NCBI GenBank assembly: GCA_949292905.1
Contig: CASFAV010000009.1
Coordinates: 62,001-126,000 of the forward strand
Direction: 5' to 3'
Origin: an uncultured Eubacteriales bacterium
GTDB taxonomy: Bacteria > Bacillota > Clostridia > Christensenellales > DTU072
Length of the DNA stretch: 64,000 nucleotides
A model generated the notes under the pieces. The model was not told where the DNA came from, did not search any database, and saw only the letters and a list, made by a program, of their open reading frames with translations. Below, piece after piece: positions 1 to 64,000 of the stretch (within the stretch, counting starts at the first letter, position 1; each line of letters begins with the position of its first letter). Both the position numbers and the translations under genes were made by a program.

Positions 1-3000
1 GTCGAGGGAATAGACGCTTCCACCTCGTACGGTTCGGGTAACGGCGGTGTCGCCGGAGGATTTGCCGGACGTTCGGGGGGCGCGACGTTTACCGATTGCA
101 CGCTCAATCTCAGCGGCATCATTCATGCCATCGGCGAAAACACTGAAGCCGGCGCCGAAGAAAAGACAGGCGGAAGCCCGTGGGATCCGATCTACAGACC
201 GAACGATTGCTCCGCAAACACAAACGCATGCAGAGCGTCTTCCGGCGGTATGGTGGGCGAACTGTACGACGGCAGTACCGTTTTCGACGGATTGACCGTC
301 GGCGGCAATGGCGCGGTAGGGGCTTACGTCTACGGTCAGGTCGGCAGCGGACGAGATCAGCAATATGCTTTGAAAGCGAATTTCGCGGGGTTACTGATCG
401 GATTCGTTTCCGAATCGAAAGCGAGCTACGCCGTCAATTCGATGTTCTATAAATTCGAAGGCGTCGCGTACGTCAATACCAGACTGCATTCGGGCAGTCT
501 TGCGGCGGGATTGCTGGTAGGCGAAACCTCCAACGCTGCGCTCGTCGCCAACAGTCTGTGGCGCGACGTTACGGGTTCTTCCGCAAATGCCGGTATCGCG
601 ACCTACGGCATATCGGCTGCCGGTCAGGTCACGACTTCCGTCGTGTCTTCGATACTGGATTCCGTTTCTTCTTCTTCTAAAATATCCAATTCGGGTACTG
701 TCAAAACTTTGGCTATGGGCTCCGGTAACATCACCGGCGCCACGTATGAAAATTTGAACGAATACGAGCCGTATCTGACTTATGTGGACAAGAAAAGCGC
801 CGAATACGGTACTTTCTCGATAGACGCCATTACAAGCTCGTCCATGACCGTTTCCGTTAAGTCGAATTCGCCTTACATGATCTCGGCGTTGCAGTACGTT
901 TCTTCCGGTTCCGAACGCTTCGATAACGTTTACGACAAACAGGTCACGACATATACGTTCACTTCGGCAAATCCCAAAGTAACATTTTTTGCGATTTATA
1001 CGGCGACAACGACTTACGAAATGGTGACGAATTATTCCTCGGAAACGGCGACTCTGGAATATCAGGGTAGAGCCGCGACTTTTTCCGGTTATCCGGGGCA
1101 AGGCGTATCCATTCCGAGCAATATGAAATGGGCTGCGGTAAACTCCGCTGACGACACCAAAAGCAATTATTCGGCGGCGTTCGGGACCAATACGGTCGGC
1201 GTTGGCCCTGCGGCAGGTACGTACAAGGTTATGCTGTATAAACAGAGCGCCGGAGACGCTATCACAGAAGCCGAAAAAGACGACGTACTCGGCGTGAACG
1301 CGCAGAATGCGCCGAGCAAGATATATCTGTACGATCCCGCAAGATTCTCTTATACATATACGATAACCAAGATCACGATCACTTTGCAACAAGTGGAATC
1401 TTCCACGATCACGAAGGAATACGACGCGACTTCCGTCATAGACGCGACAATGATCGACAGCTCGAACTTTACCGCGGTGCGCGCGGATAACGGCGGCGCG
1501 CTTCCCGACATGCCTACCATAATGGTAGGAAGCGGCAGTTATTTCGCGGAGTATTTGAACGGGGGCTATGTCGAATCAGCTTCGGTAGGCAAAAACAAAT
1601 ACGCCATTATCAAAAATTGCTTCGTGCCCGAAAACGGCAATTACATTCTTTCCGGCGACGCCGGCACGGAATATATATTCAGCGGGTGCGAAATAACGCC
1701 CAGGATCATGGGACTCAACTGGAGTACGCTCGAACTCCCGTATAACGGTAAATACCAATATCCTACGGCAACTCCCGCAAACCTTTTGCCGGGTGACGAA
1801 AACATGAATATCGTTATCACTTATACCGTGTACGACGAAACGATGTCCTCGACTTTGCAGTCCGTCAATATCGGCAATTATATCGTCAGGGCGTTCGTAA
1901 GCAGTGACAGCGGAAATTCGAATTACGAGTTGCCAGCGGATCTCACGATCACTTCCAGAACGTTTACGATACTTCCCAAAGAGATCGGCGTGGTGTGGTC
2001 GGAGCTGAATATGGTTTACGACACGCATGATCGTACGGTAGGGTATACGTTCGAATCGGGCGCCATAGAAGCTGTAGACGAGGGCAACATCTCTCTTGAC
2101 GTATTGTATTACGATTCAGACAATATCGAATATGCGCAAATACGCGAAGCGGGAACGTACCGCGCGGTCGCGACGCTTACGGGAGCGGGTAGCGAGAACT
2201 ATGTTCTCGACGAGACAGGTCGTTGCGAAAATATCGTCATAGATCCGATGACGGTAGAATTGTCCTTCTATACCGGTCTTAACGGCACCTCGGTGGAAGA
2301 CCTCGTATATATGGGCGCCGATTACGCCGGCCACGACGACGGATTGCACGTTAAAGTGAGCACTCCGGATTCCGGTCTGAACGTTGAGAACCTTAGTCTT
2401 ACTTTCCCCGCGGGCGTGGAAGTCAAGAGAGTGGGCGAATATACCGCGACCGTTAGAATAGTAAGCTCCGCCTCTTATCCGATAGACGTCTACAACTACA
2501 GGATAGCCGACGGTAACGATCGATGCACGGTAACGATCGTAAAGAAACCGCTCGAAATTTCTTACACAAACAATTATTTCACATATAACGGCTATTCGCA
2601 AGCTCCGAGCTATGTCGTGAGCACTCAATTATACCCGGGAGATTCCGCACCTATATCCGGACAGTTATATCGGGTAAACGGGTCCGAAGACACGCATATT
2701 ACCAACGCCGTAAACGTGGGACGCTATAAATTGGTGCTTTCCATCGCGGAATGCGACTACAGCATCGCCGTCGGCGACGAAGTATGTACTTTCGATATTG
2801 CTCCGCTGTCTATCGCGAACGCATCGTCTATTTCCGTAGACGCTATCGAAAGCTACGAATACAATTCGGGCCCCAACGAGCCGTTGCCTACCGTCAGATT
2901 TAACGGCAGCATCCTTAATAACGGCACCGATTACTCCGTATCTTATTCGAATAACGTAAAAGTCGGAACGCAAGCCATCGTAAAGATAGAAGGAAAGGGG

Positions 3001-6000
3001 AATTTCACGGGAAGTCTCGAGCAACATTTCACGATAACGAAAAAAACGCTCACTCTCAATTTCCTTTCGGAAAGCAGTTTCATCTATAACGGGCTCGCAA
3101 GAGAAATCAACGCGGAGTTGACGGGTTACTACGAAGCTGAAGCGCCCACGATAATATTGACTTATTACAAAGGCGGCATTCAAACGACGGCAGCCCTCAC
3201 GGTAGGCACATATTCCGCCGTCGTGACCTTCGCAGAGGCACAGCAAAACTATGCGTTGCCTGCCGATACTTCGTTCGATTTCGAGATCACCAGAGCCACC
3301 GTCAGCGTCAAAATATCGTATGCGGATCCCGAGGACGATCTCGTCTACGACGCTCAACCGCATCTGGTAACGGTAAGTTGGGCGGACGGCATCACGATCC
3401 CCGAAGCCGACAGCTCGCCCGACGCGCTCGACTTCAACGTCAACTATTACGGATCCGGCGGCAATCTCGTGGCGGACGGTCCGGTCAACGTAGGTAATTA
3501 CAGCGTAACCATTACGCTCAAAGGCACCGCGCGCGACAATTATAATCTTGCTTCTTCCTCCTGGACCTACTCCGTAACGGAGCGCCGGGTAAGGATACGT
3601 TTCGACGAAGAGGCGAACGGAGCATTCGTTTATACGGCTTCGCTTCAGAGCGCCGTCTACTCTTATGCCGAAGAAGAAACGGACGTCATACCCGGTTACG
3701 ATCCTTTACTCAGCGTGACTTATACTCGAAGCGGTATGCCGGTGCAGCCTATAAACGCCGGCACGTATACCGTGCATATCACCGCGCAGAATCCCAACTA
3801 CAGAGCCGTGACGGAAAGCGGCGACGGACAGACGCCCGGAGGTCTGATGAGGATAGCGGCAGCCGAACTCCGTCCTAACGTTAACGCGACGGGCAAAATA
3901 TACGACGGTACCGCGGTTGTCGCTAATTACAGCTACGAAGAGGGCTTCGGAATGCTCGGACAGGACAACATTTCGCTCGACGTAAGATATTATCTTATAG
4001 GCGAAAGCGGCCAGACGTCTGTGGGTTCCTGTATCGGTGCAGGCACTTATTTAGCGATATTGACGTTACCGGAAGCCAATTCGAATTATTTCTTCAACGA
4101 AGAAGAAAGCGTGCTCGAATGTTCTTTCGAAATATCCAAACGTGAAATAGCTTACCAATTCAATAACGCAGGCACGAGAACGTACGACGGCAGTTATCTG
4201 GTGGTCACGGCGGGGCTTGCGGGCAACAACGGTGTAGTCCCGAATATAGACTTCTCCGGCGTTATCGCAAGCGACAACGCGTACGAATTCATCGTTACGA
4301 TGTACGACTCAGATTCCGAAGAAGTCGAATATATACGAAACGTTGGCGAATACACCGCTGAAATCACTTTTATCAGTGCAAACTACCGCTTGACTGACAA
4401 TCAGTCGTACAGTACGGTCGCCAACATAACGATAGAGAAAAAAGCCGTTACTTTTACGCCGAAAGATATTCATAAAATATTCGGTACGTCGGATAATCCT
4501 TTGGATTTCCAGCAGACTCTCACGTATGCGGAACTGGGCGTGGAAGGCGACGAAGTAACGGTTGAACTGGAACGCGCCGCAGGCGAAAAATTCGGCACAT
4601 ACTCTTATACCGCCATCGTTGTGCCCGCCGACAGCAACTACGAGATAACGTCTGCGGGAGGCGGAGCCTTCTATATCGATAAAAGAAGTCTCACTATTAC
4701 GCCTCCGACATTCACTATGGAATATCGCGGTACCGCGCCAGTACTGGAACAGAAAGAAATAATACAGACCGACGCACTCGGAGCTGTAGAGATTACCATA
4801 GCGTATACACGTCTTACGACCGAAACGGGAGTGGGAACGTACGATCTGTCTCCGGTATTCGAGGTGCGCGGTACTTATGCCGACAGTTTCGCGGTAGCGC
4901 TCGTAGCCGACGGCAATAAAGGTAAATTCGTTATTACCGGAAGATCCGTAACGGTGACGCTCGACGAGAGCATGCTCAGCGTTATATACGATCCCACCCG
5001 TCAGAGCGACCCAGATTTCATTGACGCCATAGTTTCCGTGGCTGTCGATAGATGCGCCGACGACATTAAATCCGCATACAAAGCTTATTACGATGAACAC
5101 GGTACCGCCGAAGGATTCCCGTGGAGCAATTATATCAGCATAACAAGAAGCGACAATAAAAACTTCGGTTACAAAGAAGGCGGTTATACCGTGACGATCA
5201 ATTTCCTTAAAAACGGAATGATAGACAATAACTATCGCGCGATAACTCCTTCGGGCGAAAGTTACGTTTATATGATCGAGAAGCTCGATCTCACGGGCAA
5301 ACTTACCGAGCCTACCGTTATCAACGTCAAAAACTACGACGGAACGACGACGGCTACGATCTCATCCAACGCAACCGGTATACCTTCCGATTATTTCAAC
5401 CAAGGCGTGCGCGTATACGCGAATTTCTCAGATAAAAATGCCGGAACCGACAAAACCATAACGGTTTCGTACGCTTTCAGCATCGCGTTGTACGAGAACA
5501 ATTACATACTTCCCGCCTCCTTCGAATATTCCGAGAAAGGCGAGATAACTCCGCTTGCGCTTACCACCGAGATCTCACTCGCGGCGCCGGAAATAGTTTA
5601 CGGTAATATTCCCGACATAAAAGTATCGCTCAGCGGGTTTATCGGCGGCGAGAACGCGGAGACCGAAGGCATCGCGCTCGTTCCCGTATACGAAGACGGT
5701 ACGGCTATCGACGTTATAAGGGATGTGTCCGCCAACTACAGGATAGTGTTGCAACTGTTGCCTTATTCGGGCACAAACTATACGGTTGATTATTCGTCGG
5801 TGGCGTGTAACGTCAGAATATTGCCCAAAACGGTCTCCGTCGTTGCCGGCGCGCCTTATGAGAAGCCTGTGGACGGCACCCTCGAAGCCGTCGGATTCGG
5901 AACGGACAACTACGTGATAGAAGGATTGTTCGATGGCGACATCGGGTATGTATACCTCGAATACGACGCCATACTTAATTCTGCCGAGCCCGGTAACGCA

Positions 6001-7284
6001 ACCGTAAACGTAAGGATCAACGGTCTCATAGGCGCTAAACGGGATAATTATACGCTCGGTAACGATACGTTCTCCGTACCCGCAACTATACTTAAACTTG
6101 CCGACGTCACGATGAGCGACGCAGTCTATTCTTACGACACCGAAGCCAAACCCGTAACGCCCGTCCTGACCAACGTGCTCGAAGGGGTCACTTACAGCGT
6201 GGAGTACAGCGGAAGAGGCGGTACCGTCTACGAAGCGAGCGAAAACGCTCCCATAAACGCCGGCGAATATCTGGTAAGATGCTATCTCAAACTGAACGAT
6301 TACGAGCGTTTTGCCGCCGAATGTTATCTTACGATAGAGAAGATAACTCCTACGATTTATTTCGACGGCGTATTTACGCAGACTTACGGCGTGTTTACGC
6401 CTATAACCGCAACCGCTACCGCGGCGGGTCTCAACGAACCGCTTGACGTCGAATATTCGTTCGTAGAGCCGGGCGCAAGCTTGCCTCGATTCGCTCCTGC
6501 CGGAAATCACATTGTTACCGCAAGATTCGAAAGCACGTTAAACTATTACGCCACAAGCAGTGAAACTTCGCTCGTGATCAAACAAAAATCCGTCACCGTA
6601 AGCTTTGCCGGATACACCGGGCTCGTTTATAACGGGCTCGACAGAGCGCTTACCGACGAGATTCAGGTTACATTCAACGGCGTAGTCGACGGCGACGTAT
6701 GTGAACCCGTAAAGAAGTTTTCTCCCGAAACGGTAAAGAACGCCGGCACGTATTTCCTCGAAGTTCGTCCCGGTAACCCTAATTACAAGACTACGGGAAG
6801 CATATCGATAACCTTCACCATAGCGAAAAAGACGCTCGTTGTTTCCGCAACAGCCGATGACGTGGAGGCGGGAACGCAACCTAAGTTCAACATTACTTAT
6901 GAAGGATTCATCGAGAACGACGACGTTGAAGATCTTACCGTAGCTCCGAGCGTAAACGCCACGGCAGGCAGGGTGGGTGCCAATAAGATCGAATTCACGA
7001 ACGGTGTCGACGAGAATTACGATTTCGTCTATAAAGAAAGCGTATACAACATTACTTATACGCCTAAACAGGAACAGAGCGATAAGCATACCGTTGCGGT
7101 GACGTTGATCGTTATCTTCTCGGTATTGGGCGCCATAGTCGTGATCGTTCTGTTCGGGTTCCTCGTCAAGACGTTGACCTACCGCAGTATGTACAACGTA
7201 AGCTCCGTAAAGCGCGACGTCCGCGAACGCATGCGAAGAGAAAAGGAGCTCGACGCGGACAAGCCGCGTAAGAGAAACAGATAA
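1..7284 (+). CDS. Giant MBG/YDG-repeat surface protein, C-terminal part (5' end outside window)
   Basis: The frame is open from base 1, so the gene begins upstream; 2,427 codons are visible. After a Gly/Ser/Ala-rich first 200 residues the protein is a long series of modules of roughly 75-95 residues. Each opens with an aromatic-Asn/Asp-Gly turn (VYNG, YDGT, YNGL) and closes with an N-(A/V)-G-(T/N/E)-Y motif followed by a short strand, the hallmark of MBG/YDG Ig-like domains of bacterial adhesins. A single membrane span near residues 2,350-2,380 is followed by an Arg/Lys-rich cytoplasmic tail, so the repeats face outward and the anchor is a C-terminal helix rather than LPXTG. The role is probably adhesion or surface structure; the ligand is unknown. 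The family call is strong, the function is inference. Confidence 0.85.
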   Translation, partial: VEGIDASTSYGSGNGGVAGGFAGRSGGATFTDCTLNLSGIIHAIGENTEAGAEEKTGGSPWDPIYRPNDCSANTNACRASSGGMVGELYDGSTVFDGLTVGGNGAVGAYVYGQVGSGRDQQYALKANFAGLLIGFVSESKASYAVNSMFYKFEGVAYVNTRLHSGSLAAGLLVGETSNAALVANSLWRDVTGSSANAGIATYGISAAGQVTTSVVSSILDSVSSSSKISNSGTVKTLAMGSGNITGATYENLNEYEPYLTYVDKKSAEYGTFSIDAITSSSMTVSVKSNSPYMISALQYVSSGSERFDNVYDKQVTTYTFTSANPKVTFFAIYTATTTYEMVTNYSSETATLEYQGRAATFSGYPGQGVSIPSNMKWAAVNSADDTKSNYSAAFGTNTVGVGPAAGTYKVMLYKQSAGDAITEAEKDDVLGVNAQNAPSKIYLYDPARFSYTYTITKITITLQQVESSTITKEYDATSVIDATMIDSSNFTAVRADNGGALPDMPTIMVGSGSYFAEYLNGGYVESASVGKNKYAIIKNCFVPENGNYILSGDAGTEYIFSGCEITPRIMGLNWSTLELPYNGKYQYPTATPANLLPGDENMNIVITYTVYDETMSSTLQSVNIGNYIVRAFVSSDSGNSNYELPADLTITSRTFTILPKEIGVVWSELNMVYDTHDRTVGYTFESGAIEAVDEGNISLDVLYYDSDNIEYAQIREAGTYRAVATLTGAGSENYVLDETGRCENIVIDPMTVELSFYTGLNGTSVEDLVYMGADYAGHDDGLHVKVSTPDSGLNVENLSLTFPAGVEVKRVGEYTATVRIVSSASYPIDVYNYRIADGNDRCTVTIVKKPLEISYTNNYFTYNGYSQAPSYVVSTQLYPGDSAPISGQLYRVNGSEDTHITNAVNVGRYKLVLSIAECDYSIAVGDEVCTFDIAPLSIANASSISVDAIESYEYNSGPNEPLPTVRFNGSILNNGTDYSVSYSNNVKVGTQAIVKIEGKGNFTGSLEQHFTITKKTLTLNFLSESSFIYNGLAREINAELTGYYEAEAPTIILTYYKGGIQTTAALTVGTYSAVVTFAEAQQNYALPADTSFDFEITRATVSVKISYADPEDDLVYDAQPHLVTVSWADGITIPEADSSPDALDFNVNYYGSGGNLVADGPVNVGNYSVTITLKGTARDNYNLASSSWTYSVTERRVRIRFDEEANGAFVYTASLQSAVYSYAEEETDVIPGYDPLLSVTYTRSGMPVQPINAGTYTVHITAQNPNYRAVTESGDGQTPGGLMRIAAAELRPNVNATGKIYDGTAVVANYSYEEGFGMLGQDNISLDVRYYLIGESGQTSVGSCIGAGTYLAILTLPEANSNYFFNEEESVLECSFEISKREIAYQFNNAGTRTYDGSYLVVTAGLAGNNGVVPNIDFSGVIASDNAYEFIVTMYDSDSEEVEYIRNVGEYTAEITFISANYRLTDNQSYSTVANITIEKKAVTFTPKDIHKIFGTSDNPLDFQQTLTYAELGVEGDEVTVELERAAGEKFGTYSYTAIVVPADSNYEITSAGGGAFYIDKRSLTITPPTFTMEYRGTAPVLEQKEIIQTDALGAVEITIAYTRLTTETGVGTYDLSPVFEVRGTYADSFAVALVADGNKGKFVITGRSVTVTLDESMLSVIYDPTRQSDPDFIDAIVSVAVDRCADDIKSAYKAYYDEHGTAEGFPWSNYISITRSDNKNFGYKEGGYTVTINFLKNGMIDNNYRAITPSGESYVYMIEKLDLTGKLTEPTVINVKNYDGTTTATISSNATGIPSDYFNQGVRVYANFSDKNAGTDKTITVSYAFSIALYENNYILPASFEYSEKGEITPLALTTEISLAAPEIVYGNIPDIKVSLSGFIGGENAETEGIALVPVYEDGTAIDVIRDVSANYRIVLQLLPYSGTNYTVDYSSVACNVRILPKTVSVVAGAPYEKPVDGTLEAVGFGTDNYVIEGLFDGDIGYVYLEYDAILNSAEPGNATVNVRINGLIGAKRDNYTLGNDTFSVPATILKLADVTMSDAVYSYDTEAKPVTPVLTNVLEGVTYSVEYSGRGGTVYEASENAPINAGEYLVRCYLKLNDYERFAAECYLTIEKITPTIYFDGVFTQTYGVFTPITATATAAGLNEPLDVEYSFVEPGASLPRFAPAGNHIVTARFESTLNYYATSSETSLVIKQKSVTVSFAGYTGLVYNGLDRALTDEIQVTFNGVVDGDVCEPVKKFSPETVKNAGTYFLEVRPGNPNYKTTGSISITFTIAKKTLVVSATADDVEAGTQPKFNITYEGFIENDDVEDLTVAPSVNATAGRVGANKIEFTNGVDENYDFVYKESVYNITYTPKQEQSDKHTVAVTLIVIFSVLGAIVVIVLFGFLVKTLTYRSMYNVSSVKRDVRERMRREKELDADKPRKRNR

Positions 7285-7313
7285 CTCCCGACGCCTTTCG
7301 TAAAAATTTTACT

Positions 7314-7345
7314 AACAGCCATACTAACGGTATGGCTGTTCTTTT
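7314..7345 (+). terminator. Rho-independent terminator after the MBG protein gene
   Basis: An 11-bp perfect stem (AACAGCCATAC with its complement) and a 5-base loop are followed by CTTTT. It lies 30 bases after the stop codon. The apparent start codon of the next gene falls inside this hairpin. Confidence 0.8.
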
Positions 7346-7799
7346 ACACGTATATTTCGACGGCAGCGCCGCGATCGCCGTTGCTAATATAAATATAGCG
7401 GGTATGATCACCGTCCCTTTGCGCCTCGGCGTCACCGAAGAAGGATTCGTCATCACCACGCCTCGCGGAGCAAAACTTATAACCCCTTCGTCAGGATCCG
7501 CATATGCGGAAGCGGTAGGGAAAGCCTTGATAGGTAACGTTTCTGTATCGTACACGAAAATCACGGCAAGCGTATCCGGGAATTTTGGAAACGGCAAGAT
7601 TAAACTCTTGAATTTTATAGCAAGCATTATAAATTTTGCACTAATTTATAATACTCGCTTCGATATTTTGGGAAGAAAAGAGTTTAATTTGCGATTTTTC
7701 GAAGGATTGCCGAATGTGACGATCGAGAGCCGGATACTCGTAAAAACGAATCTCGCGGGTATATTTTTTGCGCTTCTCAAGATACTATTCGCGAGGTGA
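7332..7799 (+). CDS. DUF2953-like hypothetical protein
   Basis: A 155-residue frame. The C-terminal half (an N-x-R-F-D-I stretch, charged strands, then a hydrophobic helix ending LLKILFAR) resembles the end of DUF2953 proteins, which in Clostridia often sit just upstream of dac genes, as here. The N-terminus is doubtful: the only ATG lies inside the preceding terminator hairpin and has no ribosome site, so the gene may be 5'-truncated or start at a rarer codon. Function is unknown for the family. It precedes a small frame and a D-Ala-D-Ala carboxypeptidase on the same strand. Confidence 0.5.
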   Translation: MAVLLHVYFDGSAAIAVANINIAGMITVPLRLGVTEEGFVITTPRGAKLITPSSGSAYAEAVGKALIGNVSVSYTKITASVSGNFGNGKIKLLNFIASIINFALIYNTRFDILGRKEFNLRFFEGLPNVTIESRILVKTNLAGIFFALLKILFAR

Positions 7800-7803
7800 T
7801 AAT

Positions 7804-7980
7804 ATGATGTCAGACGTAACGTTCAGCGTAAATTTCAAGTTCGGTAAGAACAAGAAGAATTCGGAAGAATGCGACCGTTCCGTAGAGAATTGCGCGCATG
7901 AAATTCCGCAGGAGGGACTTGAGAAATGGCTCGATACCGCTCAGAAATTCGTACAGGCAATGCGCAGAAAGCACTCCTGA
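7804..7980 (+). CDS. Small hypothetical protein overlapping the dac gene
   Basis: 58 codons. GAGGTGATAAT immediately precedes ATG at 7804, a good ribosome site; the longer in-frame version from 7768 has none. The product is charged and soluble, with a Lys/Asn-rich middle and an amphipathic C-terminus. It overlaps the first 55 bases of the downstream carboxypeptidase gene in another frame, suggesting translational coupling. I do not recognise a family. Confidence 0.5.
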   Translation: MMSDVTFSVNFKFGKNKKNSEECDRSVENCAHEIPQEGLEKWLDTAQKFVQAMRRKHS

Positions 7981-9089
7981 CCGGTGTGCTGTGCGCTATC
8001 CTTATCGCGACGATGTGCCTAACGTTCGTCGCGTTTTCTTCCGTTGACGCAAACGGCGTTTTCGACGCGTCGGCAGCGGCGCAAGGTAGCGCATATGCGG
8101 TAGTCGAAGTGGGTTCTTTACGTCTTCTCAAGGGCGAGAACGTGTCCGCTCGCCTACCCATGGCGAGTACCACGAAAGCCATGACGGCGCTCGTGGTGAT
8201 CGAGAACACCCCGGATCTGAATGCGGTCGTGTCGATTCCCGATATTGCAGTCGGAGTGGAAGGAAGTTCGATTTATTTAAGAAAGGGCGAGCATCTTACC
8301 GTAAAGGAGCTTTTATACGGTCTTATGTTGCGTTCCGGTAACGACGCCGCCGTGGCGCTTGCCGTCAATACCTGCGGTTCTGTAGAGGCTTTTGCCGAAA
8401 AAATGAACGAAAAAGCCCGTTCGTTAGGGTTGGAGGACACTAATTTCGTCAATCCCCACGGTCTCAGCGCAAAAGGACATTATACGTCCGCATACGACCT
8501 TGCCGTAATAGCCGCCACGGCTCTTCGCAATCCCGTTTTCCGTGAAATAGTGTCTACCAAATTCATTACCGTCGCAAGCCGCGACGGCGGGGAAACACGG
8601 TATTTTGCCAATAAGAATAAGATCTTATACAATTACGAAGGCGCGACGGGGGTAAAAACGGGCTATACGACCGAAGCGGGCAGATGCCTTATCGCTTCAA
8701 GCGTCAGGAACGGTATGGAAGTAGTGGCTGTCGCTCTCAATCATTACGATTATTTCGATCTGTGCTCTTCGCTCATGGATTACGCGCACGAGAACTATGT
8801 GCTCGAGCGCGTGCTCGACAAAGATGCGGTCTACGCGGAAGTCAAAGTGAAAAAGAATTATCGTGTGAAGAGCGCCGAGCTTCACGTAACGAACGACTTT
8901 TTCTATCCCGTAAAGAAAGACGGAAGCGAAAAACTGCGTTCGGAAACGGAAGTCGTCGACGAGATCGTCGCCCCTCATTCCAAAGGCGAACCGCTCGGAG
9001 AAGTGAAGATTTTTATGGATAACCGCTTGCTATTTGCCGAAAAATTATATACTATATATGATATAGATAAGAAAGGTTGGCTTTTCTGA
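7926..9089 (+). CDS. dacF: D-alanyl-D-alanine carboxypeptidase (DacF/PBP5-like, S11 family)
   Basis: 387 residues. Trims the terminal D-Ala from peptidoglycan pentapeptides outside the membrane. All three active-site motifs are visible: S81-T-T-K84, S137-G-N139 and K244-T-G246. An uncleaved or cleavable signal sequence runs from about residue 16 to 41, and the C-terminal 90 residues match the beta-rich PBP5 tail domain. The start is supported by GGAGGG nine bases upstream of ATG. In Clostridia this gene is often linked to sporulation or cell-separation genes; the specific paralog name (dacF versus dacB) is less certain than the enzyme class. Confidence 0.9.
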   Translation: MARYRSEIRTGNAQKALLTGVLCAILIATMCLTFVAFSSVDANGVFDASAAAQGSAYAVVEVGSLRLLKGENVSARLPMASTTKAMTALVVIENTPDLNAVVSIPDIAVGVEGSSIYLRKGEHLTVKELLYGLMLRSGNDAAVALAVNTCGSVEAFAEKMNEKARSLGLEDTNFVNPHGLSAKGHYTSAYDLAVIAATALRNPVFREIVSTKFITVASRDGGETRYFANKNKILYNYEGATGVKTGYTTEAGRCLIASSVRNGMEVVAVALNHYDYFDLCSSLMDYAHENYVLERVLDKDAVYAEVKVKKNYRVKSAELHVTNDFFYPVKKDGSEKLRSETEVVDEIVAPHSKGEPLGEVKIFMDNRLLFAEKLYTIYDIDKKGWLF

Positions 9090-9099
9090 AAGGTGAATA

Positions 9100-9807
9100 A
9101 TGCGGCTCAATAAATATATCGCGGAATGCGGCGCGGCGTCCAGAAGAGGTGCGGACAAGCTTATTTCCGAAGGACTGGTCAAAGTCAATAACAAAACGGT
9201 TACCGAGCTCGGTACGGTCGTCAACGAAGATAACGACACGGTTACGGTGAACGGGAAAAAGCTCGTTCTCCGCAATCGCGACGTTTACATAATCCTCAAT
9301 AAACCGAAAGGTTGCATAACCGCCGTCAAAGACGACAAAGGGCGTAAAACCGTTATGGATTACGTCGACGTCAAAGATAAAAGACTTTTCCCGGTAGGGA
9401 GACTCGATTACGATTCGGAAGGACTAGTTTTGCTTACCAACGACGGCGATACGGCGTATAAACTCACTCATCCTTCTTCCGAGATCCCGAAAACATATAT
9501 TGTCAAAGTCGAAGGGGAGATACCCGAAAAAGAACTCGACAAACTGCGCGACGGTATTCCTCTCGACGGAGCTGTCACGCATCGGGCAAAAATCAAAGTG
9601 CTCGGCGTAGAAGATCGTATTTCTCGCATAGAAATCACAATTTTTGAAGGAAAAAACCGTCAGATACGCCGAATGTTCGAATATATCGGATATAACGTTA
9701 TATTCCTGAAACGCACGGCGATAGGCGAGATACGTTTGGGCGGATTGGGCAGAGGACTCACACGTTATCTCACCCCGAAAGAAATACAATTTCTTAAAAA
9801 ACTTTGA
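9100..9807 (+). CDS. rluB: rRNA pseudouridine synthase (RluB/RsuA family)
   Basis: 235 residues. An N-terminal S4 RNA-binding domain (about 1-60, starting MRLNKYIAECGAASRR) is followed by the pseudouridine synthase domain with the catalytic signature GRLDYDSEGLVLLTN; the Asp of GRLD is the catalytic residue. The C-terminal motif GKNRQIRRM is also present. Isomerises a uridine in rRNA, probably 23S. It begins 11 bases after the dac gene in what reads as one transcription unit. Separation of RluB from RsuA or RluE is not possible by eye. Confidence 0.9.
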   Translation: MRLNKYIAECGAASRRGADKLISEGLVKVNNKTVTELGTVVNEDNDTVTVNGKKLVLRNRDVYIILNKPKGCITAVKDDKGRKTVMDYVDVKDKRLFPVGRLDYDSEGLVLLTNDGDTAYKLTHPSSEIPKTYIVKVEGEIPEKELDKLRDGIPLDGAVTHRAKIKVLGVEDRISRIEITIFEGKNRQIRRMFEYIGYNVIFLKRTAIGEIRLGGLGRGLTRYLTPKEIQFLKKL

Positions 9808-9825
9808 CTCAGGCAGACAGGTTAT

Positions 9826-10584
9826 ATGAAAATACTTATCGTTAACGACGACGGATATTCCTCGGAAGGCATCGTGAAGCTCGCAACCGCGCTGAACGCG
9901 GAGCACGACGTTACGGTCATTGCGCCCGTGCGTTGCATGAGCGGTATGGCGCACGCCATGACTTTCGGCAAGCCGATACATCTCAAAGAGATCACGGGAA
10001 AATATCCTTACAAATGTTTTTCTCTAACCGGCACGCCCGCCGACTGTGTCAAACTAGGCGTCGAGCTCATGAGCAACGATCCGCCTCAAATGGTTATATC
10101 GGGAATAAATACCGAACCCAACATCGGCACCACCGTGGTATATTCGGGGACGGCGGGCGCCGCCATGGAAGCAAATCTTCTCGGTATCAAATACGCTTTC
10201 GCCGTGTCCGGCAATCCCGATTCGCATTCGGATTTCGACTATATCGTACGCTATTTTATCGAGCATTTCGATTATTACATGCATCTGGCGTCAAAGGATT
10301 ACGCGCTCAATATCAACATCAATAACGAGCGTATAGGTAATTCGGAGCATAAAATTACCACGATAGGCAACAGACTTTTCAGCGACATTTACCTTGTCGG
10401 CACGCCCGACGAGAAGGGAGTTCCTTACACGCTCGTGGGCAACCCCATACATATCGCCAACGCGGACGACTGCGACGTCATATGGTACGGCAAGGGATAT
10501 GCGACCGTAACTCCGCTTACGTGCAATCATACGTTGCATACGGCGATGACCAAGCTGAAAGCCAAAGCGAAAAGGTATTTATGA
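9826..10584 (+). CDS. surE: 5'/3'-nucleotidase SurE
   Basis: 252 residues, the usual length. Metal-binding Asp pair in ILIVNDDG (residues 3-10) and the conserved SGIN...NIGTTVVYSGTAGAA loop (about 90-110) identify SurE, a metal-dependent phosphatase acting on nucleoside monophosphates. The stop codon overlaps the start of the next gene (ATGA), so the two are probably translated together. Confidence 0.95.
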   Translation: MKILIVNDDGYSSEGIVKLATALNAEHDVTVIAPVRCMSGMAHAMTFGKPIHLKEITGKYPYKCFSLTGTPADCVKLGVELMSNDPPQMVISGINTEPNIGTTVVYSGTAGAAMEANLLGIKYAFAVSGNPDSHSDFDYIVRYFIEHFDYYMHLASKDYALNININNERIGNSEHKITTIGNRLFSDIYLVGTPDEKGVPYTLVGNPIHIANADDCDVIWYGKGYATVTPLTCNHTLHTAMTKLKAKAKRYL

Positions 10585-11828
10585 CGGTACACGTTATCGG
10601 CGCGGGTCCGGCAGGTTGTATGGCGGCTATCGCCGCGGCGGAAAAGGGTCTCGACGTCGTTATGATCGAAAAAAATGCCAAAATAGGGCGCAAACTGTAT
10701 ATATCTGGCAAAGGCAGGTGTAATCTTACCAATGTTGCGGATCAGCGTTCGTTCCTTCTCAATACCGTTTCCAATCCCAAATTTCCGATAAGCGCTTTGC
10801 GCGCTTTTTCCAACGAGGATACCGAAAGATTTTTCGAGGAAGCTGGCGTCGCTCTCAAAACCGAACGCGGCGGCAGGGTATTCCCCGTTTCCGATAAAAG
10901 CGCGGACGTGATCGACGCTTTGTTGAATAAATTGCGCGCGCTTAAAGTCAGGATACTTTTTTCTGCGGAATTGCTTTCGTTAGTCGTTAAAGACGGCGTA
11001 ATAACGGAGATCGTCACTTCTAAAGGAGAATTTCCTACCGACGCGGTCGTACTCGCAACAGGCGGAGCGTCGTATCCTCTTACGGGCTCCGACGGGAAAG
11101 GCTACGACATACTCGCTTCGCTCGGACATCGCATAATCCCGCCGGTTGCCGCGCTTTGCGCTACGGAGCTGAAAGGAGTCGTCGACCGTAACGGAACGCT
11201 GTTGTCCCTTGATAAGCTGCCTTTTCCTGAGGGACTGAGCCTTAAAAACGTGCGCCTCAGCGCCGTTTACGGAGGTAAAACGATCAGATCCGAATTCGGC
11301 GAAATGTTGTTCACCGATAAAGGCGTTTCGGGTCCGATAGCGCTTACGATGTCCTCATACGTCAACCGCCTCGTCGCGGACGATCTATTTTACGTTTTGG
11401 ATCTCAAACCGGCACTTGACGACGCCACCCTCGATAAGCGACTTACGAGCGAATTCGCTACATCCAACAGAATATACCGCAACGTGCTCGGAGCACTCCT
11501 ACCTAACAGCATGATACCTTATTTTTGTACGGTAAGCGGTATAAACGGCGACAAACAAGTCAATTTAATTACTCGTGAGGAGCGCAAGCGCATAGGTAAA
11601 TTGCTTAAAAACCTCACCTTCCCCGTTCGTCGTCTCGCGCCCATAGCGGAAGCGATAGTTACCGCGGGCGGCTGCGACGTAAAAGAAATAGATCCGCGCA
11701 CCATGCGCAGCAAAATAATATCCAACCTGTCCGTATGCGGCGAACTGCTCGACGTGGACGCTCTCACGGGCGGTTTCAATATCCAGCTTGCTTTATCCAC
11801 GGGATTCGTCGCGGGCAGTAACGTATAA
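10581..11828 (+). CDS. HI0933/BaiN-family FAD-dependent oxidoreductase
   Basis: 415 residues from ATG at 10581, which overlaps the surE stop as ATGA. The N-terminus is a dinucleotide-binding fold (VIGAGPAGCMAAIAAAEKG), followed by the family signature SGKGRCNLTN near residue 42, an inserted domain in the middle, and the C-terminal FAD-contacting GGFNIQLALSTG. Members are flavoproteins of mostly unknown substrate; BaiN acts on bile-acid intermediates, but that role cannot be read here. The frame is open upstream, but the coupled ATG is the natural start. Confidence 0.85.
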   Translation: MTVHVIGAGPAGCMAAIAAAEKGLDVVMIEKNAKIGRKLYISGKGRCNLTNVADQRSFLLNTVSNPKFPISALRAFSNEDTERFFEEAGVALKTERGGRVFPVSDKSADVIDALLNKLRALKVRILFSAELLSLVVKDGVITEIVTSKGEFPTDAVVLATGGASYPLTGSDGKGYDILASLGHRIIPPVAALCATELKGVVDRNGTLLSLDKLPFPEGLSLKNVRLSAVYGGKTIRSEFGEMLFTDKGVSGPIALTMSSYVNRLVADDLFYVLDLKPALDDATLDKRLTSEFATSNRIYRNVLGALLPNSMIPYFCTVSGINGDKQVNLITREERKRIGKLLKNLTFPVRRLAPIAEAIVTAGGCDVKEIDPRTMRSKIISNLSVCGELLDVDALTGGFNIQLALSTGFVAGSNV

Positions 11829-11880
11829 ACGCAGCGTATCGCTTCGGAAAAGCAAAAACAAAGGAAAAAGGAGAATATCA

Positions 11881-12561
11881 ATGCCACTTAATATTGCTAT
11901 AGACGGGCCCGCCGGCGCGGGAAAGAGTACGATGGCGAAGCTAGTCGCCGCCAAAATGGGGATAGTGTATCTGGATACCGGAGCCATGTACCGCGGAATA
12001 GCCTGTTACGCGTTGTCCTCAGGCGCGTCGCCGGAGAAAAGCGAAGAGGTGATACCTCTGCTCGACGGCGTGAAAATGGACATTTCTTACGCAGACGGCG
12101 TACAGAAAGTGATCATCAACGGCGAGGACGTGACGCCTTATATCCGCGAGCACAAAATAAGTATGGCGGCGTCAACGATATCCAAGATACCGGAAGTAAG
12201 ACTGAAACTTGTGGAACTGCAACGCGAGATAGCTTCGCATACCGATTGCGTGCTTGACGGCAGAGATATCGGAAGTTACGTTCTGCCTGACGCGGACGTC
12301 AAAATATATCTCGACGCCCGTCCCGAGGTCAGAGCTACGAGAAGGCTCGACGAACTTAAAGCGAAAGGTACCGCGGGCGAACTCACTTACGAGGAGATCC
12401 TCGCCGACATAGTCGCGCGTGACTATCAGGACACTCACCGCGATTTCGCTCCGCTCAAAGTAGCCTACGGCGCTACCGTGATAGATACTTCCGACATGAC
12501 CGTCGAGGAAGTTGCCGAAGCGGTGACGGAATTATGTGAAAAAGCGGGATACCGCGCCTGA
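11881..12561 (+). CDS. cmk: Cytidylate kinase
   Basis: 226 residues. Phosphorylates CMP/dCMP. P-loop IDGPAGAGKSTMAK at residues 6-19, LDTGAMYRG substrate motif, and LDGRDIGSYVLPDA, the CMP-kinase signature. AAAAGGAG precedes ATG at 11881; upstream in-frame codons lie in the previous gene. The TGA stop overlaps the ATG of ispH-rpsA (TGATG). The order cmk then ispH-rpsA is common in Clostridia. Confidence 0.95.
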   Translation: MPLNIAIDGPAGAGKSTMAKLVAAKMGIVYLDTGAMYRGIACYALSSGASPEKSEEVIPLLDGVKMDISYADGVQKVIINGEDVTPYIREHKISMAASTISKIPEVRLKLVELQREIASHTDCVLDGRDIGSYVLPDADVKIYLDARPEVRATRRLDELKAKGTAGELTYEEILADIVARDYQDTHRDFAPLKVAYGATVIDTSDMTVEEVAEAVTELCEKAGYRA

Positions 12562-14915
12562 TGCTTACCGATATCCGCGTTGCAAAGCATATCGGGTTGT
12601 GTCCTAACGTCGAACGCGCTATCGGTATCGCGCGCGAAGCGCGTGAGAGGTTTGCGCGACCCGTTTATACGCTCGGGTGGCTTACCAACAACCGTAAAAT
12701 AGTCGATTCGCTGATCTCCGAAGGCATAGTGCCTGTCGACGACGTCGCGAAACTGCGAAAGGGCGACGTACTCGTCGTAAGCGCACACGGCGCGGCTCCC
12801 GCGATATACGAAGCCGCCGAAAACGCGGGATTAACGCTCATCGACGCCACTTGCCCGAATATCGTCGCCATACACGATAAAGTCAGGGAATATTCCGGAC
12901 TCGGATACCGCATAATCATAGCGGGGGATAAGGCTCATCGCGAGGTACGCGGTACCGCAGGCTACGCCGCGGATTGTCGCGTCATAGCGGGAGCGGATGA
13001 GGTCGAAGAGGCGTTAAGCGGAGCCGAGAAGTGCCTGCTCACCGCGCAAACCACATTAGACAGCGACAAATTCGGAGAAATTACCCGCAAAATTGAAAAA
13101 TCGGTAAGCAAATCCGCTCAAATGCTTGTCATATTTAATAGTATTTGTTATACTACCATAGCAAGGCAAACCGAAGCGAAAGAAATTGCCGCCGAGTCGG
13201 ATCACGTTTTTGTGGTAGGCGACAGGCACAGCAGTAACGTCGCCAAGCTATACGACATAGCCAAACGTTACGCGAAAAAGGGAGCATATCTTATCGAGAA
13301 CGTCTCTGATCTCGCCTCGGTCACCGATCAACGTATTACAAAGCCCGGCATAATTGCGGGCGCGTCGACTCCGAAGGAGTTGATAATGGAGGTTATCTAC
13401 ACAATGGATCAAAACAACAACACCGTCGACAACGTCGAAACCGTTGTCACAACCGAACCGGTAGCGGAAGCCGCCGTCGAAACCAAAGCCGAAGAAAAAG
13501 CAGCAGTAGCCGCGCCCAAAGCCAAGAAAGCGTCCAGCGAGATCACTTCGATGGAAGACGCGCTCAACAGCGGTTACGCCCCCAGGACTTATCACGAAAA
13601 CATGAGAGTCAAGGCAACCATCGAATCCGTCGATCCTACCGGCGTATCCGTATCGCTCAGTCTGAGCGGTAAGAACGACGCAGGCTTCATCGCGGCAGAC
13701 GAGATGGAACTTGACGGCTCTTACGATATGAGCAATTATGCGGTCGGCGACACTCTCGAGGCTATCATAATCCCCAAGGGCGACAATAAGTCGAAGACCA
13801 TCAATCTTTCCAAGAAGAAATACGACGAGATACTCGTAGCCGACGAAGCGGTCAAATCCATTTTGGCGGGCGAGGAATTCTCTCTTACCGTTTCTTCCGT
13901 CACCAAAGGCGGCCTGCTCGGGAAGCTCGGTTCCTATACGATATTCGTTCCCGCCAGCCAGATACGTATCGGCTACGTGAAGAACCTCGACGAGTACGTG
14001 GGCAAGAAACTTCGTCTGCGCATACTTCCTCCGAAAGAGACCGAAACCGCGGAAGGCGAAGAAGCCGCTCCCGCAAGACGTCCCAATCCCAAGCGTATCG
14101 TAGCGAGCCAGCGCATAATCCTTGAAGAGGAAAGAGCCGCGAGAGAAGACGCCTTCTGGGAAACCATGCAGGTCAACAACGTCATCAAGGGTAAAGTCAA
14201 ACGCTTTGCCATGAAGGACGGCAAATATTTCGGCGTATTCGTATCCATAATGAATAAGGATTGCCTGCTCCACATCAGCGATCTCAGCTGGTCGAAGGTC
14301 GACGATCCCGCCACCGTGCTCGAGCTCAACAAGTCATACGAATTCGTAGTGCTCAAAGCCGACAGAGAGAACGACAAGGTTTCCCTCGGATACAAGCAAC
14401 TCCAGAAGCAGCCTTACGAGCTCGCCGCCGAGAAATATCACGTAGGCGACGTGGTGAAAGGTAAGGTCGAAAGGATCAAGGATTTCGGGGCGTTCATTTC
14501 CATCGAACCCGGTATCGACGGTCTCGTGCACGTAAGCGAGATATGCCATAAATGGATCTCCCACGCGAGCGAAGTTCTCAAAGTGGGCGACGAAGTCGAA
14601 GCGAAGATCATCAGCTTCGAGAAGAATAAGATCACGCTCAGCATCAAAGCTCTCCAGGACGCTCCCGTAGCGGAAGCGGCTTCCGACGAGGAAGGCGAGG
14701 AGAAGCCCAGCCGCACCGCTCGCTTCAACAAACGCGCGGCGGGCGCCGACGATTCCTTCAAAGAGAAGAAGGAGAGAAGGGCGCGCCAGGCAAGCGACGA
14801 CGACGAACCGCACGAATACGTGACCTCCACTTCGGTGGGCGCGACGATGGCGGACCTCTTCAAGAGCATCGACCTCAAGAAGTTCGACGGAAACGCCGAC
14901 GAAGACAAGAAATAA
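12561..14915 (+). CDS. ispH-rpsA: IspH-ribosomal protein S1 fusion
   Basis: 784 residues. Residues 1-275 are 4-hydroxy-3-methylbut-2-enyl diphosphate reductase, the last step of the MEP isoprenoid pathway; the three iron-sulfur ligands are C14 (LCPNV), C98 (ATCPN) and C196 (SICYTT). An Ala/Glu/Val-rich linker (about 285-345) leads to S1 OB-fold repeats, the clearest being GDVVKGKVERIKDFGAFIS near residue 630. The tail is charged and disordered. This fusion is a known feature of many Clostridia. S1 is expected to help ribosomes engage mRNA. A possible internal start (ATG at 13405, preceded by AAGGAG and GGAGG elements) could also make free S1. Confidence 0.95.
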   Translation: MLTDIRVAKHIGLCPNVERAIGIAREARERFARPVYTLGWLTNNRKIVDSLISEGIVPVDDVAKLRKGDVLVVSAHGAAPAIYEAAENAGLTLIDATCPNIVAIHDKVREYSGLGYRIIIAGDKAHREVRGTAGYAADCRVIAGADEVEEALSGAEKCLLTAQTTLDSDKFGEITRKIEKSVSKSAQMLVIFNSICYTTIARQTEAKEIAAESDHVFVVGDRHSSNVAKLYDIAKRYAKKGAYLIENVSDLASVTDQRITKPGIIAGASTPKELIMEVIYTMDQNNNTVDNVETVVTTEPVAEAAVETKAEEKAAVAAPKAKKASSEITSMEDALNSGYAPRTYHENMRVKATIESVDPTGVSVSLSLSGKNDAGFIAADEMELDGSYDMSNYAVGDTLEAIIIPKGDNKSKTINLSKKKYDEILVADEAVKSILAGEEFSLTVSSVTKGGLLGKLGSYTIFVPASQIRIGYVKNLDEYVGKKLRLRILPPKETETAEGEEAAPARRPNPKRIVASQRIILEEERAAREDAFWETMQVNNVIKGKVKRFAMKDGKYFGVFVSIMNKDCLLHISDLSWSKVDDPATVLELNKSYEFVVLKADRENDKVSLGYKQLQKQPYELAAEKYHVGDVVKGKVERIKDFGAFISIEPGIDGLVHVSEICHKWISHASEVLKVGDEVEAKIISFEKNKITLSIKALQDAPVAEAASDEEGEEKPSRTARFNKRAAGADDSFKEKKERRARQASDDDEPHEYVTSTSVGATMADLFKSIDLKKFDGNADEDKK

Positions 14916-14929
14916 CAGTACGACTGAAA

Positions 14930-14955
14930 GGGCTGTCCTTGCGACAGCCTTTTTC
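14930..14955 (+). terminator. Rho-independent terminator after ispH-rpsA
   Basis: GGCTGTC pairs with GACAGCC around a 5-base loop and is followed by TTTTT, 15 bases after the stop codon. Confidence 0.85.
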
Positions 14956-15057
14956 GAATACAACCCGTATCGGCACGCGCCGCACTGCGTTATGGAAGTA
15001 CGTTGCGTGCCTGTTTTATTAAAATTCAGCCGTAGTAACCTACGCCGGAGGAAATAT

Positions 15058-16491
15058 ATGGATTATAACGTATACAATAACCCGTTGGTGACAAGATATG
15101 CGACGAAGGAAATGTCCGCGCTTTTCTCTGAGCAACACAGGATAGGGCTTTTCCGCAGGCTGTGGCTCGCACTCGCCAAGGGCGAGAAAGAGCTCGGGCT
15201 CAACATCACCGACGCGCAGATAGCGGAGCTTGCGGCGCACCTCGACGACATAGATTTCGCCGTCGAAGCCGAACGCGAGAAACTCGTAAGACACGACGTT
15301 ATGGCGCACATTTACACTTACGGTCTCGTTTGTCCCGACGCGGCGCCTATAATACACCTCGGAGCGACGAGCTGTTACGTTACCGACAACGCGGACATCA
15401 TTATATATAGAAGAGCGCTAGAACTCGTCCGCGCTAAAATTGTTGCCGTTATTGCCAAGCTCGCCAAATTCGCTAAAAAATACCGTTCTACGCCCACTTT
15501 GGGATTTACGCACCTTCAGGCGGCGCAACTCGTGACGGTGGGTAAAAGGGCTACTCTGTGGATACAGGATCTTTTGCTGGACTACGCAAACGTTAACCAC
15601 GCTCTCGACACAATGGTCATGCGCGGCGTAAAAGGGACCACTGGCACGCAAGCGAGCTTCCTTTCGCTTTTCGACGGCGACCACGATAAGGTCAAGGCGC
15701 TCGATAAATTCGTTTGCAACGAATTCGGTTTCAAATCCTCGATACCCGTTTCGGGACAGACCTATACCCGCAAAATAGACTACAACATCCTCGTGAACCT
15801 CTCGATGCTCGCGCAGAGCGCATACAAATTCGCGCAGGATATACGGCTTCTTCAGAGCAGGAAGGAAATGGAAGAGCCTTTCAGCGAAAAACAGATAGGT
15901 TCGTCGGCAATGGCGTATAAGCGCAATCCGATGCGCTCCGAAAGGATCTGCGCGCTTTCGCGTTATATAATTTCGCTTCCCGCCAACGCCGCTATGACAG
16001 CCTGCGTACAGGGCTTCGAGCGCACGCTCGACGACAGTGCCAACAGAAGGATAGTGATGGGCGAAGCCTTCCTTGCCGCAGACGCGGTTTTGGAACTTCT
16101 CCTTAACGTCACCGACGGACTCGTAGTGTACGAGAAGGTCATCAACGCTCATATACGCGAAGAAATACCCTTTATGGCAACGGAAAGCATACTTATGGAA
16201 TGCGTACGCGCCGGCGGCAACAGGCAGGAGCTTCACGAGAAGATACGCACTCATTCGATGCTTGCAGAAAAGAATTTCCGTATGACGGGGAAGCCCAACG
16301 ATCTTATAGAACGTCTTAAAAAGGACCCCGCTTTCGCGGCGGTCAAGGATTTCGACGCGCTCACCGATCCTAAACTCTTCATCGGAAGGGCTCCCGAACA
16401 GGTAGACGAATTCCTGAAAAAAGAAGTGAATCCCGTGTTAAGGAAGTTCAAAGGTCAGACCGAAAATTTCAAAGGCGACATCAAAGTTTGA
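15058..16491 (+). CDS. purB: Adenylosuccinate lyase
   Basis: 477 residues from ATG at 15058, which has GGAGG eight bases upstream; the longer frame from 14992 has none. Fumarase/aspartase superfamily enzyme that releases fumarate from SAICAR and adenylosuccinate in purine synthesis. The signature loop GSSAMAYKRNPMRSE with the catalytic Ser is near residue 280; HLGATSCYVTDN and THLQAAQ supply other active-site residues. Flanked by terminators on both sides, so it is a single-gene unit. Confidence 0.95.
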   Translation: MDYNVYNNPLVTRYATKEMSALFSEQHRIGLFRRLWLALAKGEKELGLNITDAQIAELAAHLDDIDFAVEAEREKLVRHDVMAHIYTYGLVCPDAAPIIHLGATSCYVTDNADIIIYRRALELVRAKIVAVIAKLAKFAKKYRSTPTLGFTHLQAAQLVTVGKRATLWIQDLLLDYANVNHALDTMVMRGVKGTTGTQASFLSLFDGDHDKVKALDKFVCNEFGFKSSIPVSGQTYTRKIDYNILVNLSMLAQSAYKFAQDIRLLQSRKEMEEPFSEKQIGSSAMAYKRNPMRSERICALSRYIISLPANAAMTACVQGFERTLDDSANRRIVMGEAFLAADAVLELLLNVTDGLVVYEKVINAHIREEIPFMATESILMECVRAGGNRQELHEKIRTHSMLAEKNFRMTGKPNDLIERLKKDPAFAAVKDFDALTDPKLFIGRAPEQVDEFLKKEVNPVLRKFKGQTENFKGDIKV

Positions 16492-16520
16492 TATATGTGA
16501 TATATTTGATCTTGTCCTAA

Positions 16521-16548
16521 AAAAGCCCGCCGTTTCAGGCGGGCTTTT
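16521..16548 (+). terminator. Rho-independent terminator after purB
   Basis: An 11-bp perfect stem AAAAGCCCGCC/GGCGGGCTTTT with loop GTTTCA. The A and T runs on either side let it work in both directions, serving purB and the convergent gene at 16599. Confidence 0.9.
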
Positions 16549-16598
16549 ATGTAATTACTCGGTTACTCAAGCTTTGTCGAAAAGTATAATTTACGCGA

Positions 16599-17117
16599 TC
16601 AGTACGGCATAACTCCCGATCCGTCGGTTGCCACGGGAGAGCCGCAATAGGGGCAACGCGCTTTTTCGCCGCGCTTATAAGTGAATTTCGCGCCGCAGTT
16701 TACGCATTCCGCGGCAAATTCGCGGTCGAGAATGTTAGTGTTGAAATTCCCTTCTATTTTGTCGCCGACGCGTTTGTATCCGATAAGATACTGCTTGTTG
16801 AAGCACACGTCGAGCTTTTGTCGCACCATGCGTTCGCTTAAACTGAGTTGCGAAGCTATTTCGGCTACAGTATACAGGTGCTCGTTGCGTACGGCTTGTA
16901 TCACTCTGCCCAAAGATTTGGTATTGCCGTAGCCGGCAGTCCATGCGATGGGACAGCCGTAGAAGCCGGAACCGAGGAACGCTATTCCTATAGCCCATAT
17001 TGCGGGTATTTTTACTCCGAGCCCTACGCCGAGCATCACGCCGCCGAGCGGCAGCGCCACCGTGAATACTATCGCGATTATCAATCGAGTCTTCAGATCT
17101 TTATTGTATTTTTCCAT
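16599..17117 (-). CDS. Two-span membrane protein with winged-helix and zinc-ribbon segments
   Basis: 172 residues. Two membrane helices (about 11-35 and 38-60), then a segment with helix-turn-helix character (YTVAEIASQLSLSERMVRQKL, described here in part only: about residues 85-110), then a C-terminal zinc ribbon with CVNC and CPYC pairs (about 138-158). No family name recognised. Divergent from the SPFH gene at 17235, with which it shares a 117-base double promoter, so the two may act together at the membrane. Confidence 0.6.
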   Translation of the reverse strand: MEKYNKDLKTRLIIAIVFTVALPLGGVMLGVGLGVKIPAIWAIGIAFLGSGFYGCPIAWTAGYGNTKSLGRVIQAVRNEHLYTVAEIASQLSLSERMVRQKLDVCFNKQYLIGYKRVGDKIEGNFNTNILDREFAAECVNCGAKFTYKRGEKARCPYCGSPVATDGSGVMPY

Positions 17118-17126
17118 ATCGAATTC

Positions 17127-17200
17127 AGTATATAATCCGTAATGTACTTTGTCAAGCGCCGAAAACGCTCATTGACATAATTTACATGTCGTGATAAACT
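17127..17200. promoter_or_regulatory. Divergent promoter pair between the zinc-ribbon membrane gene and the SPFH gene
   Basis: Minus strand: TTGACA (complement at 17150-17155), 17 bases, TATACT (17127-17132), serving the gene ending at 17117. Plus strand: TTGACA at 17172-17177, 17 bases, TAAACT at 17195-17200, serving the gene at 17235. Both are near-consensus housekeeping promoters. Confidence 0.75.
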
Positions 17201-17234
17201 GTAATCGTATAAATACTGCTGAAAAGGAGAGTAT

Positions 17235-18269
17235 ATGGCGTTATTACAGATCATTGAATGGTTGGGTTCTCCCGACACAATTGTTTATAAATATTCGGCT
17301 CGCGAAAATGCGGTCGAGCGCGGCTCGCGGCTCGTCGTAAGAGAAGGTCAGGCGGCAATATTCTGCGACAAAGGCAAGCTTGCCGACGTATTCGGACCGG
17401 GGACTTACAGCCTCGACGCGAGGACTATACCCATTCTTACCCGTCTCATGGCATGGCGGTTCGCTTTCGAAACGCCCTATAAGTCGGATATTTATTTCAT
17501 AAATACCGCGCGCTTTTCGGCGCTTAAATGGGGCACCGCCACTCCGCTTATGGTCAGAGACAAGGATTACGGCGCGATAAGGATACGCGCATACGGTACT
17601 TACGCTTTCCACGTTACCGATCCTTATAAATTCCTTACCGTGCTCATGGGTGTGAAATCCACGTTCGTCACTTCGGACATAACCGATTATATACGCAGTC
17701 TTCTGGTAATGGGACTTTCGGACGCGATAGGCGAGAGCGGCGTTCCGATACTCGATATGGCGGCGAACATGATGGAAGTGAGCGCGGCTGTCTCGAAAAA
17801 GCTCGAAGCGGAAATATCGGAATGCGGTATCGAGCTCGATTCTTTCGTATTCGAAAGCCTGTCCTTGCCGCCCGAACTCGAAAAAGCCTTCGACGAGAAT
17901 ACGAGACTGAGCATGATCGGCAAGAACGTAGACGTGTACCGTAAATTAGCGGAAGCTGACGCTATACGCGAAGCGGCGAAGAACAATTCCGCAATGGGAT
18001 CCGCCATGGGAACTACCATGGGCGCAACAATGGGCGCGGCGATGGGCTTCGGACTCGGCGCAAAGATGACTGCGGAGAGCGATAAAAAAGAAGCGCCCGC
18101 CGCAAGCGGAGCGACGGCGGTATGTCCCGTATGCGGAAAAACGATACCCGCCTCGTCCAAGTTCTGCCCGGAGTGCGGTGCAGCCGTAGCCAAAAAATTC
18201 TGTCCCGAATGCGGCGCGAAACTTACCGGAAACGCTAAATTCTGCCCCGAATGCGGCAAAAAACTCTGA
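17235..18269 (+). CDS. SPFH-domain / zinc-ribbon protein (YdjI-like)
   Basis: 344 residues. An SPFH/Band-7 core (about 25-215) starts with the typical VVREGQAAIF strand and contains VFGPGTYSLD. It is followed by an Ala/Met/Gly-rich stretch of repeated 'MG' units (about 255-285), then double zinc-ribbon modules with CPVCGK, CPECGA, CPECGA and CPECGK. This is the arrangement of YdjI, which in Bacillus acts with a phage-shock-like membrane-stress system. AAAAGGAG precedes the ATG. The next gene, 13 bases downstream, encodes a membrane protein that may be its partner. Confidence 0.8.
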   Translation: MALLQIIEWLGSPDTIVYKYSARENAVERGSRLVVREGQAAIFCDKGKLADVFGPGTYSLDARTIPILTRLMAWRFAFETPYKSDIYFINTARFSALKWGTATPLMVRDKDYGAIRIRAYGTYAFHVTDPYKFLTVLMGVKSTFVTSDITDYIRSLLVMGLSDAIGESGVPILDMAANMMEVSAAVSKKLEAEISECGIELDSFVFESLSLPPELEKAFDENTRLSMIGKNVDVYRKLAEADAIREAAKNNSAMGSAMGTTMGATMGAAMGFGLGAKMTAESDKKEAPAASGATAVCPVCGKTIPASSKFCPECGAAVAKKFCPECGAKLTGNAKFCPECGKKL

Positions 18270-18281
18270 GAGGGCGGGAAT

Positions 18282-18713
18282 ATGGGAAAGTACGAAATAA
18301 TAATAACCGTACTTGCGGTAATTGCCGTAGCGATAGCTTTAGCGTTCGTAGCGGTCACCGTAGCGTATGTTAAGCTAAAGAAAAAATACCGCGACGGAGG
18401 CGCATATCCCGACGACGTCAAAGTAAGAGGCGGGGTGCGGTATTCGACGGACGACGCCGCTTTCCGCGACGGAGAAGAAAACGTCCGTCTTACCCGTCAC
18501 GATTTCATTCTTGCGCGCGGTACGGTATATCTCGTGGAGAAGGGCGGCGAGCTTATGCCGGGTGTATATACCGCGCTGAAGTCGTCGGACGCCGTGGACG
18601 AATTCAAGATCAGAATTGCCGGTTATGTGAGAAATTACCGTCACGGAGATAAAGTCGTACTGCACGAGGGAGACGAAGTCGAAGCCACGTCCTCGGACGT
18701 AATTCTCGCGTAA
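18282..18713 (+). CDS. Single-span membrane protein of unknown function
   Basis: 143 residues. One N-terminal membrane helix (about 5-30) is followed by a soluble beta-rich domain whose repeated short strands and turns (GTVYLVEKGGELMPGVY) look like a small cytoplasmic or extracellular sandwich. GAGGGCGGG lies upstream of the ATG. It follows the SPFH gene closely and is probably co-transcribed. No family recognised. Confidence 0.6.
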   Translation: MGKYEIIITVLAVIAVAIALAFVAVTVAYVKLKKKYRDGGAYPDDVKVRGGVRYSTDDAAFRDGEENVRLTRHDFILARGTVYLVEKGGELMPGVYTALKSSDAVDEFKIRIAGYVRNYRHGDKVVLHEGDEVEATSSDVILA

Positions 18714-18795
18714 TTTCCAAAAATAGCGCAATAAATTGTGCGTAATCACTAACTTTGCGGATACCGCCATTGCTTGCATTACATTCAATGGCGGT

Positions 18796-18999
18796 TTAGC
18801 TTTTGTAATAATCGTCGAAAAGATCGTTCGGCGTACATTCGAGAATATCGCAAAGCGCTTTGAGGTTTTCGAATTTTATCGATTGCGTTTCGTTATTGAT
18901 AAGCCTGTTGAAATTCTGATAGCTCAATCCGAGCTTGATATACAGCCAATATTTGGTCTTACCTTTTTCGTTCAGTATTTCTTTAATCCTTAATTTCAT
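18796..18999 (-). CDS. Small XRE-family (Cro/CI) repressor
   Basis: 67 residues, essentially one helix-turn-helix domain: KYWLYIKLGLSYQNFNRLI (about 17-35) is the DNA-binding unit, and the LKALCDILECTPNDLFD ending is typical of YozG-like small regulators. It is divergent from the TM2-protein gene at 19129; two copies of one palindrome lie between them (see 19024), so it probably represses both genes. Confidence 0.8.
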   Translation of the reverse strand: MKLRIKEILNEKGKTKYWLYIKLGLSYQNFNRLINNETQSIKFENLKALCDILECTPNDLFDDYYKS

Positions 19000-19023
19000 T
19001 TTTCACCGAAACAGATTACCTGT

Positions 19024-19095
19024 ACATTATATAATGTTTACATTTTAGATAAAATCAGTTATTGACATATAGATTTATACATTATATAATGTATA
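19024..19095. promoter_or_regulatory. Twin palindromic operators and promoter between the XRE gene and the TM2 gene
   Basis: The 14-bp perfect palindrome ACATTATATAATGT occurs at 19024-19037 and again at 19079-19092, where it extends to a 20-bp palindrome (19076-19095). For the plus strand, TTGACA at 19062-19067 and TATAAT at 19085-19090 are exactly 17 bases apart, and the -10 lies inside the second palindrome. The first palindrome sits upstream of the XRE gene, where its own TATAAT could serve the minus strand. Binding by the XRE protein is inferred. Confidence 0.75.
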
Positions 19096-19128
19096 CATTA
19101 GATATCATTGTATTGAGAGGAGGTAATT

Positions 19129-19467
19129 ATGCACCGCGATTATGCTATGGAAATTATTTCGACGTTTTCTTCGAAAATACCTAGCGACAAGATACCCGCT
19201 TTGAAAAGCGCATTGAGAAACGCTCCCGATTCTGCCTATAACGACGTATTCGCCGCAAAAACTTACAGTTCTACTACCACGTTACTTCTTTCGATTTTTT
19301 TGGGCGGACTCGGGGTCGACAGATTTTATATAGGGGACGTAGGGCTCGGTATTGCCAAACTTCTTTTCGGGTGGATAACGCTCGGTATCTGGCCGTTTAT
19401 CGATATTTTCGTATCCTACAAAAAAGCACGTATCAAAAACTTCGAAAACATAATGGCGGTATTATAA
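19129..19467 (+). CDS. TM2-domain membrane protein
   Basis: 112 residues. The TM2 domain (about 43-100) is clear: LLLSIFLGGLGVDRFYIG, a short loop, then LLFGWITLGIWPFIDIF. TM2 proteins are small two-helix membrane proteins of poorly defined role. AGAGGAGG precedes the ATG. Its promoter overlaps the palindromic operator of the divergent XRE gene. Confidence 0.8.
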   Translation: MHRDYAMEIISTFSSKIPSDKIPALKSALRNAPDSAYNDVFAAKTYSSTTTLLLSIFLGGLGVDRFYIGDVGLGIAKLLFGWITLGIWPFIDIFVSYKKARIKNFENIMAVL

Positions 19468-19475
19468 TTTCGTTA

Positions 19476-19502
19476 AAGAAGCGGCATAAGCCGCTTCTTC
19501 TT
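19476..19502 (+). terminator. Rho-independent terminator after the TM2 gene
   Basis: A 10-bp stem AAGAAGCGGC/GCCGCTTCTT with loop ATAA, followed by CTTC; T-run modest. Confidence 0.65.
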
Positions 19503-19528
19503 CATGCGCATTGTAAATTATCGGAAAT

Positions 19529-20119
19529 ATGAATTACGACAAATCGAGACACAATTCAAATCAATCCTATCCTTACGATTTTAATTCTTTACGGTACGCA
19601 GACGACGCGGAGCTCAGGAGGGTATACGATAAATTCAAAGAGTTTCAGCGCGCCGACGCAAACGAGTCTTCAAGAAAAATGTACGAAGAAAGTCTTAATA
19701 ATTTTCTAAAGAATTATAGACTTAACGGGTTTAGAAAAAAAGACTTACCGGAAATAAGCAAGTGGACAAGGGCTGCGTTGAATGCGGGATATAGTTATTT
19801 CGAAATAAGAAATGTTAAATTATACGACATATTAAATATTCCTATGTCGTACTCCATATTCTTGGGTCTTGGCTTTTTCTGTCTTTGTAGATTTTATATT
19901 AAGGATTATCTTTACGCTTCGATAAGGCTTATCGCAAACATTCTGTTTGTTATCGCATCAATATTCGCACTTGGGACAAAATGGATAGCTCCCGTGATCA
20001 TAATTCCTATAGTCTGGGCAAATGTTGACGTATTTACTCTCGGAAGTCGGATGCGTAAGAAGAACGGCGAAAATATTATAGCGCATTGTAAAAAGCTTGT
20101 GGAAGCCAAAAGAGGTTAA
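19529..20119 (+). CDS. TM2-like membrane protein with soluble N-terminal half
   Basis: 196 residues. Residues 1-105 are charged and helical (RADANESSRKMYEESLNNF); residues 110-165 hold two or three membrane helices with the degenerate TM2 pattern FLGLGFFCLCRFYI. The C-terminus (RMRKKNGENIIAHCKK) parallels the end of the preceding TM2 protein, so the two are probably related. The start has no strong ribosome site, and a terminator separates the genes. Function unknown. Confidence 0.6.
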   Translation: MNYDKSRHNSNQSYPYDFNSLRYADDAELRRVYDKFKEFQRADANESSRKMYEESLNNFLKNYRLNGFRKKDLPEISKWTRAALNAGYSYFEIRNVKLYDILNIPMSYSIFLGLGFFCLCRFYIKDYLYASIRLIANILFVIASIFALGTKWIAPVIIIPIVWANVDVFTLGSRMRKKNGENIIAHCKKLVEAKRG

Positions 20120-20239
20120 GTTTGGTTATTGCGGAAAAATCTATTACGCAAGTTCACCTCGATGATTTATAGATCGCGGGGCGTTTTTTCGGGATAGAAT
20201 TGACTTTATACGGCTTTTGCGATAGAATAGGTAAAGAAA

Positions 20240-20264
20240 AACGGCTCGCATTACGCAAGCCGTT
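20240..20264 (-). terminator. Terminator after tRNA-Trp
   Basis: On the minus strand, AACGGCTTGC pairs with GCGAGCCGTT (one mismatch) and is followed by TTTCTTT, starting two bases after the tRNA end. Confidence 0.75.
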
Positions 20265-20265
20265 C

Positions 20266-20341
20266 TGGCAGGGGAGACGCGACTCGAACACGCAACCGGC
20301 GGTTTTGGAGACCGCTGCTCTACCAATTGAGCCACTCCCCT
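20266..20341 (-). tRNA. trnW: tRNA-Trp (anticodon CCA)
   Basis: 76 bases including an encoded 3' CCA. Read on the minus strand: acceptor stem AGGGGAG/CTCCCCT (7 bp), D arm GCTC..GAGC, anticodon stem GCGGT/ACCGC with loop CTCCAAA, giving anticodon CCA, a 5-base variable region, and T arm GCGTG/CGCGT with TTCGAGT. Discriminator base G. All stems are intact. Confidence 0.97.
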
Positions 20342-20410
20342 ATAACGAACATTGTCATTATACATAAACAGCGGAAATAAGTCAATTATATTTCGTAAAA
20401 AGGAGCATAT

Positions 20411-21226
20411 ATGAAATACAAACTCGGATTCATCGGAGCAGGTGTCATGGCGGGAAGCATTCTCGAAAGGATCGTAGCGACGGATAAACTTAAAGATCAC
20501 GGACTTGAGCCTTCCGACGTCGCCGTATTCGATCTCGACGAAGCAAAACGCAGAAAATATTCCGATATGGGAGTATCCGTAGCCTCAAGCTCCGAAGAAT
20601 TGCTCGCGGAAAGCGATACCGTTCTACTCGGAGTGAAACCTCAGTTCTACGCAGACATACTTAAATCTGCGCCCGTAATAAACGTTAAAAACGTAATATC
20701 CATAATGGCGGGCGTGAAAATTTCTACGCTTCGCAAGTATTTTAAGCCCGAAACCGGTATCACGCGCGTAATGCCGAACACTCCCTGTCGGATAGGGAAA
20801 GGGATAGCCGCCGTGACCTTCGACAATACCGACGAAGCTACCGAAGCGCTCGTCAAAGGTCTGCTCGGTGTATGCGGCGAAGTTATAGTGCTCGAGGAAT
20901 CGAAGTTCGACGCCGTGACGAGTATCAGCGGATCGGGACCCGCATATGTATTCATGTTTGCAGACGCGATGGTGCGCGCGGGCGTGGAAGGCGGCTTGAG
21001 CGTAGAGGAAAGCAGGGCGCTCGCTCTGGCGACGATAGAGGGAAGCGCGGCGTTTGCGAGCGCCGCCGGCGAAGATCTCCTTACGATGACCGACAAGGTA
21101 TGCAGTAAAGGCGGTACGACTATAGAAGCGGTAGAAGTATTCCGCGCCAAAGACCTTTACGGCACGGTATCCGAAGCGATAGGCGCTTGCAGAAAGAAGT
21201 CCGAACTTCTCTCCGAGAAGCTGTAA
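20411..21226 (+). CDS. proC: Pyrroline-5-carboxylate reductase
   Basis: 271 residues. Last step of proline synthesis, NAD(P)H-dependent. N-terminal Rossmann motif IGAGVMAGSI (residues 6-15), MPNTPC near 120, and the C-terminal signature SGSGPAYVFMF with the DKVCSKGGTTIEA segment. AAAAGGAG precedes the ATG. rnhA starts two bases after its stop. Confidence 0.95.
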   Translation: MKYKLGFIGAGVMAGSILERIVATDKLKDHGLEPSDVAVFDLDEAKRRKYSDMGVSVASSSEELLAESDTVLLGVKPQFYADILKSAPVINVKNVISIMAGVKISTLRKYFKPETGITRVMPNTPCRIGKGIAAVTFDNTDEATEALVKGLLGVCGEVIVLEESKFDAVTSISGSGPAYVFMFADAMVRAGVEGGLSVEESRALALATIEGSAAFASAAGEDLLTMTDKVCSKGGTTIEAVEVFRAKDLYGTVSEAIGACRKKSELLSEKL

Positions 21227-21228
21227 AT

Positions 21229-21687
21229 ATGAAAAAAGTTGATATATATACCGACGGCGCCTGTAGCGGCAATCCCGGAGCGGGCGGATGGTGCGCCATT
21301 CTCATATATAAAGGTATAGAAAAGACTATTGCCGGCGGCGTAAAGGAGACCACAAACAACCGCATGGAGATGACCGCGGTCATTGAAGGTTTACGCGCAT
21401 TGCGCGAGCGTTGCGCAGTCACCGTTTACAGCGATTCCGCCTATACCGTGAACGCAATAAACGAAGGCTGGCTTGCGTACTGGCTTACTCATAACTGGCG
21501 CACACGGGATAAAAGCGACGTCAAGAACGTAGACCTCTGGCAGGCCCTCGACGCAGAGATGAAAAAGCATGAAGTTACCTTTATAAAGGTTAAGGGACAC
21601 AGCGACAACGCCTACAACAATCGTTGCGACGAAGTCGCGCGCGGAGAAATAAAAAAGCTGACGTTAAAAATCGGCGACGGGGAGTAA
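21229..21687 (+). CDS. rnhA: Ribonuclease HI
   Basis: 152 residues from ATG at 21229. Degrades the RNA strand of RNA-DNA hybrids. The metal-binding residues are all visible: Asp in YTDGACSGNPG, Glu in NRMEMTAV, Asp in YSDSAYTV and Asp in NNRCDEVA. Translationally adjacent to proC (two-base gap). Confidence 0.95.
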   Translation: MKKVDIYTDGACSGNPGAGGWCAILIYKGIEKTIAGGVKETTNNRMEMTAVIEGLRALRERCAVTVYSDSAYTVNAINEGWLAYWLTHNWRTRDKSDVKNVDLWQALDAEMKKHEVTFIKVKGHSDNAYNNRCDEVARGEIKKLTLKIGDGE

Positions 21688-21722
21688 GACGAGTTATTCG
21701 GATAGTATTTCTAAAAAAGAAA

Positions 21723-21757
21723 GAAGCCGTGAGCGCACGCTCACGGCTTTCTGTTTT
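21723..21757. terminator. Bidirectional terminator between rnhA and the PadR-membrane gene
   Basis: A 12-bp stem AAGCCGTGAGCG/CGCTCACGGCTT with a two-base centre, flanked by an A-run on the left and CTGTTTTT on the right. It lies between converging genes. Confidence 0.85.
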
Positions 21758-21781
21758 TATACGTTTTATTGCATTATAGAC

Positions 21782-23419
21782 TTATTTCTTGAGATGATAG
21801 TTGCCGGAGCGGTAGAGAAGTCCGTAGATAAGTACCGCTATCGGTATAAGCGCCGCTATCATCACGGGTATGTAGGCGGAGCCTTTGGTAAAATCTACTT
21901 TGAGCGACGGAGCGATCAGGGCAATTATCATCGAGATACCCGATATCACGATAAACGCTATCAACGCGTAGGTAATAGAAGTACCGAGATTGAATCGCGC
22001 TTTGACCCGCTTGGTGGGATTTATCGCCCAGACGATGAACGGCAGGGCGGGAAGCAACAGCCCTACAGCCGCGATCGCGATACATACGCCGATATTCATC
22101 GCAAAACTGTCTATGGCTATCACCATTATCAGAACTTCTATTATCAGCACGAGGTATGTGAGCAAAGTCGTGTCGCGCATCAGCTTATTGCTGTACACGA
22201 ATTTCATATAGTAGAAGTTGGACGCGTTCGCCTTGTTGTAGGGCTTCAGATTGAAACCTTCCTCGTAAAGAGCCTGCTTGAGATCGCCGAAATGACGCGC
22301 TCTGCCCTGACTGTCTATTTCGCGCTGTTCCGCTTCGTTTATTGTCGCGGCGGCAGGGGCGGGAGTAGCTTTCTCCTGCGGTTCGTCGGTACGGAACAAG
22401 GCGCTCAACGCTTCTCTGTAGTGCAATCTTTCGTCGGGTTCTGCCGTAGTGCGTATATTACGGTAATCGTCTTCCGTCGCTTCGCGACCGAATTCGGGTT
22501 GCGGTTTCGGCGGTACTTTATCGGCGGACATCGTAGTATACGTAAACATACTTCTGTCCGTAGCGGCAGGCTTGGGAGGAGTATCTGAATATCCGTATGC
22601 GGCGTCGCTTGCGCCGTTCCTGGGATTGCCGTATGAGGCGGGAGCAGGCGGTTCTTCGACGTCGTCGCCGAGGAGCATTTTCCGTGAAGCGAATTCGCCT
22701 ATCTGCAGCCTCTTGCTCGCAGCTATCTGCTGCTCTTTAATACGCAGGAGCTCTTCCTCGTCGTATACGGAGGGCTTGACTTCGGGCTGTACGGGCGTTG
22801 TTTGAACCGCGGGAGCGCTTTCTTCCGCGCTTGCGGCAGGAACAACGGGTGCAAAAAGGGGAGAGACGTAAGGCGTTTCCTCTCTGCTTTCGGCAGTTGT
22901 ACCAGGTGTCGAGGGCGACTCCGTCGTTGCGGGCGCGGCTGCCGTTACCGCCGGCGCTACGGAAGTTTCTTCTTCCTCGTCCTCACCGTTTATAAAGCCC
23001 TCGCCGTCGTCGTATACACGTACGCGGCGCGTAAGAGGGCGCAGTTCGCTCGGATTGAAGGGCGCTTCCACCGTGCGCAGATCTATTTCTTTATCGCTTA
23101 AAAGCCTGTTGATTATCGTTCTCGAGAATTCCCATTCCCGTTGATCCTGTTCGAGAGTGGCTCTGCCTTTCTCGGTCAGTTTGTAATATCTACGCCTCCC
23201 GCCCTGGGTTTCGTCTCCGTAATAAGAGGTTATAAAGCCTTGTTTTTCCAGCCTTTTGAGACAGGAGTACAACGTAGGCTGTTTGATCTCGTAACGTCCT
23301 TCGCTGAGATCCGATATCATATCGAGTATCTCGTAGCCGTAACGGTCGCGTTGCATCAATGCGTTAAGTATTATGGTATCTACGTGTCCGCGTATGAGTT
23401 CGGTATTTACGGTATCCAT
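21782..23419 (-). CDS. PadR-type regulator fused to a four-span membrane domain
   Basis: 545 residues. Residues 1-110 are a PadR winged helix (LIRGHVDTIILNALMQRDRYGYEI; QPTLYSCLKRLEKQGFI; GGRRRYYKLTEKG). Residues 150-390 are low-complexity and rich in Pro, Ala, Glu and Thr, so likely disordered. Four membrane helices fill about 415-540. PadR proteins are normally about 110 or 180 residues, so this one is a membrane-tethered version, perhaps sensing the envelope and regulating DNA from the membrane. It is transcribed in the same direction as lexA, 22 bases downstream of it. Confidence 0.8.
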   Translation of the reverse strand: MDTVNTELIRGHVDTIILNALMQRDRYGYEILDMISDLSEGRYEIKQPTLYSCLKRLEKQGFITSYYGDETQGGRRRYYKLTEKGRATLEQDQREWEFSRTIINRLLSDKEIDLRTVEAPFNPSELRPLTRRVRVYDDGEGFINGEDEEEETSVAPAVTAAAPATTESPSTPGTTAESREETPYVSPLFAPVVPAASAEESAPAVQTTPVQPEVKPSVYDEEELLRIKEQQIAASKRLQIGEFASRKMLLGDDVEEPPAPASYGNPRNGASDAAYGYSDTPPKPAATDRSMFTYTTMSADKVPPKPQPEFGREATEDDYRNIRTTAEPDERLHYREALSALFRTDEPQEKATPAPAAATINEAEQREIDSQGRARHFGDLKQALYEEGFNLKPYNKANASNFYYMKFVYSNKLMRDTTLLTYLVLIIEVLIMVIAIDSFAMNIGVCIAIAAVGLLLPALPFIVWAINPTKRVKARFNLGTSITYALIAFIVISGISMIIALIAPSLKVDFTKGSAYIPVMIAALIPIAVLIYGLLYRSGNYHLKK

Positions 23420-23441
23420 ATTCCTCCGGTTTCCGGACGGT

Positions 23442-24065
23442 TTACTTTATATTTGTGCGTACGAGCCCGATAACGATACCCAATATCGCCACGTCAGTAG
23501 GATAAAAGTCGGGCATATATCTGTTCTCGGGGTGCAGACGCACTCTGCCGTTTTCGTTAAAATATCTTTTTACCGTAGCGCTTTCGCCGTCGATAAGCGC
23601 CGCTACGACCTGTCCGTTTCGCGCATAATCCTGCTTGCGTACGAGTATGAGATCGCCGTCGTGTATACCTATATCCACCATACTCGTGCCGATAACGGTA
23701 AGCATGAAGACGTCTTTTCCTTCGCAGTCAAACAAATTATTCGGCAACAGGAAGTTATCTTCGCATTCTTCGTAAGCGAGTTTGGGAGTACCTGCTGTAA
23801 TGGAGCCGAGCAGGGGAACGTTGGTCATGTTGCGCACGTAACGACGATTGCCGACTTCGATCCCGCGACTTTTCTGACGATTTATCTTCAGCTCGCCCGC
23901 TTCTTCAAGTTTCTTGAGATAATACGCGGCGCTTGAAGTGGATTTGATATCGAATTCTACGCATAACTCTCTTATGGTAGGCGGGTAGCCGCGGTCTTCT
24001 ACGGTCTTATAGATGTAATCGCGTATCTCCTCCAAACGTTCTTTCAATTCATGATTTTTCGTCAT
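23442..24065 (-). CDS. lexA: LexA SOS repressor
   Basis: 207 residues. Winged-helix DNA-binding domain (1-70, YPPTIRELCVEFDIKS) and S24 protease-like domain. Self-cleavage site A91-G92 in SITAGTPK; catalytic S128 in GTSMVD and K166 in SATVKRYF. AGGGAG lies upstream of the ATG on the minus strand. In Clostridia lexA commonly lies next to the PLP lyase-miaA-mutL-mutS-miaB cluster; here that neighbour lies 19 kb away, beyond the xerS-like gene and the prophage. Confidence 0.95.
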   Translation of the reverse strand: MTKNHELKERLEEIRDYIYKTVEDRGYPPTIRELCVEFDIKSTSSAAYYLKKLEEAGELKINRQKSRGIEVGNRRYVRNMTNVPLLGSITAGTPKLAYEECEDNFLLPNNLFDCEGKDVFMLTVIGTSMVDIGIHDGDLILVRKQDYARNGQVVAALIDGESATVKRYFNENGRVRLHPENRYMPDFYPTDVAILGIVIGLVRTNIK

Positions 24066-24086
24066 AAGCTCTTTCTCCCTGTAAAT

Positions 24087-24214
24087 ATTATAATATATCC
24101 TGAAAGGATATTCAACGGTGGACGGTTATAAATGAACCACGCCGCTTATATTCTATCATTATTCCAAAAATTTCGCAATCCTTTATTGAGTGATTTACGA
24201 ACATTTATTCGTAA
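24087..24214 (-). promoter_or_regulatory. lexA promoter with two candidate operators
   Basis: Minus-strand promoter: TTGAAT (24110-24115), 17 bases, TATAAT (24087-24092). The spacer holds a perfect dyad, ATATCCT-3-AGGATAT (24095-24111). Further upstream, 24198-24211 reads CGAACATTTATTCG, one mismatch from the Gram-positive LexA box core GAAC-N4-GTTC, inside a 7-bp inverted repeat TTACGAA/TTCGTAA (24195-24214). LexA autoregulation is plausible; which site is used cannot be decided by reading. Confidence 0.6.
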
Positions 24215-24280
24215 GCTTTACAAATTATTATTTTTTTTATAGTATTCAGTAACGATAAATAGCTGTTTTGGTGAATTTCG

Positions 24281-25348
24281 TCAGTTTTTCTTATGCAATA
24301 CGACTTTAGTGGAAGCTTCGCGTTTGATGTCCTCGTCTATTGCGGCATAGTGCTTTTTTGTAGTGTTGACGTCGCGGTGACCGAGCACTTCCGCAACCAT
24401 ATAAATATCCTTTGTTTCGCGATAAAGCCTCGTTCCGTAGGTCGAACGCAGCTTGTGCGGGGATACGCCTTTGAGCGGATTGGCGGTAGCGGAATACTTC
24501 TTGACGAGGTTTTCGACAGCGCGTACCGTGATGCGCTTGTTCTGCAGCGAAATAAACAACGCGTCCACATCGGAATACAGTCCGGCTTTCAATAATCTTT
24601 CCTGTCGCCACGGAAGATACAGCTCGATAGCGTCGCGCACCTCTTCCGAAAAATATAGTACGGTCACGTTGCCGCCTTTGCGAGTCACGCGAAAAGCAAG
24701 ATTTTTGAGATAGACGTCGTCTACGTTGAGTCCCACGCATTCGCTTACGCGAATGCCGGTGCCGAGCATTAGCGTAACTATGGCGATATCTCTGTCGCGC
24801 GTGTTAAGATTGTATTTGTCCCTGAATTCGTTTCCGAATTTTTTTTCACGCTCGACGACGTCGAGCATTACGTCCACTTCGTCGTCGTCCAGGCGGATAA
24901 TCGCTTTTTCGTGAAGCTTCGGAATGGCGACCTTGCTTGCCACGTTTTCCTTGAGCTTATCCTTATTATAGAAATACTTGAACATCGAACGTATCGAGCT
25001 CAATTTACGCGCCTTAGCTTTTTCGCCGTTGCGGTAGGGCTTTCCGTTGAAGCTGTAGAAGGAGAGATATCTCAAAAAATACTCTATCTCCGACGAAGTC
25101 ACATATTTATCTATATCGTCGAGAGTGATCTCCGTAATATCTTTGCCGATAAATCCGCGCACCTTATGCACAAGAAAATCGAAAAATATCATGAAATCCG
25201 TTGCGTAATTCAATTTAGTGAGAATAGACGTCCGCATATCCACGCCCGTGAAATATTCGCCGCAGAAATAGGGTAATCTCTCCAGCATTTCGTTGAATTT
25301 GATAAATTTTTCTTCAGTGAATTCGTCGTAATAAGAAGTCTTTGCCAT
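24281..25348 (-). CDS. xerS: Tyrosine recombinase, XerS-like
   Basis: 355 residues, the length of XerS rather than of XerC/D (about 300). An N-terminal SAM-like arm-binding domain (1-145) precedes the catalytic domain, which has the complete set R200 (GTGIRVSE), K224 (TRKGGN), H298 and R301 (SPHKLRSTYGTRLY), H324 (LGHRDV) and nucleophile Y334 (KKHY). The TRKGG and PHKLR...TRLY segments resemble XerS. XerS proteins resolve chromosome dimers at a dif site that, in streptococci, lies next to the gene. A dif-like arm is 20 bases from this start codon. It is the only recombinase in the window, so it may also integrate the neighbouring prophage. No ribosome site precedes the ATG. Confidence 0.85.
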   Translation of the reverse strand: MAKTSYYDEFTEEKFIKFNEMLERLPYFCGEYFTGVDMRTSILTKLNYATDFMIFFDFLVHKVRGFIGKDITEITLDDIDKYVTSSEIEYFLRYLSFYSFNGKPYRNGEKAKARKLSSIRSMFKYFYNKDKLKENVASKVAIPKLHEKAIIRLDDDEVDVMLDVVEREKKFGNEFRDKYNLNTRDRDIAIVTLMLGTGIRVSECVGLNVDDVYLKNLAFRVTRKGGNVTVLYFSEEVRDAIELYLPWRQERLLKAGLYSDVDALFISLQNKRITVRAVENLVKKYSATANPLKGVSPHKLRSTYGTRLYRETKDIYMVAEVLGHRDVNTTKKHYAAIDEDIKREASTKVVLHKKN

Positions 25349-25354
25349 ATCGCG

Positions 25355-25383
25355 ATTATATCATATCTATTCGCAAAAAACAA
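25355..25383 (-). promoter_or_regulatory. Promoter of the xerS-like gene, apparently leaderless
   Basis: Minus strand: TTGTTT (25378-25383), 17 bases, TATAAT (25355-25360). Only six bases separate the -10 from the ATG at 25348, so transcripts would start at or next to the start codon, consistent with the missing ribosome site. The -35 region overlaps the dif-like arm at 25368-25378. Confidence 0.65.
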
Positions 25384-25395
25384 TATAAAATTTAT
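25368..25395. other. Left dif-like half-site next to the xerS-like gene
   Basis: TATTCGCAAAA at 25368-25378 is identical to the left arm of the full palindrome at 42234. The following centre (AACAAT) and right half (about 25385-25395) do not match, as expected for one product of recombination between non-identical sites. Confidence 0.55.
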
Positions 25396-25552
25396 TAAAG
25401 CAAAATTTTCCGTGAGAAAACCAAAGGACTGATACCTTAAACGGCAAAAAACAGATTGTTGCTATATCCTTATATATATCAATATAATAATATCGAGCGG
25501 CATCAAGAGAAAACAAGACTACTTAAAAGGAAAGTTTAGCGATTTACAATAC

Positions 25553-25672
25553 GCAACGACCGCCCGAAAATTCGGGCGGTCGTCGGTGAGAAGTCTACGC
25601 ACGAAGACCAAACGTTCTTCTCTGTCCACGCGAGATTGCCTCCGTGGCTTCCCTTTTTGGGGGCTGACGGTC
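25553..25672 (-). ncRNA. Structured small RNA family A, copy A1
   Basis: Minus-strand promoter TTGACA (25702-25707), 17 bases, TATTAT (25679-25684); predicted start near 25672. About 120 bases with stem CCC/GGG near the 5' end, stem CCACG/CGTGG, stem GAGAAG/CTTCTC, and a 3' hairpin of 13 bp (25556-25568 with 25571-25583). Unlike copies A2 and A3 the 3' hairpin is not followed by a T-run, so termination may be weaker. Family unknown to me. Confidence 0.7.
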
Positions 25673-25830
25673 AAATAAATAATATCATGAGGTTGACAAC
25701 ATGTCAAATGTTAATTATAGCTTGAAAAGGAAAGGAATTAGACTTATAGATTCTTCTATAGCTTGGAAAAAGACTAAAACAGGCAAATATAAAATGAATG
25801 GTGATTACGACAATAATAGGTAAAGTATAA

Positions 25831-26196
25831 ATGAACATGCCTAACCTTATTGTATCTGCAAGCGACAAAAGAAAAGCGGTTTATAAAGGCGACGTTTACG
25901 AACTGCCGGTAGCCGCTAAAAAACAAATTGTGGATCATTTTTATGACGCTAACGGTAAACGCAATCGTAAGTCGGTAGTTTATTGGGGAATAAATCCGGA
26001 CATCACGCGCTTATCGTCGGCAAACAAAAAAGCGAGGGCGAAAAGGATGAATATAAGTATTCGGCATAATGAGAAAAAATATTTTTCGGTAAAGCCGTTG
26101 CCTTGGAAATATAAAAAAAGTAGCGCCGCCAAACCTTTCGATTCGTTCAATTGTTTCCGATGGAAACGCGCTACATTAAAAGTATATGCTCGATAA
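25831..26196 (+). CDS. Small basic protein of the satellite-like element
   Basis: 121 codons. The C-terminal part (IRHNEKKYFSVKPLPWKYKK) closely matches the restored frame of the broken gene at 38054 (IRHDEKKYFSERPLPWKYKK), so the two are paralogs or recombinants. The N-terminal part differs (YKGDVYELPVAAKKQIVDHF). Compact, Lys/Arg-rich, no membrane span. After the shared part the frame runs on through the antisense C1 RNA gene, while the 38-kb copy stops there, so the last 30 residues may be an extension by frameshift. The ribosome site is weak. Function unknown; a small RNA-binding or toxin-like protein is only a guess. Confidence 0.45.
   Translation: MNMPNLIVSASDKRKAVYKGDVYELPVAAKKQIVDHFYDANGKRNRKSVVYWGINPDITRLSSANKKARAKRMNISIRHNEKKYFSVKPLPWKYKKSSAAKPFDSFNCFRWKRATLKVYAR
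26113..26174 (-). ncRNA. Structured small RNA family C, copy C1
   Basis: Minus-strand promoter TTGACT (26204-26209), 17 bases, TATACT (26181-26186); the RNA should start at 26174, exactly at the closing stem GTAGCGC (pairs 26168-26174 with 26120-26126). Inside are hairpin GTTTCC/GGAAAC and a hairpin with a GAAA tetraloop, giving a three-way junction of about 55 bases. The closing stem is followed by seven Ts, a built-in terminator. The interior differs in sequence from C2/C3 but keeps the architecture. Confidence 0.7.
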
Positions 26197-26234
26197 ATAG
26201 GAAAGTCAAGTATGAGAAAATATAAATCTGTCAT

Positions 26235-26315
26235 AAAAAAACGTCCCCTGGATTAAGCACCAGGGGCAATTCCGGGACACTCGCCGGTAGCTGTAAACGG
26301 TCAAGCCGTTTACCT
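26235..26315 (-). ncRNA. Structured small RNA family B, copy B1
   Basis: Minus-strand promoter TTGACA (26346-26351), 18 bases, TAATAT (26322-26327). Predicted RNA of about 75-80 bases: hairpin GTAAACGG/CCGTTTAC, hairpin CCGG/CCGG with loop CGAGTGTC, then terminator hairpin CCCCTGG/CCAGGGG followed by seven Ts (26235-26241). Confidence 0.75.
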
Positions 26316-26379
26316 GATATCATATTACAATTACGAACTAAATTTGTCAAGAAACGAATAGGGTTATTCTACGGAAACA

Positions 26380-26496
26380 AAAAAGCAACCGCCCGAATAA
26401 TCGAGCGGTCAGGCGGAAGTCTACGTCTTTCAAGCCAGCGTTCTTTCCAGTCCACGCGCATTCGCCGTGGCTTCCCTATGTAGGGCTGAATGGCAA
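26380..26496 (-). ncRNA. Structured small RNA family A, copy A2
   Basis: Minus-strand promoter TTGACA (26525-26530), 16 bases, TAAAAT (26503-26508). Stems CCCT/AGGG, CCACG/CGTGG and a GGAA/TTCC stem, then 3' hairpin ACCGC...GCGGT followed by GCTTTTTT (T-run complement at 26380-26385). Confidence 0.75.
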
Positions 26497-26545
26497 TTAT
26501 TATTTTATTGGGAGTTAAAATTAATGTCAAGTACCTATAGCAAAA

Positions 26546-26627
26546 AATAAAAAGTCCCCGGATATACCCTCCGGGGCAATCCCGCTACAGTCGAGCGGCA
26601 GGGTGTAAACGGTCAAGCCGTTTACCT
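26546..26627 (-). ncRNA. Structured small RNA family B, copy B2
   Basis: Minus-strand promoter TTGACA (26657-26662), 17 bases, TAATAT (26634-26639). Hairpins GTAAACGG/CCGTTTAC, CCGC/GCGG (compensated relative to B1) and terminator CCCCGG/CCGGGG followed by TTTTTATTTTTT. Confidence 0.75.
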
Positions 26628-26698
26628 AATATCATATTATAATTACAAACTATATTTGTCAAGAAAAACCGAGGTAATAGAATAGGGTATCATACGGG

Positions 26699-26814
26699 AA
26701 AAAAGCAACCGCCCGAATGATCGAGCGGTCGGTGAGAAGCCTACGCTAAAAGGTCCACGTTCTTCTCTGTCTACGCGCATTCGCCGTAGCTTCCCTTTTT
26801 GGGGGCTGATGACC
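26699..26814 (-). ncRNA. Structured small RNA family A, copy A3
   Basis: Minus-strand promoter TTGCCA (26844-26849), 17 bases, TATACT (26821-26826). Stem CTACG/CGTAG replaces CCACG/CGTGG of A1 and A2, a compensatory double change. Stem GAGAAG/CTTCTC is kept. 3' hairpin ACCGC...GCGGT with six Ts (26699-26704). Confidence 0.75.
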
Positions 26815-26860
26815 AAATACAGTATAACATAGGAGTTTGTTTATGGCAAGAGTACATATT

Positions 26861-26940
26861 AAAAAATCCCCGAAACTAAACCGTTCGGGGCAATGCCGGG
26901 ACACTCGCCGGCGGGTGTAAACGGTCAAGCCGTTTACCTA
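26861..26940 (-). ncRNA. Structured small RNA family B, copy B3
   Basis: Minus-strand promoter TTGACT (26970-26975), 18 bases, TATATT (26946-26951). Hairpins GTAAACGG/CCGTTTAC, GCCGG/CCGGC and terminator CCCCGAA/TTCGGGG followed by six Ts (26861-26866). Confidence 0.75.
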
Positions 26941-27010
26941 AAGTCAATATATCATAGTTTGAAATATTAAGTCAACAAAATTCGTCGCGGCCGTTCTACC
27001 GAAAGCATCT

Positions 27011-27076
27011 AAAGAAAAGTAGCGCCCACAAGAAGCCGTTACCTTCTCGCATTATGGCAATTTAATGCCGCGCTAC
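27011..27076 (-). ncRNA. Structured small RNA family C, copy C2
   Basis: Minus-strand promoter TTGACT (27107-27112), 17 bases, TATACT (27084-27089). Closing stem GTAGCGC/GCGCTAC (27070-27076 with 27019-27025), inner hairpins GGCA/TGCC and AGAAG/CTTCT, then TTTTCTTT. The interior is identical to copy C3 at 38344 over about 60 bases. Confidence 0.7.
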
Positions 27077-27137
27077 ATAGAGTAGTATATTCGCGACGAA
27101 TAACAAAGTCAAGCATGAGAAGTATAAATCCGACATT

Positions 27138-27220
27138 AAAAAATATCCCCGGGATTCGCCACCCGGGGCAATTCCGCTACTGTCGAGCGGCAAGGCGTAA
27201 ACGCTCATAGCGTTTACCTA
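27138..27220 (-). ncRNA. Structured small RNA family B, copy B4
   Basis: Minus-strand promoter TTGACT (27250-27255), 18 bases, TATATT (27226-27231). First hairpin is GTAAACGC/GCGTTTAC, a compensated top pair relative to B1-B3. Second hairpin CCGC/GCGG. Terminator CCCCGGG/CCCGGGG followed by a T-run (27138-27143). Confidence 0.75.
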
Positions 27221-27255
27221 TAGTTAATATATCATAGCTTGAAATAACAAGTCAA

Positions 27256-27790
27256 GAAAAATCTGAGGTTATAAAAAATACAAATTATTCTCGTAAAGCG
27301 CACAGATTTACGATACGCGCGAAATAAGTTCGGAGCATTATGAGCGGAGCGGTGTTGCTTAATGTTGCAATATCTGCCGTAGTGAATCGGATAACCAATG
27401 TTGACGGTTTTTAGAAGGCAAAGAAGAGGAACGTAAAAAATGCGGTAAGAATGATATCGAAAATTATAATCTCCGCGGCTGTCCGAGATAAGCGTAATTT
27501 TTCGGTGAAGTCAGTATACGGCACACGGTAGGCGGGCAAGAAAGTATATGAACGCATAAATCGCTTAAATCCTTCGTCCGATCGCGAGAGATCTAACGGA
27601 AAATATTCGAAGATTTTTTCTCTGAAAAATTTTCCTTGTTCTCATATGAAAATTTCACGACGGATTTTTCATCGACTCGGTAACGAATTTTTTGAGTGAG
27701 CGGACTCTGAAAATCGTTTTCTGAGAGGCGAATTTTCTGAAATAAAAATAGAGGAGAAGCAAAATTTTCGAGCCGAAACATCCGTATATT
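27256..27790. other. Gene-free stretch between the RNA array and the prophage start
   Basis: No convincing reading frame and no further copy of the A, B or C RNAs. A 68-codon minus-strand frame at 27593-27799 has no ribosome site and Phe/Ser-rich, low-complexity content. The stretch ends at the dif-like site at 27791. Confidence 0.6.
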
Positions 27791-27819
27791 TATTCGCAAA
27801 ACAACAGCTTTTGCGAGTA
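27791..27819. other. Damaged dif-like site at the prophage left end
   Basis: Arm TATTCGCAAAA (27791-27801) and centre CAACAG are identical to 42234-42250. The right arm is TTTTGCGAGTA (27809-27819), with one inserted C before it and one substitution. Confidence 0.65.
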
Positions 27820-27871
27820 CCGGACTAAAAAGTAAAAGTCTTTGACTTTTAACTCAAATCGTGGAGGGATT

Positions 27872-28897
27872 ATGCAAAAATACAAATTATTAGAAAGGCG
27901 CGTTGAGAAAGTCTTTATTTCTCCGAATGCCGACGTCAACGTTACGTTTGCCGGGAATATAACGAAGGTCGTAACGGCGCTGCCGACGTCTTCGATGAAA
28001 GTTAAAATCCTGTCGAAGCTTGAAGTCGAGAAGTATGAGCTCGATCCTAATAAAAAGTGGTATCAGCGTTTGTCTGACGGCGAGATCAACGAATGCGAGC
28101 TTATGGAAACGAGAGAAGACGATTACTCCGGCGTAAAAGCAACGTTGTTACGCTTGCGCGGGTATATTAACGCGAATGTAACGAATGCGCATAAATGCAG
28201 ATGGATAACTCTTACATATCGTCAACGCGAAGACGAGAAGTCCGAAGCGGTGCCCATGACGGATCCGGAACGGCTGTATCTTGATTTTAAGCATTTCATT
28301 TTTCGCCTTCGTTTGAGGTATCCGGGAATGGAATATATAGCAGTTGCCGAACCACAGCAGAGCGGATCGTGGCATATGCACGTTATATTAATTTTCAAAA
28401 AACGCGCTCCGTTTATCCCGTTCGACGTGCTTCAAAATAAGTATTGGCGAAAAGGCTATGTTGATATTCAGAAGATAGACGATGATTGCGATAATCTCGG
28501 CGCGTATTTCAGCGCGTACCTTGCCAATATCGAATACGAGGAAGGGGACGAGCTTCAGGAAGGGGACGAGCTCGTTACCGGTAAAGACGCAAAGGGCAGA
28601 GAAAAGAAATTCATAAAAGGCGGCCGCTTGAAGTTCTATCCGCCGAAAATGAATTTATACAGGATCAGCCGAGGGATCGTCAAGCCGGAAGAAGCTCAGA
28701 TGAAGTATAAAGAGCTTGATAAGTCGAAGCTCGGCGCATTGACTCATAGCGAGATAATCGCTCTATATAACGAAGAAACCGATCGGATGATAACGTATAA
28801 ATACGAATATTATAATCGTAAGATCAAGCCTGAGGTAGAGGATCCGAGGCTTGAAAGTATCAGGCAGCGGCTACGTGAAATGACAAAACGGCGTTAA
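27872..28897 (+). CDS. Rolling-circle replication initiator (HUH Rep)
   Basis: 341 residues from ATG at 27872, which has GGAGGG six bases upstream; an upstream TTG in frame has none. HUH nickase motifs are in order: motif 1 ITLTY near residue 112, motif 2 WHMHVIL near 167-173 (the two metal-binding His), and motif 3 tyrosines in YFSAYL near 211-216. Nicks the double-strand origin and becomes joined to DNA in rolling-circle replication. As first gene after the dif-like site it fits the pII position of filamentous phages. A terminator hairpin follows 40 bases downstream. The family within HUH is not resolved. Confidence 0.85.
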   Translation: MQKYKLLERRVEKVFISPNADVNVTFAGNITKVVTALPTSSMKVKILSKLEVEKYELDPNKKWYQRLSDGEINECELMETREDDYSGVKATLLRLRGYINANVTNAHKCRWITLTYRQREDEKSEAVPMTDPERLYLDFKHFIFRLRLRYPGMEYIAVAEPQQSGSWHMHVILIFKKRAPFIPFDVLQNKYWRKGYVDIQKIDDDCDNLGAYFSAYLANIEYEEGDELQEGDELVTGKDAKGREKKFIKGGRLKFYPPKMNLYRISRGIVKPEEAQMKYKELDKSKLGALTHSEIIALYNEETDRMITYKYEYYNRKIKPEVEDPRLESIRQRLREMTKRR

Positions 28898-28935
28898 AAT
28901 CCCTTAATTACAATTCATAAAAAGAGAATAACGGA

Positions 28936-28960
28936 CCTCTCCGGAAACGAGAGGGCTTTT
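28936..28960 (+). terminator. Terminator after rep
   Basis: CCTCTC pairs with GAGAGG around a 7-base loop, followed by GCTTTTCC. Confidence 0.6.
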
Positions 28961-29106
28961 CCGTAACCGAAAAACGAATAAAATACCCCCGAAAACACGC
29001 GAAAAAGCCGATTTCAGCGTACTCGGCGTGATTACGCGCAGCCGGGGGAAAATTATGAGAAAGGGGGCGTGGGGGGATTGAGGCATTCCCCCCACTTATA
29101 CTATTA

Positions 29107-29172
29107 AAAACGGTCCGGGAGAGCGGATCCGTGCCGCGACAAAGTCCGGCACGGGCCGCGAAGGACCGTTTT
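29107..29172. repeat. Long hairpin, candidate replication origin or packaging signal
   Basis: A 66-base two-tier hairpin: outer stem AAAACGGTCC with its exact complement, inner stem CCGTGCC/GGCACGG (29129-29135 with 29148-29154), and GCGG/CCGC pairing between them. It lies between rep and the antirepressor gene. In filamentous phages such hairpins form the origin and packaging signal; it could also act as a bidirectional terminator. Confidence 0.6.
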
Positions 29173-29208
29173 CCGTATAAAAAATCAGCTCATAAAACCA
29201 CCGAAAGC

Positions 29209-29240
29209 CCTTATACGCGCGCGTCAGCGCGCGTATAAGG
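29209..29240. repeat. Perfect 14-bp hairpin near the presumed phage origin
   Basis: CCTTATACGCGCGC and its exact reverse complement flank GTCA. No T-run follows on either strand, so it is not an ordinary terminator. Single-stranded phage DNA would fold here stably. Confidence 0.65.
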
Positions 29241-29392
29241 ATAAGCTCGTTTATACAAGGATATTAGACAAAGCAAACGACAAAATTACAAAATCGAGAC
29301 AAGATGATCATCCATCATCCGGAGCATAGGCTCGGGTGGGGAGCGAAGCCGGAGGAGAGCAGCGGAGCCGGGTTCGCGGAAGGAATTTTTGA

Positions 29393-29421
29393 TTGACTCT
29401 CGTCCCGGGCTCTGCTATAAT
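29393..29421 (+). promoter_or_regulatory. Promoter upstream of the antirepressor-like gene
   Basis: TTGACT (29393-29398), 17 bases, TATAAT (29416-29421). The transcript would have a leader of about 180 bases before ATG at 29607; a 33-codon frame (29451-29552) in the leader has no ribosome site. Confidence 0.7.
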
Positions 29422-29606
29422 GCGTATAGGGAGCGTTATTTATTTGATTGATGGAGTTTGAAGAGTTCGATAATTATGATCAACGTTTAGAGACAGAAGC
29501 TCATAAATTCGAAGAACGAAACAAACAAATAAATCACCTCTTTTTTTTGTAAGGAAGCGGAAGCGATCCGGATAGTCAACGAAGGGTGGATTTCAGTAGA
29601 GGAACT

Positions 29607-30446
29607 ATGGACAACAGAATTAAAGTATTTGAAAGTAAGGAAGTCAGAACGGTTTGGAACGCCGAAGAGGAAGAGTATTACTTTTCCGTGGTAGATGTTG
29701 TGGCGGTCTTGACGGACAGCAAAGATCCGAGTGCATATTGGCGAAAGTTGAAGCAACGCTTAAAGTTGGAAGGCAATGAAACCGTGACAAATTGTCACGG
29801 TTTGAAAATGCAGGCATCTGACGGCAAAATGCGTATGACTGATTGTTTGGATACAAAAGGAATATTACGGCTTGTGCAATCTATACCTTCGCCGAAAGCC
29901 GAACCTTTCAAGATGTGGCTTGCGCAGGTCGGAAGCGAACGCCTTGATGAAATAGCGGATCCGGAGCAGGCTATTCTGAGAGGTGCGGAATATTACAGGC
30001 GCAAGGGATATTCTGAAGGTTGGATAAATCAACGTTTGCAAACCATAGAAATGCGGAAAGAGCTTACTGACGAGTGGAAATCGCGCGGAATAGAGCAGGA
30101 GAGGGAGTATGCCATTTTGACCAACGAGATGACAAAAGCGTGGAGCGGGCTATCGGTACGTGAATATAAAGAATTCAAAGGATTAAAGAAAGAAAATCTG
30201 CGCGACAACATGACCAATATCGAATTGGTTCTGAATATGCTGGCGGAAGTTACGACAACGGCTATTTCACGACAGGAGCAGCCCGGAACTTTTGATGAAA
30301 ATAAAGCTGTCGCGCGTCGCGGCGGAAAAGTGGCGAAGAATGCCCGTACTGACATTGAAACGCAGCTGGGACAATCGGTCATATCTCCGCTGAACGCAAA
30401 CGATAAACTTGCGCTCGAAGTAAAACAAGACGAAGATAAAACTTAA
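29607..30446 (+). CDS. Bro-N / DinD-type antirepressor-like protein
   Basis: 279 residues from ATG at 29607 (GAGG upstream). Residues 1-105 form a Bro-N domain (VWNAEEEEYYFSVVDVVAVL, DPSAYWRKLKQRL, TDCLDTKGILRLVQSI). The rest, with EWKSRGIEQEREYAILTNEM and KARTD-like segments, matches the long C-terminal half of DinD-like prophage proteins. Such proteins are often antirepressors or damage-responsive, and this one may counter the XRE repressor at 31508. The next gene is convergent. Confidence 0.75.
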   Translation: MDNRIKVFESKEVRTVWNAEEEEYYFSVVDVVAVLTDSKDPSAYWRKLKQRLKLEGNETVTNCHGLKMQASDGKMRMTDCLDTKGILRLVQSIPSPKAEPFKMWLAQVGSERLDEIADPEQAILRGAEYYRRKGYSEGWINQRLQTIEMRKELTDEWKSRGIEQEREYAILTNEMTKAWSGLSVREYKEFKGLKKENLRDNMTNIELVLNMLAEVTTTAISRQEQPGTFDENKAVARRGGKVAKNARTDIETQLGQSVISPLNANDKLALEVKQDEDKT

Positions 30447-30465
30447 AAGCGCCGGTGTGGCGCTT

Positions 30466-31194
30466 TTATTTTAAGTTTATATTAAATTCGAAGAAAATTT
30501 TATCTATTGCTCGTTTAATGTCTTTTATGTCTTCTGCTGTTGTTCCGGCTAATTTTATTCCATGTTTTTTATATATATTTTGTGTGTATTGTTTTTTTTC
30601 GATATATCGAGGATCTTTGGTGTTTTCATATCCCCAATGTTCTATGTATAAATCATAATCGGGAAGATAAAAATCCGGGTGTAGTTCTTTTGTTTCTCCT
30701 TTTTCGTCTTTATAGAAAAAAGATTTTTCGTATTCGCATTTAATATTTCTATAATAGAGTTCGTCATAAATGATTTTTTCTTGCTGACTTCTCACATACA
30801 TTCCGTTTGCAGTTTTAACGTCACGATTACCATACTCATCTATTACAACGAATTCTTTTAAATTTTTAATTATTACCGTTACGTTTTTGTCTTTATATTT
30901 ATAATAATGTTCTTTGCAAAACAAATTTCCGTTTTCTGTTTCTTTGCCGCAAAAAAGACAGAATTTATTTATTTTACCTTCGTCCTTTTTTTCTTCGGAA
31001 CTGTTTATATTTTGTTTACACTTGCATTCTTCGTTTGCAAGGTAGAAGGATCCGCAATCGGGGCATTGAATAAGTTTGCCTTCTTTCAGCATTTGCGCAT
31101 GCTCACGGCATAAGCCGTCTTTGCGTGCGTTGCCGTACCAAACGCTTGTAGGATTTCCGCAGATAGGGCATTTAGGTTCTATTTTTTTTGTCAT
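30466..31194 (-). CDS. Zinc-finger protein with PD-(D/E)XK nuclease-like domain
   Basis: About 242 residues from ATG at 31194. The N-terminal half has several CxxC zinc-binding pairs (CPICGN, CPDCGS, CKC, CLFCGK). The C-terminal half has RSQQEKIIYDELYYRN, then HPDFYLPDYDLYIEHWGY, the E...HPDF-x-DLYIE layout of restriction-nuclease-fold domains found at the end of some helicases. AT-rich compared with the housekeeping genes. It is in a minus-strand block with the repressor, where prophages often carry cargo such as exclusion or defence genes. Function is inferred from motifs only. Confidence 0.65.
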   Translation of the reverse strand: MTKKIEPKCPICGNPTSVWYGNARKDGLCREHAQMLKEGKLIQCPDCGSFYLANEECKCKQNINSSEEKKDEGKINKFCLFCGKETENGNLFCKEHYYKYKDKNVTVIIKNLKEFVVIDEYGNRDVKTANGMYVRSQQEKIIYDELYYRNIKCEYEKSFFYKDEKGETKELHPDFYLPDYDLYIEHWGYENTKDPRYIEKKQYTQNIYKKHGIKLAGTTAEDIKDIKRAIDKIFFEFNINLK

Positions 31195-31501
31195 AAATTG
31201 TTTCAACCTTTTTATTTTTTTTGTTTTTGATGTGCAAAATTATTGAAGATATAAAGGTAATAAGCCAAATTGCAAATAAGATTACTGCTATAATCATATT
31301 AACATATCTATAGTTTTCAGCGAATTTATTGATAAAAAAGTTGTTAATGCCTATTATTGTTAAAATTACAAATAAAAATATAAATGATTGAATTATTGTT
31401 TTAGTAATTGAATCATTTTTAATTATATTCTTGTTTTTGTTATATTCTTTGTCATCTTTATATAATTTGTACGCATATTTAATATTTTTTTTAATATCCA
31501 T
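31172..31501 (-). CDS. Two-span membrane protein beside the prophage repressor
   Basis: 109 residues, Lys/Asn/Ile-rich. Charged N-terminus, then two membrane helices (about 35-57 and 66-92) and a basic tail. It lies 6 bases after the repressor gene and overlaps the nuclease-like gene start, so the three form one lysogeny-phase operon. A superinfection-exclusion role would fit the position but is not shown. Confidence 0.6.
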   Translation of the reverse strand: MDIKKNIKYAYKLYKDDKEYNKNKNIIKNDSITKTIIQSFIFLFVILTIIGINNFFINKFAENYRYVNMIIAVILFAIWLITFISSIILHIKNKKNKKVETIYDKKNRT

Positions 31502-31507
31502 AGTCCC

Positions 31508-31801
31508 TTATTTTTTTATTGTCTGATTTATTGTTCCTTTGTTGTTTCTAAAGTCATTGTTAATTTTGCCAATAGAAACGTTTTCTGGGTTATTATCTAT
31601 ACAGAGTATATAATTTGCATCTAGATCTAATACTTGACACAAGTTTGCAAAGGTATCTAGCGCCGGCATAGCGTGTCCCGATAAATAGCGTTGAACTGCT
31701 TGTTGACTTATACCGAGTTTTTTCGCTATTTCGGTTTGGGATTGTCCGCTTTCTTTTATTGATTCTTGTATTTTTTTTCTAATTTGGTCGAGGTCAATCA
31801 T
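31508..31801 (-). CDS. XRE-family prophage repressor
   Basis: 97 residues. The helix-turn-helix is canonical: QSQTEIAKKLGISQQAVQRYL (about residues 20-40), then FANLCQVLDLDANYIL. A short C-terminal tail without a protease domain means it is not RecA-cleavable like CI of lambda. Divergent from the early plus-strand genes at 31912; two inverted-repeat operators lie in the gap. Confidence 0.8.
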   Translation of the reverse strand: MIDLDQIRKKIQESIKESGQSQTEIAKKLGISQQAVQRYLSGHAMPALDTFANLCQVLDLDANYILCIDNNPENVSIGKINNDFRNNKGTINQTIKK

Positions 31802-31841
31802 AATTCTTACCTTATATTTAACAAATCTTAGTAGTTTTGTC

Positions 31842-31893
31842 TTGACTTACAATTATTAGTTGTGATATATTTAATATAACAATCACTGATTGT
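31842..31893 (+). promoter_or_regulatory. Phage early promoter with two repressor operators
   Basis: TTGACT (31842-31847), 18 bases, TATATT (31866-31871). Two copies of ACAAT-N5-RTTGT: 31849-31863 (between -35 and -10) and 31879-31893 (just after the -10). Both would block RNA polymerase if bound by the divergent XRE protein. Third, weaker ACAAA...TTTGT at 31821-31840. Confidence 0.75.
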
Positions 31894-31911
31894 AGTTTTT
31901 AGGAGGTATAT

Positions 31912-32085
31912 ATGGCAAAGCGAAAACGCAGTTGTATTCTGTATTCTGAGCGCAAAGCATTAGCAGACATTTTGGAAAAATGGATAAAAATGTGCGGCGT
32001 TGACTGTTCTGTGTTCAATGTTTTAACTTTTCTGAATTCTGAAAAGTTAATGGATGCAGATGCCGTTGCTGCGTTTATAAATTAG
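31912..32085 (+). CDS. Small basic phage protein, first gene after the operator, ending at an in-frame TAG
   Basis: 57 codons from ATG with AGGAGG upstream, the best ribosome site in this stretch. It starts MAKRKRSC and has a short helical core. The stop is TAG, after which the same frame continues 45 codons to TAA at 32221, including a segment ending KQKRGRPQNI that looks like a basic DNA-contacting tail. Either the gene has a nonsense mutation, or TAG is read through, or these are two genes with the second starting at ATG 32131. Position suggests a Cro- or Xis-like early regulator. Confidence 0.55.
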   Translation: MAKRKRSCILYSERKALADILEKWIKMCGVDCSVFNVLTFLNSEKLMDADAVAAFIN

Positions 32086-32130
32086 GGTGGCGTTAAACCC
32101 AATTGCGAGTATAATCCCGGCTTCAAAACA

Positions 32131-32223
32131 ATGGGGGACATTATACAAGTCAGATATTATCCTGACGGTGTTGTAGAAGTAAAAACAATAAAGCAAAAGC
32201 GCGGTCGTCCGCAAAATATATAA
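32131..32223 (+). CDS. Possible second small early protein or the read-through tail of the gene at 31912
   Basis: 30 codons, MGDIIQVRYYPDG...KRGRPQNI, in frame with the preceding gene past its TAG. No ribosome site precedes ATG 32131, which favours this being the detached C-terminus of the upstream gene. The RGRP motif resembles an AT-hook. Confidence 0.35.
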   Translation: MGDIIQVRYYPDGVVEVKTIKQKRGRPQNI

Positions 32224-32237
32224 AAGAGGTGAAAAAG

Positions 32238-33257
32238 ATGGAAAACGTGCAAAAAGTGATAGTTTCCGGCTACGGTCAGACGTCTGACCGCGAGATAAGT
32301 GTAGTAGAGAAGAAATACTTCGAGCTCCCGGAAGACTTCCCGGAGATCCCGGAAGGGTATAAGGTATGGAAAGGAAGCAAAATTGTTTCTTGTCTGTCGG
32401 AATTCTTTTCGTATGAGGATTATATTTATGTTTTAAGGTCTTTTGAGAGTTATTCAGTTTGTTGTTTTAAATTCTGGTTTAAATCCCGTTCTTTCTTTAT
32501 TTCATTTACTCCGGAAAATACTAATCATGAATTTTTTATATCAATATCCGGGAAGGAATATTTATATATAAAGTTTGATATATCGGGATTTCTTAAGATT
32601 CCGTATACGTCGTTAAGGCGGAAAATTTTAGAAAATTTAGGTGTTTACGATTTCGTTAATGAAACTGAGCTTCCGAACGGATTGAGTACGGATTTCAAGT
32701 CTTCGGTAGAAGCTCTTGACGTTCTGAACGTAGATCTTCAGAAGAATTTCCTTAAGATAGCGGCATATCTCAGGCTCATGAATGCATATCCCGGCAATTT
32801 CGAAAAGTTCGGCTGTAAAGACGTATATCAGTTTGCCGAAAGGCGTTGGGGTTACGGATCCACGTCGGTTAAAAATTTCCTCGCGATAGCAGAAAAATTC
32901 ATGTCCGGGCAAGAGCTGTTGCCGGCTGCCGCAGGCTACGGGTATTCTCAGCTCGTGGAGCTTTCGTCCGTTCCGGACGGAGCGCTTGCGGAATTTAATC
33001 CGAAGATGACGATCGCGGAGATCCGCAAGAAGAAAAAGGAAGCCCTCGAGGGCGAGAAGGAAGAGAAGGAAAAAGCTCCGAAGAAGGAAAAAGAGATAGA
33101 CGTGTTCAAAACGTCGCTTCGTGCGTTCTTCTGGGGATATAAAATTCCGTACGACGATCCGAAAAGCAGCGGATACAAGGTATATCGTAAGGCGTTACGC
33201 GAGGTTATCGAGAAGCTCAACTATAAGTTCGATCTCGGTATAAAAGCAGATTATTAA
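32238..33257 (+). CDS. Phage protein with DUF3102-like central region
   Basis: 339 residues from ATG at 32238 (AGAGG eight bases upstream; an earlier GTG is too close to it). Residues about 175-270 follow the pattern of DUF3102-type DNA-binding proteins of mobile elements: a helix with aromatic-rich FAERRWGYGSTSVKNFLAIAE, then GYGYSQLVELSSVP and MTIAEIRKKKKEA. The N-terminal 150 residues are aromatic-rich and unknown; a Lys/Glu linker and a compact C-terminus follow. Plausible role: regulator or replication accessory. The first 90 codons are locally more AT-rich than the rest. Confidence 0.55.
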   Translation: MENVQKVIVSGYGQTSDREISVVEKKYFELPEDFPEIPEGYKVWKGSKIVSCLSEFFSYEDYIYVLRSFESYSVCCFKFWFKSRSFFISFTPENTNHEFFISISGKEYLYIKFDISGFLKIPYTSLRRKILENLGVYDFVNETELPNGLSTDFKSSVEALDVLNVDLQKNFLKIAAYLRLMNAYPGNFEKFGCKDVYQFAERRWGYGSTSVKNFLAIAEKFMSGQELLPAAAGYGYSQLVELSSVPDGALAEFNPKMTIAEIRKKKKEALEGEKEEKEKAPKKEKEIDVFKTSLRAFFWGYKIPYDDPKSSGYKVYRKALREVIEKLNYKFDLGIKADY

Positions 33258-33311
33258 TGCACCGACCGAAAGGCGGTTAAGCATAGCCCATAGGGTAAAA
33301 GGAGTAGTAAT

Positions 33312-33791
33312 ATGGCAAAAAAGTATGATTTCGAAGAAGTCAAAAACGTAAAAGATCTTCCGATCAAAGTAGAGTACGGCACCTACAAAAACGATGCCGG
33401 CGAGCTACAGGAAAGGGTGACGTTCTATGTCGAAGTGGCGGTAGACGGAGAAAGCGAGAGAGTTAATCTCCGAATTCCTTCCGGTATGAAAAAGCGACAG
33501 CTTCTCAAACGTATCGAGTCCGGCGACGTCGCCACGCTCAGAGTAAAGGCGGGTAGTTTCATTACTAAGCAGGGCGAAAAGAAATACGGTTGCTTTTTCT
33601 TCGTGCCTCTCACCGTATCGGGCTTCGAATGTGAAGTCAGAGTAAGCGTAGTCGGTGAACAGCTCGGAGATAGAGATAGCGGATTTATGGATAACCGTCT
33701 TGAACGCTTCCTCGTTCTGCGTGAGCTCGGACTCAAGATCGATTCGGTCGGCATCGAAGAGCTCGATCTTCCCTTCGAGGGAAATGAATAG
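33312..33791 (+). CDS. SSB-like small phage protein (candidate pV analog)
   Basis: 159 residues, beta-strand-rich. The last residues, IEELDLPFEGNE, resemble the acidic DDIPF tip of single-stranded-DNA-binding proteins, and the order Rep ... this gene ... coat-like genes is where filamentous phages encode the SSB pV. No family motif proves an OB fold. GGAG lies upstream of the ATG. Two pseudoknot elements follow directly. Confidence 0.45.
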   Translation: MAKKYDFEEVKNVKDLPIKVEYGTYKNDAGELQERVTFYVEVAVDGESERVNLRIPSGMKKRQLLKRIESGDVATLRVKAGSFITKQGEKKYGCFFFVPLTVSGFECEVRVSVVGEQLGDRDSGFMDNRLERFLVLRELGLKIDSVGIEELDLPFEGNE

Positions 33792-33837
33792 CTTGTAAGC
33801 TGTACGGTATGGTATAGTTTCATCTTTTTACCCCCAT

Positions 33838-33875
33838 GTCCTTTGACGGGTTCGGACGTAAAAGTAAATCCGTCA
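33838..33875 (+). repeat. H-type pseudoknot element, copy R1
   Basis: GTCC (33838-33841) can pair with GGAC (33854-33857), which lies in the loop of a 9-bp stem TGACGGGTT/AATCCGTCA (33844-33852 with 33867-33875, one G-T pair). First of three near-identical elements. Confidence 0.65.
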
Positions 33876-33901
33876 CCATTCATAATTTTCCCCCTTGTCT
33901 T

Positions 33902-33938
33902 GTCCTTTGACGGGTTCGGACGTTAAATAAACCCGGCA
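33902..33938 (+). repeat. H-type pseudoknot element, copy R2
   Basis: GTCC (33902-33905) with GGAC (33918-33921); stem TGACGGGTT with AACCCGGCA (33908-33916 with 33930-33938, one mismatch). It ends 26 bases before the ATG at 33964, just upstream of the AGAGGAGG ribosome site, so it would lie in the leader of that gene. Confidence 0.65.
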
Positions 33939-33963
33939 CCAATTAAATTTAGAGGAGGTATAT

Positions 33964-34215
33964 ATGGACAAGCTCGACAGACATCAGAAATCCGATAAGC
34001 TGAAGTGGGTACTCACGGCGATCGTTCTCGTAATTATTCTTGCCATGCTCGGCGGTATTGTCGGCGTACTTGCAACGAAAACGGATCTTTTGGATCCGTC
34101 CGTAGGTATCGAGTCCGGCGATCAGAGCGGCGATCAGAGCGGAGAAGAAAGTCCCGTCACCGAAACGGTAGAGCAAGGCGTATTTGTCGTGGACGTAGCA
34201 GAAGCGGCAATTTAA
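33964..34215 (+). CDS. Small single-span membrane protein, candidate coat protein
   Basis: 83 residues. A basic N-terminus (MDKLDRHQKSDKLKW), one long hydrophobic helix (about 15-38, Gly-containing) and an acidic tail with the repeat SGDQSGDQSGEES. It has the strongest ribosome site of the prophage (AGAGGAGG, eight bases from ATG) and is flanked by pseudoknot elements R2 and R3, as expected for an abundant virion protein. Size and single helix fit a filamentous-phage major coat protein, but the charge order is opposite to that of M13 pVIII. Assignment is tentative. Confidence 0.5.
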   Translation: MDKLDRHQKSDKLKWVLTAIVLVIILAMLGGIVGVLATKTDLLDPSVGIESGDQSGDQSGEESPVTETVEQGVFVVDVAEAAI

Positions 34216-34241
34216 TTTCGTCAACACTTTTTTATGTTTTT

Positions 34242-34278
34242 GTCCTTTGCCGGGTGTGGACGGAAAATAAACCCGGCA
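34242..34278 (+). repeat. H-type pseudoknot element, copy R3
   Basis: GTCC (34242-34245) with GGAC (34258-34261); stem TGCCGGGT/ACCCGGCA, 8 bp perfect (34248-34255 with 34271-34278). Compared with R1, an A-T pair is replaced by C-G, a compensatory change. Confidence 0.65.
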
Positions 34279-34351
34279 CGAATAGGGTAATCCCTCCATA
34301 GATTTAGTCGCTCGCGGCTCAGACTATAAACGAGCCGTAAGGAGGCTCAAT

Positions 34352-35452
34352 ATGAAAAAAGTAATAATAACCGTCGTAGTCATAGCGTTGCTCGCTTCGA
34401 TCTGCGTTTTCACTCTTACCGGGTGCAGTAAACTCAACGAGTGGAAGGATAAGTTTATCGAGCTTATCAATCCGGAAGACGGATCCTCGAACGAAACCGA
34501 AGAGGGCGCTTTCACCGTGATCGTTGATGAAAAGCAAAACGAAGCCGTTGTTCAAGAGGGTAACGGTGTGATCTTGGAAGTGGTTCGTTTGTCAAGCAAT
34601 GACGGATCTTCGGTAAGTAGTTATCAATTAACGGCTACTATCCGACCGGAAGAGTTAAATGTTTTCGATATTTCTTGGTCTATGGAATTTGAAGACGGAT
34701 CTACTGAAAATATAGAAAATTATTTAAGCTTAACGTATAATGATGAACTAAAGCATCAAGTAAATATAAATTTAATAAATAGAGCTAATAAAGCAATATT
34801 TCTCAAGGCGTTAGTTGAGGAATTAAATATTAGCGCTACTTGTAAAGTTGATTTTATGCAAGTACCAAGTTCGGCGAAAATAAGCTTTAAAGATACTGCA
34901 GATACTTATTATTTTGCAAGTTTGGGATATATCGAAAATTCATATATAAACGGAATAGTTTCGCCTTATGACGTATACAAAACTTATGACTCTCGTGGTT
35001 TAGGTCAATATCTGGATAATGCTATTAAATTTGAATTTGTTAATAATTCGGATAGTGGTACTGTTCCATATGAGTTTAGTAATATTTATATGCGTGCCAG
35101 TGATTCGTTTAAGACAGCTTTACTTAATAGAAATCCTTCAAGTGGCGAAAGCAATTATGAATCTATTTTAATCGGTAGCAAAGCTGATTTAAGCGATTTT
35201 TCTTATACAGCGTTTGATCAAATATTTGTATTTTTATTGGGTTCTACGCGCGCTAATTTAACGCCTCCTGATCAAATATTGATTTCGTCGATATATAAAT
35301 TGGAGCAGGCTATCGGAGATTGCGCAGATGATCAATATCATATAGAGTTTTATGACGATACCGGTTTAATAAGTATTAAATGCAAATTTGGTGCTCCTCA
35401 AGTTGCCGGTGACTTAATAGATATTCAAATGCCGCAGAATGTGGTGATGTAA
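34352..35452 (+). CDS. Prophage lipoprotein
   Basis: 366 residues. Signal peptide with lipobox LTGC (Cys at about residue 25), so it would be anchored to the outer face of the membrane by a lipid. The rest is a soluble, Ser/Asn/Tyr-rich, beta-type domain with no recognised family. Codons become AT-rich after residue 100. The ribosome site GGAGG lies in a small hairpin GAGCC/GGCTC that could limit translation. Candidate minor virion or exclusion protein; the latter suits a lipoprotein of a resident prophage. Confidence 0.65.
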   Translation: MKKVIITVVVIALLASICVFTLTGCSKLNEWKDKFIELINPEDGSSNETEEGAFTVIVDEKQNEAVVQEGNGVILEVVRLSSNDGSSVSSYQLTATIRPEELNVFDISWSMEFEDGSTENIENYLSLTYNDELKHQVNINLINRANKAIFLKALVEELNISATCKVDFMQVPSSAKISFKDTADTYYFASLGYIENSYINGIVSPYDVYKTYDSRGLGQYLDNAIKFEFVNNSDSGTVPYEFSNIYMRASDSFKTALLNRNPSSGESNYESILIGSKADLSDFSYTAFDQIFVFLLGSTRANLTPPDQILISSIYKLEQAIGDCADDQYHIEFYDDTGLISIKCKFGAPQVAGDLIDIQMPQNVVM

Positions 35453-35453
35453 T

Positions 35454-36029
35454 ATGAAAAAAGTATTAAAAATAATAGCGCTTGTCTTGTTACTGGCGCT
35501 TTCGGTAGGCTTCATAACCGTAATGGTCAAGACAGATTTCTTCAGAAATTTCGAAGCGGTGGAAATACCAATTCCATCGCTTCCGGGTATCGTTAAAGAT
35601 CCGTATCTCGAAGTAGGCGGCGAGAAGTATACGTCCGGCGTTACGGAGCTTCCGGAAGGTCAAGTTCGTATCGACGTAAAAGAGACGGATACGTTCACGG
35701 TCAATATCGTTCCGTCCGGAAAGTCCTTCGATTTTCGCCACAATGGCGCTCTGACTAAGTTCCCGTACGGGCTAGAAGCCGATTGGAACGCGATCTTTAA
35801 GCTCGAAGTAGGAGAGGGGTATTTCAACTTCGACAATTCGAAGCAGATGATGTACGTTCTCGAGTGTATATTCCCGGGCGAGGAGATAACGGAGCTCAAC
35901 GGCTTCGAGAGTTCCGCAGCTTATTTCAATATCGAGGTAAAAGCCGGGGACGATACTTTGATCGTGCCTTTGTCCGGATTCTACGGATATATGAAGATAG
36001 AACTTTCGGACGAATATATCGTTTTTTGA
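35454..36029 (+). CDS. Signal-anchored extracytoplasmic protein
   Basis: 191 residues, one base after the lipoprotein gene. A positively charged start and one hydrophobic helix (about 7-28) precede an extracytoplasmic beta-rich domain. It lies in the structural block between the lipoprotein and the adsorption-like protein, so a virion-assembly or minor coat role is plausible. No family recognised. Confidence 0.55.
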   Translation: MKKVLKIIALVLLLALSVGFITVMVKTDFFRNFEAVEIPIPSLPGIVKDPYLEVGGEKYTSGVTELPEGQVRIDVKETDTFTVNIVPSGKSFDFRHNGALTKFPYGLEADWNAIFKLEVGEGYFNFDNSKQMMYVLECIFPGEEITELNGFESSAAYFNIEVKAGDDTLIVPLSGFYGYMKIELSDEYIVF

Positions 36030-36039
36030 TAGGTGGATA

Positions 36040-38061
36040 ATGAGTAAACGGATAGTTCTTTTGACGATTTTAAGTATATCGATATTTCTTGTTTGTATTA
36101 CCGGCAGTGTTTCGGTAGCGTATGCGGATCCCGAACTTGAATTCGATAAGACGTATGTGCTTGACGATCTCGAAGGCAGCGCCGTAGACGGGGTTCCGTT
36201 TAACGTTGCCGATTATCCGTATGACAAAAACGGTGATGTTGAAATATTAGGGTTCGCGGAATACGGATACTCGGCGTATTCCAATATGCAGGAAAATTTC
36301 GGTCTTTATATATACCTGTATAATCCGGCGCTTTTGGATATTTCGGATTCGAGTTGTAAGATCCAGATCGGGGTCGGATTAAGTAATGCTGCGGATTATA
36401 ACAAGTATTATCTTAAGATCTTGTCGAAATCTACGGGAACCGAGGCTAATCGGTTTATTAAAATGAAAGTGTTGAACGCCGATCAGCTGCTTTCGAGTCT
36501 GGATTCGGCAGAGCGAAGATATTACGTTTCCGGCATTGAAATTCTGTGCTACGGTTCCTCCGATATAATTGAATATAATGTAGGAAAACAGTTTAATTTC
36601 AGCGGTTTTTCCAAAGGTTACGGCTCAGATTCGAGTGCAGAAAGCACGCTTACACAATCGAGTTCCGATTTGGAATCTATAGAAATAACCGGGCTTTTGG
36701 ACAGGCAGACTGTGTACCGGGACAATATAACGAATTCTTCCGTTACCAGTCATAACCAGGTAAACGGAGTTTATTTCGGTTTGGATCAGGATTTGATTAA
36801 AAAATATGGGCTTTTGCAGAGGATCAAAGCCGAATGGTACGAATATCGAACTTCTCCGATTTTAGTTGTAGACAATCAGGAAGTTTATAATGCTTTATAT
36901 AAATATAGAGGTATAAATATCGGGGAATATAATGATAATGTTCCGTATGGTGTTTCTGTAGGTAATTACGTAGAAACTTTTCCTATTCTTTATGGTGGAA
37001 TAACGTACGATAAAACTAGGTATATTTACGATTTATCCTATAATATTAGGCTTGGTGAATATACTTTTGTTCGTGAATATAATTCTAATAGTGTTTTGAA
37101 TAAGCTGCCTTGGGTCATTTATGGTGATAATATCGTAAATAATTATCGTGTTTCCGAAGAAGCGTTAAAGGCTTATAAAACCGATTATGAAAATATATAT
37201 TCTTCTACGTTAGTTACGGACGGAACGGTTCGATACAGTTCGGACCTTTTTAATACTGATGTAGGTGCAGGTAGAACGGCAGGGTATAACGTTTACGACT
37301 TTGACGCCAATGCCGATGCATTCGATTTTACCGATTATGGTATAGATACTTCTACATATTCAGGTTGGCAAAAATTCAAAGCATTTTTCGGGTGGACGCC
37401 CGAGACGGAATCGGTTTTGCAAAATAAAAGTCCTATTGAAATTATCGATAGCGAAAAATTACGTGAATTATCTATTTTGGAGAATGCCGACTTTGCTCGG
37501 GAAATGCTGATTGACGAGTATGAAGTTGATAAATTTAAGTCATATTGTAATTCCGAAATCGCTGCAGGGCGTGTGGTCGTACATTTTAGGTTTGCTTGTA
37601 CCGAATATTATACTAAATTTGCAAATATAACGACTGATGATAATACTACTAGGCGTAGCGTTGATAATACTAGTGCTTTTTTCGCCGAAGAAAATGTTTT
37701 TTTAAATTTTGACGTAATAAGTTTGACTTTTAGGAACGATAACGGCGCTTATAGGATTATACCCGTAATAAACGATCCCATCGATATAATTTCCGGAATA
37801 GTGGGGCCTGTTGAGCCGCCGACAATGGGCGAAGAGGTTTCCGTTTGGTGGCAAGAAATGATGGAAAAAGTAAAAGATTTTTTCGGCGGCGCCGGCGATG
37901 AGGTATTGAGAATACTCGGTATTCTTGTTGGTATCGTGTTTGTGATAGGGGTTATAGCTATCGTCGTTAAGATATTCGGATTGTTCGGTTCAAGATCCAA
38001 AACGATTGTTAAGATAGATCCTTCTACGTATCGTTATAAAAAGGGAAGTAAACATGGCTAA
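36040..38061 (+). CDS. Large adsorption-protein-like gene (pIII analog candidate)
   Basis: 673 residues. Cleavable signal peptide (1-30, ending VAYADPE), a long extracytoplasmic Tyr/Asn/Asp-rich region, and one C-terminal membrane helix (about 625-650) before a basic tail (GSRSKTIVKIDPSTYRYKK). Signal peptide + large ectodomain + C-terminal anchor, placed upstream of the Zot-like ATPase, is the layout of filamentous-phage adsorption proteins such as pIII. No sequence family was recognised, and it lacks the Gly-rich linkers of M13 pIII. Codons from about residue 290 to 590 are AT-rich compared with the ends, suggesting a swapped receptor-binding region. Confidence 0.6.
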   Translation: MSKRIVLLTILSISIFLVCITGSVSVAYADPELEFDKTYVLDDLEGSAVDGVPFNVADYPYDKNGDVEILGFAEYGYSAYSNMQENFGLYIYLYNPALLDISDSSCKIQIGVGLSNAADYNKYYLKILSKSTGTEANRFIKMKVLNADQLLSSLDSAERRYYVSGIEILCYGSSDIIEYNVGKQFNFSGFSKGYGSDSSAESTLTQSSSDLESIEITGLLDRQTVYRDNITNSSVTSHNQVNGVYFGLDQDLIKKYGLLQRIKAEWYEYRTSPILVVDNQEVYNALYKYRGINIGEYNDNVPYGVSVGNYVETFPILYGGITYDKTRYIYDLSYNIRLGEYTFVREYNSNSVLNKLPWVIYGDNIVNNYRVSEEALKAYKTDYENIYSSTLVTDGTVRYSSDLFNTDVGAGRTAGYNVYDFDANADAFDFTDYGIDTSTYSGWQKFKAFFGWTPETESVLQNKSPIEIIDSEKLRELSILENADFAREMLIDEYEVDKFKSYCNSEIAAGRVVVHFRFACTEYYTKFANITTDDNTTRRSVDNTSAFFAEENVFLNFDVISLTFRNDNGAYRIIPVINDPIDIISGIVGPVEPPTMGEEVSVWWQEMMEKVKDFFGGAGDEVLRILGILVGIVFVIGVIAIVVKIFGLFGSRSKTIVKIDPSTYRYKKGSKHG

Positions 38062-38352
38062 AAAGGCAAGACGTGTCGAGGCGCCTTATCCGCACTTCAG
38101 ACATTATAAAAAATCCGGGCATCCCGCGCTTATCGTCGGTGAACAAAAAAGAGAAGGCGAAAAGGACGAATATAAGTTCAGAAAGGTAATGCATTCAGAG
38201 AAAGACGCGGTGGTAGGAAAAATGAAAAGGTTTATCCTAATCCCGATCCACAAGATAAAAAACCAATGTGGATAGGAAAACGTATTCGGCATGATGAGAA
38301 AAAGTATTTTTCGGAAAGGCCGTTACCTTGGAAATATAAAAAGAAAAAGTAG
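38054..38352 (+). pseudogene. Frameshifted small basic protein gene
   Basis: The frame from ATG 38054 (MAKKARRVEAPYPHF...) reads 74 codons to a stop at 38275. Slipping back one base in the A5 run at about 38218-38222 restores a conserved continuation, NEKVYPNPDPQDKKP then IRHDEKKYFSERPLPWKYKK, which matches the C-terminus of the gene at 25831 and stops at TAG 38350. So one A has been lost, or the shift is made by slippage in the A-run. The start overlaps the preceding gene by 8 bases. The restored protein (about 99 residues) is compact and basic; the pattern HPALIVGE...RKVMHSEKD...NPDP recalls small PemK/ToxN-type RNA-cleaving toxins, but only weakly. Confidence 0.6.
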
Positions 38353-38406
38353 CGCCCACAAGAAGCCGTTACCTTCTCGCATTATGGCAATTTAATGCCG
38401 CGCTAC
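38344..38406 (-). ncRNA. Structured small RNA family C, copy C3
   Basis: Minus-strand promoter TTGACT (38436-38441), 17 bases, TATACT (38413-38418). Closing stem GTAGCGC/GCGCTAC (38400-38406 with 38349-38355) followed by TTTTTCTTTTT. Inside as in C2. It lies antisense just after the frameshifted gene, as C1 does after its homolog at 25831, so the protein and RNA appear to be a linked pair. Confidence 0.7.
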
Positions 38407-38458
38407 ATTAAAAGTATATGCTCGATAAATAGAAAAGTCAAGCATGAGGAATATGAAA

Positions 38459-39232
38459 ATGAATAAAGACTTAAAAAAATCATCAAGCAAGTTAAATATG
38501 ACGATAATGGTCGTTACGTTAATAATTTGTATTTTAATGACGGGTAGTTTCGTTGTATTAATTTATTCCAACAACTCGGCAAGCGGATCTGATTCCGACG
38601 GTAATAGTACGGGTGACGATGATACTATGAATCAATTTATATATCCGGATACGGCATCTTATAAATTGAATACATCTGTCGATTGGGGAGAATCTTCTTA
38701 CGTTATCCCTGATCGTAATTATGAGAAATTCGGGTGGAAAATATACGAATATAATAACGAATCTGAATATGCTGAACTGAAGGATATGTATATCTACGGC
38801 AATACTTCAGAATGGATCAATTGTGGGGAATATCTGCAATATTTTGTTGTTTCGGGGTCTTGTTATTATAAATTTTATGATGACGATGATAAAACATTTA
38901 GATATTATCCCGTAACTATTTCATCATCTTTATACGATGACATGTCTCATGTAACAGATCAAAAAATGTATAACATGATTTCGAATTGTCTTGTTGAATA
39001 TAAGGTCGAAAACGGTTATAAATACTTGCGGCCCAAATCGATAAATTCTAATCATAATTGTGCCATTATTCGTGGTTTTTTAGGACAAGATTTTCCTCAA
39101 GAATTTAATGTTCCCGAGAATTTCGATTGGTGCGAGTTAGTTGTAGACTCTCTTCAATTTAGTGTTTTGGTTCAAATATATGAACCGAATAATTCTTACA
39201 GTTTATTAATAAAGGTAGGACAGTATGTGTAA
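38459..39232 (+). CDS. Signal-anchored prophage protein of unknown function
   Basis: 257 residues from ATG at 38459; GAGG at 38446-38449 favours this over ATGs at 38444 and 38453. One N-terminal helix (about 12-38), then an Asp/Ser/Gly linker and an extracytoplasmic Tyr/Asn-rich domain. AT-rich. Overlaps the next gene by 8 bases. No family recognised. Confidence 0.55.
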   Translation: MNKDLKKSSSKLNMTIMVVTLIICILMTGSFVVLIYSNNSASGSDSDGNSTGDDDTMNQFIYPDTASYKLNTSVDWGESSYVIPDRNYEKFGWKIYEYNNESEYAELKDMYIYGNTSEWINCGEYLQYFVVSGSCYYKFYDDDDKTFRYYPVTISSSLYDDMSHVTDQKMYNMISNCLVEYKVENGYKYLRPKSINSNHNCAIIRGFLGQDFPQEFNVPENFDWCELVVDSLQFSVLVQIYEPNNSYSLLIKVGQYV

Positions 39233-39440
39233 AAAGAAAGAATTAACCGCAAGTGAGAAAAAGGCTAAAGAGATCCGTCGCAAAGAAAGGAGATCCTCTT
39301 TCGAAAACTATCTTGCCGTAAAGCAAACGATAGGGACTATCTTCGGTGCTATCGGGATAATTTTAACCCTTGCCGGCGTAGGCTTCCTCTTTTGGTTCCT
39401 TTATACGATCACCGAAGGTCTGAAAGGCTGCGGAATGTGA
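39225..39440 (+). CDS. Small single-span membrane protein of the morphogenesis block
   Basis: 71 residues. A strongly basic N-terminal half (KKKELTASEKKAKEIRRKER), then one Gly-rich membrane helix (about 40-63). Basic side plus helix is the reverse-half layout of a filamentous coat protein and could bind the DNA core. Overlaps its upstream neighbour; one base separates it from the mini-gene at 39442. Confidence 0.55.
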   Translation: MCKKKELTASEKKAKEIRRKERRSSFENYLAVKQTIGTIFGAIGIILTLAGVGFLFWFLYTITEGLKGCGM

Positions 39441-39441
39441 T

Positions 39442-39534
39442 ATGAAAAGTGTTAAGCGCGCGCTATTTGTTACGGTCCTTGTGCTGATAGCCTTGACGGT
39501 AGGGTACTTTGTGTACGTCGGTAGTCTGATATGA
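39442..39534 (+). CDS. 30-residue hydrophobic mini-protein upstream of the Zot-like gene
   Basis: MKSVKRALFV then a continuous hydrophobic stretch ending GSLI; its TGA overlaps the Zot-like ATG (ATGA at 39531-39534). Length, single helix and position match the tiny pVII/pIX-type minor coat proteins of filamentous phages (about 32 residues). No strong ribosome site is visible, so translation would be coupled to the preceding gene. Confidence 0.55.
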   Translation: MKSVKRALFVTVLVLIALTVGYFVYVGSLI

Positions 39535-41732
39535 GTGGTCTATTCGGAAAAATCAGAAATATAAATCATCGTCATTACATATGTGTAGGTCTAACGCTTG
39601 CGTTTATATGTCTTGGCATATTCGTATACACGACGTCGCTTGAAAGACTTGTCGAGAGCTTCAAAGATCTCGGAACTTCGTTCGTACGGTATTTCGCTTT
39701 TTTGTTTTCGATTGAGCTTCCGGATAACGTGGTAACGGTTACGCAGCCTTCGGGAGTGACATTTCCGGTAGAAAATAATTTTGAGCAGTTTCAATTCGAT
39801 TTCAAAACTTATTGGGCGCTTTTTGGGGATAAGGCTGTATTTATATCGTATTTGAAAAAGCTCTCGGGCGTTCTTTTCTATGCGATCGTTTTTATCGAAT
39901 TGATTTTAGTTTTGTCCTTCGGTTTAAAGCTTGTTCTTTCTCAATGTTTCTACAAAACTAATAATAAATATAATATAGATACAAAGCCTCTTATGTTTTA
40001 TAAGAGGCTTCGGGGTGCAGTAATTATTCCCATCAGAGATTATATTCGATCTTTCAAAGAGTTTTTATCTGTTAATCGCATTTATAGAGGCTTGTGGCTG
40101 ACGATATGGCTTATTAATCTCAATATTTTATCGATAGTAGTAAGCTTCTTTGCTTATGTATTATATTTTAGCGTAAGCTTCGGAATAGGCGAATTGCCAT
40201 TCCAGTTATATAAATTGTATTTAGATCTTACGCTTATGTTTAACGGGTTACCGTGGTATGTTTGGGTAGTTATATTTACCGTTATTTTCGACCTTTGGAG
40301 AAAGGCAAGGGCTGATAAGCGGCTACGCGGCTTCGAGCATATAGATGAAGGGTTCTTAATGGAGAATCCGATTTGTTTAATGGTTAATGGCGAAATGGGC
40401 AAAGGAAAGACTACGCTTGCCGTAGATATGATGTTGTCGCAACGGATAATCTTCCGAGACAAAGCGAAAGAGATCCTCGATAACTGTGCTGCTATGTTTC
40501 CCAATTTTCCTTGGATAAATCTTGAGCTCGAGCTTCAATACTTCATAAATAACGGACATATTTTTAATCTCGCCGGAATTGAAAAATACATTGTCCGAAA
40601 GTGTCGGATCTATGATGAGATCTTAGAATACGGCGCCGTATATAAATGTATCAAACGTAATGCCGACCGCTTGATATTTATAGATTTTAACGCGCTTTAT
40701 TGGGGTTATAATATAGATCTTTACGGAATGACGTATAATAATCGTTTAAGCATTGTTCCGCTTCAGAGCGTTATTCGGCAGTACGCAGAAGCTTACTTTA
40801 TTTACATATGTCAAAATTATAGTTTATGCAATATTGCCGTTCGATCCGATGATATTATGTATGACGAAGGGAATTTTCCTTTATGGGATACTGATTTCTT
40901 TTCCCGTGATCCGGAAGACTCAGAGCAGTGGAGCCGGTATTCGAAGATTCTCGATCAGGATATGTTGCGGCTCGGAAAGCTTATCAAAAAAGATAATCCG
41001 CATGCCGGAAGTCTTGAATTCGGCATTATTCTTATGTCGGAGATCGGGAAAGAACGTCTTAATCAAGTTGAGCAGCAGGGGATCAAAAAGAACGCAGAGG
41101 AAACGAACCAACGTAACGACCTCTTTAATTATTATATTAAGATGTGTCGTCACCCTTCGACGATTAGCTATTTTCCGTTCTTCAGATTTTTTGCCGACGA
41201 GCAGCGAGCTCAGAGTCTCGGCGCCGATCTGCGCGAACTCTGCGCGCTTGTAGATATAGATTCAAAGGGCGAAAACAGAATAGCTATACCGTTTTTCACG
41301 CTCGAGGATATGATCTGCGATTTTGTCGTCAAAAAATACAACGCGATTTATACGAAGTACCGTTTTCATCGCGGCGACAATACTTTGTCGATGCATTTGA
41401 TAAAGGCGATAGGGACTGCCTTTAAAAGTTATCAGCTTCGCAGATATAACCGTTACGGTTTTAATCGAATGGTTTTGAATGTAGAGCAGGGCACGATGGA
41501 CGGCAAAGTCAAGTCTTATGTTTATTATCTTATGCCGAAAAAGATTTATTCGGATCGTTTTTGTACCGATTGTTATTCCGGTTATTTCCGTGAACGAGCT
41601 CTTCGGACCGGCGTTGGTATGAATGATTATCCCGAGTACGGATCCACGATGGCGACGGCTGAAGAGCTTAGAGCTCAGAATAGTTACTTTATTCGTACAA
41701 TTGAAGAAAATGTCAGGGGGGATAAAGAATGA
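39531..41732 (+). CDS. Zot/pI-like membrane ATPase of filamentous-phage assembly
   Basis: 733 residues. Four membrane helices in the N-terminal 265 residues (about 17-33, 112-134, 188-215, 245-262), then a cytoplasmic ATPase with Walker A GEMGKGKTT at about 287-295 and a hydrophobic strand FGIILMSEIGKE near 500 at the Walker B position. Zot/pI proteins drive extrusion of filamentous phage through the envelope. In Vibrio Zot and M13 pI the membrane helix follows the ATPase, so the N-terminal multi-helix form here is unusual. The family call is based on Walker A, membrane context and neighbouring genes. Confidence 0.7.
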   Translation: MSGLFGKIRNINHRHYICVGLTLAFICLGIFVYTTSLERLVESFKDLGTSFVRYFAFLFSIELPDNVVTVTQPSGVTFPVENNFEQFQFDFKTYWALFGDKAVFISYLKKLSGVLFYAIVFIELILVLSFGLKLVLSQCFYKTNNKYNIDTKPLMFYKRLRGAVIIPIRDYIRSFKEFLSVNRIYRGLWLTIWLINLNILSIVVSFFAYVLYFSVSFGIGELPFQLYKLYLDLTLMFNGLPWYVWVVIFTVIFDLWRKARADKRLRGFEHIDEGFLMENPICLMVNGEMGKGKTTLAVDMMLSQRIIFRDKAKEILDNCAAMFPNFPWINLELELQYFINNGHIFNLAGIEKYIVRKCRIYDEILEYGAVYKCIKRNADRLIFIDFNALYWGYNIDLYGMTYNNRLSIVPLQSVIRQYAEAYFIYICQNYSLCNIAVRSDDIMYDEGNFPLWDTDFFSRDPEDSEQWSRYSKILDQDMLRLGKLIKKDNPHAGSLEFGIILMSEIGKERLNQVEQQGIKKNAEETNQRNDLFNYYIKMCRHPSTISYFPFFRFFADEQRAQSLGADLRELCALVDIDSKGENRIAIPFFTLEDMICDFVVKKYNAIYTKYRFHRGDNTLSMHLIKAIGTAFKSYQLRRYNRYGFNRMVLNVEQGTMDGKVKSYVYYLMPKKIYSDRFCTDCYSGYFRERALRTGVGMNDYPEYGSTMATAEELRAQNSYFIRTIEENVRGDKE

Positions 41733-42211
41733 CGTTTACTTGGGATTGGCTGCTATCGAATTTAATATCGACAGGTATAACCGATTACTATCAGGTAAAC
41801 GTCTGCCTGAACCGAACGGATTTCTTATTGTACCGGTTGGGAAGAGGGCGCGGACCGATGGTGACGGAAGCTCATATCATTAAGCGAACGTCGCAGCATT
41901 GTTACCGCTTGATGTCGTTCGACTTCGATACTGTGAACTGCGTAAGCTTTCAAACGGTCAAAGCTTTGTGCGATCATGTGATAAGAGAGTACATTCCGCA
42001 TGAGTTCAGAAGAATAACTCCTGCGGAGTCTTTACGACGTCTGAGAGCGCGCCGAGAAAAGCGATCGGACGGATCCGGTCAGAAAATTATTCCGCTTGCC
42101 GGAGAAAAAATCGTTGAGAAAAATGCTTCCGCGCGGATAGAAATCGAGCGTGAATTCGAAATCGAGAGGACGTTTCACGCTCAAAAAAGAGGGCGAAAAG
42201 GTGTCCGATAA
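41729..42211 (+). CDS. Last prophage gene, unknown, translationally coupled to the Zot-like gene
   Basis: 160 residues; ATG overlaps the Zot-like stop (ATGA). No membrane span. The N-terminal half is mixed; the C-terminal 60 residues are very charged (RRLRARREKR, RIEIEREFEIER) and likely helical. It ends 22 bases before the dif-like site. No family recognised. Confidence 0.55.
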   Translation: MTFTWDWLLSNLISTGITDYYQVNVCLNRTDFLLYRLGRGRGPMVTEAHIIKRTSQHCYRLMSFDFDTVNCVSFQTVKALCDHVIREYIPHEFRRITPAESLRRLRARREKRSDGSGQKIIPLAGEKIVEKNASARIEIEREFEIERTFHAQKRGRKGVR

Positions 42212-42233
42212 TCGGGTCAATTCAGAAAACATT

Positions 42234-42261
42234 TATTCGCAAAACAACAGTTTTGCGAATA
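42234..42261. other. Perfect dif-like site (11-6-11) at the prophage right end
   Basis: Left arm TATTCGCAAAA, centre CAACAG, right arm the exact reverse complement TTTTGCGAATA. Two 11-bp arms around a 6-bp centre is the architecture of Xer recombination sites. The palindrome extends further to 42231-42264. Its arm sequence differs from known XerC/D dif sites, as would be expected for a lineage-specific XerS-like enzyme. Confidence 0.65.
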
Positions 42262-43519
42262 AATAATATGTAGGGGAGTTAAGATTTTGAAAATTTACCT
42301 TCGATTTTCGGTAAAATCTTAAAAAATGCGATTTTTGCGTTTTTCGAAAAATCTATTCGTAAAATTCTTGGATGATTTCCCGCACAAGTCGTCGACTCGG
42401 TTTTTTCGTTCGCGTCGCGTGAAAATTTGTGCGCGTTTTGAAACTCGGTTTTGTGAGCGTCACGTTGGTTCCGAAAATTTTTTCTTGTGAAATTGCGGTC
42501 CGAGTTTCAGTTCCCGTAAAATGCGCTCAGAGCTCGCGCCGACGAAAATCCGTAAATTTTTTTGAGCGAATTTGCCTTCCCTTCGGTTTTGTTCGGGCGT
42601 GCGCCGTAAAACCGGAGTCTCGGCTATCGAATTTTTATAGACTTTTACCGTCAAGACTTTTCGGATCCGTTTTCACCGATAGATTTTCAGTTAGCGATTC
42701 AGCGTTCTTTCAAGCCGGTAAACCGGCTTTAAGATTTGCATATTTTTCCGTATAGCCTGTAGACTGCGTTCAGAGCTCGCGTAACGAAAAAATCCGTGTA
42801 TTTTATAAGCGAATTTTCACCCGTTCATTTCAGCGCCCGTCAACATAAGATTTCATCTCAAGTAATAACGAACATTTCCGAACTCAAGCATCTTAATATT
42901 TATTATTTCCCGTACCGGTCATTCGGAAACCGATAAAACTTTCAGGTCGCTACGGGCTTTTGGTATATACCGCGGTTATTTCCGTTTCTTTAAGCCCGTA
43001 ATACCCTTCACAGTGAATTTCAGATTTACAATTCGTTTATTGCGGACATCGTAATTTATTATTTATCTCATATCGAACTTTCTCGATACGAGAAATTCAT
43101 AAAATATTTCCGTATTTATAGGGATTGATTCGATAAAAACACGTGATAATCAACACATAATCCCGTCTCCGAACATTTTAAGTCAAAATTCAGTTTATTG
43201 AATTTTGCATTGATTTCCCGTATGCGTCATACCGAATATCAAAAATTCTGCACATAAAAAATAACCGGCAAAACTTTAAGTTCACTCGAAAATCTTATTT
43301 TCGTGTAAATTTTTTGCGTTTCACCGATTACGTTATTATTATGAGCACATCGGGAAAGTTTATACACGGAAAGGAAAATTTTTTTGATAAATTTTTTAGG
43401 CTTCCCCTATCGGGTTTTTATGTTTTTTTGAAAAAAGACGGAAAAGCCGTCATTTTCATGATATTACTTCGTTATTTTCAACGCTAACGGATACGGAACG
43501 GACCTTATAGCGACGGATT
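42262..43519. other. 1.25-kb gene-free stretch between the dif-like site and the PLP lyase
   Basis: No credible reading frame on either strand. AT-rich with many short T and A runs. It has an imperfect arm copy TATTCGTAAAA (42354-42364), a folded region AAGATTTT...AAAATCTT (about 42281-42332) and a perfect 9-bp inverted repeat CAAAATTCA/TGAATTTTG around a 6-bp centre (43184-43207). It may be chromosomal DNA flanking the dif region or decayed prophage. Confidence 0.6.
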
Positions 43520-44749
43520 TTAACCTTTAAGAATACGTTTAAGGCACTCGGTAAGCGCTATTTTGCAGTGCTGATATGTCAAACCGCCTTGCAGATACGC
43601 TATATAAGGCTCTCTGACGGGTGCGTCGGACGACAACTCGATCGAAGCGCCCTGCACGAACGTTCCCGCAGCCATGATAACTTCGTCTTCGTATCCCGGC
43701 ATCGCCCATGGCTCCGGAGTCGCGTAAGACTCTACGGGAGAGGCGTATTGAATACCTTGTATAAAGGATATCATAGGCTCGCGGGCGTTGAACTTGACGG
43801 AACATATAATGTCGCGAGGCATCTCGCCAGTTGCGGGCTTCACATCATAACCGAGCGAACCGAGCGCGTTTGCGGCAAGGATCGCGCCTTTCAACGCGCT
43901 TGCCACGACAGAAGGCGCAAAGAACAAGCCTTCGAAAAACGGCATATAAGACTGATAATACGAACCGACTTCCGTTCCTATGGACGGTGCGGTAAGTCTG
44001 TAACCTATTCGGGTAACTGCGGCTTCCTTGCCCGCCATATATCCGCCGGTGGGCGCAAGTCCGCCTCCCGGATTTTTGATGAGAGAGCCCGCGATAACGT
44101 CCGCGCCGACTTCGGTGGGTTCGATTTTCTCGACGAATTCACCGTAACAGTTGTCTACAAGCACGGTGACGCCTTCGTACGCCGTGCGGAAAGCTTTAAC
44201 TGCTTCTCCGATCTCCTCAACGCTCAATGCGTCGCGCCACGAATATCCTCTGGAACGTGTTATCATCACGACGGCGGGCTTATGCTCGCGTAAATATTCG
44301 GAAACGCTTTCGATATCGATCTTGTCGTTTTTCAGTGCGAATTCCTTATAGTTTATGCCGTAATCGCGTAAAGAGCCGTTATTTTCGCCGCATATAACTT
44401 CCTGAAGAGTGTCGTAAGGCGCGCCGGTAGCGCCTACCAAAACGTCGCCCGTTTTCAGAAGTCCGAATAAAGCTATCGTAAGCGCGTGAGTACCCGAAAC
44501 GATATTGGGAGAAACGATGGCTTTTTCCGCTCCGAAAACTTTGGCGAATACCTCCGCAAGCTTTTCTCTGCCTGCGTCGTCGTATGCGTATCCCGTGGTG
44601 GGATTGAAATGATGGTATGAAACCTTACATTCGCGGAAGGCGTCAAGCACCTTTTTCTGATTATAAACGGAAATATCTTCGTCAATAAGCTTGAAAAGAT
44701 CTTGAGCCGAGGCTTCTGCGTTCTTGATAATGTCGTTTACGGATAACAT
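43520..44749 (-). CDS. PLP-dependent lyase, methionine gamma-lyase / aluminium-resistance family
   Basis: 409 residues from ATG at 44749; the frame is open further upstream but only into miaA. Fold-type I PLP enzyme: FAKVFGAEKAIVSPNIVSGTHAL binds cofactor and GSLIKNPGGG near residue 235 carries the Schiff-base Lys. YnbB-like proteins of this family lie in Firmicutes next to miaA/hfq, as here, with hfq absent. Substrate is uncertain. Its start lies 25 bases after miaA. Confidence 0.85.
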   Translation of the reverse strand: MLSVNDIIKNAEASAQDLFKLIDEDISVYNQKKVLDAFRECKVSYHHFNPTTGYAYDDAGREKLAEVFAKVFGAEKAIVSPNIVSGTHALTIALFGLLKTGDVLVGATGAPYDTLQEVICGENNGSLRDYGINYKEFALKNDKIDIESVSEYLREHKPAVVMITRSRGYSWRDALSVEEIGEAVKAFRTAYEGVTVLVDNCYGEFVEKIEPTEVGADVIAGSLIKNPGGGLAPTGGYMAGKEAAVTRIGYRLTAPSIGTEVGSYYQSYMPFFEGLFFAPSVVASALKGAILAANALGSLGYDVKPATGEMPRDIICSVKFNAREPMISFIQGIQYASPVESYATPEPWAMPGYEDEVIMAAGTFVQGASIELSSDAPVREPYIAYLQGGLTYQHCKIALTECLKRILKG

Positions 44750-44774
44750 ATTTTTCCTTATTTTCGATATAATT

Positions 44775-45698
44775 TTATATTTTCCCGTTAATGTTCGGAG
44801 TTTTTTTGACCAGTTCGAGGATCTTATTCGGATCGGTGCGGAAATCCGCCGCGGAAATTCTGACCGCGAAATCCCTGTAGCGGTTATTGAACCAGGTTTC
44901 CTGACGTTTGGCGTAAGCGCGCGTATTGACAATTATCTTTTCGCGGACTTCGTCAAGCGTTATTTTTCCCCCGAAATATCCCGCCCATTCTTTATAACCT
45001 ATCGCCTGCATCGATTGCATCGAAAAGTCGCATCCGCGCTCGATGAGCGCACGGACTTCGTCTTCGAGTCCTGCCGCAAACATTGCGTCGACGCGCTCGG
45101 CTATTTTCTCACGCAGTACGGCGCGATCTTCTGTCAGAATAAAGAATTTGAAAGGCTCTATCGGTCTGAGTTCGGCGCTTTGAGCGGAAACGGGTTTCCC
45201 GGTATTGAGAACGACGTATAAGGCGCGTAACACGCGCACCGTATTATTGTAATGGACTTTGTTTGCCGTCGCGGGATCGAGCGCCGCGAGCTTCGAATGC
45301 ATATATTCCGCGCCGCGAGCTTCGAGCTCTTGTTTCAGTTCCGACATCAGTTCGACGTTCTCGCCGCCGCTTCCGCCGTATTCCATATTATATAATATAG
45401 AATCTATATATAATCCCGTACCGCCGACAACGACAGCCTGCTTACCGCGCAACGATATATCCCGTATCGCTTCCGAAGCCAAAGCGCGGTAGTCCACGAC
45501 CGTAAAAGGCGTTTCGGGAGAAACGACGTCGACGAGATGCAACTTCACCGAAGACGAAATATCTTTAGCCGTGCCGATATCCATTCCGCGATATATCTGC
45601 ATGGAATCCGCCGAAACGGTTTCGCCGCCTACGCTCAAGGCAATTTTTTCGGCAAGCGCGCTTTTCCCGGTTGCCGTTGCGCCGCCTACGATGATCAT
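44775..45698 (-). CDS. miaA: tRNA dimethylallyltransferase
   Basis: 307 residues from ATG at 45698. Adds the isopentenyl group to A37 of tRNAs; MiaB, encoded upstream in this operon, then thiolates it. P-loop GGATATGKSALAEKIAL (residues 5-21), SADSMQIYRGMDIGTAK and QSMQAIGYKEW are family signatures. The start overlaps the mutL stop. Confidence 0.95.
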   Translation of the reverse strand: MIIVGGATATGKSALAEKIALSVGGETVSADSMQIYRGMDIGTAKDISSSVKLHLVDVVSPETPFTVVDYRALASEAIRDISLRGKQAVVVGGTGLYIDSILYNMEYGGSGGENVELMSELKQELEARGAEYMHSKLAALDPATANKVHYNNTVRVLRALYVVLNTGKPVSAQSAELRPIEPFKFFILTEDRAVLREKIAERVDAMFAAGLEDEVRALIERGCDFSMQSMQAIGYKEWAGYFGGKITLDEVREKIIVNTRAYAKRQETWFNNRYRDFAVRISAADFRTDPNKILELVKKTPNINGKI

Positions 45699-47635
45699 AC
45701 ATTTCTCCTGAAAAGCTTTTCGAATTCGTACCTTGAATAAACTATCGCCGTAGGTCTGCCGTGAGGACATTGAAGCGGCATATTGCCCGCCGCGAAATAA
45801 TCCATAACGAGTTTGATTTGTTCCTCGCTCATCTCGTCGCCGCCCTTGATAGCGGCTTTACATGCCGCCGAAGCGAGCTTATTACGGCTGAACGCTTGTT
45901 TTGCGGGCAATTTCCCGGACATGAGTCCTTCGGTAAGTTCGTTAAGCATTGCACCGATATCGACTTCGCCGAGCGTAGCGGGAACGCTTGAAATTTTTAC
46001 GGCGTTCCTTCCGAACACTTCCGTTTCAAATCCGCAGGCTTTAAGCTCTTCGCTCACCGAAGCGAAAACGGAAACGACTTCCGGAGTCGTTTCGTAAACG
46101 TAAGGAAGCATGAGAGGTTGAGCGGCTACTTCCGAGGAATCGAGTTCCTTCATAAGTTCGTCGAAAAGAATACGCTCGTGCATGGCGTGCTGATCGATAA
46201 ACAAAACTTTGTCGCCGCTTTCTATAACGAGATATGTGTTGAAAAGCTGTCCCACGACGCGGTAAGATCTCGCGCCGCTCACGGCGGCGTGCGCAAGGAA
46301 GGTCTCCTGCTCGTGCTTTTCCGCTTTTTTCAAAGCGTTGTGTATCGGCGCGGATTTTTCATTAGGTACAGTATTATACGGGGCGGGCGTGACCGGACCT
46401 TCTCCCGGTTCGTTGAAACTTACTTTCGTTACTGCGCCTTTATTGTTGCCGCGGACGAGCGCGAGCGCGTCAGCAAGACTCATCGAAGGTTTTTGCACGC
46501 CCGACTTTTCGCTTGAGGTTTGCGTTTGAGTTTGCAAAGCGGAAGGATCGTCTTTCTTTTCAGCGGCGCGTTCCGCGCCGTAAGAGAACGGCGAAAATTC
46601 TTCTTTGCCGCCCGCAAGCCCTTCCGTAAGCGTTTCGCGCGTTTTCTCCTCGTAACTGTCGAGAGCCTGCTTCACCGCGTGATAAATAGCGGAATAAACT
46701 TTGCGAGGATTGCCGAAACGGACTTCTTTTTTATTCGGGTGAACGTTGACGTCCACTTCGTCGAAAGGCATTACGATATTGAGTACGAATATCGGAAAAC
46801 AGCGGTTCATAAGCCTTTCGCCGTATGCGTTCTGTACCGTAGCCGAAATAGTCTGGTCAAAAACTATACGTCCGTTAATAATTACGGTCTGCTGTGTTCT
46901 GTTATTCTTGAAAACGTCGGGCGAGGTCGTATAACCCGTAACGGATATACCCGCAGTGTTCGGACAATCTTTTATTTCTATGAAACTGTCTGCGATTTTT
47001 GGCATGAATACGGCTTCGACGGCGCTCCGCATGCCTTCGCCCGCCGAAGAATATACCAAATCGCCGTCGGCGCAATACTCAATGGCGACATCTGGGTTGG
47101 ATAATATGAACTGCATGACGTAACGTGTCACGTAGCTCTCTTCGGTGGTTTTAGAAACCAGAAATTTATATCGGGCGGGAGTATTATAGAAAAGATTTTT
47201 GACTTTGACCGAGGTCCCTACGTTACACGCGGAATCCGTTACGGTCACGTTTCCGTCTTTTACTTTAAGAAGACTTCCGCATTCGTCGCCGGTAAAGCGA
47301 GTCAGTATTTCGAGTTCGGACACGGCGGCTACCGACGCGAGCGCCTCGCCGCGAAAGCCGAGAGTCGATATCGTGAGAAGATCGTCCGCTTCCGATATTT
47401 TACTCGTTGCGTGAGCAAGTATCGCTTTCGGAAGCTCCGCTTTTTCTATGCCGCAACCGTTATCGGAAACTTCAATGTATTTTACGCCGCCTTCCTCGAT
47501 GCGTACCGTGATCGCGGTGGCTCCCGCGTCGATTGCGTTTTCGACGAGTTCCTTAACTACGGAAGCGGGATTCTCGACGACTTCGCCCGCCGATATCCTG
47601 TTGTATACGCTGCTGTCAAGTACGTTTATTTTCAT
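45695..47635 (-). CDS. mutL: DNA mismatch repair protein MutL
   Basis: 646 residues from ATG at 47635. N-terminal GHKL ATPase: NAIDAGAT, DNGCGI, ATSKI and GFRGEALASVA. The C-terminal endonuclease region has DQHAMHE and the zinc-site motif CPHGRP. In the metal-binding motif DQHA-x2-E-x4-E the last Glu is Asp here (ERILFD), a conservative change. Starts 20 bases after the mutS stop. Confidence 0.95.
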   Translation of the reverse strand: MKINVLDSSVYNRISAGEVVENPASVVKELVENAIDAGATAITVRIEEGGVKYIEVSDNGCGIEKAELPKAILAHATSKISEADDLLTISTLGFRGEALASVAAVSELEILTRFTGDECGSLLKVKDGNVTVTDSACNVGTSVKVKNLFYNTPARYKFLVSKTTEESYVTRYVMQFILSNPDVAIEYCADGDLVYSSAGEGMRSAVEAVFMPKIADSFIEIKDCPNTAGISVTGYTTSPDVFKNNRTQQTVIINGRIVFDQTISATVQNAYGERLMNRCFPIFVLNIVMPFDEVDVNVHPNKKEVRFGNPRKVYSAIYHAVKQALDSYEEKTRETLTEGLAGGKEEFSPFSYGAERAAEKKDDPSALQTQTQTSSEKSGVQKPSMSLADALALVRGNNKGAVTKVSFNEPGEGPVTPAPYNTVPNEKSAPIHNALKKAEKHEQETFLAHAAVSGARSYRVVGQLFNTYLVIESGDKVLFIDQHAMHERILFDELMKELDSSEVAAQPLMLPYVYETTPEVVSVFASVSEELKACGFETEVFGRNAVKISSVPATLGEVDIGAMLNELTEGLMSGKLPAKQAFSRNKLASAACKAAIKGGDEMSEEQIKLVMDYFAAGNMPLQCPHGRPTAIVYSRYEFEKLFRRNV

Positions 47636-47655
47636 AACCGTTATATTCCCACAAT

Positions 47656-50313
47656 CTATTTCTTTTTGCGTTTTTTGCCGTCGTTTTTGACCATTTCTTT
47701 CAGATTGGACAATATCGTCAGCGCCTGAATGGGCGTTATCGATTCGCAATCTGTATCGTTGAGCACGCCTGCCAACGCGGAATACCGGTCGTCTTCGGGG
47801 AATAAGCCGATCTGATCGGATATGACGGCGTCTTCGCCGGGCATGGCGGTAACTTTTTCGCGCATACTGCCGTCGGAAGAACTCTCTATGGCGCGCATGA
47901 TGTTACGCGCGCGCTCCGTGATCTTGGGATTTATCCCCGCAAGCGACGCAACTTCTATACCGAAGCTCTTGTTGGCGCCGCCACGCGCAATTTTATAAAG
48001 GAAGGTGATTTCTCCGCCCGTATCCTTGATGAGCACGTGATAATTTTTAAGCGCGGGCAAGGTGTTTTCAAGTTCGCTCAACTCGTGATAATGGGTTGCA
48101 AAGAGCGTTTTCGCCTTCAATTTCAAAGAAATGTGCTCCACTATCGCCCAGGCTATCGAAAGTCCGTCCAACGTGGAAGTTCCGCGCCCGATCTCGTCCA
48201 GAATAAGAAGGCTGTTAGCCGTGGCGTTGTTGAGAATATTCGCCATTTCGGTCATTTCCACCATAAAAGTAGATTGCCCGTAGGCGACGTTGTCGCTTGC
48301 GCCGACGCGGGTAAATATTCTGTCCACCAGACCTATCGAAGCTTCTTCGGCGGGCACGAAGGAGCCGATATGCGCCATAAGCACTATGAGAGCCACTTGC
48401 CGCATATACGTGGATTTACCCGCCATATTGGGGCCTGTCACTATCAACAAACGCGAGTCGTCGGTCATAACCACGTCGTTTGGTACGAATTCGTTTTTAC
48501 CTTTCAACGCTTCGACTACGGGATGTCTGCCGTTTTTGATGACGATATCCGCGCCGACGTGTTTGATAGCGGGACGACAATACCCGCCTTTCGCCGCGGC
48601 GGTCGCGAGCGAATAGAGCATGTCTATCTCCGCTACGGAACGCGCGTTACGTTGCAAAACAGGCATGACGTCGGCAAGCAGTTTTTTGATATCGCCGTAA
48701 AGCTTTTCCTCAAGCAATAGAGCTTTTTCTTCCGCGCCGAGGATCACTTCTTCCATTTTCTTGAGTTCGTCGGTAATGTAGCGTTCGCCGGTAGTAAGCG
48801 TCTGCTTACGTTCAAAGCGGTACGGCACCATTGGAAGATTGGAATTTGAAACCTCGATATAATAGCCGAAAACACGGTTATAACCTACTTTGAGCTGCTT
48901 GATACCCGTAGCTTCACGCTCTTTGGCTTCGTATTCGGCGAGCCATGCTTTGGCAGAAGTCTGCGCCGTGCGGAAGGCGTCCAGTTCCGCGTTATAACCT
49001 GTGCGGAAAACGCCGCCGTCCTTTACCGTCGCGGGCGGCGCGTCCACGAGCGCGGATTCCAAAAGATCGGTGACCGCTTCGAGCGGGTCGACGGAAGCCG
49101 CAAGCTCTTTGAGCGCAGCGGATCTCACTTTCGCAAGCGCCCTTTTCACATAAGGTAATTGCTTGAGCGAATAACCTACCGCCTGCGTCTCGCGCGGATT
49201 AACGGAACCGTAGGCTATCTTATTACAGAGTCTTTCGATATCGCGGATCTCGTTGAGTGCCTCGCCGAGCGCTTCGCGTACCAAAGGCGCTCTGACCAAT
49301 TCGCCTACGGCGTCCAAACGCTTATCGATAGCTTCCGCATCGGAAAGCGGTTCGAGTACGGCGCGCCTCAAAGCGCGCGCGCCCATATTGGTGCGCGTGT
49401 GGTCGAGCACCCAAAGCAGACTTCCGGTTTTGCTTTTATCGAAGATGGTTTCGGTAAGTTCCAGATTTCTGCGCGTATTGTAGTCGATGAACATACCGCC
49501 GTTATGACGTATGACCGTAGGCGTGGTAAGATGATCGAGCTTTCTTTTCTGCGTTGAGGTTATATAACCGAGCAAAGCGCCCAGCGCGTTGACGCCTGCT
49601 CCCGTATCGAGACCGAGCGCCGCAAGATTGTAAACGTTATAAAAAGAGGTCACGGCTTCGGAAGCGTTATCGCAGCTGAAGGAATATTCGTAATACGCCT
49701 GCGCGCGCGGAAGTTTACCGAGAGCTACGGAATCTGTGGAATTGAGGAACGCCGTACCCGCTTCGTTGGCAATGATTTCGGAGGGGGCGACCGAAAGAAT
49801 GAAATCTTCGGGATCTATCGTGCTGTCCGGTTCGGTCATTTTGACTTCGCCTGTAGAAACGTCAGCCCAAGCCAAACCGAATTCCCCGCTTTTACCTCTG
49901 TAAACCGACATAAGATAACTGTTTGCGGTCGCGTCGAGCATATCGTCGTCTGTAACGGTACCCGGAGTTATCACTCGGATGACGTCGCGCTTGACCATAC
50001 CTTTCTGATCTCCGGGCGCGGTAAGCTGCTCGCAGATAGCCACTTTTTTGCCGCATTTTATAAGCCGAGAAATATAATTGTCTACGGCGTGATACGGAAC
50101 GCCGCACATCGGGGCGCGATCTTTAAGCCCGCAGTCTCTTCCGGTAAGCGTAAGATCGAGCAATTTACTCGCTTCGAGCGCGTCGTCGAAAAACATCTCG
50201 TAAAAATCGCCCAGACGATACATCAATATCGTATCGGGATATTGCGATTTGACTTCCTTATAATGAGTCATCATCGGCGAAAGCGAATCCGGTTTCTTCT
50301 GTGATTTAGCCAT
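47656..50313 (-). CDS. mutS: DNA mismatch repair protein MutS
   Basis: 885 residues from ATG at 50313; a TTG two codons earlier is also possible. Mismatch-contacting GDFYEMF near residue 40, Walker A GPNMAGKSTYMRQ near 610, and DEIGRGTSTLDG. Overlaps the end of miaB by 8 bases. Full length with the C-terminal helix-turn-helix region. Confidence 0.95.
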   Translation of the reverse strand: MAKSQKKPDSLSPMMTHYKEVKSQYPDTILMYRLGDFYEMFFDDALEASKLLDLTLTGRDCGLKDRAPMCGVPYHAVDNYISRLIKCGKKVAICEQLTAPGDQKGMVKRDVIRVITPGTVTDDDMLDATANSYLMSVYRGKSGEFGLAWADVSTGEVKMTEPDSTIDPEDFILSVAPSEIIANEAGTAFLNSTDSVALGKLPRAQAYYEYSFSCDNASEAVTSFYNVYNLAALGLDTGAGVNALGALLGYITSTQKRKLDHLTTPTVIRHNGGMFIDYNTRRNLELTETIFDKSKTGSLLWVLDHTRTNMGARALRRAVLEPLSDAEAIDKRLDAVGELVRAPLVREALGEALNEIRDIERLCNKIAYGSVNPRETQAVGYSLKQLPYVKRALAKVRSAALKELAASVDPLEAVTDLLESALVDAPPATVKDGGVFRTGYNAELDAFRTAQTSAKAWLAEYEAKEREATGIKQLKVGYNRVFGYYIEVSNSNLPMVPYRFERKQTLTTGERYITDELKKMEEVILGAEEKALLLEEKLYGDIKKLLADVMPVLQRNARSVAEIDMLYSLATAAAKGGYCRPAIKHVGADIVIKNGRHPVVEALKGKNEFVPNDVVMTDDSRLLIVTGPNMAGKSTYMRQVALIVLMAHIGSFVPAEEASIGLVDRIFTRVGASDNVAYGQSTFMVEMTEMANILNNATANSLLILDEIGRGTSTLDGLSIAWAIVEHISLKLKAKTLFATHYHELSELENTLPALKNYHVLIKDTGGEITFLYKIARGGANKSFGIEVASLAGINPKITERARNIMRAIESSSDGSMREKVTAMPGEDAVISDQIGLFPEDDRYSALAGVLNDTDCESITPIQALTILSNLKEMVKNDGKKRKKK

Positions 50314-51643
50314 TGTCAACTATCTCCCCGTAAAGCGCGGAAGCTTTGTTCCTGGTTATTTTAACATTGACGAATTCTCCGACAAGAGATCCGTCGCCCG
50401 CGAAATTGACGAGCCTTCCCGAATCGGTCCTGCCGCAGAGCATTCCGGGCTTCGGCGCGTCTTCCACGAGTACTTCGTAAGTATTCCCCGTAAATTCTCC
50501 GCTTAATTCTTCGGTTATAGCGTTCTGCACGGCGATAAGTCGGGTAATGCGGTCTCTTTTGACGGCATACGGTATCTGATCGGGCATAGACGCCGCGACT
50601 GTGCCTTTGCGCGGAGAATAAACGAACGTAAACGCATTATGATATCTCACGCGTCTGACCAGATCCACGGTATCGAGGAAATCCTCTTCGGTTTCGCCGG
50701 GGAATCCTACCATAATATCCGTAGTCAAACCGCATTCCGGCATATATTTACGTATCTTGCCGACAAGCTCGAGGTAGGTCGAACGGTCGTATTTGCGGTT
50801 CATGGCTTTAAGTATCCTGTCGGACCCCGCCTGCACGGGAAGGTGTATGTTTTTGCAGAAATTGGGAGTCTCGGCGATTATCGAGATAACTTCTTCGGAA
50901 AGATCTTTGGGGTGCGAAGTCATGAAACGCAGACGGAATTTACCGGGTAGCGCCGCGATCCGTCTCAATAATTCGGCAAAACCTACTCCGTCCGAGCGGT
51001 CGTTGCCGTAAGAATCGACGTTCTGTCCGAGTAAAGTTATCTCCTTGTAGCCTTCTGCAAGAAGGGAACGGATTTCGTCGATTATCGCATCGGGCTCGCG
51101 GCTTCTTTCTCTGCCGCGCACGTAAGGCACGATACAATAGGTACAGAAATTATTGCACCCGTAGGTGATATTCACCCAGGCGTTCGGATAAGAAGTACGC
51201 GTTACGGGAACGCTCTCGTCTATGGGCGGATTGTCGTCGTAGGATACGGCGACTACTTTTCCTCTGTGGCGCGCCCTGCGCTCCTTCAGTTCTTCGAGCC
51301 TCGCGGGCAATTCGTACAGATTTGCGGTACCGAGCACGATATCGATAAAAGGAAATTTAGCGGCAAGAGCCTCGGCGGCTCCTTTCTGCTGAGTCATACA
51401 GCCCGCTATCACGATGATACGCGACCTGTCCTCGCGTTTGAGAACTTTGAGTTCGCCGATGTTGCCGGAAATTTTCTGTTCGGCGGTATCTCTGATACAA
51501 CAGGTGTTGAATACTATCACGTTAGCGTCTTCACGCGCGGAGGCGGGGAAATATCCCGAAGCTTCGAGCATGCCCGCGATCTTCTCGGATTCGTGAACGT
51601 TCATCTGACAGCCGAAAGTTTCAATATAATATTTATTCTGCAT
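50306..51643 (-). CDS. miaB: tRNA-2-methylthio-N6-dimethylallyladenosine synthase
   Basis: 445 residues. Methylthiotransferase: N-terminal cluster ligands in TFGCQMN, NTCCIRD and AGCM; radical SAM motif CNNFCTYC near residue 160; TRAM domain at the C-terminus. It opens the miaB-mutS-mutL-miaA unit. Confidence 0.95.
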   Translation of the reverse strand: MQNKYYIETFGCQMNVHESEKIAGMLEASGYFPASAREDANVIVFNTCCIRDTAEQKISGNIGELKVLKREDRSRIIVIAGCMTQQKGAAEALAAKFPFIDIVLGTANLYELPARLEELKERRARHRGKVVAVSYDDNPPIDESVPVTRTSYPNAWVNITYGCNNFCTYCIVPYVRGRERSREPDAIIDEIRSLLAEGYKEITLLGQNVDSYGNDRSDGVGFAELLRRIAALPGKFRLRFMTSHPKDLSEEVISIIAETPNFCKNIHLPVQAGSDRILKAMNRKYDRSTYLELVGKIRKYMPECGLTTDIMVGFPGETEEDFLDTVDLVRRVRYHNAFTFVYSPRKGTVAASMPDQIPYAVKRDRITRLIAVQNAITEELSGEFTGNTYEVLVEDAPKPGMLCGRTDSGRLVNFAGDGSLVGEFVNVKITRNKASALYGEIVDNG

Positions 51644-51718
51644 ATATAATTAAGTATATATCACGCGCGCGCAATGTGCAAGCATATTTTCGATAATTGC
51701 CGCCATACTAAAGTGGAT

Positions 51719-53977
51719 ATGAGAGCCAAGAAAGCTATTAAAATCACCGCGCTTGTATTATTGTTTACGCTGATTTTTATAATACTCGGCGGTGTTTTGA
51801 CTGTGTTTTTCCTCACAAAAGACACAAATCTTAAAAATAATGACTTGAATTCGGTATGTGCGGATCTTCGCGTCGTAAACGCCGCCGGAGAAGAGATCGA
51901 GTATTATTCGAAGTACAAAGCCGAGGTCGCCTATCAAGACATTTCGCCGTATATAGTCAATGCTTTCGTGGCGCTTGAGGACAAACGATTCTATAAACAT
52001 CACGGTCTGGACTACAAGCGTATCGCAGGAGCAATCGTCAACAACATAAAAGCCGGGTACCTTAAAGAAGGCGGCTCGACGATAACGCAACAACTCGCGA
52101 AAAACGCGATACTGACTAACGAAAAATCTCTGGTACGTAAACTTAAAGAGGCAAAGCTCGCCATTCAGATAGAAAAGCACTATTCCAAAGACGAGATTAT
52201 TACCATGTATCTCAATACGATCTATTTCGGTCACTCGTTGTACGGCGTAAAAGCGGCTTGCGCAAGGCTTTTCGACAAAACGCCGGCGGAAGTTACGCTC
52301 GCCGAAGCGGCTATGCTTGCCGGAATTGTCAAAAATCCTCTTAAAAACTCCCCTTTGAATTCCGTGGAAAACGCCACCGCTCGAAGAGATCTCGTGCTGA
52401 AACTCATGTCGGAACAGGGATATATTGACGAAAGCGAGTACGAAAACGCGCTTAAAGCTACTTACGTGGCGCCTCCCGGACAAAAGAAAGACACTGCGTC
52501 CGGATCTTACGCGGACGCCGCGATATACGAAGCCGCCGAGCTCCTCGAAAAATCGGTGAAGGAAGTGATAACGGGCGGATACACGGTCAGGACATACTGC
52601 GACCCCGAAGCGCAAAATGCGCTTGTGCGCGTATACGGCTCGGAAGCGTTAGACGTTGAAAACGCCGAAAAGATTTTACTTCTCGCCGATAACGTCAACG
52701 GCGGCGTGAGCGCATATATAAGCGGAGTGGGCGTTGTGCCCGCGGAATTCAGACGGCAACCCGCTTCCACGATAAAGCCGATAATGGCTTACGCGCCCGC
52801 TTTCGATCTCGGAATATACTCCCCTGCTTCCCCTATCGAAGATAAAATTTATGATTTTAACGGATATTCTCCTAAAAACTATCAGAATTCGTATCTCGGT
52901 TGGACCACGGTCAGGAAGGCTATATTGACTTCAAGTAACGCTTGCGCACTGAAAACCGTAGCCGATATCGGGCTCGAAAGAGCGTTCGGTTACGCCGAAA
53001 AACTGGGACTGAAGTTCGACACCAACGACGGCGCGGCGAGCGTTCTGGGCGGCATGACGTACGGAGTAACGCCTTTGGAGATAACCGAAGCGTATATGAC
53101 GCTTGCCGCGGGCGGAATCCACCGCGAGCTCAAATTCGTATCGGAAATCAAGGATAAAAACGGTAAGATCGTATATTTACGCTCTAAATCCGCAGAGCGC
53201 GTTCTCTCTGAGGAAGCGACGTATATGACTACGGATATTCTCAAAGACTGCGCGAGCGTGGGTACGGCGTCGAAGCTTAAGACGCTCAATTATCCTATAG
53301 CCGCCAAAACGGGCACGAACGGCGACGAGAACGGCAATTACGACGCCTGGAACATGTCGTATACGACGAAATACACGCTTTGCAGTTGGTACGGAGCCGG
53401 CGAAGGCAAACAACTGCCGACGTCGGTCACGGGAGGCAGTTATCCGACGCTTGCCGCGCGTACGGTATACGGTTACCTGAAAAAACCTAAAGACTTTACC
53501 GAACCCGAAGGGATAATATATGCCGATATCGACTCTTATTGCTCCGAGAATTCTCATATTCTTAAACTTGCAAACGAGAATACCCCTTACGAGTATCGCG
53601 AAAAAGCCATGTTCTCCGCAAACCATATACCCGAAACGTCGGACTATTTCGACGACGCCCTGCCTTCCGATTTCGAAGTCGCTTTGGGCGACGGAGAAAT
53701 TATAGTGTCGCTCACCGCGTCCGAAAAATTCGATTATTATCTTTTCGATCTGGACGGTACGGAAATATTGAAAATAACCGCGGGAAGCGGTTATACCGAA
53801 ACGGCTGTACCTGTTTTCGGACTCGGAATAGAAGGATATTACGTGGAAGCGCGTACCGCGGACGGCGTAAGCGTTGCGGAAAGCGTGCCGCGCATAGTGT
53901 TAGTCACCGATCCCGACCCGTTTTTCGGACTTTTCGGTCAACACGGGGCGCCTTTCATAAAAGCCCCGGAGCAATGA
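51719..53977 (+). CDS. Class A penicillin-binding protein
   Basis: 752 residues from ATG at 51719; an upstream ATG at 51674 gives a less typical N-terminus, and neither has a strong ribosome site. One membrane anchor (about 5-33), glycosyltransferase domain (EDKRFYKHHG near 85, GGSTITQQLAKN near 125) and transpeptidase domain (S-T-I-K near 349, SSN near 405, KTG near 529). Builds and cross-links peptidoglycan. Its 3' end overlaps the convergent thiI by 23 bases. Confidence 0.9.
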   Translation: MRAKKAIKITALVLLFTLIFIILGGVLTVFFLTKDTNLKNNDLNSVCADLRVVNAAGEEIEYYSKYKAEVAYQDISPYIVNAFVALEDKRFYKHHGLDYKRIAGAIVNNIKAGYLKEGGSTITQQLAKNAILTNEKSLVRKLKEAKLAIQIEKHYSKDEIITMYLNTIYFGHSLYGVKAACARLFDKTPAEVTLAEAAMLAGIVKNPLKNSPLNSVENATARRDLVLKLMSEQGYIDESEYENALKATYVAPPGQKKDTASGSYADAAIYEAAELLEKSVKEVITGGYTVRTYCDPEAQNALVRVYGSEALDVENAEKILLLADNVNGGVSAYISGVGVVPAEFRRQPASTIKPIMAYAPAFDLGIYSPASPIEDKIYDFNGYSPKNYQNSYLGWTTVRKAILTSSNACALKTVADIGLERAFGYAEKLGLKFDTNDGAASVLGGMTYGVTPLEITEAYMTLAAGGIHRELKFVSEIKDKNGKIVYLRSKSAERVLSEEATYMTTDILKDCASVGTASKLKTLNYPIAAKTGTNGDENGNYDAWNMSYTTKYTLCSWYGAGEGKQLPTSVTGGSYPTLAARTVYGYLKKPKDFTEPEGIIYADIDSYCSENSHILKLANENTPYEYREKAMFSANHIPETSDYFDDALPSDFEVALGDGEIIVSLTASEKFDYYLFDLDGTEILKITAGSGYTETAVPVFGLGIEGYYVEARTADGVSVAESVPRIVLVTDPDPFFGLFGQHGAPFIKAPEQ

Positions 53978-55133
53978 CCTCCTCTTCGGTTTCCGCCACG
54001 GCTTTTTCTATAAGAGTTTCTACGTCAAGGCGACTTTCGAATTCCTCGGCGTCCGACAGTTTGGGTTTAATTACCGGATTTTTGGGCAAAAACACCGTGC
54101 AGCAATCTTCGTAAGGACGGATACTTATCTCAAAAGTGTCTATTTTGTTGGCAATATCTATGATCTCGCTCTTATCGGAACCGATCAAAGGTCTGTATAC
54201 GGGAAGAGTAACTACGGAATTTGTAACGATGATGCTTTGCATCGTCTGGCTCGCGACCTGACCGAGGCTCTCTCCCGTGATGATGGCGCCGCAGTTATTC
54301 GCGCGCGCGATACGCTCCGCTATCCTCATCATGAAGCGGCGCATGATAGTTATCATGAATTCTTCGGGACACTTGTCGTGTATGGCGTATTGTATTTCCG
54401 TAAAAGGCACTACGTAGAGTTTGATCTCGCCGCAATATGCGGTAAGTTTCTTGGCAAGATCCTTTACTTTCTGCAATGCGAGCTCGCTCGTATACGGGAA
54501 GCTGTGGAAATGTATCGCATAGAGCCTTATGCCGCGCTTCGCCATAACGTAACCCGCTACCGGCGAATCTATACCGCCCGAAAGCAATAGCATACCGTTC
54601 CCCGAACATCCCGTCGGAAGTCCCTGCGCGCCCATTATCTTTTCGTAGAACAAATATGTATAGCCGTTCTCGCGTATGTCCGCGAAAAGTTCGAAATCGT
54701 AGTCGAAAAGATCCACCTTCAGCTTTCCGCCGCTCGCTTTGAGAAGCTTGCCGCCTATCGTTGCAGCAAACTCCGTGCTGGTCATACTCAACCTCTTGTC
54801 GGCGCGTTTGACCGTAACGCGGAATTTACCGCTTTTAGGGACTATTTCCGCGGCGACCTTGCCGAGTTCTTCGACGTCCGTGGGCACTTTGACCGTGGGA
54901 CTTACGGAGTGTATACCAAAAACTTTGGTAAGACGGGAAATTATTTCGTCTTTGTCTTCGGGAAGATATTTCTCGATATAATATCTGCCCTGCGAGCGCA
55001 CGAACGTATATTTTAGCCCGCGGAGCGCGTCGTTGATATTCTTAATAAGCAGGCTCTCGAAATATTTGCGGTTGTCTCCTTTCAAGAATATTTCTCCGAA
55101 TCTTATTAAAATGCAATTATATTCAACTGCCAT
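53955..55133 (-). CDS. thiI: tRNA 4-thiouridine synthase ThiI (no rhodanese domain)
   Basis: 392 residues from ATG at 55133. Ferredoxin-like and THUMP domains (1-165), then PP-loop ATPase LLSGGIDSPVAGY near residue 180. The rhodanese domain of the E. coli enzyme is absent, as usual in Firmicutes, where the neighbouring cysteine desulfurase supplies sulfur directly. The start overlaps that gene's end by 11 bases. Confidence 0.93.
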   Translation of the reverse strand: MAVEYNCILIRFGEIFLKGDNRKYFESLLIKNINDALRGLKYTFVRSQGRYYIEKYLPEDKDEIISRLTKVFGIHSVSPTVKVPTDVEELGKVAAEIVPKSGKFRVTVKRADKRLSMTSTEFAATIGGKLLKASGGKLKVDLFDYDFELFADIRENGYTYLFYEKIMGAQGLPTGCSGNGMLLLSGGIDSPVAGYVMAKRGIRLYAIHFHSFPYTSELALQKVKDLAKKLTAYCGEIKLYVVPFTEIQYAIHDKCPEEFMITIMRRFMMRIAERIARANNCGAIITGESLGQVASQTMQSIIVTNSVVTLPVYRPLIGSDKSEIIDIANKIDTFEISIRPYEDCCTVFLPKNPVIKPKLSDAEEFESRLDVETLIEKAVAETEEEVIAPGLL

Positions 55134-56250
55134 ACTTCGATAGCTCCTTATAAACTTTGATATATTTTTCCGCAAATTCGGCGGCTTCGTCAAGAGTATT
55201 GTCTTTGAAGAAACTGAGTCTGACGATACCGTCGCGGTATTTGCCTTTAAGTCCGAGCGCGTCGGGTATGCGTTCGGAAGCCTTGTTGGAAGAACAGGCG
55301 CTGCCGGTGCCCACCAATATCCCTTCGCGTTCCAAAGCGTGTTGCATGACTTCTCCGCGGACCTTACGCGAAGCGAACGTAAGTATATACGGCGAACCGT
55401 CGGCGGGCGAAAGTATCTCGATCTCCTCGATATCCGCAAGAACGCCCGCAATGTACGAGCGGATCTCGCCTACCGCGGCGCGCGTATTGTCAAGATCGGC
55501 ATAACGTTCTTCGACAGCTTCCGCGAAGGCGGCTATCCCTGCCGTATTCTCGGTGGAAGACCGCAGTCCGCCCTCCTGTCCCCCGCCGAAAACGATGGGA
55601 GATACGCTGACTTTGGAACGGATATAAAGGGCGCCGGTTCCTTTCGGCGCGCCGAGTTTATGCGCGCTCATGGAGTAAAGATCTATCGCGGAGGCGCGCA
55701 GGTTTAATTTCATTTTACCGAAAGCCTGCACACCGTCGCTATGGAAAAGCGCGTTGGGAGCAACCTTTTTTACGGTCTCGGCAAGCGCGGCAACGTCGTT
55801 CACCGCTCCCGTTTCGTTATTGACGTGCATGACCGACGCAAGAGTTACTTCGGGCGTCACGAGCTCCGCGAAACGCTCCGCATCCACTTTTCCGTCGCTT
55901 CTTACGGGTGCGAATACCACGTCGTATCCGCGCTGTTTTAGCTCCGTAGCTGAAGCGTATATCGCGGCATGCTCCGCGCCGCCTATTATTATCCTGCCGT
56001 TTTTATGCTTTTTCGCTCCGAAAAGCGCAATATTATCGCTTTCGGTACCCCCGCCCGTAAAGATCACTTTACCGTCGCCGCGCAATTTATCCAAAATGAC
56101 GGCGCGCGCGCTGTCGAGATCGCGTTTGACTTCTATTCCTTCGTGGTAAAGCGAAGACGGATTGTAAAACCTTTCGCGCAGATATTCGCTTACCTTTTTT
56201 ACGGTGGTTTCCGACGCTCGCGTCGTCGCCGCATTGTCAAAATATATCAT
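55123..56250 (-). CDS. Cysteine desulfurase (NifS/IscS-like)
   Basis: 375 residues. PLP Lys in SAHKLGAPKGTGALY near residue 200; active-site Cys in GTGSACSSNK near 325; N-terminal YFDNAATT. Pairing with thiI indicates the NifZ-type partner supplying sulfur for s4U in tRNA. Overlaps mutS2 by four bases. Confidence 0.92.
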   Translation of the reverse strand: MIYFDNAATTRASETTVKKVSEYLRERFYNPSSLYHEGIEVKRDLDSARAVILDKLRGDGKVIFTGGGTESDNIALFGAKKHKNGRIIIGGAEHAAIYASATELKQRGYDVVFAPVRSDGKVDAERFAELVTPEVTLASVMHVNNETGAVNDVAALAETVKKVAPNALFHSDGVQAFGKMKLNLRASAIDLYSMSAHKLGAPKGTGALYIRSKVSVSPIVFGGGQEGGLRSSTENTAGIAAFAEAVEERYADLDNTRAAVGEIRSYIAGVLADIEEIEILSPADGSPYILTFASRKVRGEVMQHALEREGILVGTGSACSSNKASERIPDALGLKGKYRDGIVRLSFFKDNTLDEAAEFAEKYIKVYKELSKYGS

Positions 56251-58601
56251 TTCGTAAACCTTACCATCGTCACGCCGCGTTCGCCCTCTCCGTACTTACC
56301 GTCGCGGAAAGATACGACGGCGGGATGGTTTTTAAGTAGTTTTTGTACCGTTTCTCTCAATTTTCCCGTTCCGTATCCGTGTATTATGCGCACTTCGTTC
56401 ACGCCTGCGAGCACCGCTTTATCGAGATAAGCCATAAGCGCGTGCTCGGCTTCTGCGGAAGTTAGTCCCAACAGATTGAGTTCGGGGCTGAATGCCTCCG
56501 TCCTCAACGCGCGCGGTGCGTGAGAGATCTCCCGTTTGATCTCTTTTTTGCGCCCTTTCAGTTTCACGAGATCGTCGAGCTTGAAATTAGAGGTCATTTT
56601 ACCTAAACGCACGGTGGCGGAATTTTTCTGATAATTCACGGCGGTGACCTCGCCTTCCACTTTCAGCGGACGTACGAGCACGGCGTCGCCTTCGCAAATA
56701 TCGCCCTCCGCTTCTTCGCCGAAACCTTCGAATTCGTTATCTTCCTGAACGATATATTTTTCGAGAGATTTGCGCAGTTTGCGGGCTTTGAACAGGTTGG
56801 CTTCGGTCGGATCGTCCAACAGCTCGCGTATCGCGGAAATGATCTCGTTGGCTTCCGTCATGGCTTCTTCGACCAGACGTTTAGTTTCGCGCCTCACGTT
56901 CTCGTTCAGTTTTTCGCGCTGTGCGTAAAGCCTGTCGCGTTCCCTTTCGGCGGCTTTTCTCGTTTCTTCGGCAATTTTAAGGGCTTCTGCGGTTTTTTCT
57001 TCGTTTTCCGCAGCCTGTCTGCGCGCTCTTTCGAGCGCTTCGAGCACGTTCTCGAATTCAAGTTTCCCGCTTTCAATGCCTGCGCGCGCCCTTTCGATAA
57101 TACCCGAGTTAAGCCCCAGTTTCTTCGCTATCAGCAAAGCGTTGGAAGCACCCGGAGTGCCGACAATAAGTTTATAAGTCGGATTGTAGGTTACCGGATC
57201 GAAATCCATACTCGCGTTCTCCGCACGCGGAGTGACAACGGCATATTCCTTGAGCTCGTTATAATGGGTGGTAATGACCGCTTTCGCGCCTTTTTCCTTT
57301 ATGAAAGCGGAAATACTCATCGCAAGGCTCGCGCCTTCCGTGGGATCCGTGCCCGCTCCCAGCTCGTCGAGCAAAACAAGCGACCTTGAGTCCATTCTGT
57401 CGGTAATGCGCACGATATTGGCGATATGCGCGGAGAATGTGGACAGATTCTGTTCGATGCTCTGCTCGTCGCCCACGTCGCAGTATACGTCCGAAAACAA
57501 CGACAATTCCGCTTCTCTTGCGGGAACGTACATTCCCGCGGCGCACATTGCCGAGAGCAGTCCAACAAGCTTCAACGCAACCGTTTTACCGCCGGTGTTG
57601 GGACCGGTAACGAAAAGCAGATCGAAGTCCTTGCCGAGTCTGATATCCGTGGGGACTACCTTTTCGGGCGCGATCAGCGGGTGTCTGCCCTTCGATATGT
57701 CTATGATGCCTTTGTCGTTGACGACGGGTTTACAGCACTTATGCGCGTTGGCGTAATACGCTTTGGCGAAAACGGTGTCGAGTTTGACGATTTTGTCGAA
57801 GCTGTCGCGTATCTTGTCGACGCTCACGCTCACTTTCAGGGTGAACGCTCTCAATATGCGTTCTATCTCCTGCTGTTCGGCAATGATGTGCGTTTTCAAG
57901 GTGTTGTTGAGCTCCACTACCGCCATCGGCTCGATATACAGCGTCTGTCCCGAAGCCGACTGGTCGTGAATGAGCCCCGGAACGGAGCTTCTGCATTCCG
58001 CTTTCACCGGGATCACGTATCTGTCGCCGCGCACGGTGACGATATTGTCCTGCAGATATTTGGAATAAGAAGGCGAAGTTATATAAGAATACAGCTTGGT
58101 TTTGATGGCTTCGCCCGTTTTACGGATACGCATGCGTATCTGCCGAAGATCCTCTGACGCCCTGTCGTGCATTTCCGTTTCGGAGACTATGGCGTTGTCG
58201 ATCTCGTCTTCGAGATTCTTATCGGTATAAAGCGAAGTCGCTATCCTTTTCAGCAACCTGAGATTTTCGTCGGGCACCTTGGCTATCCCGGTACGGACGT
58301 TGCGCGCAACGCGGAGCATCCTGCCGACTCTCAAAAGCTCGCCCATGGACAGCACCGACATGACCGCCGCTTTATCGAGAACGAAATCGATATTGTCGAA
58401 AGCAAACGACAGATTGGTAGCGTATTCGAAGGCGATCTTATCGGCTTCTTCCACCTCGTCTATAAGTTCGCGCACGTAATCGATACTGTCGAAAGGACGT
58501 ATCTCTCTCACCGCCGCGCGGGCGGGTTCGGAAGAAGCGAACGCCGCAACGGAGTCCAATATTTTATCGAATTCGAGTGCTTTAAGTGTTCTTTCTTCCA
58601 T
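56247..58601 (-). CDS. mutS2: MutS2
   Basis: 784 residues. Walker A TGPNTGGKTVALK near residue 330, LLDELGAGTDPTEGA, a long coiled-coil (about 510-620) and a C-terminal Smr domain with HGYGTGKLRE. The usual LDLRG motif of Smr reads LNLLG here, losing Asp and Arg linked to nuclease activity. MutS2 acts in recombination control and on stalled ribosomes. Confidence 0.93.
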   Translation of the reverse strand: MEERTLKALEFDKILDSVAAFASSEPARAAVREIRPFDSIDYVRELIDEVEEADKIAFEYATNLSFAFDNIDFVLDKAAVMSVLSMGELLRVGRMLRVARNVRTGIAKVPDENLRLLKRIATSLYTDKNLEDEIDNAIVSETEMHDRASEDLRQIRMRIRKTGEAIKTKLYSYITSPSYSKYLQDNIVTVRGDRYVIPVKAECRSSVPGLIHDQSASGQTLYIEPMAVVELNNTLKTHIIAEQQEIERILRAFTLKVSVSVDKIRDSFDKIVKLDTVFAKAYYANAHKCCKPVVNDKGIIDISKGRHPLIAPEKVVPTDIRLGKDFDLLFVTGPNTGGKTVALKLVGLLSAMCAAGMYVPAREAELSLFSDVYCDVGDEQSIEQNLSTFSAHIANIVRITDRMDSRSLVLLDELGAGTDPTEGASLAMSISAFIKEKGAKAVITTHYNELKEYAVVTPRAENASMDFDPVTYNPTYKLIVGTPGASNALLIAKKLGLNSGIIERARAGIESGKLEFENVLEALERARRQAAENEEKTAEALKIAEETRKAAERERDRLYAQREKLNENVRRETKRLVEEAMTEANEIISAIRELLDDPTEANLFKARKLRKSLEKYIVQEDNEFEGFGEEAEGDICEGDAVLVRPLKVEGEVTAVNYQKNSATVRLGKMTSNFKLDDLVKLKGRKKEIKREISHAPRALRTEAFSPELNLLGLTSAEAEHALMAYLDKAVLAGVNEVRIIHGYGTGKLRETVQKLLKNHPAVVSFRDGKYGEGERGVTMVRFTK

Positions 58602-58630
58602 GATCCACGATCCTTTTTCTTTACTTACGT

Positions 58631-61033
58631 TCAGCGCAGGATAATGCCGAGTTTTTCTTTAAGCGCCTTAAGGGTAGCGTCTATCTGCGCGTTGACTTCG
58701 GCGTCCGCAAGCGTTCTCGAATCGCTGCGGAATATAAGCTTGACGGCAACGCTCTTTTTGCCGCTCGCGCCGAGCACGCCGCCGGTATACACGTCGAATA
58801 CCGTCACGTCGGAAAGTATGTCTTTATCGCAAGCTTCTTTCACGCAATCGATGACTTTAGCCGCCTCGGTAGCCGCGTCGCACACGAGCGCGAGGTCGCG
58901 TTCCACCGCGGGATAGCGTGAAATATTGCGGAAACCCGAATATTTCGAAGCGTTTTTGACAGCGTATTCGGCGTCGAGTTCGGCAAGATACAAGCGTTTT
59001 TCCACACCGTAAGCCGACGCGGTTTCCGCGCGGACTTCACCTAAGTATCCGAGCTCTTTTCCGTCCGACGCGATCACTTTCGCGGTGCGCGTGGGGTGCA
59101 TGTAAGGAAGTTCCGTGCGCTCGAAACGTACGTCTATGCGCAACGTTCCGAAAAGATTTTCGACGACGGATTTGAACGTATAGAAATCTTCGCGTTCGCC
59201 GAACGCGCCTATCGCGAGTTTGTTCTCCTCTATCGGCAATTCCTCTACCGGTTCCGTGGGGATATAAGTCTTGGCGAGTTCGAAGAATCTGCCCTCTTTG
59301 TTTCCGCGCGTGCAGTTGGTCGAAAGCGTCTTGATCATGCTGTGAGCAAGAGTCGTGCGCATCACGCTGTAATCCTCTCCGAGCGGGTTGGTAAGTCTGA
59401 CGTTATCGCGTAACGGACTGTTTTCCGGCAATCCGAGCATATCCCACGCTTTGGGACTTATAAAGGAATACGTGACTATTTCGTAAGCGCCGCACCCTAC
59501 GAGATAATCCTTAATCTTGTCGGTAAATTCCTGTTCCTCGGTCTTGCCGCCGGAAGCGAGCGCGCCCGTCATGACCGCGTCGTTACCGAAATGATCGTAT
59601 CCGTATATGCGTATGACTTCTTCCGCGATGTCGTTTATCCCCACGATGTCTTCGCGGTAATCGGGAATCGTCGTTTCCATATATTCCCCGTCTGTCACGG
59701 TGTCGAGAGTGAGCGAATTGAGAATGGAAACTATCTTATCGGCGGGAACGGGAATTCCGAGTATATTCTCGACGTCCGAAGCGGTGAAACGTATTACCTT
59801 TTTGTCGGGCTTTGCGGGGAAGCTGTCGATCGTACCTTTGACGAGAGTTCCCCAACCGTTGGCAAGCACCATACCTACGGCTTTGCGCAGACCTGCTTCC
59901 TGCGAATAATAGTCGATGCCTTTCTCGAAACGCGCCGACGAATCGGAACGCAGACCGATACTGCGGGAAGTGCGGCGGATACTGTCGCGCGCAAAGCGCG
60001 CGCTCTCGAATACCACCGTCTTCGTGTCGTCGAAAATGGAATACCCTTTACCGCCCATAACGCCGGCTATAGCCATGGGTTCTTCGGCGTTGCAGATGGC
60101 GAGATTGCTTTCGTCGAGAGTATAGGTCTTGTCGTCGAGAGCCACTATCTTTTCATCCTTATGCGCCCTGCGCACCACTATCTTGCCTCCTTTGATCTGT
60201 CTCAGATCGAAAGCGTGCATAGGTTGTCCCACTTCGAGAAGCACGTAATTGGTGACGTCGACTATATTATTTATGGGGCGCAATCCCGCTGCTTTGAGCC
60301 TGCGTTTGATATAGAGAGGAGATTCGGTTATCACTACGTTCTCCAGCATAGCCGCAAGATATCTCGGACAAAGATCGGGCGCCTCGTTGACTATTTCGAG
60401 ACGTTTACCTATCTCTTTTCCCGCCGGAAGCTCAGCGTAATCGGCGGGCATTTTGAGCGGTTGCCCCGTAACGGCGGCGACTTCTCTCGCTATGCCGAGT
60501 ATGCTGTTTGCGTCGGTACGGTTGGCGGTTATCGCGACGTCGAGTATGACGTCGTCGGTACCTAAAGCTTCGTTGACGTCTACGCCCACTGGCGTTTCGG
60601 GATCGAGCAACAGAACTTTATCTTCTCCTGCTCCCTTATAGTCGTGTTCGGTGAGGTTGAGTTCCGCGCCGCCCACGAACATTCCCGACGAATGTACTCC
60701 GCGCAGATCGCCTTCGCGGATCGTTTTCCCCGACGCGAGTTTAGCGCCGTCGAGCGCTACAGCCACTTTGTCGCCGGGCTCGAGCCAGGTATTGTTGGTG
60801 ACTATCCTGCGTTTGACGCCGTCGTTCACGTCGATGTCGCATACGATGAGTTTATCAGCCTGCGGATGCTTCTCGCAAGCGGTTATTACGGCGGTACGCA
60901 CTCCTTTCACCGCTTCCGCCTGATAGATTATCTCTTCTATCTCGAATCCGCAGGAAACGAGTTTGGCGGCGAGCTCGTCGACGCCGATATTTATATCAAC
61001 GAAATCTTTAAGCCATTTCAAAGGTACAAGCAT
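58631..61033 (-). CDS. pheT: Phenylalanyl-tRNA synthetase beta subunit
   Basis: 800 residues, full length. N-terminal EMAP-type tRNA-binding domain (about 40-150), B3/B4 editing region, B5 domain, synthetase-like core and C-terminal ferredoxin-fold anticodon-binding domain (about 705-800). Pairs with PheS encoded 12 bases upstream. Confidence 0.96.
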   Translation of the reverse strand: MLVPLKWLKDFVDINIGVDELAAKLVSCGFEIEEIIYQAEAVKGVRTAVITACEKHPQADKLIVCDIDVNDGVKRRIVTNNTWLEPGDKVAVALDGAKLASGKTIREGDLRGVHSSGMFVGGAELNLTEHDYKGAGEDKVLLLDPETPVGVDVNEALGTDDVILDVAITANRTDANSILGIAREVAAVTGQPLKMPADYAELPAGKEIGKRLEIVNEAPDLCPRYLAAMLENVVITESPLYIKRRLKAAGLRPINNIVDVTNYVLLEVGQPMHAFDLRQIKGGKIVVRRAHKDEKIVALDDKTYTLDESNLAICNAEEPMAIAGVMGGKGYSIFDDTKTVVFESARFARDSIRRTSRSIGLRSDSSARFEKGIDYYSQEAGLRKAVGMVLANGWGTLVKGTIDSFPAKPDKKVIRFTASDVENILGIPVPADKIVSILNSLTLDTVTDGEYMETTIPDYREDIVGINDIAEEVIRIYGYDHFGNDAVMTGALASGGKTEEQEFTDKIKDYLVGCGAYEIVTYSFISPKAWDMLGLPENSPLRDNVRLTNPLGEDYSVMRTTLAHSMIKTLSTNCTRGNKEGRFFELAKTYIPTEPVEELPIEENKLAIGAFGEREDFYTFKSVVENLFGTLRIDVRFERTELPYMHPTRTAKVIASDGKELGYLGEVRAETASAYGVEKRLYLAELDAEYAVKNASKYSGFRNISRYPAVERDLALVCDAATEAAKVIDCVKEACDKDILSDVTVFDVYTGGVLGASGKKSVAVKLIFRSDSRTLADAEVNAQIDATLKALKEKLGIILR

Positions 61034-61045
61034 CTTCCTATCCTC

Positions 61046-62158
61046 CTATCTGAACTGTTCCAGAATACGCGCGTCGTTGTCGAAAAGAAGGCGCATATCG
61101 GGAATACCGTACTTGATCATAGCGGCGCGCTCGATACCGATACCGAAAGCAAAGCCGCTGTAAACGGAGCTGTCTATACCGCACATATCGAATACCGCGG
61201 GGTTGACGACGCCCGCGCCGAGAAGTTCGAGCCAGCCGGTCCCCTTGCACAGGCGGCAACCTTTTCCGCCGCACATGGCGCAACTCAGATCGACTTCCAC
61301 GCTCGGTTCGGTAAACGGGAAGAAGGACGGACGGAAACGCACTTTGGTATCTGAGGAGAAGAACTTACGCGCAAACTCTTCGAGCACCGCTTTGAGGTCG
61401 GAAAGAGTGACGTGCTTATCCACGACGAGACCTTCTATCTGCTGAAACATCGGGCTGTGGGTAGCGTCCTCGTCGGGGCGGTAAACTTTACCGGGACAAA
61501 CGATACGGAAAGGCGGCGCCATGGTCTCCATGGTGCGTGCCTGCACGCAGGAAGTCTGCGAACGCAGAAGTATGTCGGGCGTGATATAGAAGCTGTCCGC
61601 GGGATCTCTCGCGGGATGATCTTCGGGGATATTGAGCAGTCCGAAATTGTATTTGGTATATTCCACTTCGGGGCCGTCCACTATCGTGAAGCCCATTCCG
61701 GTAAATATTTTGACGATATCGTTTTTCACGAGCGTGAGCGGATGAAGCGCGCCCGGACGGGAAGCGGCGGTCGTAGCGGGAGGAGATAGAGTCACGTCGA
61801 GGCTCTCACGTTCCTCTCTGGCGCGACGTTCGCTCGCCGCGATGAGCGTTTCGCGCTCGGCTATTGCGTCTTCGAAAAGAGTTTTGAGCTCGTTGATGAA
61901 TTTACCTATCTGCGGACGTTGGTTCGCGGGAACGTCCTTCAACGATTTCATGAGCGAAGTGATCTCGCCGCTCTTGCCGACGTACTTCACTCTCAAGTCG
62001 TTCAATTCTTTGAAAATGCCCGCTTCCGCTATTATTTTAAGCCCTTCTACGGACAATTCGTAATGTCTTAGCAACATTGACTTAACGCTTTCCGGAAGGT
62101 CGGAATTCTCGATAGCGGACCGTCGTGCTTCGATAAGTTTACCGATTTGGTCTTTCAT
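61046..62158 (-). CDS. pheS: Phenylalanyl-tRNA synthetase alpha subunit
   Basis: 370 residues. N-terminal coiled coil (1-90) and class II catalytic core: motif 2 FRIVCPGKVYR, motif 3 GFAFGIGIERAAMIKYG. It has the Cys cluster CAMCGGKGCRLC common in Firmicutes PheS. No T-box lies in the short leader. Confidence 0.96.
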   Translation of the reverse strand: MKDQIGKLIEARRSAIENSDLPESVKSMLLRHYELSVEGLKIIAEAGIFKELNDLRVKYVGKSGEITSLMKSLKDVPANQRPQIGKFINELKTLFEDAIAERETLIAASERRAREERESLDVTLSPPATTAASRPGALHPLTLVKNDIVKIFTGMGFTIVDGPEVEYTKYNFGLLNIPEDHPARDPADSFYITPDILLRSQTSCVQARTMETMAPPFRIVCPGKVYRPDEDATHSPMFQQIEGLVVDKHVTLSDLKAVLEEFARKFFSSDTKVRFRPSFFPFTEPSVEVDLSCAMCGGKGCRLCKGTGWLELLGAGVVNPAVFDMCGIDSSVYSGFAFGIGIERAAMIKYGIPDMRLLFDNDARILEQFR

Positions 62159-62190
62159 TTGAAAATACTCCTGAACAAAATATTGCCAAT

Positions 62191-62219
62191 ATTATATCAT
62201 TCGGCATAAGCGTTTGCAA
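62191..62219 (-). promoter_or_regulatory. pheS promoter
   Basis: Minus strand: TTGCAA (62214-62219), 17 bases, TATAAT (62191-62196). The leader is about 25 bases with AGGAG, too short for a T-box. Confidence 0.75.
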
Positions 62220-62249
62220 TTTATTTGCTATAAAAACATATATTAATAT

Positions 62250-62924
62250 ATGCACGCGCACACATACGGCAAAAACAACAGACGCAAGGTTTGTAAAGCG
62301 ACGGCATTCCTGCTTATCGCGGCGTTGATATGCACGCTCACCGCGCTGTATTTTACTAAAGTCGGCGCGCCGCTCGTAGCGGAGATCGCGGAGGCGGAAA
62401 TACGCGCCCAGACCGTGGCGGCTTACGTGGAAGCTAACGCAAACATACATAAACTTGCGGATTTTTACGGAGATTTCTTCGAATACGAAAAAAATTCCGA
62501 AGGAGAGATAACTCTCGTAAGGGCAAACACCGCAGGGATAAACAGCCTCGTGGTGCACGCTCAACGCGAGGTCCAGACAAGCATAGACAAAATCACGTCG
62601 GGTTCGATAGAGATCCCCGCAGGCGCGTTTACCGGATTATCGCTCATCGCAGACAAAGGCGGCGACATAAGCATTAACGTAAGTCCCGTGGGCGTAGTCG
62701 ACGTTAGAATAAACTCTTTTTACTATGCGGAAGGTATAAATCAGACTCTTCACCGACTCGTGATGCGTATCACGAGCACCGTGCACATGCTGGTACCGCT
62801 CAAAGCGCGGAACGTAACGGTCAGCATGGATTTCGTTCTCGCCGAAGACATCCTGCTCGGAAGAGTACCCGACAGCTATATCACAGGAATATCGCAGGAC
62901 AATATATTCGATCTGTTGCCGTAA
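62250..62924 (+). CDS. yunB: Sporulation protein YunB-like
   Basis: 224 residues. One N-terminal membrane helix (about 18-40), then an extracytoplasmic domain with ANTAGINSLV and GVVDVRINSFYYAEGINQTLHRL, the conserved pattern of YunB, which is made in sporulating cells. No clear ribosome site; ATG at 62250 is the first in frame. It supports a spore-forming host. Confidence 0.8.
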   Translation: MHAHTYGKNNRRKVCKATAFLLIAALICTLTALYFTKVGAPLVAEIAEAEIRAQTVAAYVEANANIHKLADFYGDFFEYEKNSEGEITLVRANTAGINSLVVHAQREVQTSIDKITSGSIEIPAGAFTGLSLIADKGGDISINVSPVGVVDVRINSFYYAEGINQTLHRLVMRITSTVHMLVPLKARNVTVSMDFVLAEDILLGRVPDSYITGISQDNIFDLLP

Positions 62925-63041
62925 AAATTTACGCATGCTTCGGACAATAGCAATATCGAAGTATACGTAAAAGCGCGGGCAATGCTCAGAAAGAACGGGG
63001 ACCCGCGCTTATGTTTGCATTGAAAACGAACCCTCTTTACA

Positions 63042-63905
63042 TCATCCGAGCACTGCGCCGCCTATCGAACGGAAATACTCCTTCATGGCGGCGGCGTCCT
63101 CCGCCTGCGTGCCGTCCGACTCCGAGATGACCACCGGCTCCAGCTTTCTAACGAGGAACATTTCCATGAGCGGACGGTAGTCGGGGCCGTATTCGGTATC
63201 CGCAAACGTAAGATGCCTTATTTCGCCCTTCGCGCCGTACTGGATCTTGCTGAAATGCACATGCATACCGAAAACCTTGTAATTTGGCATAAAATCGGTC
63301 ATTTTTTGCAATATAGTATTATAGTTTTCAGGTTTATTTAGAATACCTTGTTCCCTTGCGTTGATGTGTCCGAAGTCAATGCAGGGATAAAAATCGGGGC
63401 TCAGCGCGCAAATATCGATTATCTCGTCGAGCGTTCCCATCTGCGCAAGCTTGCCCATCGTTTCGAAGCAGATCTTTATACCGGAGTACCCTGCTTCGCC
63501 GAGCACGTCGGTAAGCCGCGCCGCGTTCTCGAGCATCACCCTGCGCGCTTCCTCTCTGCCAACCTTACCTTGCGTCGCAGGATGCACCACCACGCGGTCG
63601 CCTCCGAAATCTCTCACCTTCTTACACGAGGAGGTGATATGATTGAAGGATTTGGCTATCATCTCCGGGTCGGGATTAGCGAGATTTATAAAGTACGGAG
63701 CGTGTACGCTCATCTCCACGCCGCTCGCCTTGAATGCGTCGCCGATCTTACGCGCGGTAGCTTCCGGAAGATTGACTCCTCTTCCGAACGAATATTCGAA
63801 TACGTCTATGCCGCGCGCCGCGCACCACGGAGCGGCTTCAATTGTCGTCGTGTGTCCTTCGTCGAAAAAACTTTGGGAATTACCCGCTACACCGAATTTA
63901 ATCAT
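63042..63905 (-). CDS. nfo: Endonuclease IV-like AP endonuclease (TIM barrel)
   Basis: 287 residues. Metal ligands of the endonuclease IV fold are visible: HAPYFINLA near residue 70, VVHPATQG near 107, CFETMG near 147, CIDFGH near 182, HVHFS near 225 and ISESDG near 268. Cleaves DNA at abasic sites. The N-terminus overlaps the ribF end by 8 bases. Close relatives without AP activity exist, so the exact substrate is slightly uncertain. Confidence 0.85.
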   Translation of the reverse strand: MIKFGVAGNSQSFFDEGHTTTIEAAPWCAARGIDVFEYSFGRGVNLPEATARKIGDAFKASGVEMSVHAPYFINLANPDPEMIAKSFNHITSSCKKVRDFGGDRVVVHPATQGKVGREEARRVMLENAARLTDVLGEAGYSGIKICFETMGKLAQMGTLDEIIDICALSPDFYPCIDFGHINAREQGILNKPENYNTILQKMTDFMPNYKVFGMHVHFSKIQYGAKGEIRHLTFADTEYGPDYRPLMEMFLVRKLEPVVISESDGTQAEDAAAMKEYFRSIGGAVLG

Positions 63906-64000
63906 CGCTTTCAGTCACCCTTCTTACGTCGCTTTCTATTTGTCTTTTCAATTCTTCTTTGGAATCGAAACGGAATATGCTCCTTATCCTGTCCACGAAC
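63898..64000 (-). CDS. ribF: Riboflavin kinase/FAD synthetase, C-terminal end only
   Basis: The last 34 codons: VDRIRSIFRFDSKEELKRQI and a short acidic end. This matches the C-terminal helix of RibF (F-I-x-x-I-R-x-x-x-x-F-D-S-x-E-E-L-K-x-Q-I). The rest lies outside the window. Confidence 0.65.
   Translation of the reverse strand, partial: FVDRIRSIFRFDSKEELKRQIESDVRRVTESDD

Follow-up and report, generated by a model that had tools for sequence, protein, structure and literature searches.

How did nine small structured elements come to be lined up on one strand between a recombinase gene and a prophage, and what might they do there? In the window analysed, a 64,000-nucleotide stretch of DNA from an uncultured Eubacteriales bacterium, nine predicted RNA elements of three families, A (three copies), B (four) and C (two), occupy 25551–27219 on the minus strand, beside the gene for a XerS-like tyrosine recombinase (24281–25348, minus strand; PF00589, E = 7.5e-27; best NCBIfam model XerS at 183.8 bits, not reaching its cut-off of 267). 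With covariance models R1, R2 and R3 for families B, C and A respectively, the elements are, in order of transcription, B4 (27138–27219; promoter 27255–27226; 92.4 bits), C2 (27008–27079; promoter 27112–27084; 89.0 bits), B3 (26859–26939; promoter 26975–26946; 90.6 bits), A3 (26699–26821 including its terminator, model match 26731–26816; promoter 26849–26821; 96.0 bits), B2 (26547–26627; promoter 26662–26634; 84.9 bits), A2 (26378–26501 including its terminator, model match 26411–26497; promoter 26530–26502; 78.4 bits), B1 (26236–26315; promoter 26350–26322; 88.5 bits), C1 (26109–26177; promoter 26209–26181; 57.6 bits, the lowest in the array) and A1 (25551–25680, model match 25585–25674; promoter 25707–25679; 98.4 bits). 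A sequence-only reading had picked out nine minus-strand elements in this order, and all were recovered where it had placed them.

That the array is a row of structured RNA genes can be predicted with near certainty. Each element is preceded by a sigma-70-like promoter that scores 10–11 of 12 and ends 3–6 bases upstream of the model start, a score of 10 being reached by 0.9% of 3000 random 50-base stretches; the distance is thus fixed, and the earlier claim of an individual promoter per element holds for nine out of nine. These promoters make up nine of the 15 promoter-like sites counted in 2 kb, against 4.2 (sd 2.0) in shuffled sequence. Taking the families together, 49 of 52 RNA copies have a promoter of at least 9 of 12 and 44 of 52 one of at least 10. 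As had been read from the sequence, all but A1 end in a stem and a T-run; A1 has a terminator stem without one. The elements are not a MITE: no terminal inverted repeats flank the copies, and both of the inverted pairs that reach 20 bases join the terminator stem of A1 to those of A2 and A3.

The folds are supported by covariation across genomes. Pairs changed on both sides number 15 of 19 in C, 12 of 19 in B and 13 of 19 in A, and in each family none of 500 shuffles gave as high a count, whilst a second measure, of further standard pair types, was not clearly above the shuffles (73, 492 and 28 of 500 as high for C, B and A). Family A has an extra helix, a putative pseudoknot, with both-side changes at three of its five pairs and 80.9% of cells paired; a swap test on this helix (4.71 against 4.53) was not discriminating, and no pseudoknot was found in families B and C. 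On the transcribed strand, to which the alignments were fitted, G–U cells outnumber A–C cells by 45 to 8, and this excess speaks against a signal in the complementary DNA strand. It also bears on the idea that the elements are not RNA genes but origins of complementary-strand synthesis, or signals for packaging, in a phage with single-stranded DNA. Promoter-like sites can prime complementary-strand synthesis in Ff phages and rolling-circle plasmids, and the elements do keep to one strand in phages presumed to be single-stranded. However, besides the G–U bias, the T-run terminators, the presence of up to nine copies outside a phage and the occurrence of unlike folds in the same place (see below) make DNA elements extremely improbable.

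The three families, which the sequence-only reading could not name, have no counterpart among 4227 Rfam families: the array gave no match at the gathering score and no family at E values up to 10. As candidate identities anti-hemB, Yfr1, suhB and snoR137 were rejected, all lying far under their cut-offs. Searches of virus collections were likewise negative, with no instance of the DNA patterns of A and C in IMG/VR and no blastn match among INPHARED phages. The B pattern did occur in four IMG/VR contigs, which represent one phage gene region with the stem spelled within coding sequence, and was set aside.

The neighbouring prophage lies between dif-like attachment sites that share a 20-base direct repeat. 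Of the dif-like inverted repeat, attL (27788–27821, plus strand; 25 of 34) has the centre and the left arm, and attR (42231–42264, plus strand) is complete. On the plus strand the prophage encodes a rolling-circle initiator of the filamentous-phage G2P type (27842–28897; PF23343, E = 4.2e-16; phrog_3419), for which a search of the genome contigs gave no confirmed match, and a large P-loop protein (39531–41732) that is putatively pI/Zot-like by motif, size and place, the P-loop being read by eye and no family match being found. Filamentous phages that integrate at dif are known, and the G2P-type initiator between a half-site and a complete site, with a XerS-like gene beside them, resembles the arrangement in the available text of PMC3025954; the carriage of structured RNA genes, and the row of RNAs left on one side of the site, set the present case apart. 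The array lies beyond attL, outside the attachment repeat, a position that the earlier reading had missed. The resident prophage contains a single C copy (38338–38409, minus strand; R2, 91.1 bits), also not in that reading's list, whose RNA body is identical to that of C2 in the alignment.

An origin of the array from phages at dif is highly probable, and it is likely that earlier phages of the filamentous type left it there. In five loci, each in a different genome, a dif-like site lies near the RNAs, which stand on the same side and read away from it; in three of these loci the orientation of the site depends on a single matching base. Growth by tandem duplication had been proposed from the spacing of the repeats, given as about 311–318 bases and found to be 319–320 for A2 to A3 and 312 for both B1 to B2 and B2 to B3. 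A self-alignment of the B–A unit covers 453 columns with 73% identity. This fits an old duplication, but repeated uptake of similar phage DNA fits equally well, and duplication as the sole process is not shown. Serial phage insertion at dif, the alternative to duplication, also accounts for the side, the orientation and the broken phage reading frames described below.

The same families occur inside phage genomes, which bears out the link to phage made previously. The A, B and C models match 13, 12 and 13 genomes out of the 297 from the order, counts that retain some doubtful members (L128, B, 27.7 bits and without a promoter; L123, B, without a promoter; L106 and L107, A, with weaker scores). 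Some copies belong to filamentous-type prophages, others stand singly in a chromosome, and others again form small arrays close to a dif-like site. In nine of 35 loci homologues of the prophage proteins lie beside the RNAs, and at these nine A, B and C are each single units, not tandem repeats. Many of the other copies are chromosomal, with no phage gene found nearby. The suggestions that the RNAs are used by the element itself, and that they are packaging RNAs, are unsupported as they stand, given an array outside attL, the single C copy in the prophage and the many chromosomal copies with no phage gene found nearby.

The lone copies between ordinary genes could instead mean that the families are host small RNAs, later picked up by phages, and by gene names read by eye C lies between two arginine-type biosynthesis genes at L111, with B and C at L110. 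Yet each family is confined to those 12–13 of the 297 genomes, and phage reading-frame remnants accompany the copies in the window and at L100, L103, L104 and L115. Moreover, at E ≤ 0.01 A, B and C were absent from all of the best 80 of at least 482 confirmed xerS loci of named genomes, a set in which many contigs end within 5 kb and the genomes closest to the window may be omitted. Thus the array is acquired, a conserved host locus is ruled out within those 80 loci, and host small RNAs are a very unlikely origin.

In the phages, each family is paired with one small basic reading frame, A with ORF-N, B with ORF-B and C with ORF-C. A lies head to head with ORF-N, without overlap, whilst B and C converge on and overlap the 3′ ends of ORF-B and ORF-C from the opposite strand. 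In samples of 200 genomes each, 4 of 4 genomes had A next to ORF-N, 7 of 10 had C next to ORF-C and 1 of 5 had B next to ORF-B; many RNA copies have no partner nearby, and L126 has an ORF-N-like frame (E = 6.7e-6) without an A match. An antisense unit of promoter and T-run was present at the 3′ end of 11 of 13 ORF-B and ORF-C homologues (ORF-C 7 of 8, ORF-B 4 of 5) compared with 31 of 669 other reading frames (Fisher 9e-13). At both negatives the models do find an RNA (C at L099, and B at L115, where ORF-B is broken); the count includes L148, L150 has no reading frame of 60 residues, and the ORF-C homologues of L114, L127, L136 and L143 lie outside the set of frames scored.

The proteins are soluble-looking and basic, with 80–147 residues. 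ORF-B has a weak PemK/MazF match, under the cut-off and seen in 34 of 35 relatives; ORF-C and ORF-N gave no informative family match, and no homology was detected among the three. A single protein, P0158, begins like ORF-N and continues like ORF-C. No solved structure matched any of the three, and the predicted structures of ORF-C and ORF-B (pLDDT 55 and 41) were too poor for a fold search. Their profiles gave no confirmed match in IMG/VR, and metagenomic clusters at E ≤ 0.001 number 370 for ORF-B, 52 for ORF-C and 731 for ORF-N.

The overlap of B and C with their partner genes raises the possibility that the phage RNAs act by antisense, pairing with the late mRNA opposite them, and that the array copies do so in trans, in the manner of a type I toxin–antitoxin pair or of antisense phage immunity. 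Pairing in trans would be open to C2, given the identity of its body with that of the prophage copy. TxpA/RatA is a type I pair with a convergent antisense RNA, and the position of B and C over the 3′ ends is alike. However, A is clear of its reading frame, the folds are kept by compensatory change, which complementarity by itself does not need, the same place beside homologous reading frames holds unlike RNA folds, and soluble-looking basic proteins of this size are also unlike those of type I pairs. Antisense control is, on these grounds, improbable.

The array itself retains traces of the partner genes. Head to head with A1 lies an ORF-N remnant in two frames (25701–25808 and 25813–26001, plus strand), identified by tblastn and by profile, and pieces of ORF-C, again in two frames and found by tblastn, run into C1 (25992–26118, plus strand). 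Between A1 and C1, then, the phage proteins are broken whilst the adjoining RNAs keep their folds. In the prophage, ORF-C is also in two frames (38036–38209 and 38200–38349, plus strand) and its end runs into the C copy.

The RNAs might accordingly be passive fossils, leftovers of old prophages at dif with no present role, whose intact look would stem from short length, recent arrival or the detection of intact copies only. The broken frames beside them, the missing T-run of A1 and the low score of C1 are what such decay would leave, and the models detect only copies that still fit, so that estimates of pairing favour intact-looking copies. Against this, all nine promoters still reach the scores given above. 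The window copies differ at 31–40% of unpaired sites compared with 17–22% of paired sites, show compensatory changes among themselves and have few unpaired stem cells (3 of 76, 4 of 57 and 3 of 54 in the three sets, that for C taking in the prophage copy), although this constraint may in part predate insertion. In addition, pairing is as good in copies away from the nine phage loci as in the copies at them. Passive fossils thus seem a doubtful, if real, alternative.

The preferred reading is that the array derives from successive filamentous phages at dif and that its RNAs act as antidotes to a phage protein. In the phage, the small basic protein and the RNA would form a toxin–antidote-like module that works like a type III toxin–antitoxin system, except that the RNA is encoded on the other strand and has a separate promoter. 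By binding the small basic, MazF-like protein of the phage, the RNA would neutralise it. As a prophage decayed its protein genes would be lost and its RNA genes would stay, and the retained RNAs would then supply the host, or the next phage, with a reserve of antidotes to related phages. Judged from sequence, this reading as a whole is a serious candidate at somewhat less than an even chance, and the antidote function in itself is tentative, possible rather than probable. The decoy role proposed earlier comes close to it, in that RNA binds a phage protein, a step that we ourselves infer.

Known type III systems (ToxIN, CptIN and TenpIN) have a MazF/Kid-like toxin beside a pseudoknotted RNA, and unlike RNAs occur with related proteins, in the available text of PMC5086642. 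The present modules share with the systems described there a small protein of possible MazF/Kid type (the weak ORF-B match) beside a gene for a folded RNA; in family A that RNA has a putative pseudoknot. In type III systems, however, the antitoxin consists of short tandem repeats and precedes the toxin on the same strand of a shared operon, with a terminator between them (PMC5086642), whereas here the RNA is a single unit on the opposite strand with its own promoter, RNA-only copies are common and toxicity is putative.

A more far-reaching possibility is that the array is a dif-anchored, phage-fed archive of RNA immunity, to which each inserting phage would bring a protein–RNA module; the protein genes of the module would decay and its RNA gene remain, in a fixed orientation with the newest nearest dif, and the growing array would make antidotes against every module type that the lineage had met. 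CRISPR arrays are ordered archives, and orphan antitoxins serve in anti-addiction; an archive at dif would resemble them in keeping pieces of past elements in order at an anchor site, possibly with a protective effect. Unlike in CRISPR, whole RNA genes would be kept after phage integration, without dedicated uptake machinery, and protection is here conjecture. Such an archive is considered unlikely.

A large survey of filamentous phages catalogued protein toxin–antitoxin pairs and expected undescribed ones, in the available text of PMC6813254. The three structured families, with strong covariation and no match in Rfam, connect phages of the filamentous type in Clostridia with families of small basic proteins that have no assigned function. 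Should the RNAs be antidotes, they would represent a kind of toxin–antidote module in which the RNA gene lies on the opposite strand, and the array at dif would amount to an inherited record, in RNA, of earlier phages.

The description of nine promoter-bearing elements given by the sequence-only reading is borne out, in the same order on the minus strand at 25551-27219, by the sequence itself and by models that re-find the A, B and C copies. The models were built from good blastn matches. Family B (model R1, 10 sequences) is represented on the minus strand at 27138-27219, 26859-26939, 26547-26627 and 26236-26315. Family C (R2, 7 sequences) lies on the same strand at 27008-27079 and 26109-26177, with a tenth copy in the resident prophage (38338-38409, minus strand), and family A (R3, 9 sequences) has minus-strand model matches at 26731-26816, 26411-26497 and 25585-25674. 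Every one of the nine array elements has a promoter that matches at 10-11 of 12 positions and stops 3-6 bases ahead of the model start; 10 of 12 is reached by 0.9% of 3000 random 50-base stretches and 9 by 5%. A promoter scan of 2 kb counted 15 such sites, where shuffled sequence gave 4.2. Counting copies from all genomes (54, of which 52 have sufficient upstream sequence), 49/52 score at least 9 and 44/52 at least 10. An Rfam search of the array, one of the checks proposed by the earlier reading, gave no match.

The elements look like RNA genes. In the model-fitted alignments, stem cells are paired in 94.1% of cases for C (both-side changes at 15/19 pairs), 90.5% for B (12 pairs) and 96.6% for A (13 pairs), values that are equalled by 0/500 shuffles and destroyed when the partner is slid. 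Further pair types, one of five fold measures, showed no clear excess over shuffles. Family A has an extra helix, between the 5' end and the loop of the last hairpin, that would form a pseudoknot (80.9% of cells paired, both-side changes at 3/5 pairs); a simpler swap test on this helix did not discriminate. G-U cells outnumber A-C cells by 45 to 8 on the transcribed strand, the strand to which the alignments were fitted. Pairing is similar outside and inside the nine loci with prophage-protein homologues (A, 96.8 vs 96.1%; C, 93.7 vs 94.5%; B, 90.6 vs 89.5%, the phage value being a single row), in a comparison where the model search itself selects intact copies.

Relatives are found in other genomes. 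Blastn with the array gives matches at E<=0.01 in 24/148 genomes, a count that takes in the array's own genome and weak matches, and the models find A and C in 13 genomes each and B in 12, out of 297 of the order with its own included, at E<=0.001. In 35 loci (up to 20 kb around model matches) there are 12 copies of B, 13 of C and 19 of A. Two of the A copies (L107 9988-10077, L103 9987-10072) adjoin what by eye look like CRISPR loci, with a 1397-aa Cas9-like ORF in the first and a repeat array with Cas-like ORFs in the second. The closest relatives of the xerS-like gene from named genomes, among the matches listed, are from uncultured Clostridia; two protein relatives carry the names Christensenellales and Candidatus Coproplasma, which makes Christensenellales the likely order. 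The array is absent from 80/80 xerS loci of named genomes (the best 80 of at least 482), which shows that it is an acquired feature rather than a housekeeping one. Elsewhere in the window, a 2344-aa ORF with a C-terminal membrane segment (250-7284) is apparently a large repetitive surface protein.

Each family goes with a small basic phage ORF: A with ORF-N, B with ORF-B and C with ORF-C. ORF-N, which starts MSxVNYSL, is head to head with A in L099, L104, L105, L109 and L129 and, in broken form, in the window; the -35 box of A overlaps the ORF start there. L126 carries an ORF-N-like frame, a weaker one, that no A match accompanies. C extends into the 3' end of ORF-C, and B likewise into that of ORF-B. 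Across 200 genomes searched for each ORF, A lies beside ORF-N in 4/4 that have it, C beside ORF-C in 7/10 (two at E 0.002 and 0.018) and B beside ORF-B in 1/5, several of the counted genomes having also seeded the models. An automatic test finds an antisense promoter and T-run at the 3' end of ORF-C in 7/8 cases and of ORF-B in 4/5, against 31/669 for other ORFs, with 13 further ORFs lacking room (ORF-C and ORF-B vs others, Fisher 9e-13); ORF-N, whose RNA sits at the 5' side, gives 3/7. Five loci (L136, L143, L144, L149, L151) have no C or B match, yet by eye have an antisense promoter, foldable stretch and T-run. These units lie just past ORF-C or ORF-B homologues, are unlike A, B and C in sequence, and probably represent additional RNA families of this type that are still undescribed.

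In the protein collection searched, the partner ORFs correspond to 370 clusters for ORF-B, 52 for ORF-C and 731 for ORF-N (E<=0.001); comparison detected no homology between the three, sequence searches of solved structures found no match, and the predicted structures of ORF-C and ORF-B are poor models. ORF-B relatives match PemK/MazF weakly in 34/35 cases at E<=0.05 (best 4.8e-4), the first member scoring 17.5 bits, below the cut-off of 23.1, and ORF-B also matches a PHROG called MazF-like (0.0046). For ORF-C the one match, below threshold and seen in 11/53 relatives, is to an animal junction protein; ORF-N relatives have no useful family match, apart from one ORF-N that matches a PHROG of unknown function (E=5.5e-4). 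In alignment, the metagenomic protein P0158 has an ORF-N-like beginning and an ORF-C-like continuation, hinting at recombination between partner families.

The array lies outside the prophage, near dif; dif, XerS and dif-using filamentous phages are described in PMC3025954. The prophage (27788-42264) has a 20-base direct repeat at its two ends, of which the right copy is a complete dif-like inverted repeat. It encodes a G2P-type initiator (Pfam) and a 733-aa P-loop protein, here labelled pI/Zot-like, that has no naming match in Pfam, PHROGs or NCBIfam. The C copy of the prophage, a minus-strand element, is placed between the late gene at 36040-38061 and 38444-39232, and the C2 RNA body aligns as identical to it. 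Since the prophage ORF-C (38036-38349) is split over two frames, the protein half of the module may already be broken there. Homologues of the prophage pI/Zot-like, 36040 or 34352 proteins occur in 9/35 loci (L099, L105, L109, L112, L114, L117, L126, L127, L129); L108 and L123 have only a bro or HTH gene in common with it. The prophage BRO-N gene (29586-30446) has an 80% identical relative in a related genome (L108 18985-19833), adjoining an A element and an aminotransferase gene.

A scan of the window and 18 loci with the attR repeat (threshold 24 of 34 matches) found dif-like sites in the window, L100, L095, L098 and L101, in the last four about 310-710 bases away from the RNAs, and no site in 20 shuffled windows. 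L111 has one weak, unrelated match; none was found in L124 and L108, whose contigs end within the array. The RNAs lie on the same side of the site and are transcribed away from it in 5/5 loci by the better-matching site orientation, which in 3/5 hangs on one base, backed by the central spacer (by eye). The flanking genes of these five loci are differently arranged, and the prophage with its own C copy has the same geometry at dif. The interval from A1 to C1 contains ORF-N, split over two frames, along with pieces of ORF-C; ORF-N remnants adjoin A in L100 (26 residues) and L103 (53), and in L115 an ORF-B match continues beyond the point where the open frame stops. The array would stem from serial phage integration at dif, as indicated by the side and direction of the RNAs there, the broken phage ORFs and the phage copies of A, B and C. 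A half dif-like site precedes xerS (window 25368-25378; L124 315; L100 8326, one mismatch) and is possibly a former att or an operator for the recombinase.

Homologous ORFs have unlike RNAs at the same position, and compensatory changes maintain the folds, which points to an RNA that would work through its own fold, most simply as a binder of the partner protein. Given the weak MazF-like match of one partner and the putative pseudoknot of A, the likeliest reading is a toxin-antidote-like module. In type III systems the toxins are structurally like MazF/Kid (PMC5086642). The gene arrangement of type III systems differs from that of the phage ORF-RNA pairs, so the module is not classed as type III. 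Protein toxin-antitoxin pairs have been reported in inoviruses, with more expected (PMC6813254); the open-access literature on small or structured RNAs and antitoxins of inoviruses and filamentous phages describes no such RNAs, as far as the listed titles go. The RNAs kept without their protein would fit a stock of antidotes or immunity functions, and also passive fossils.
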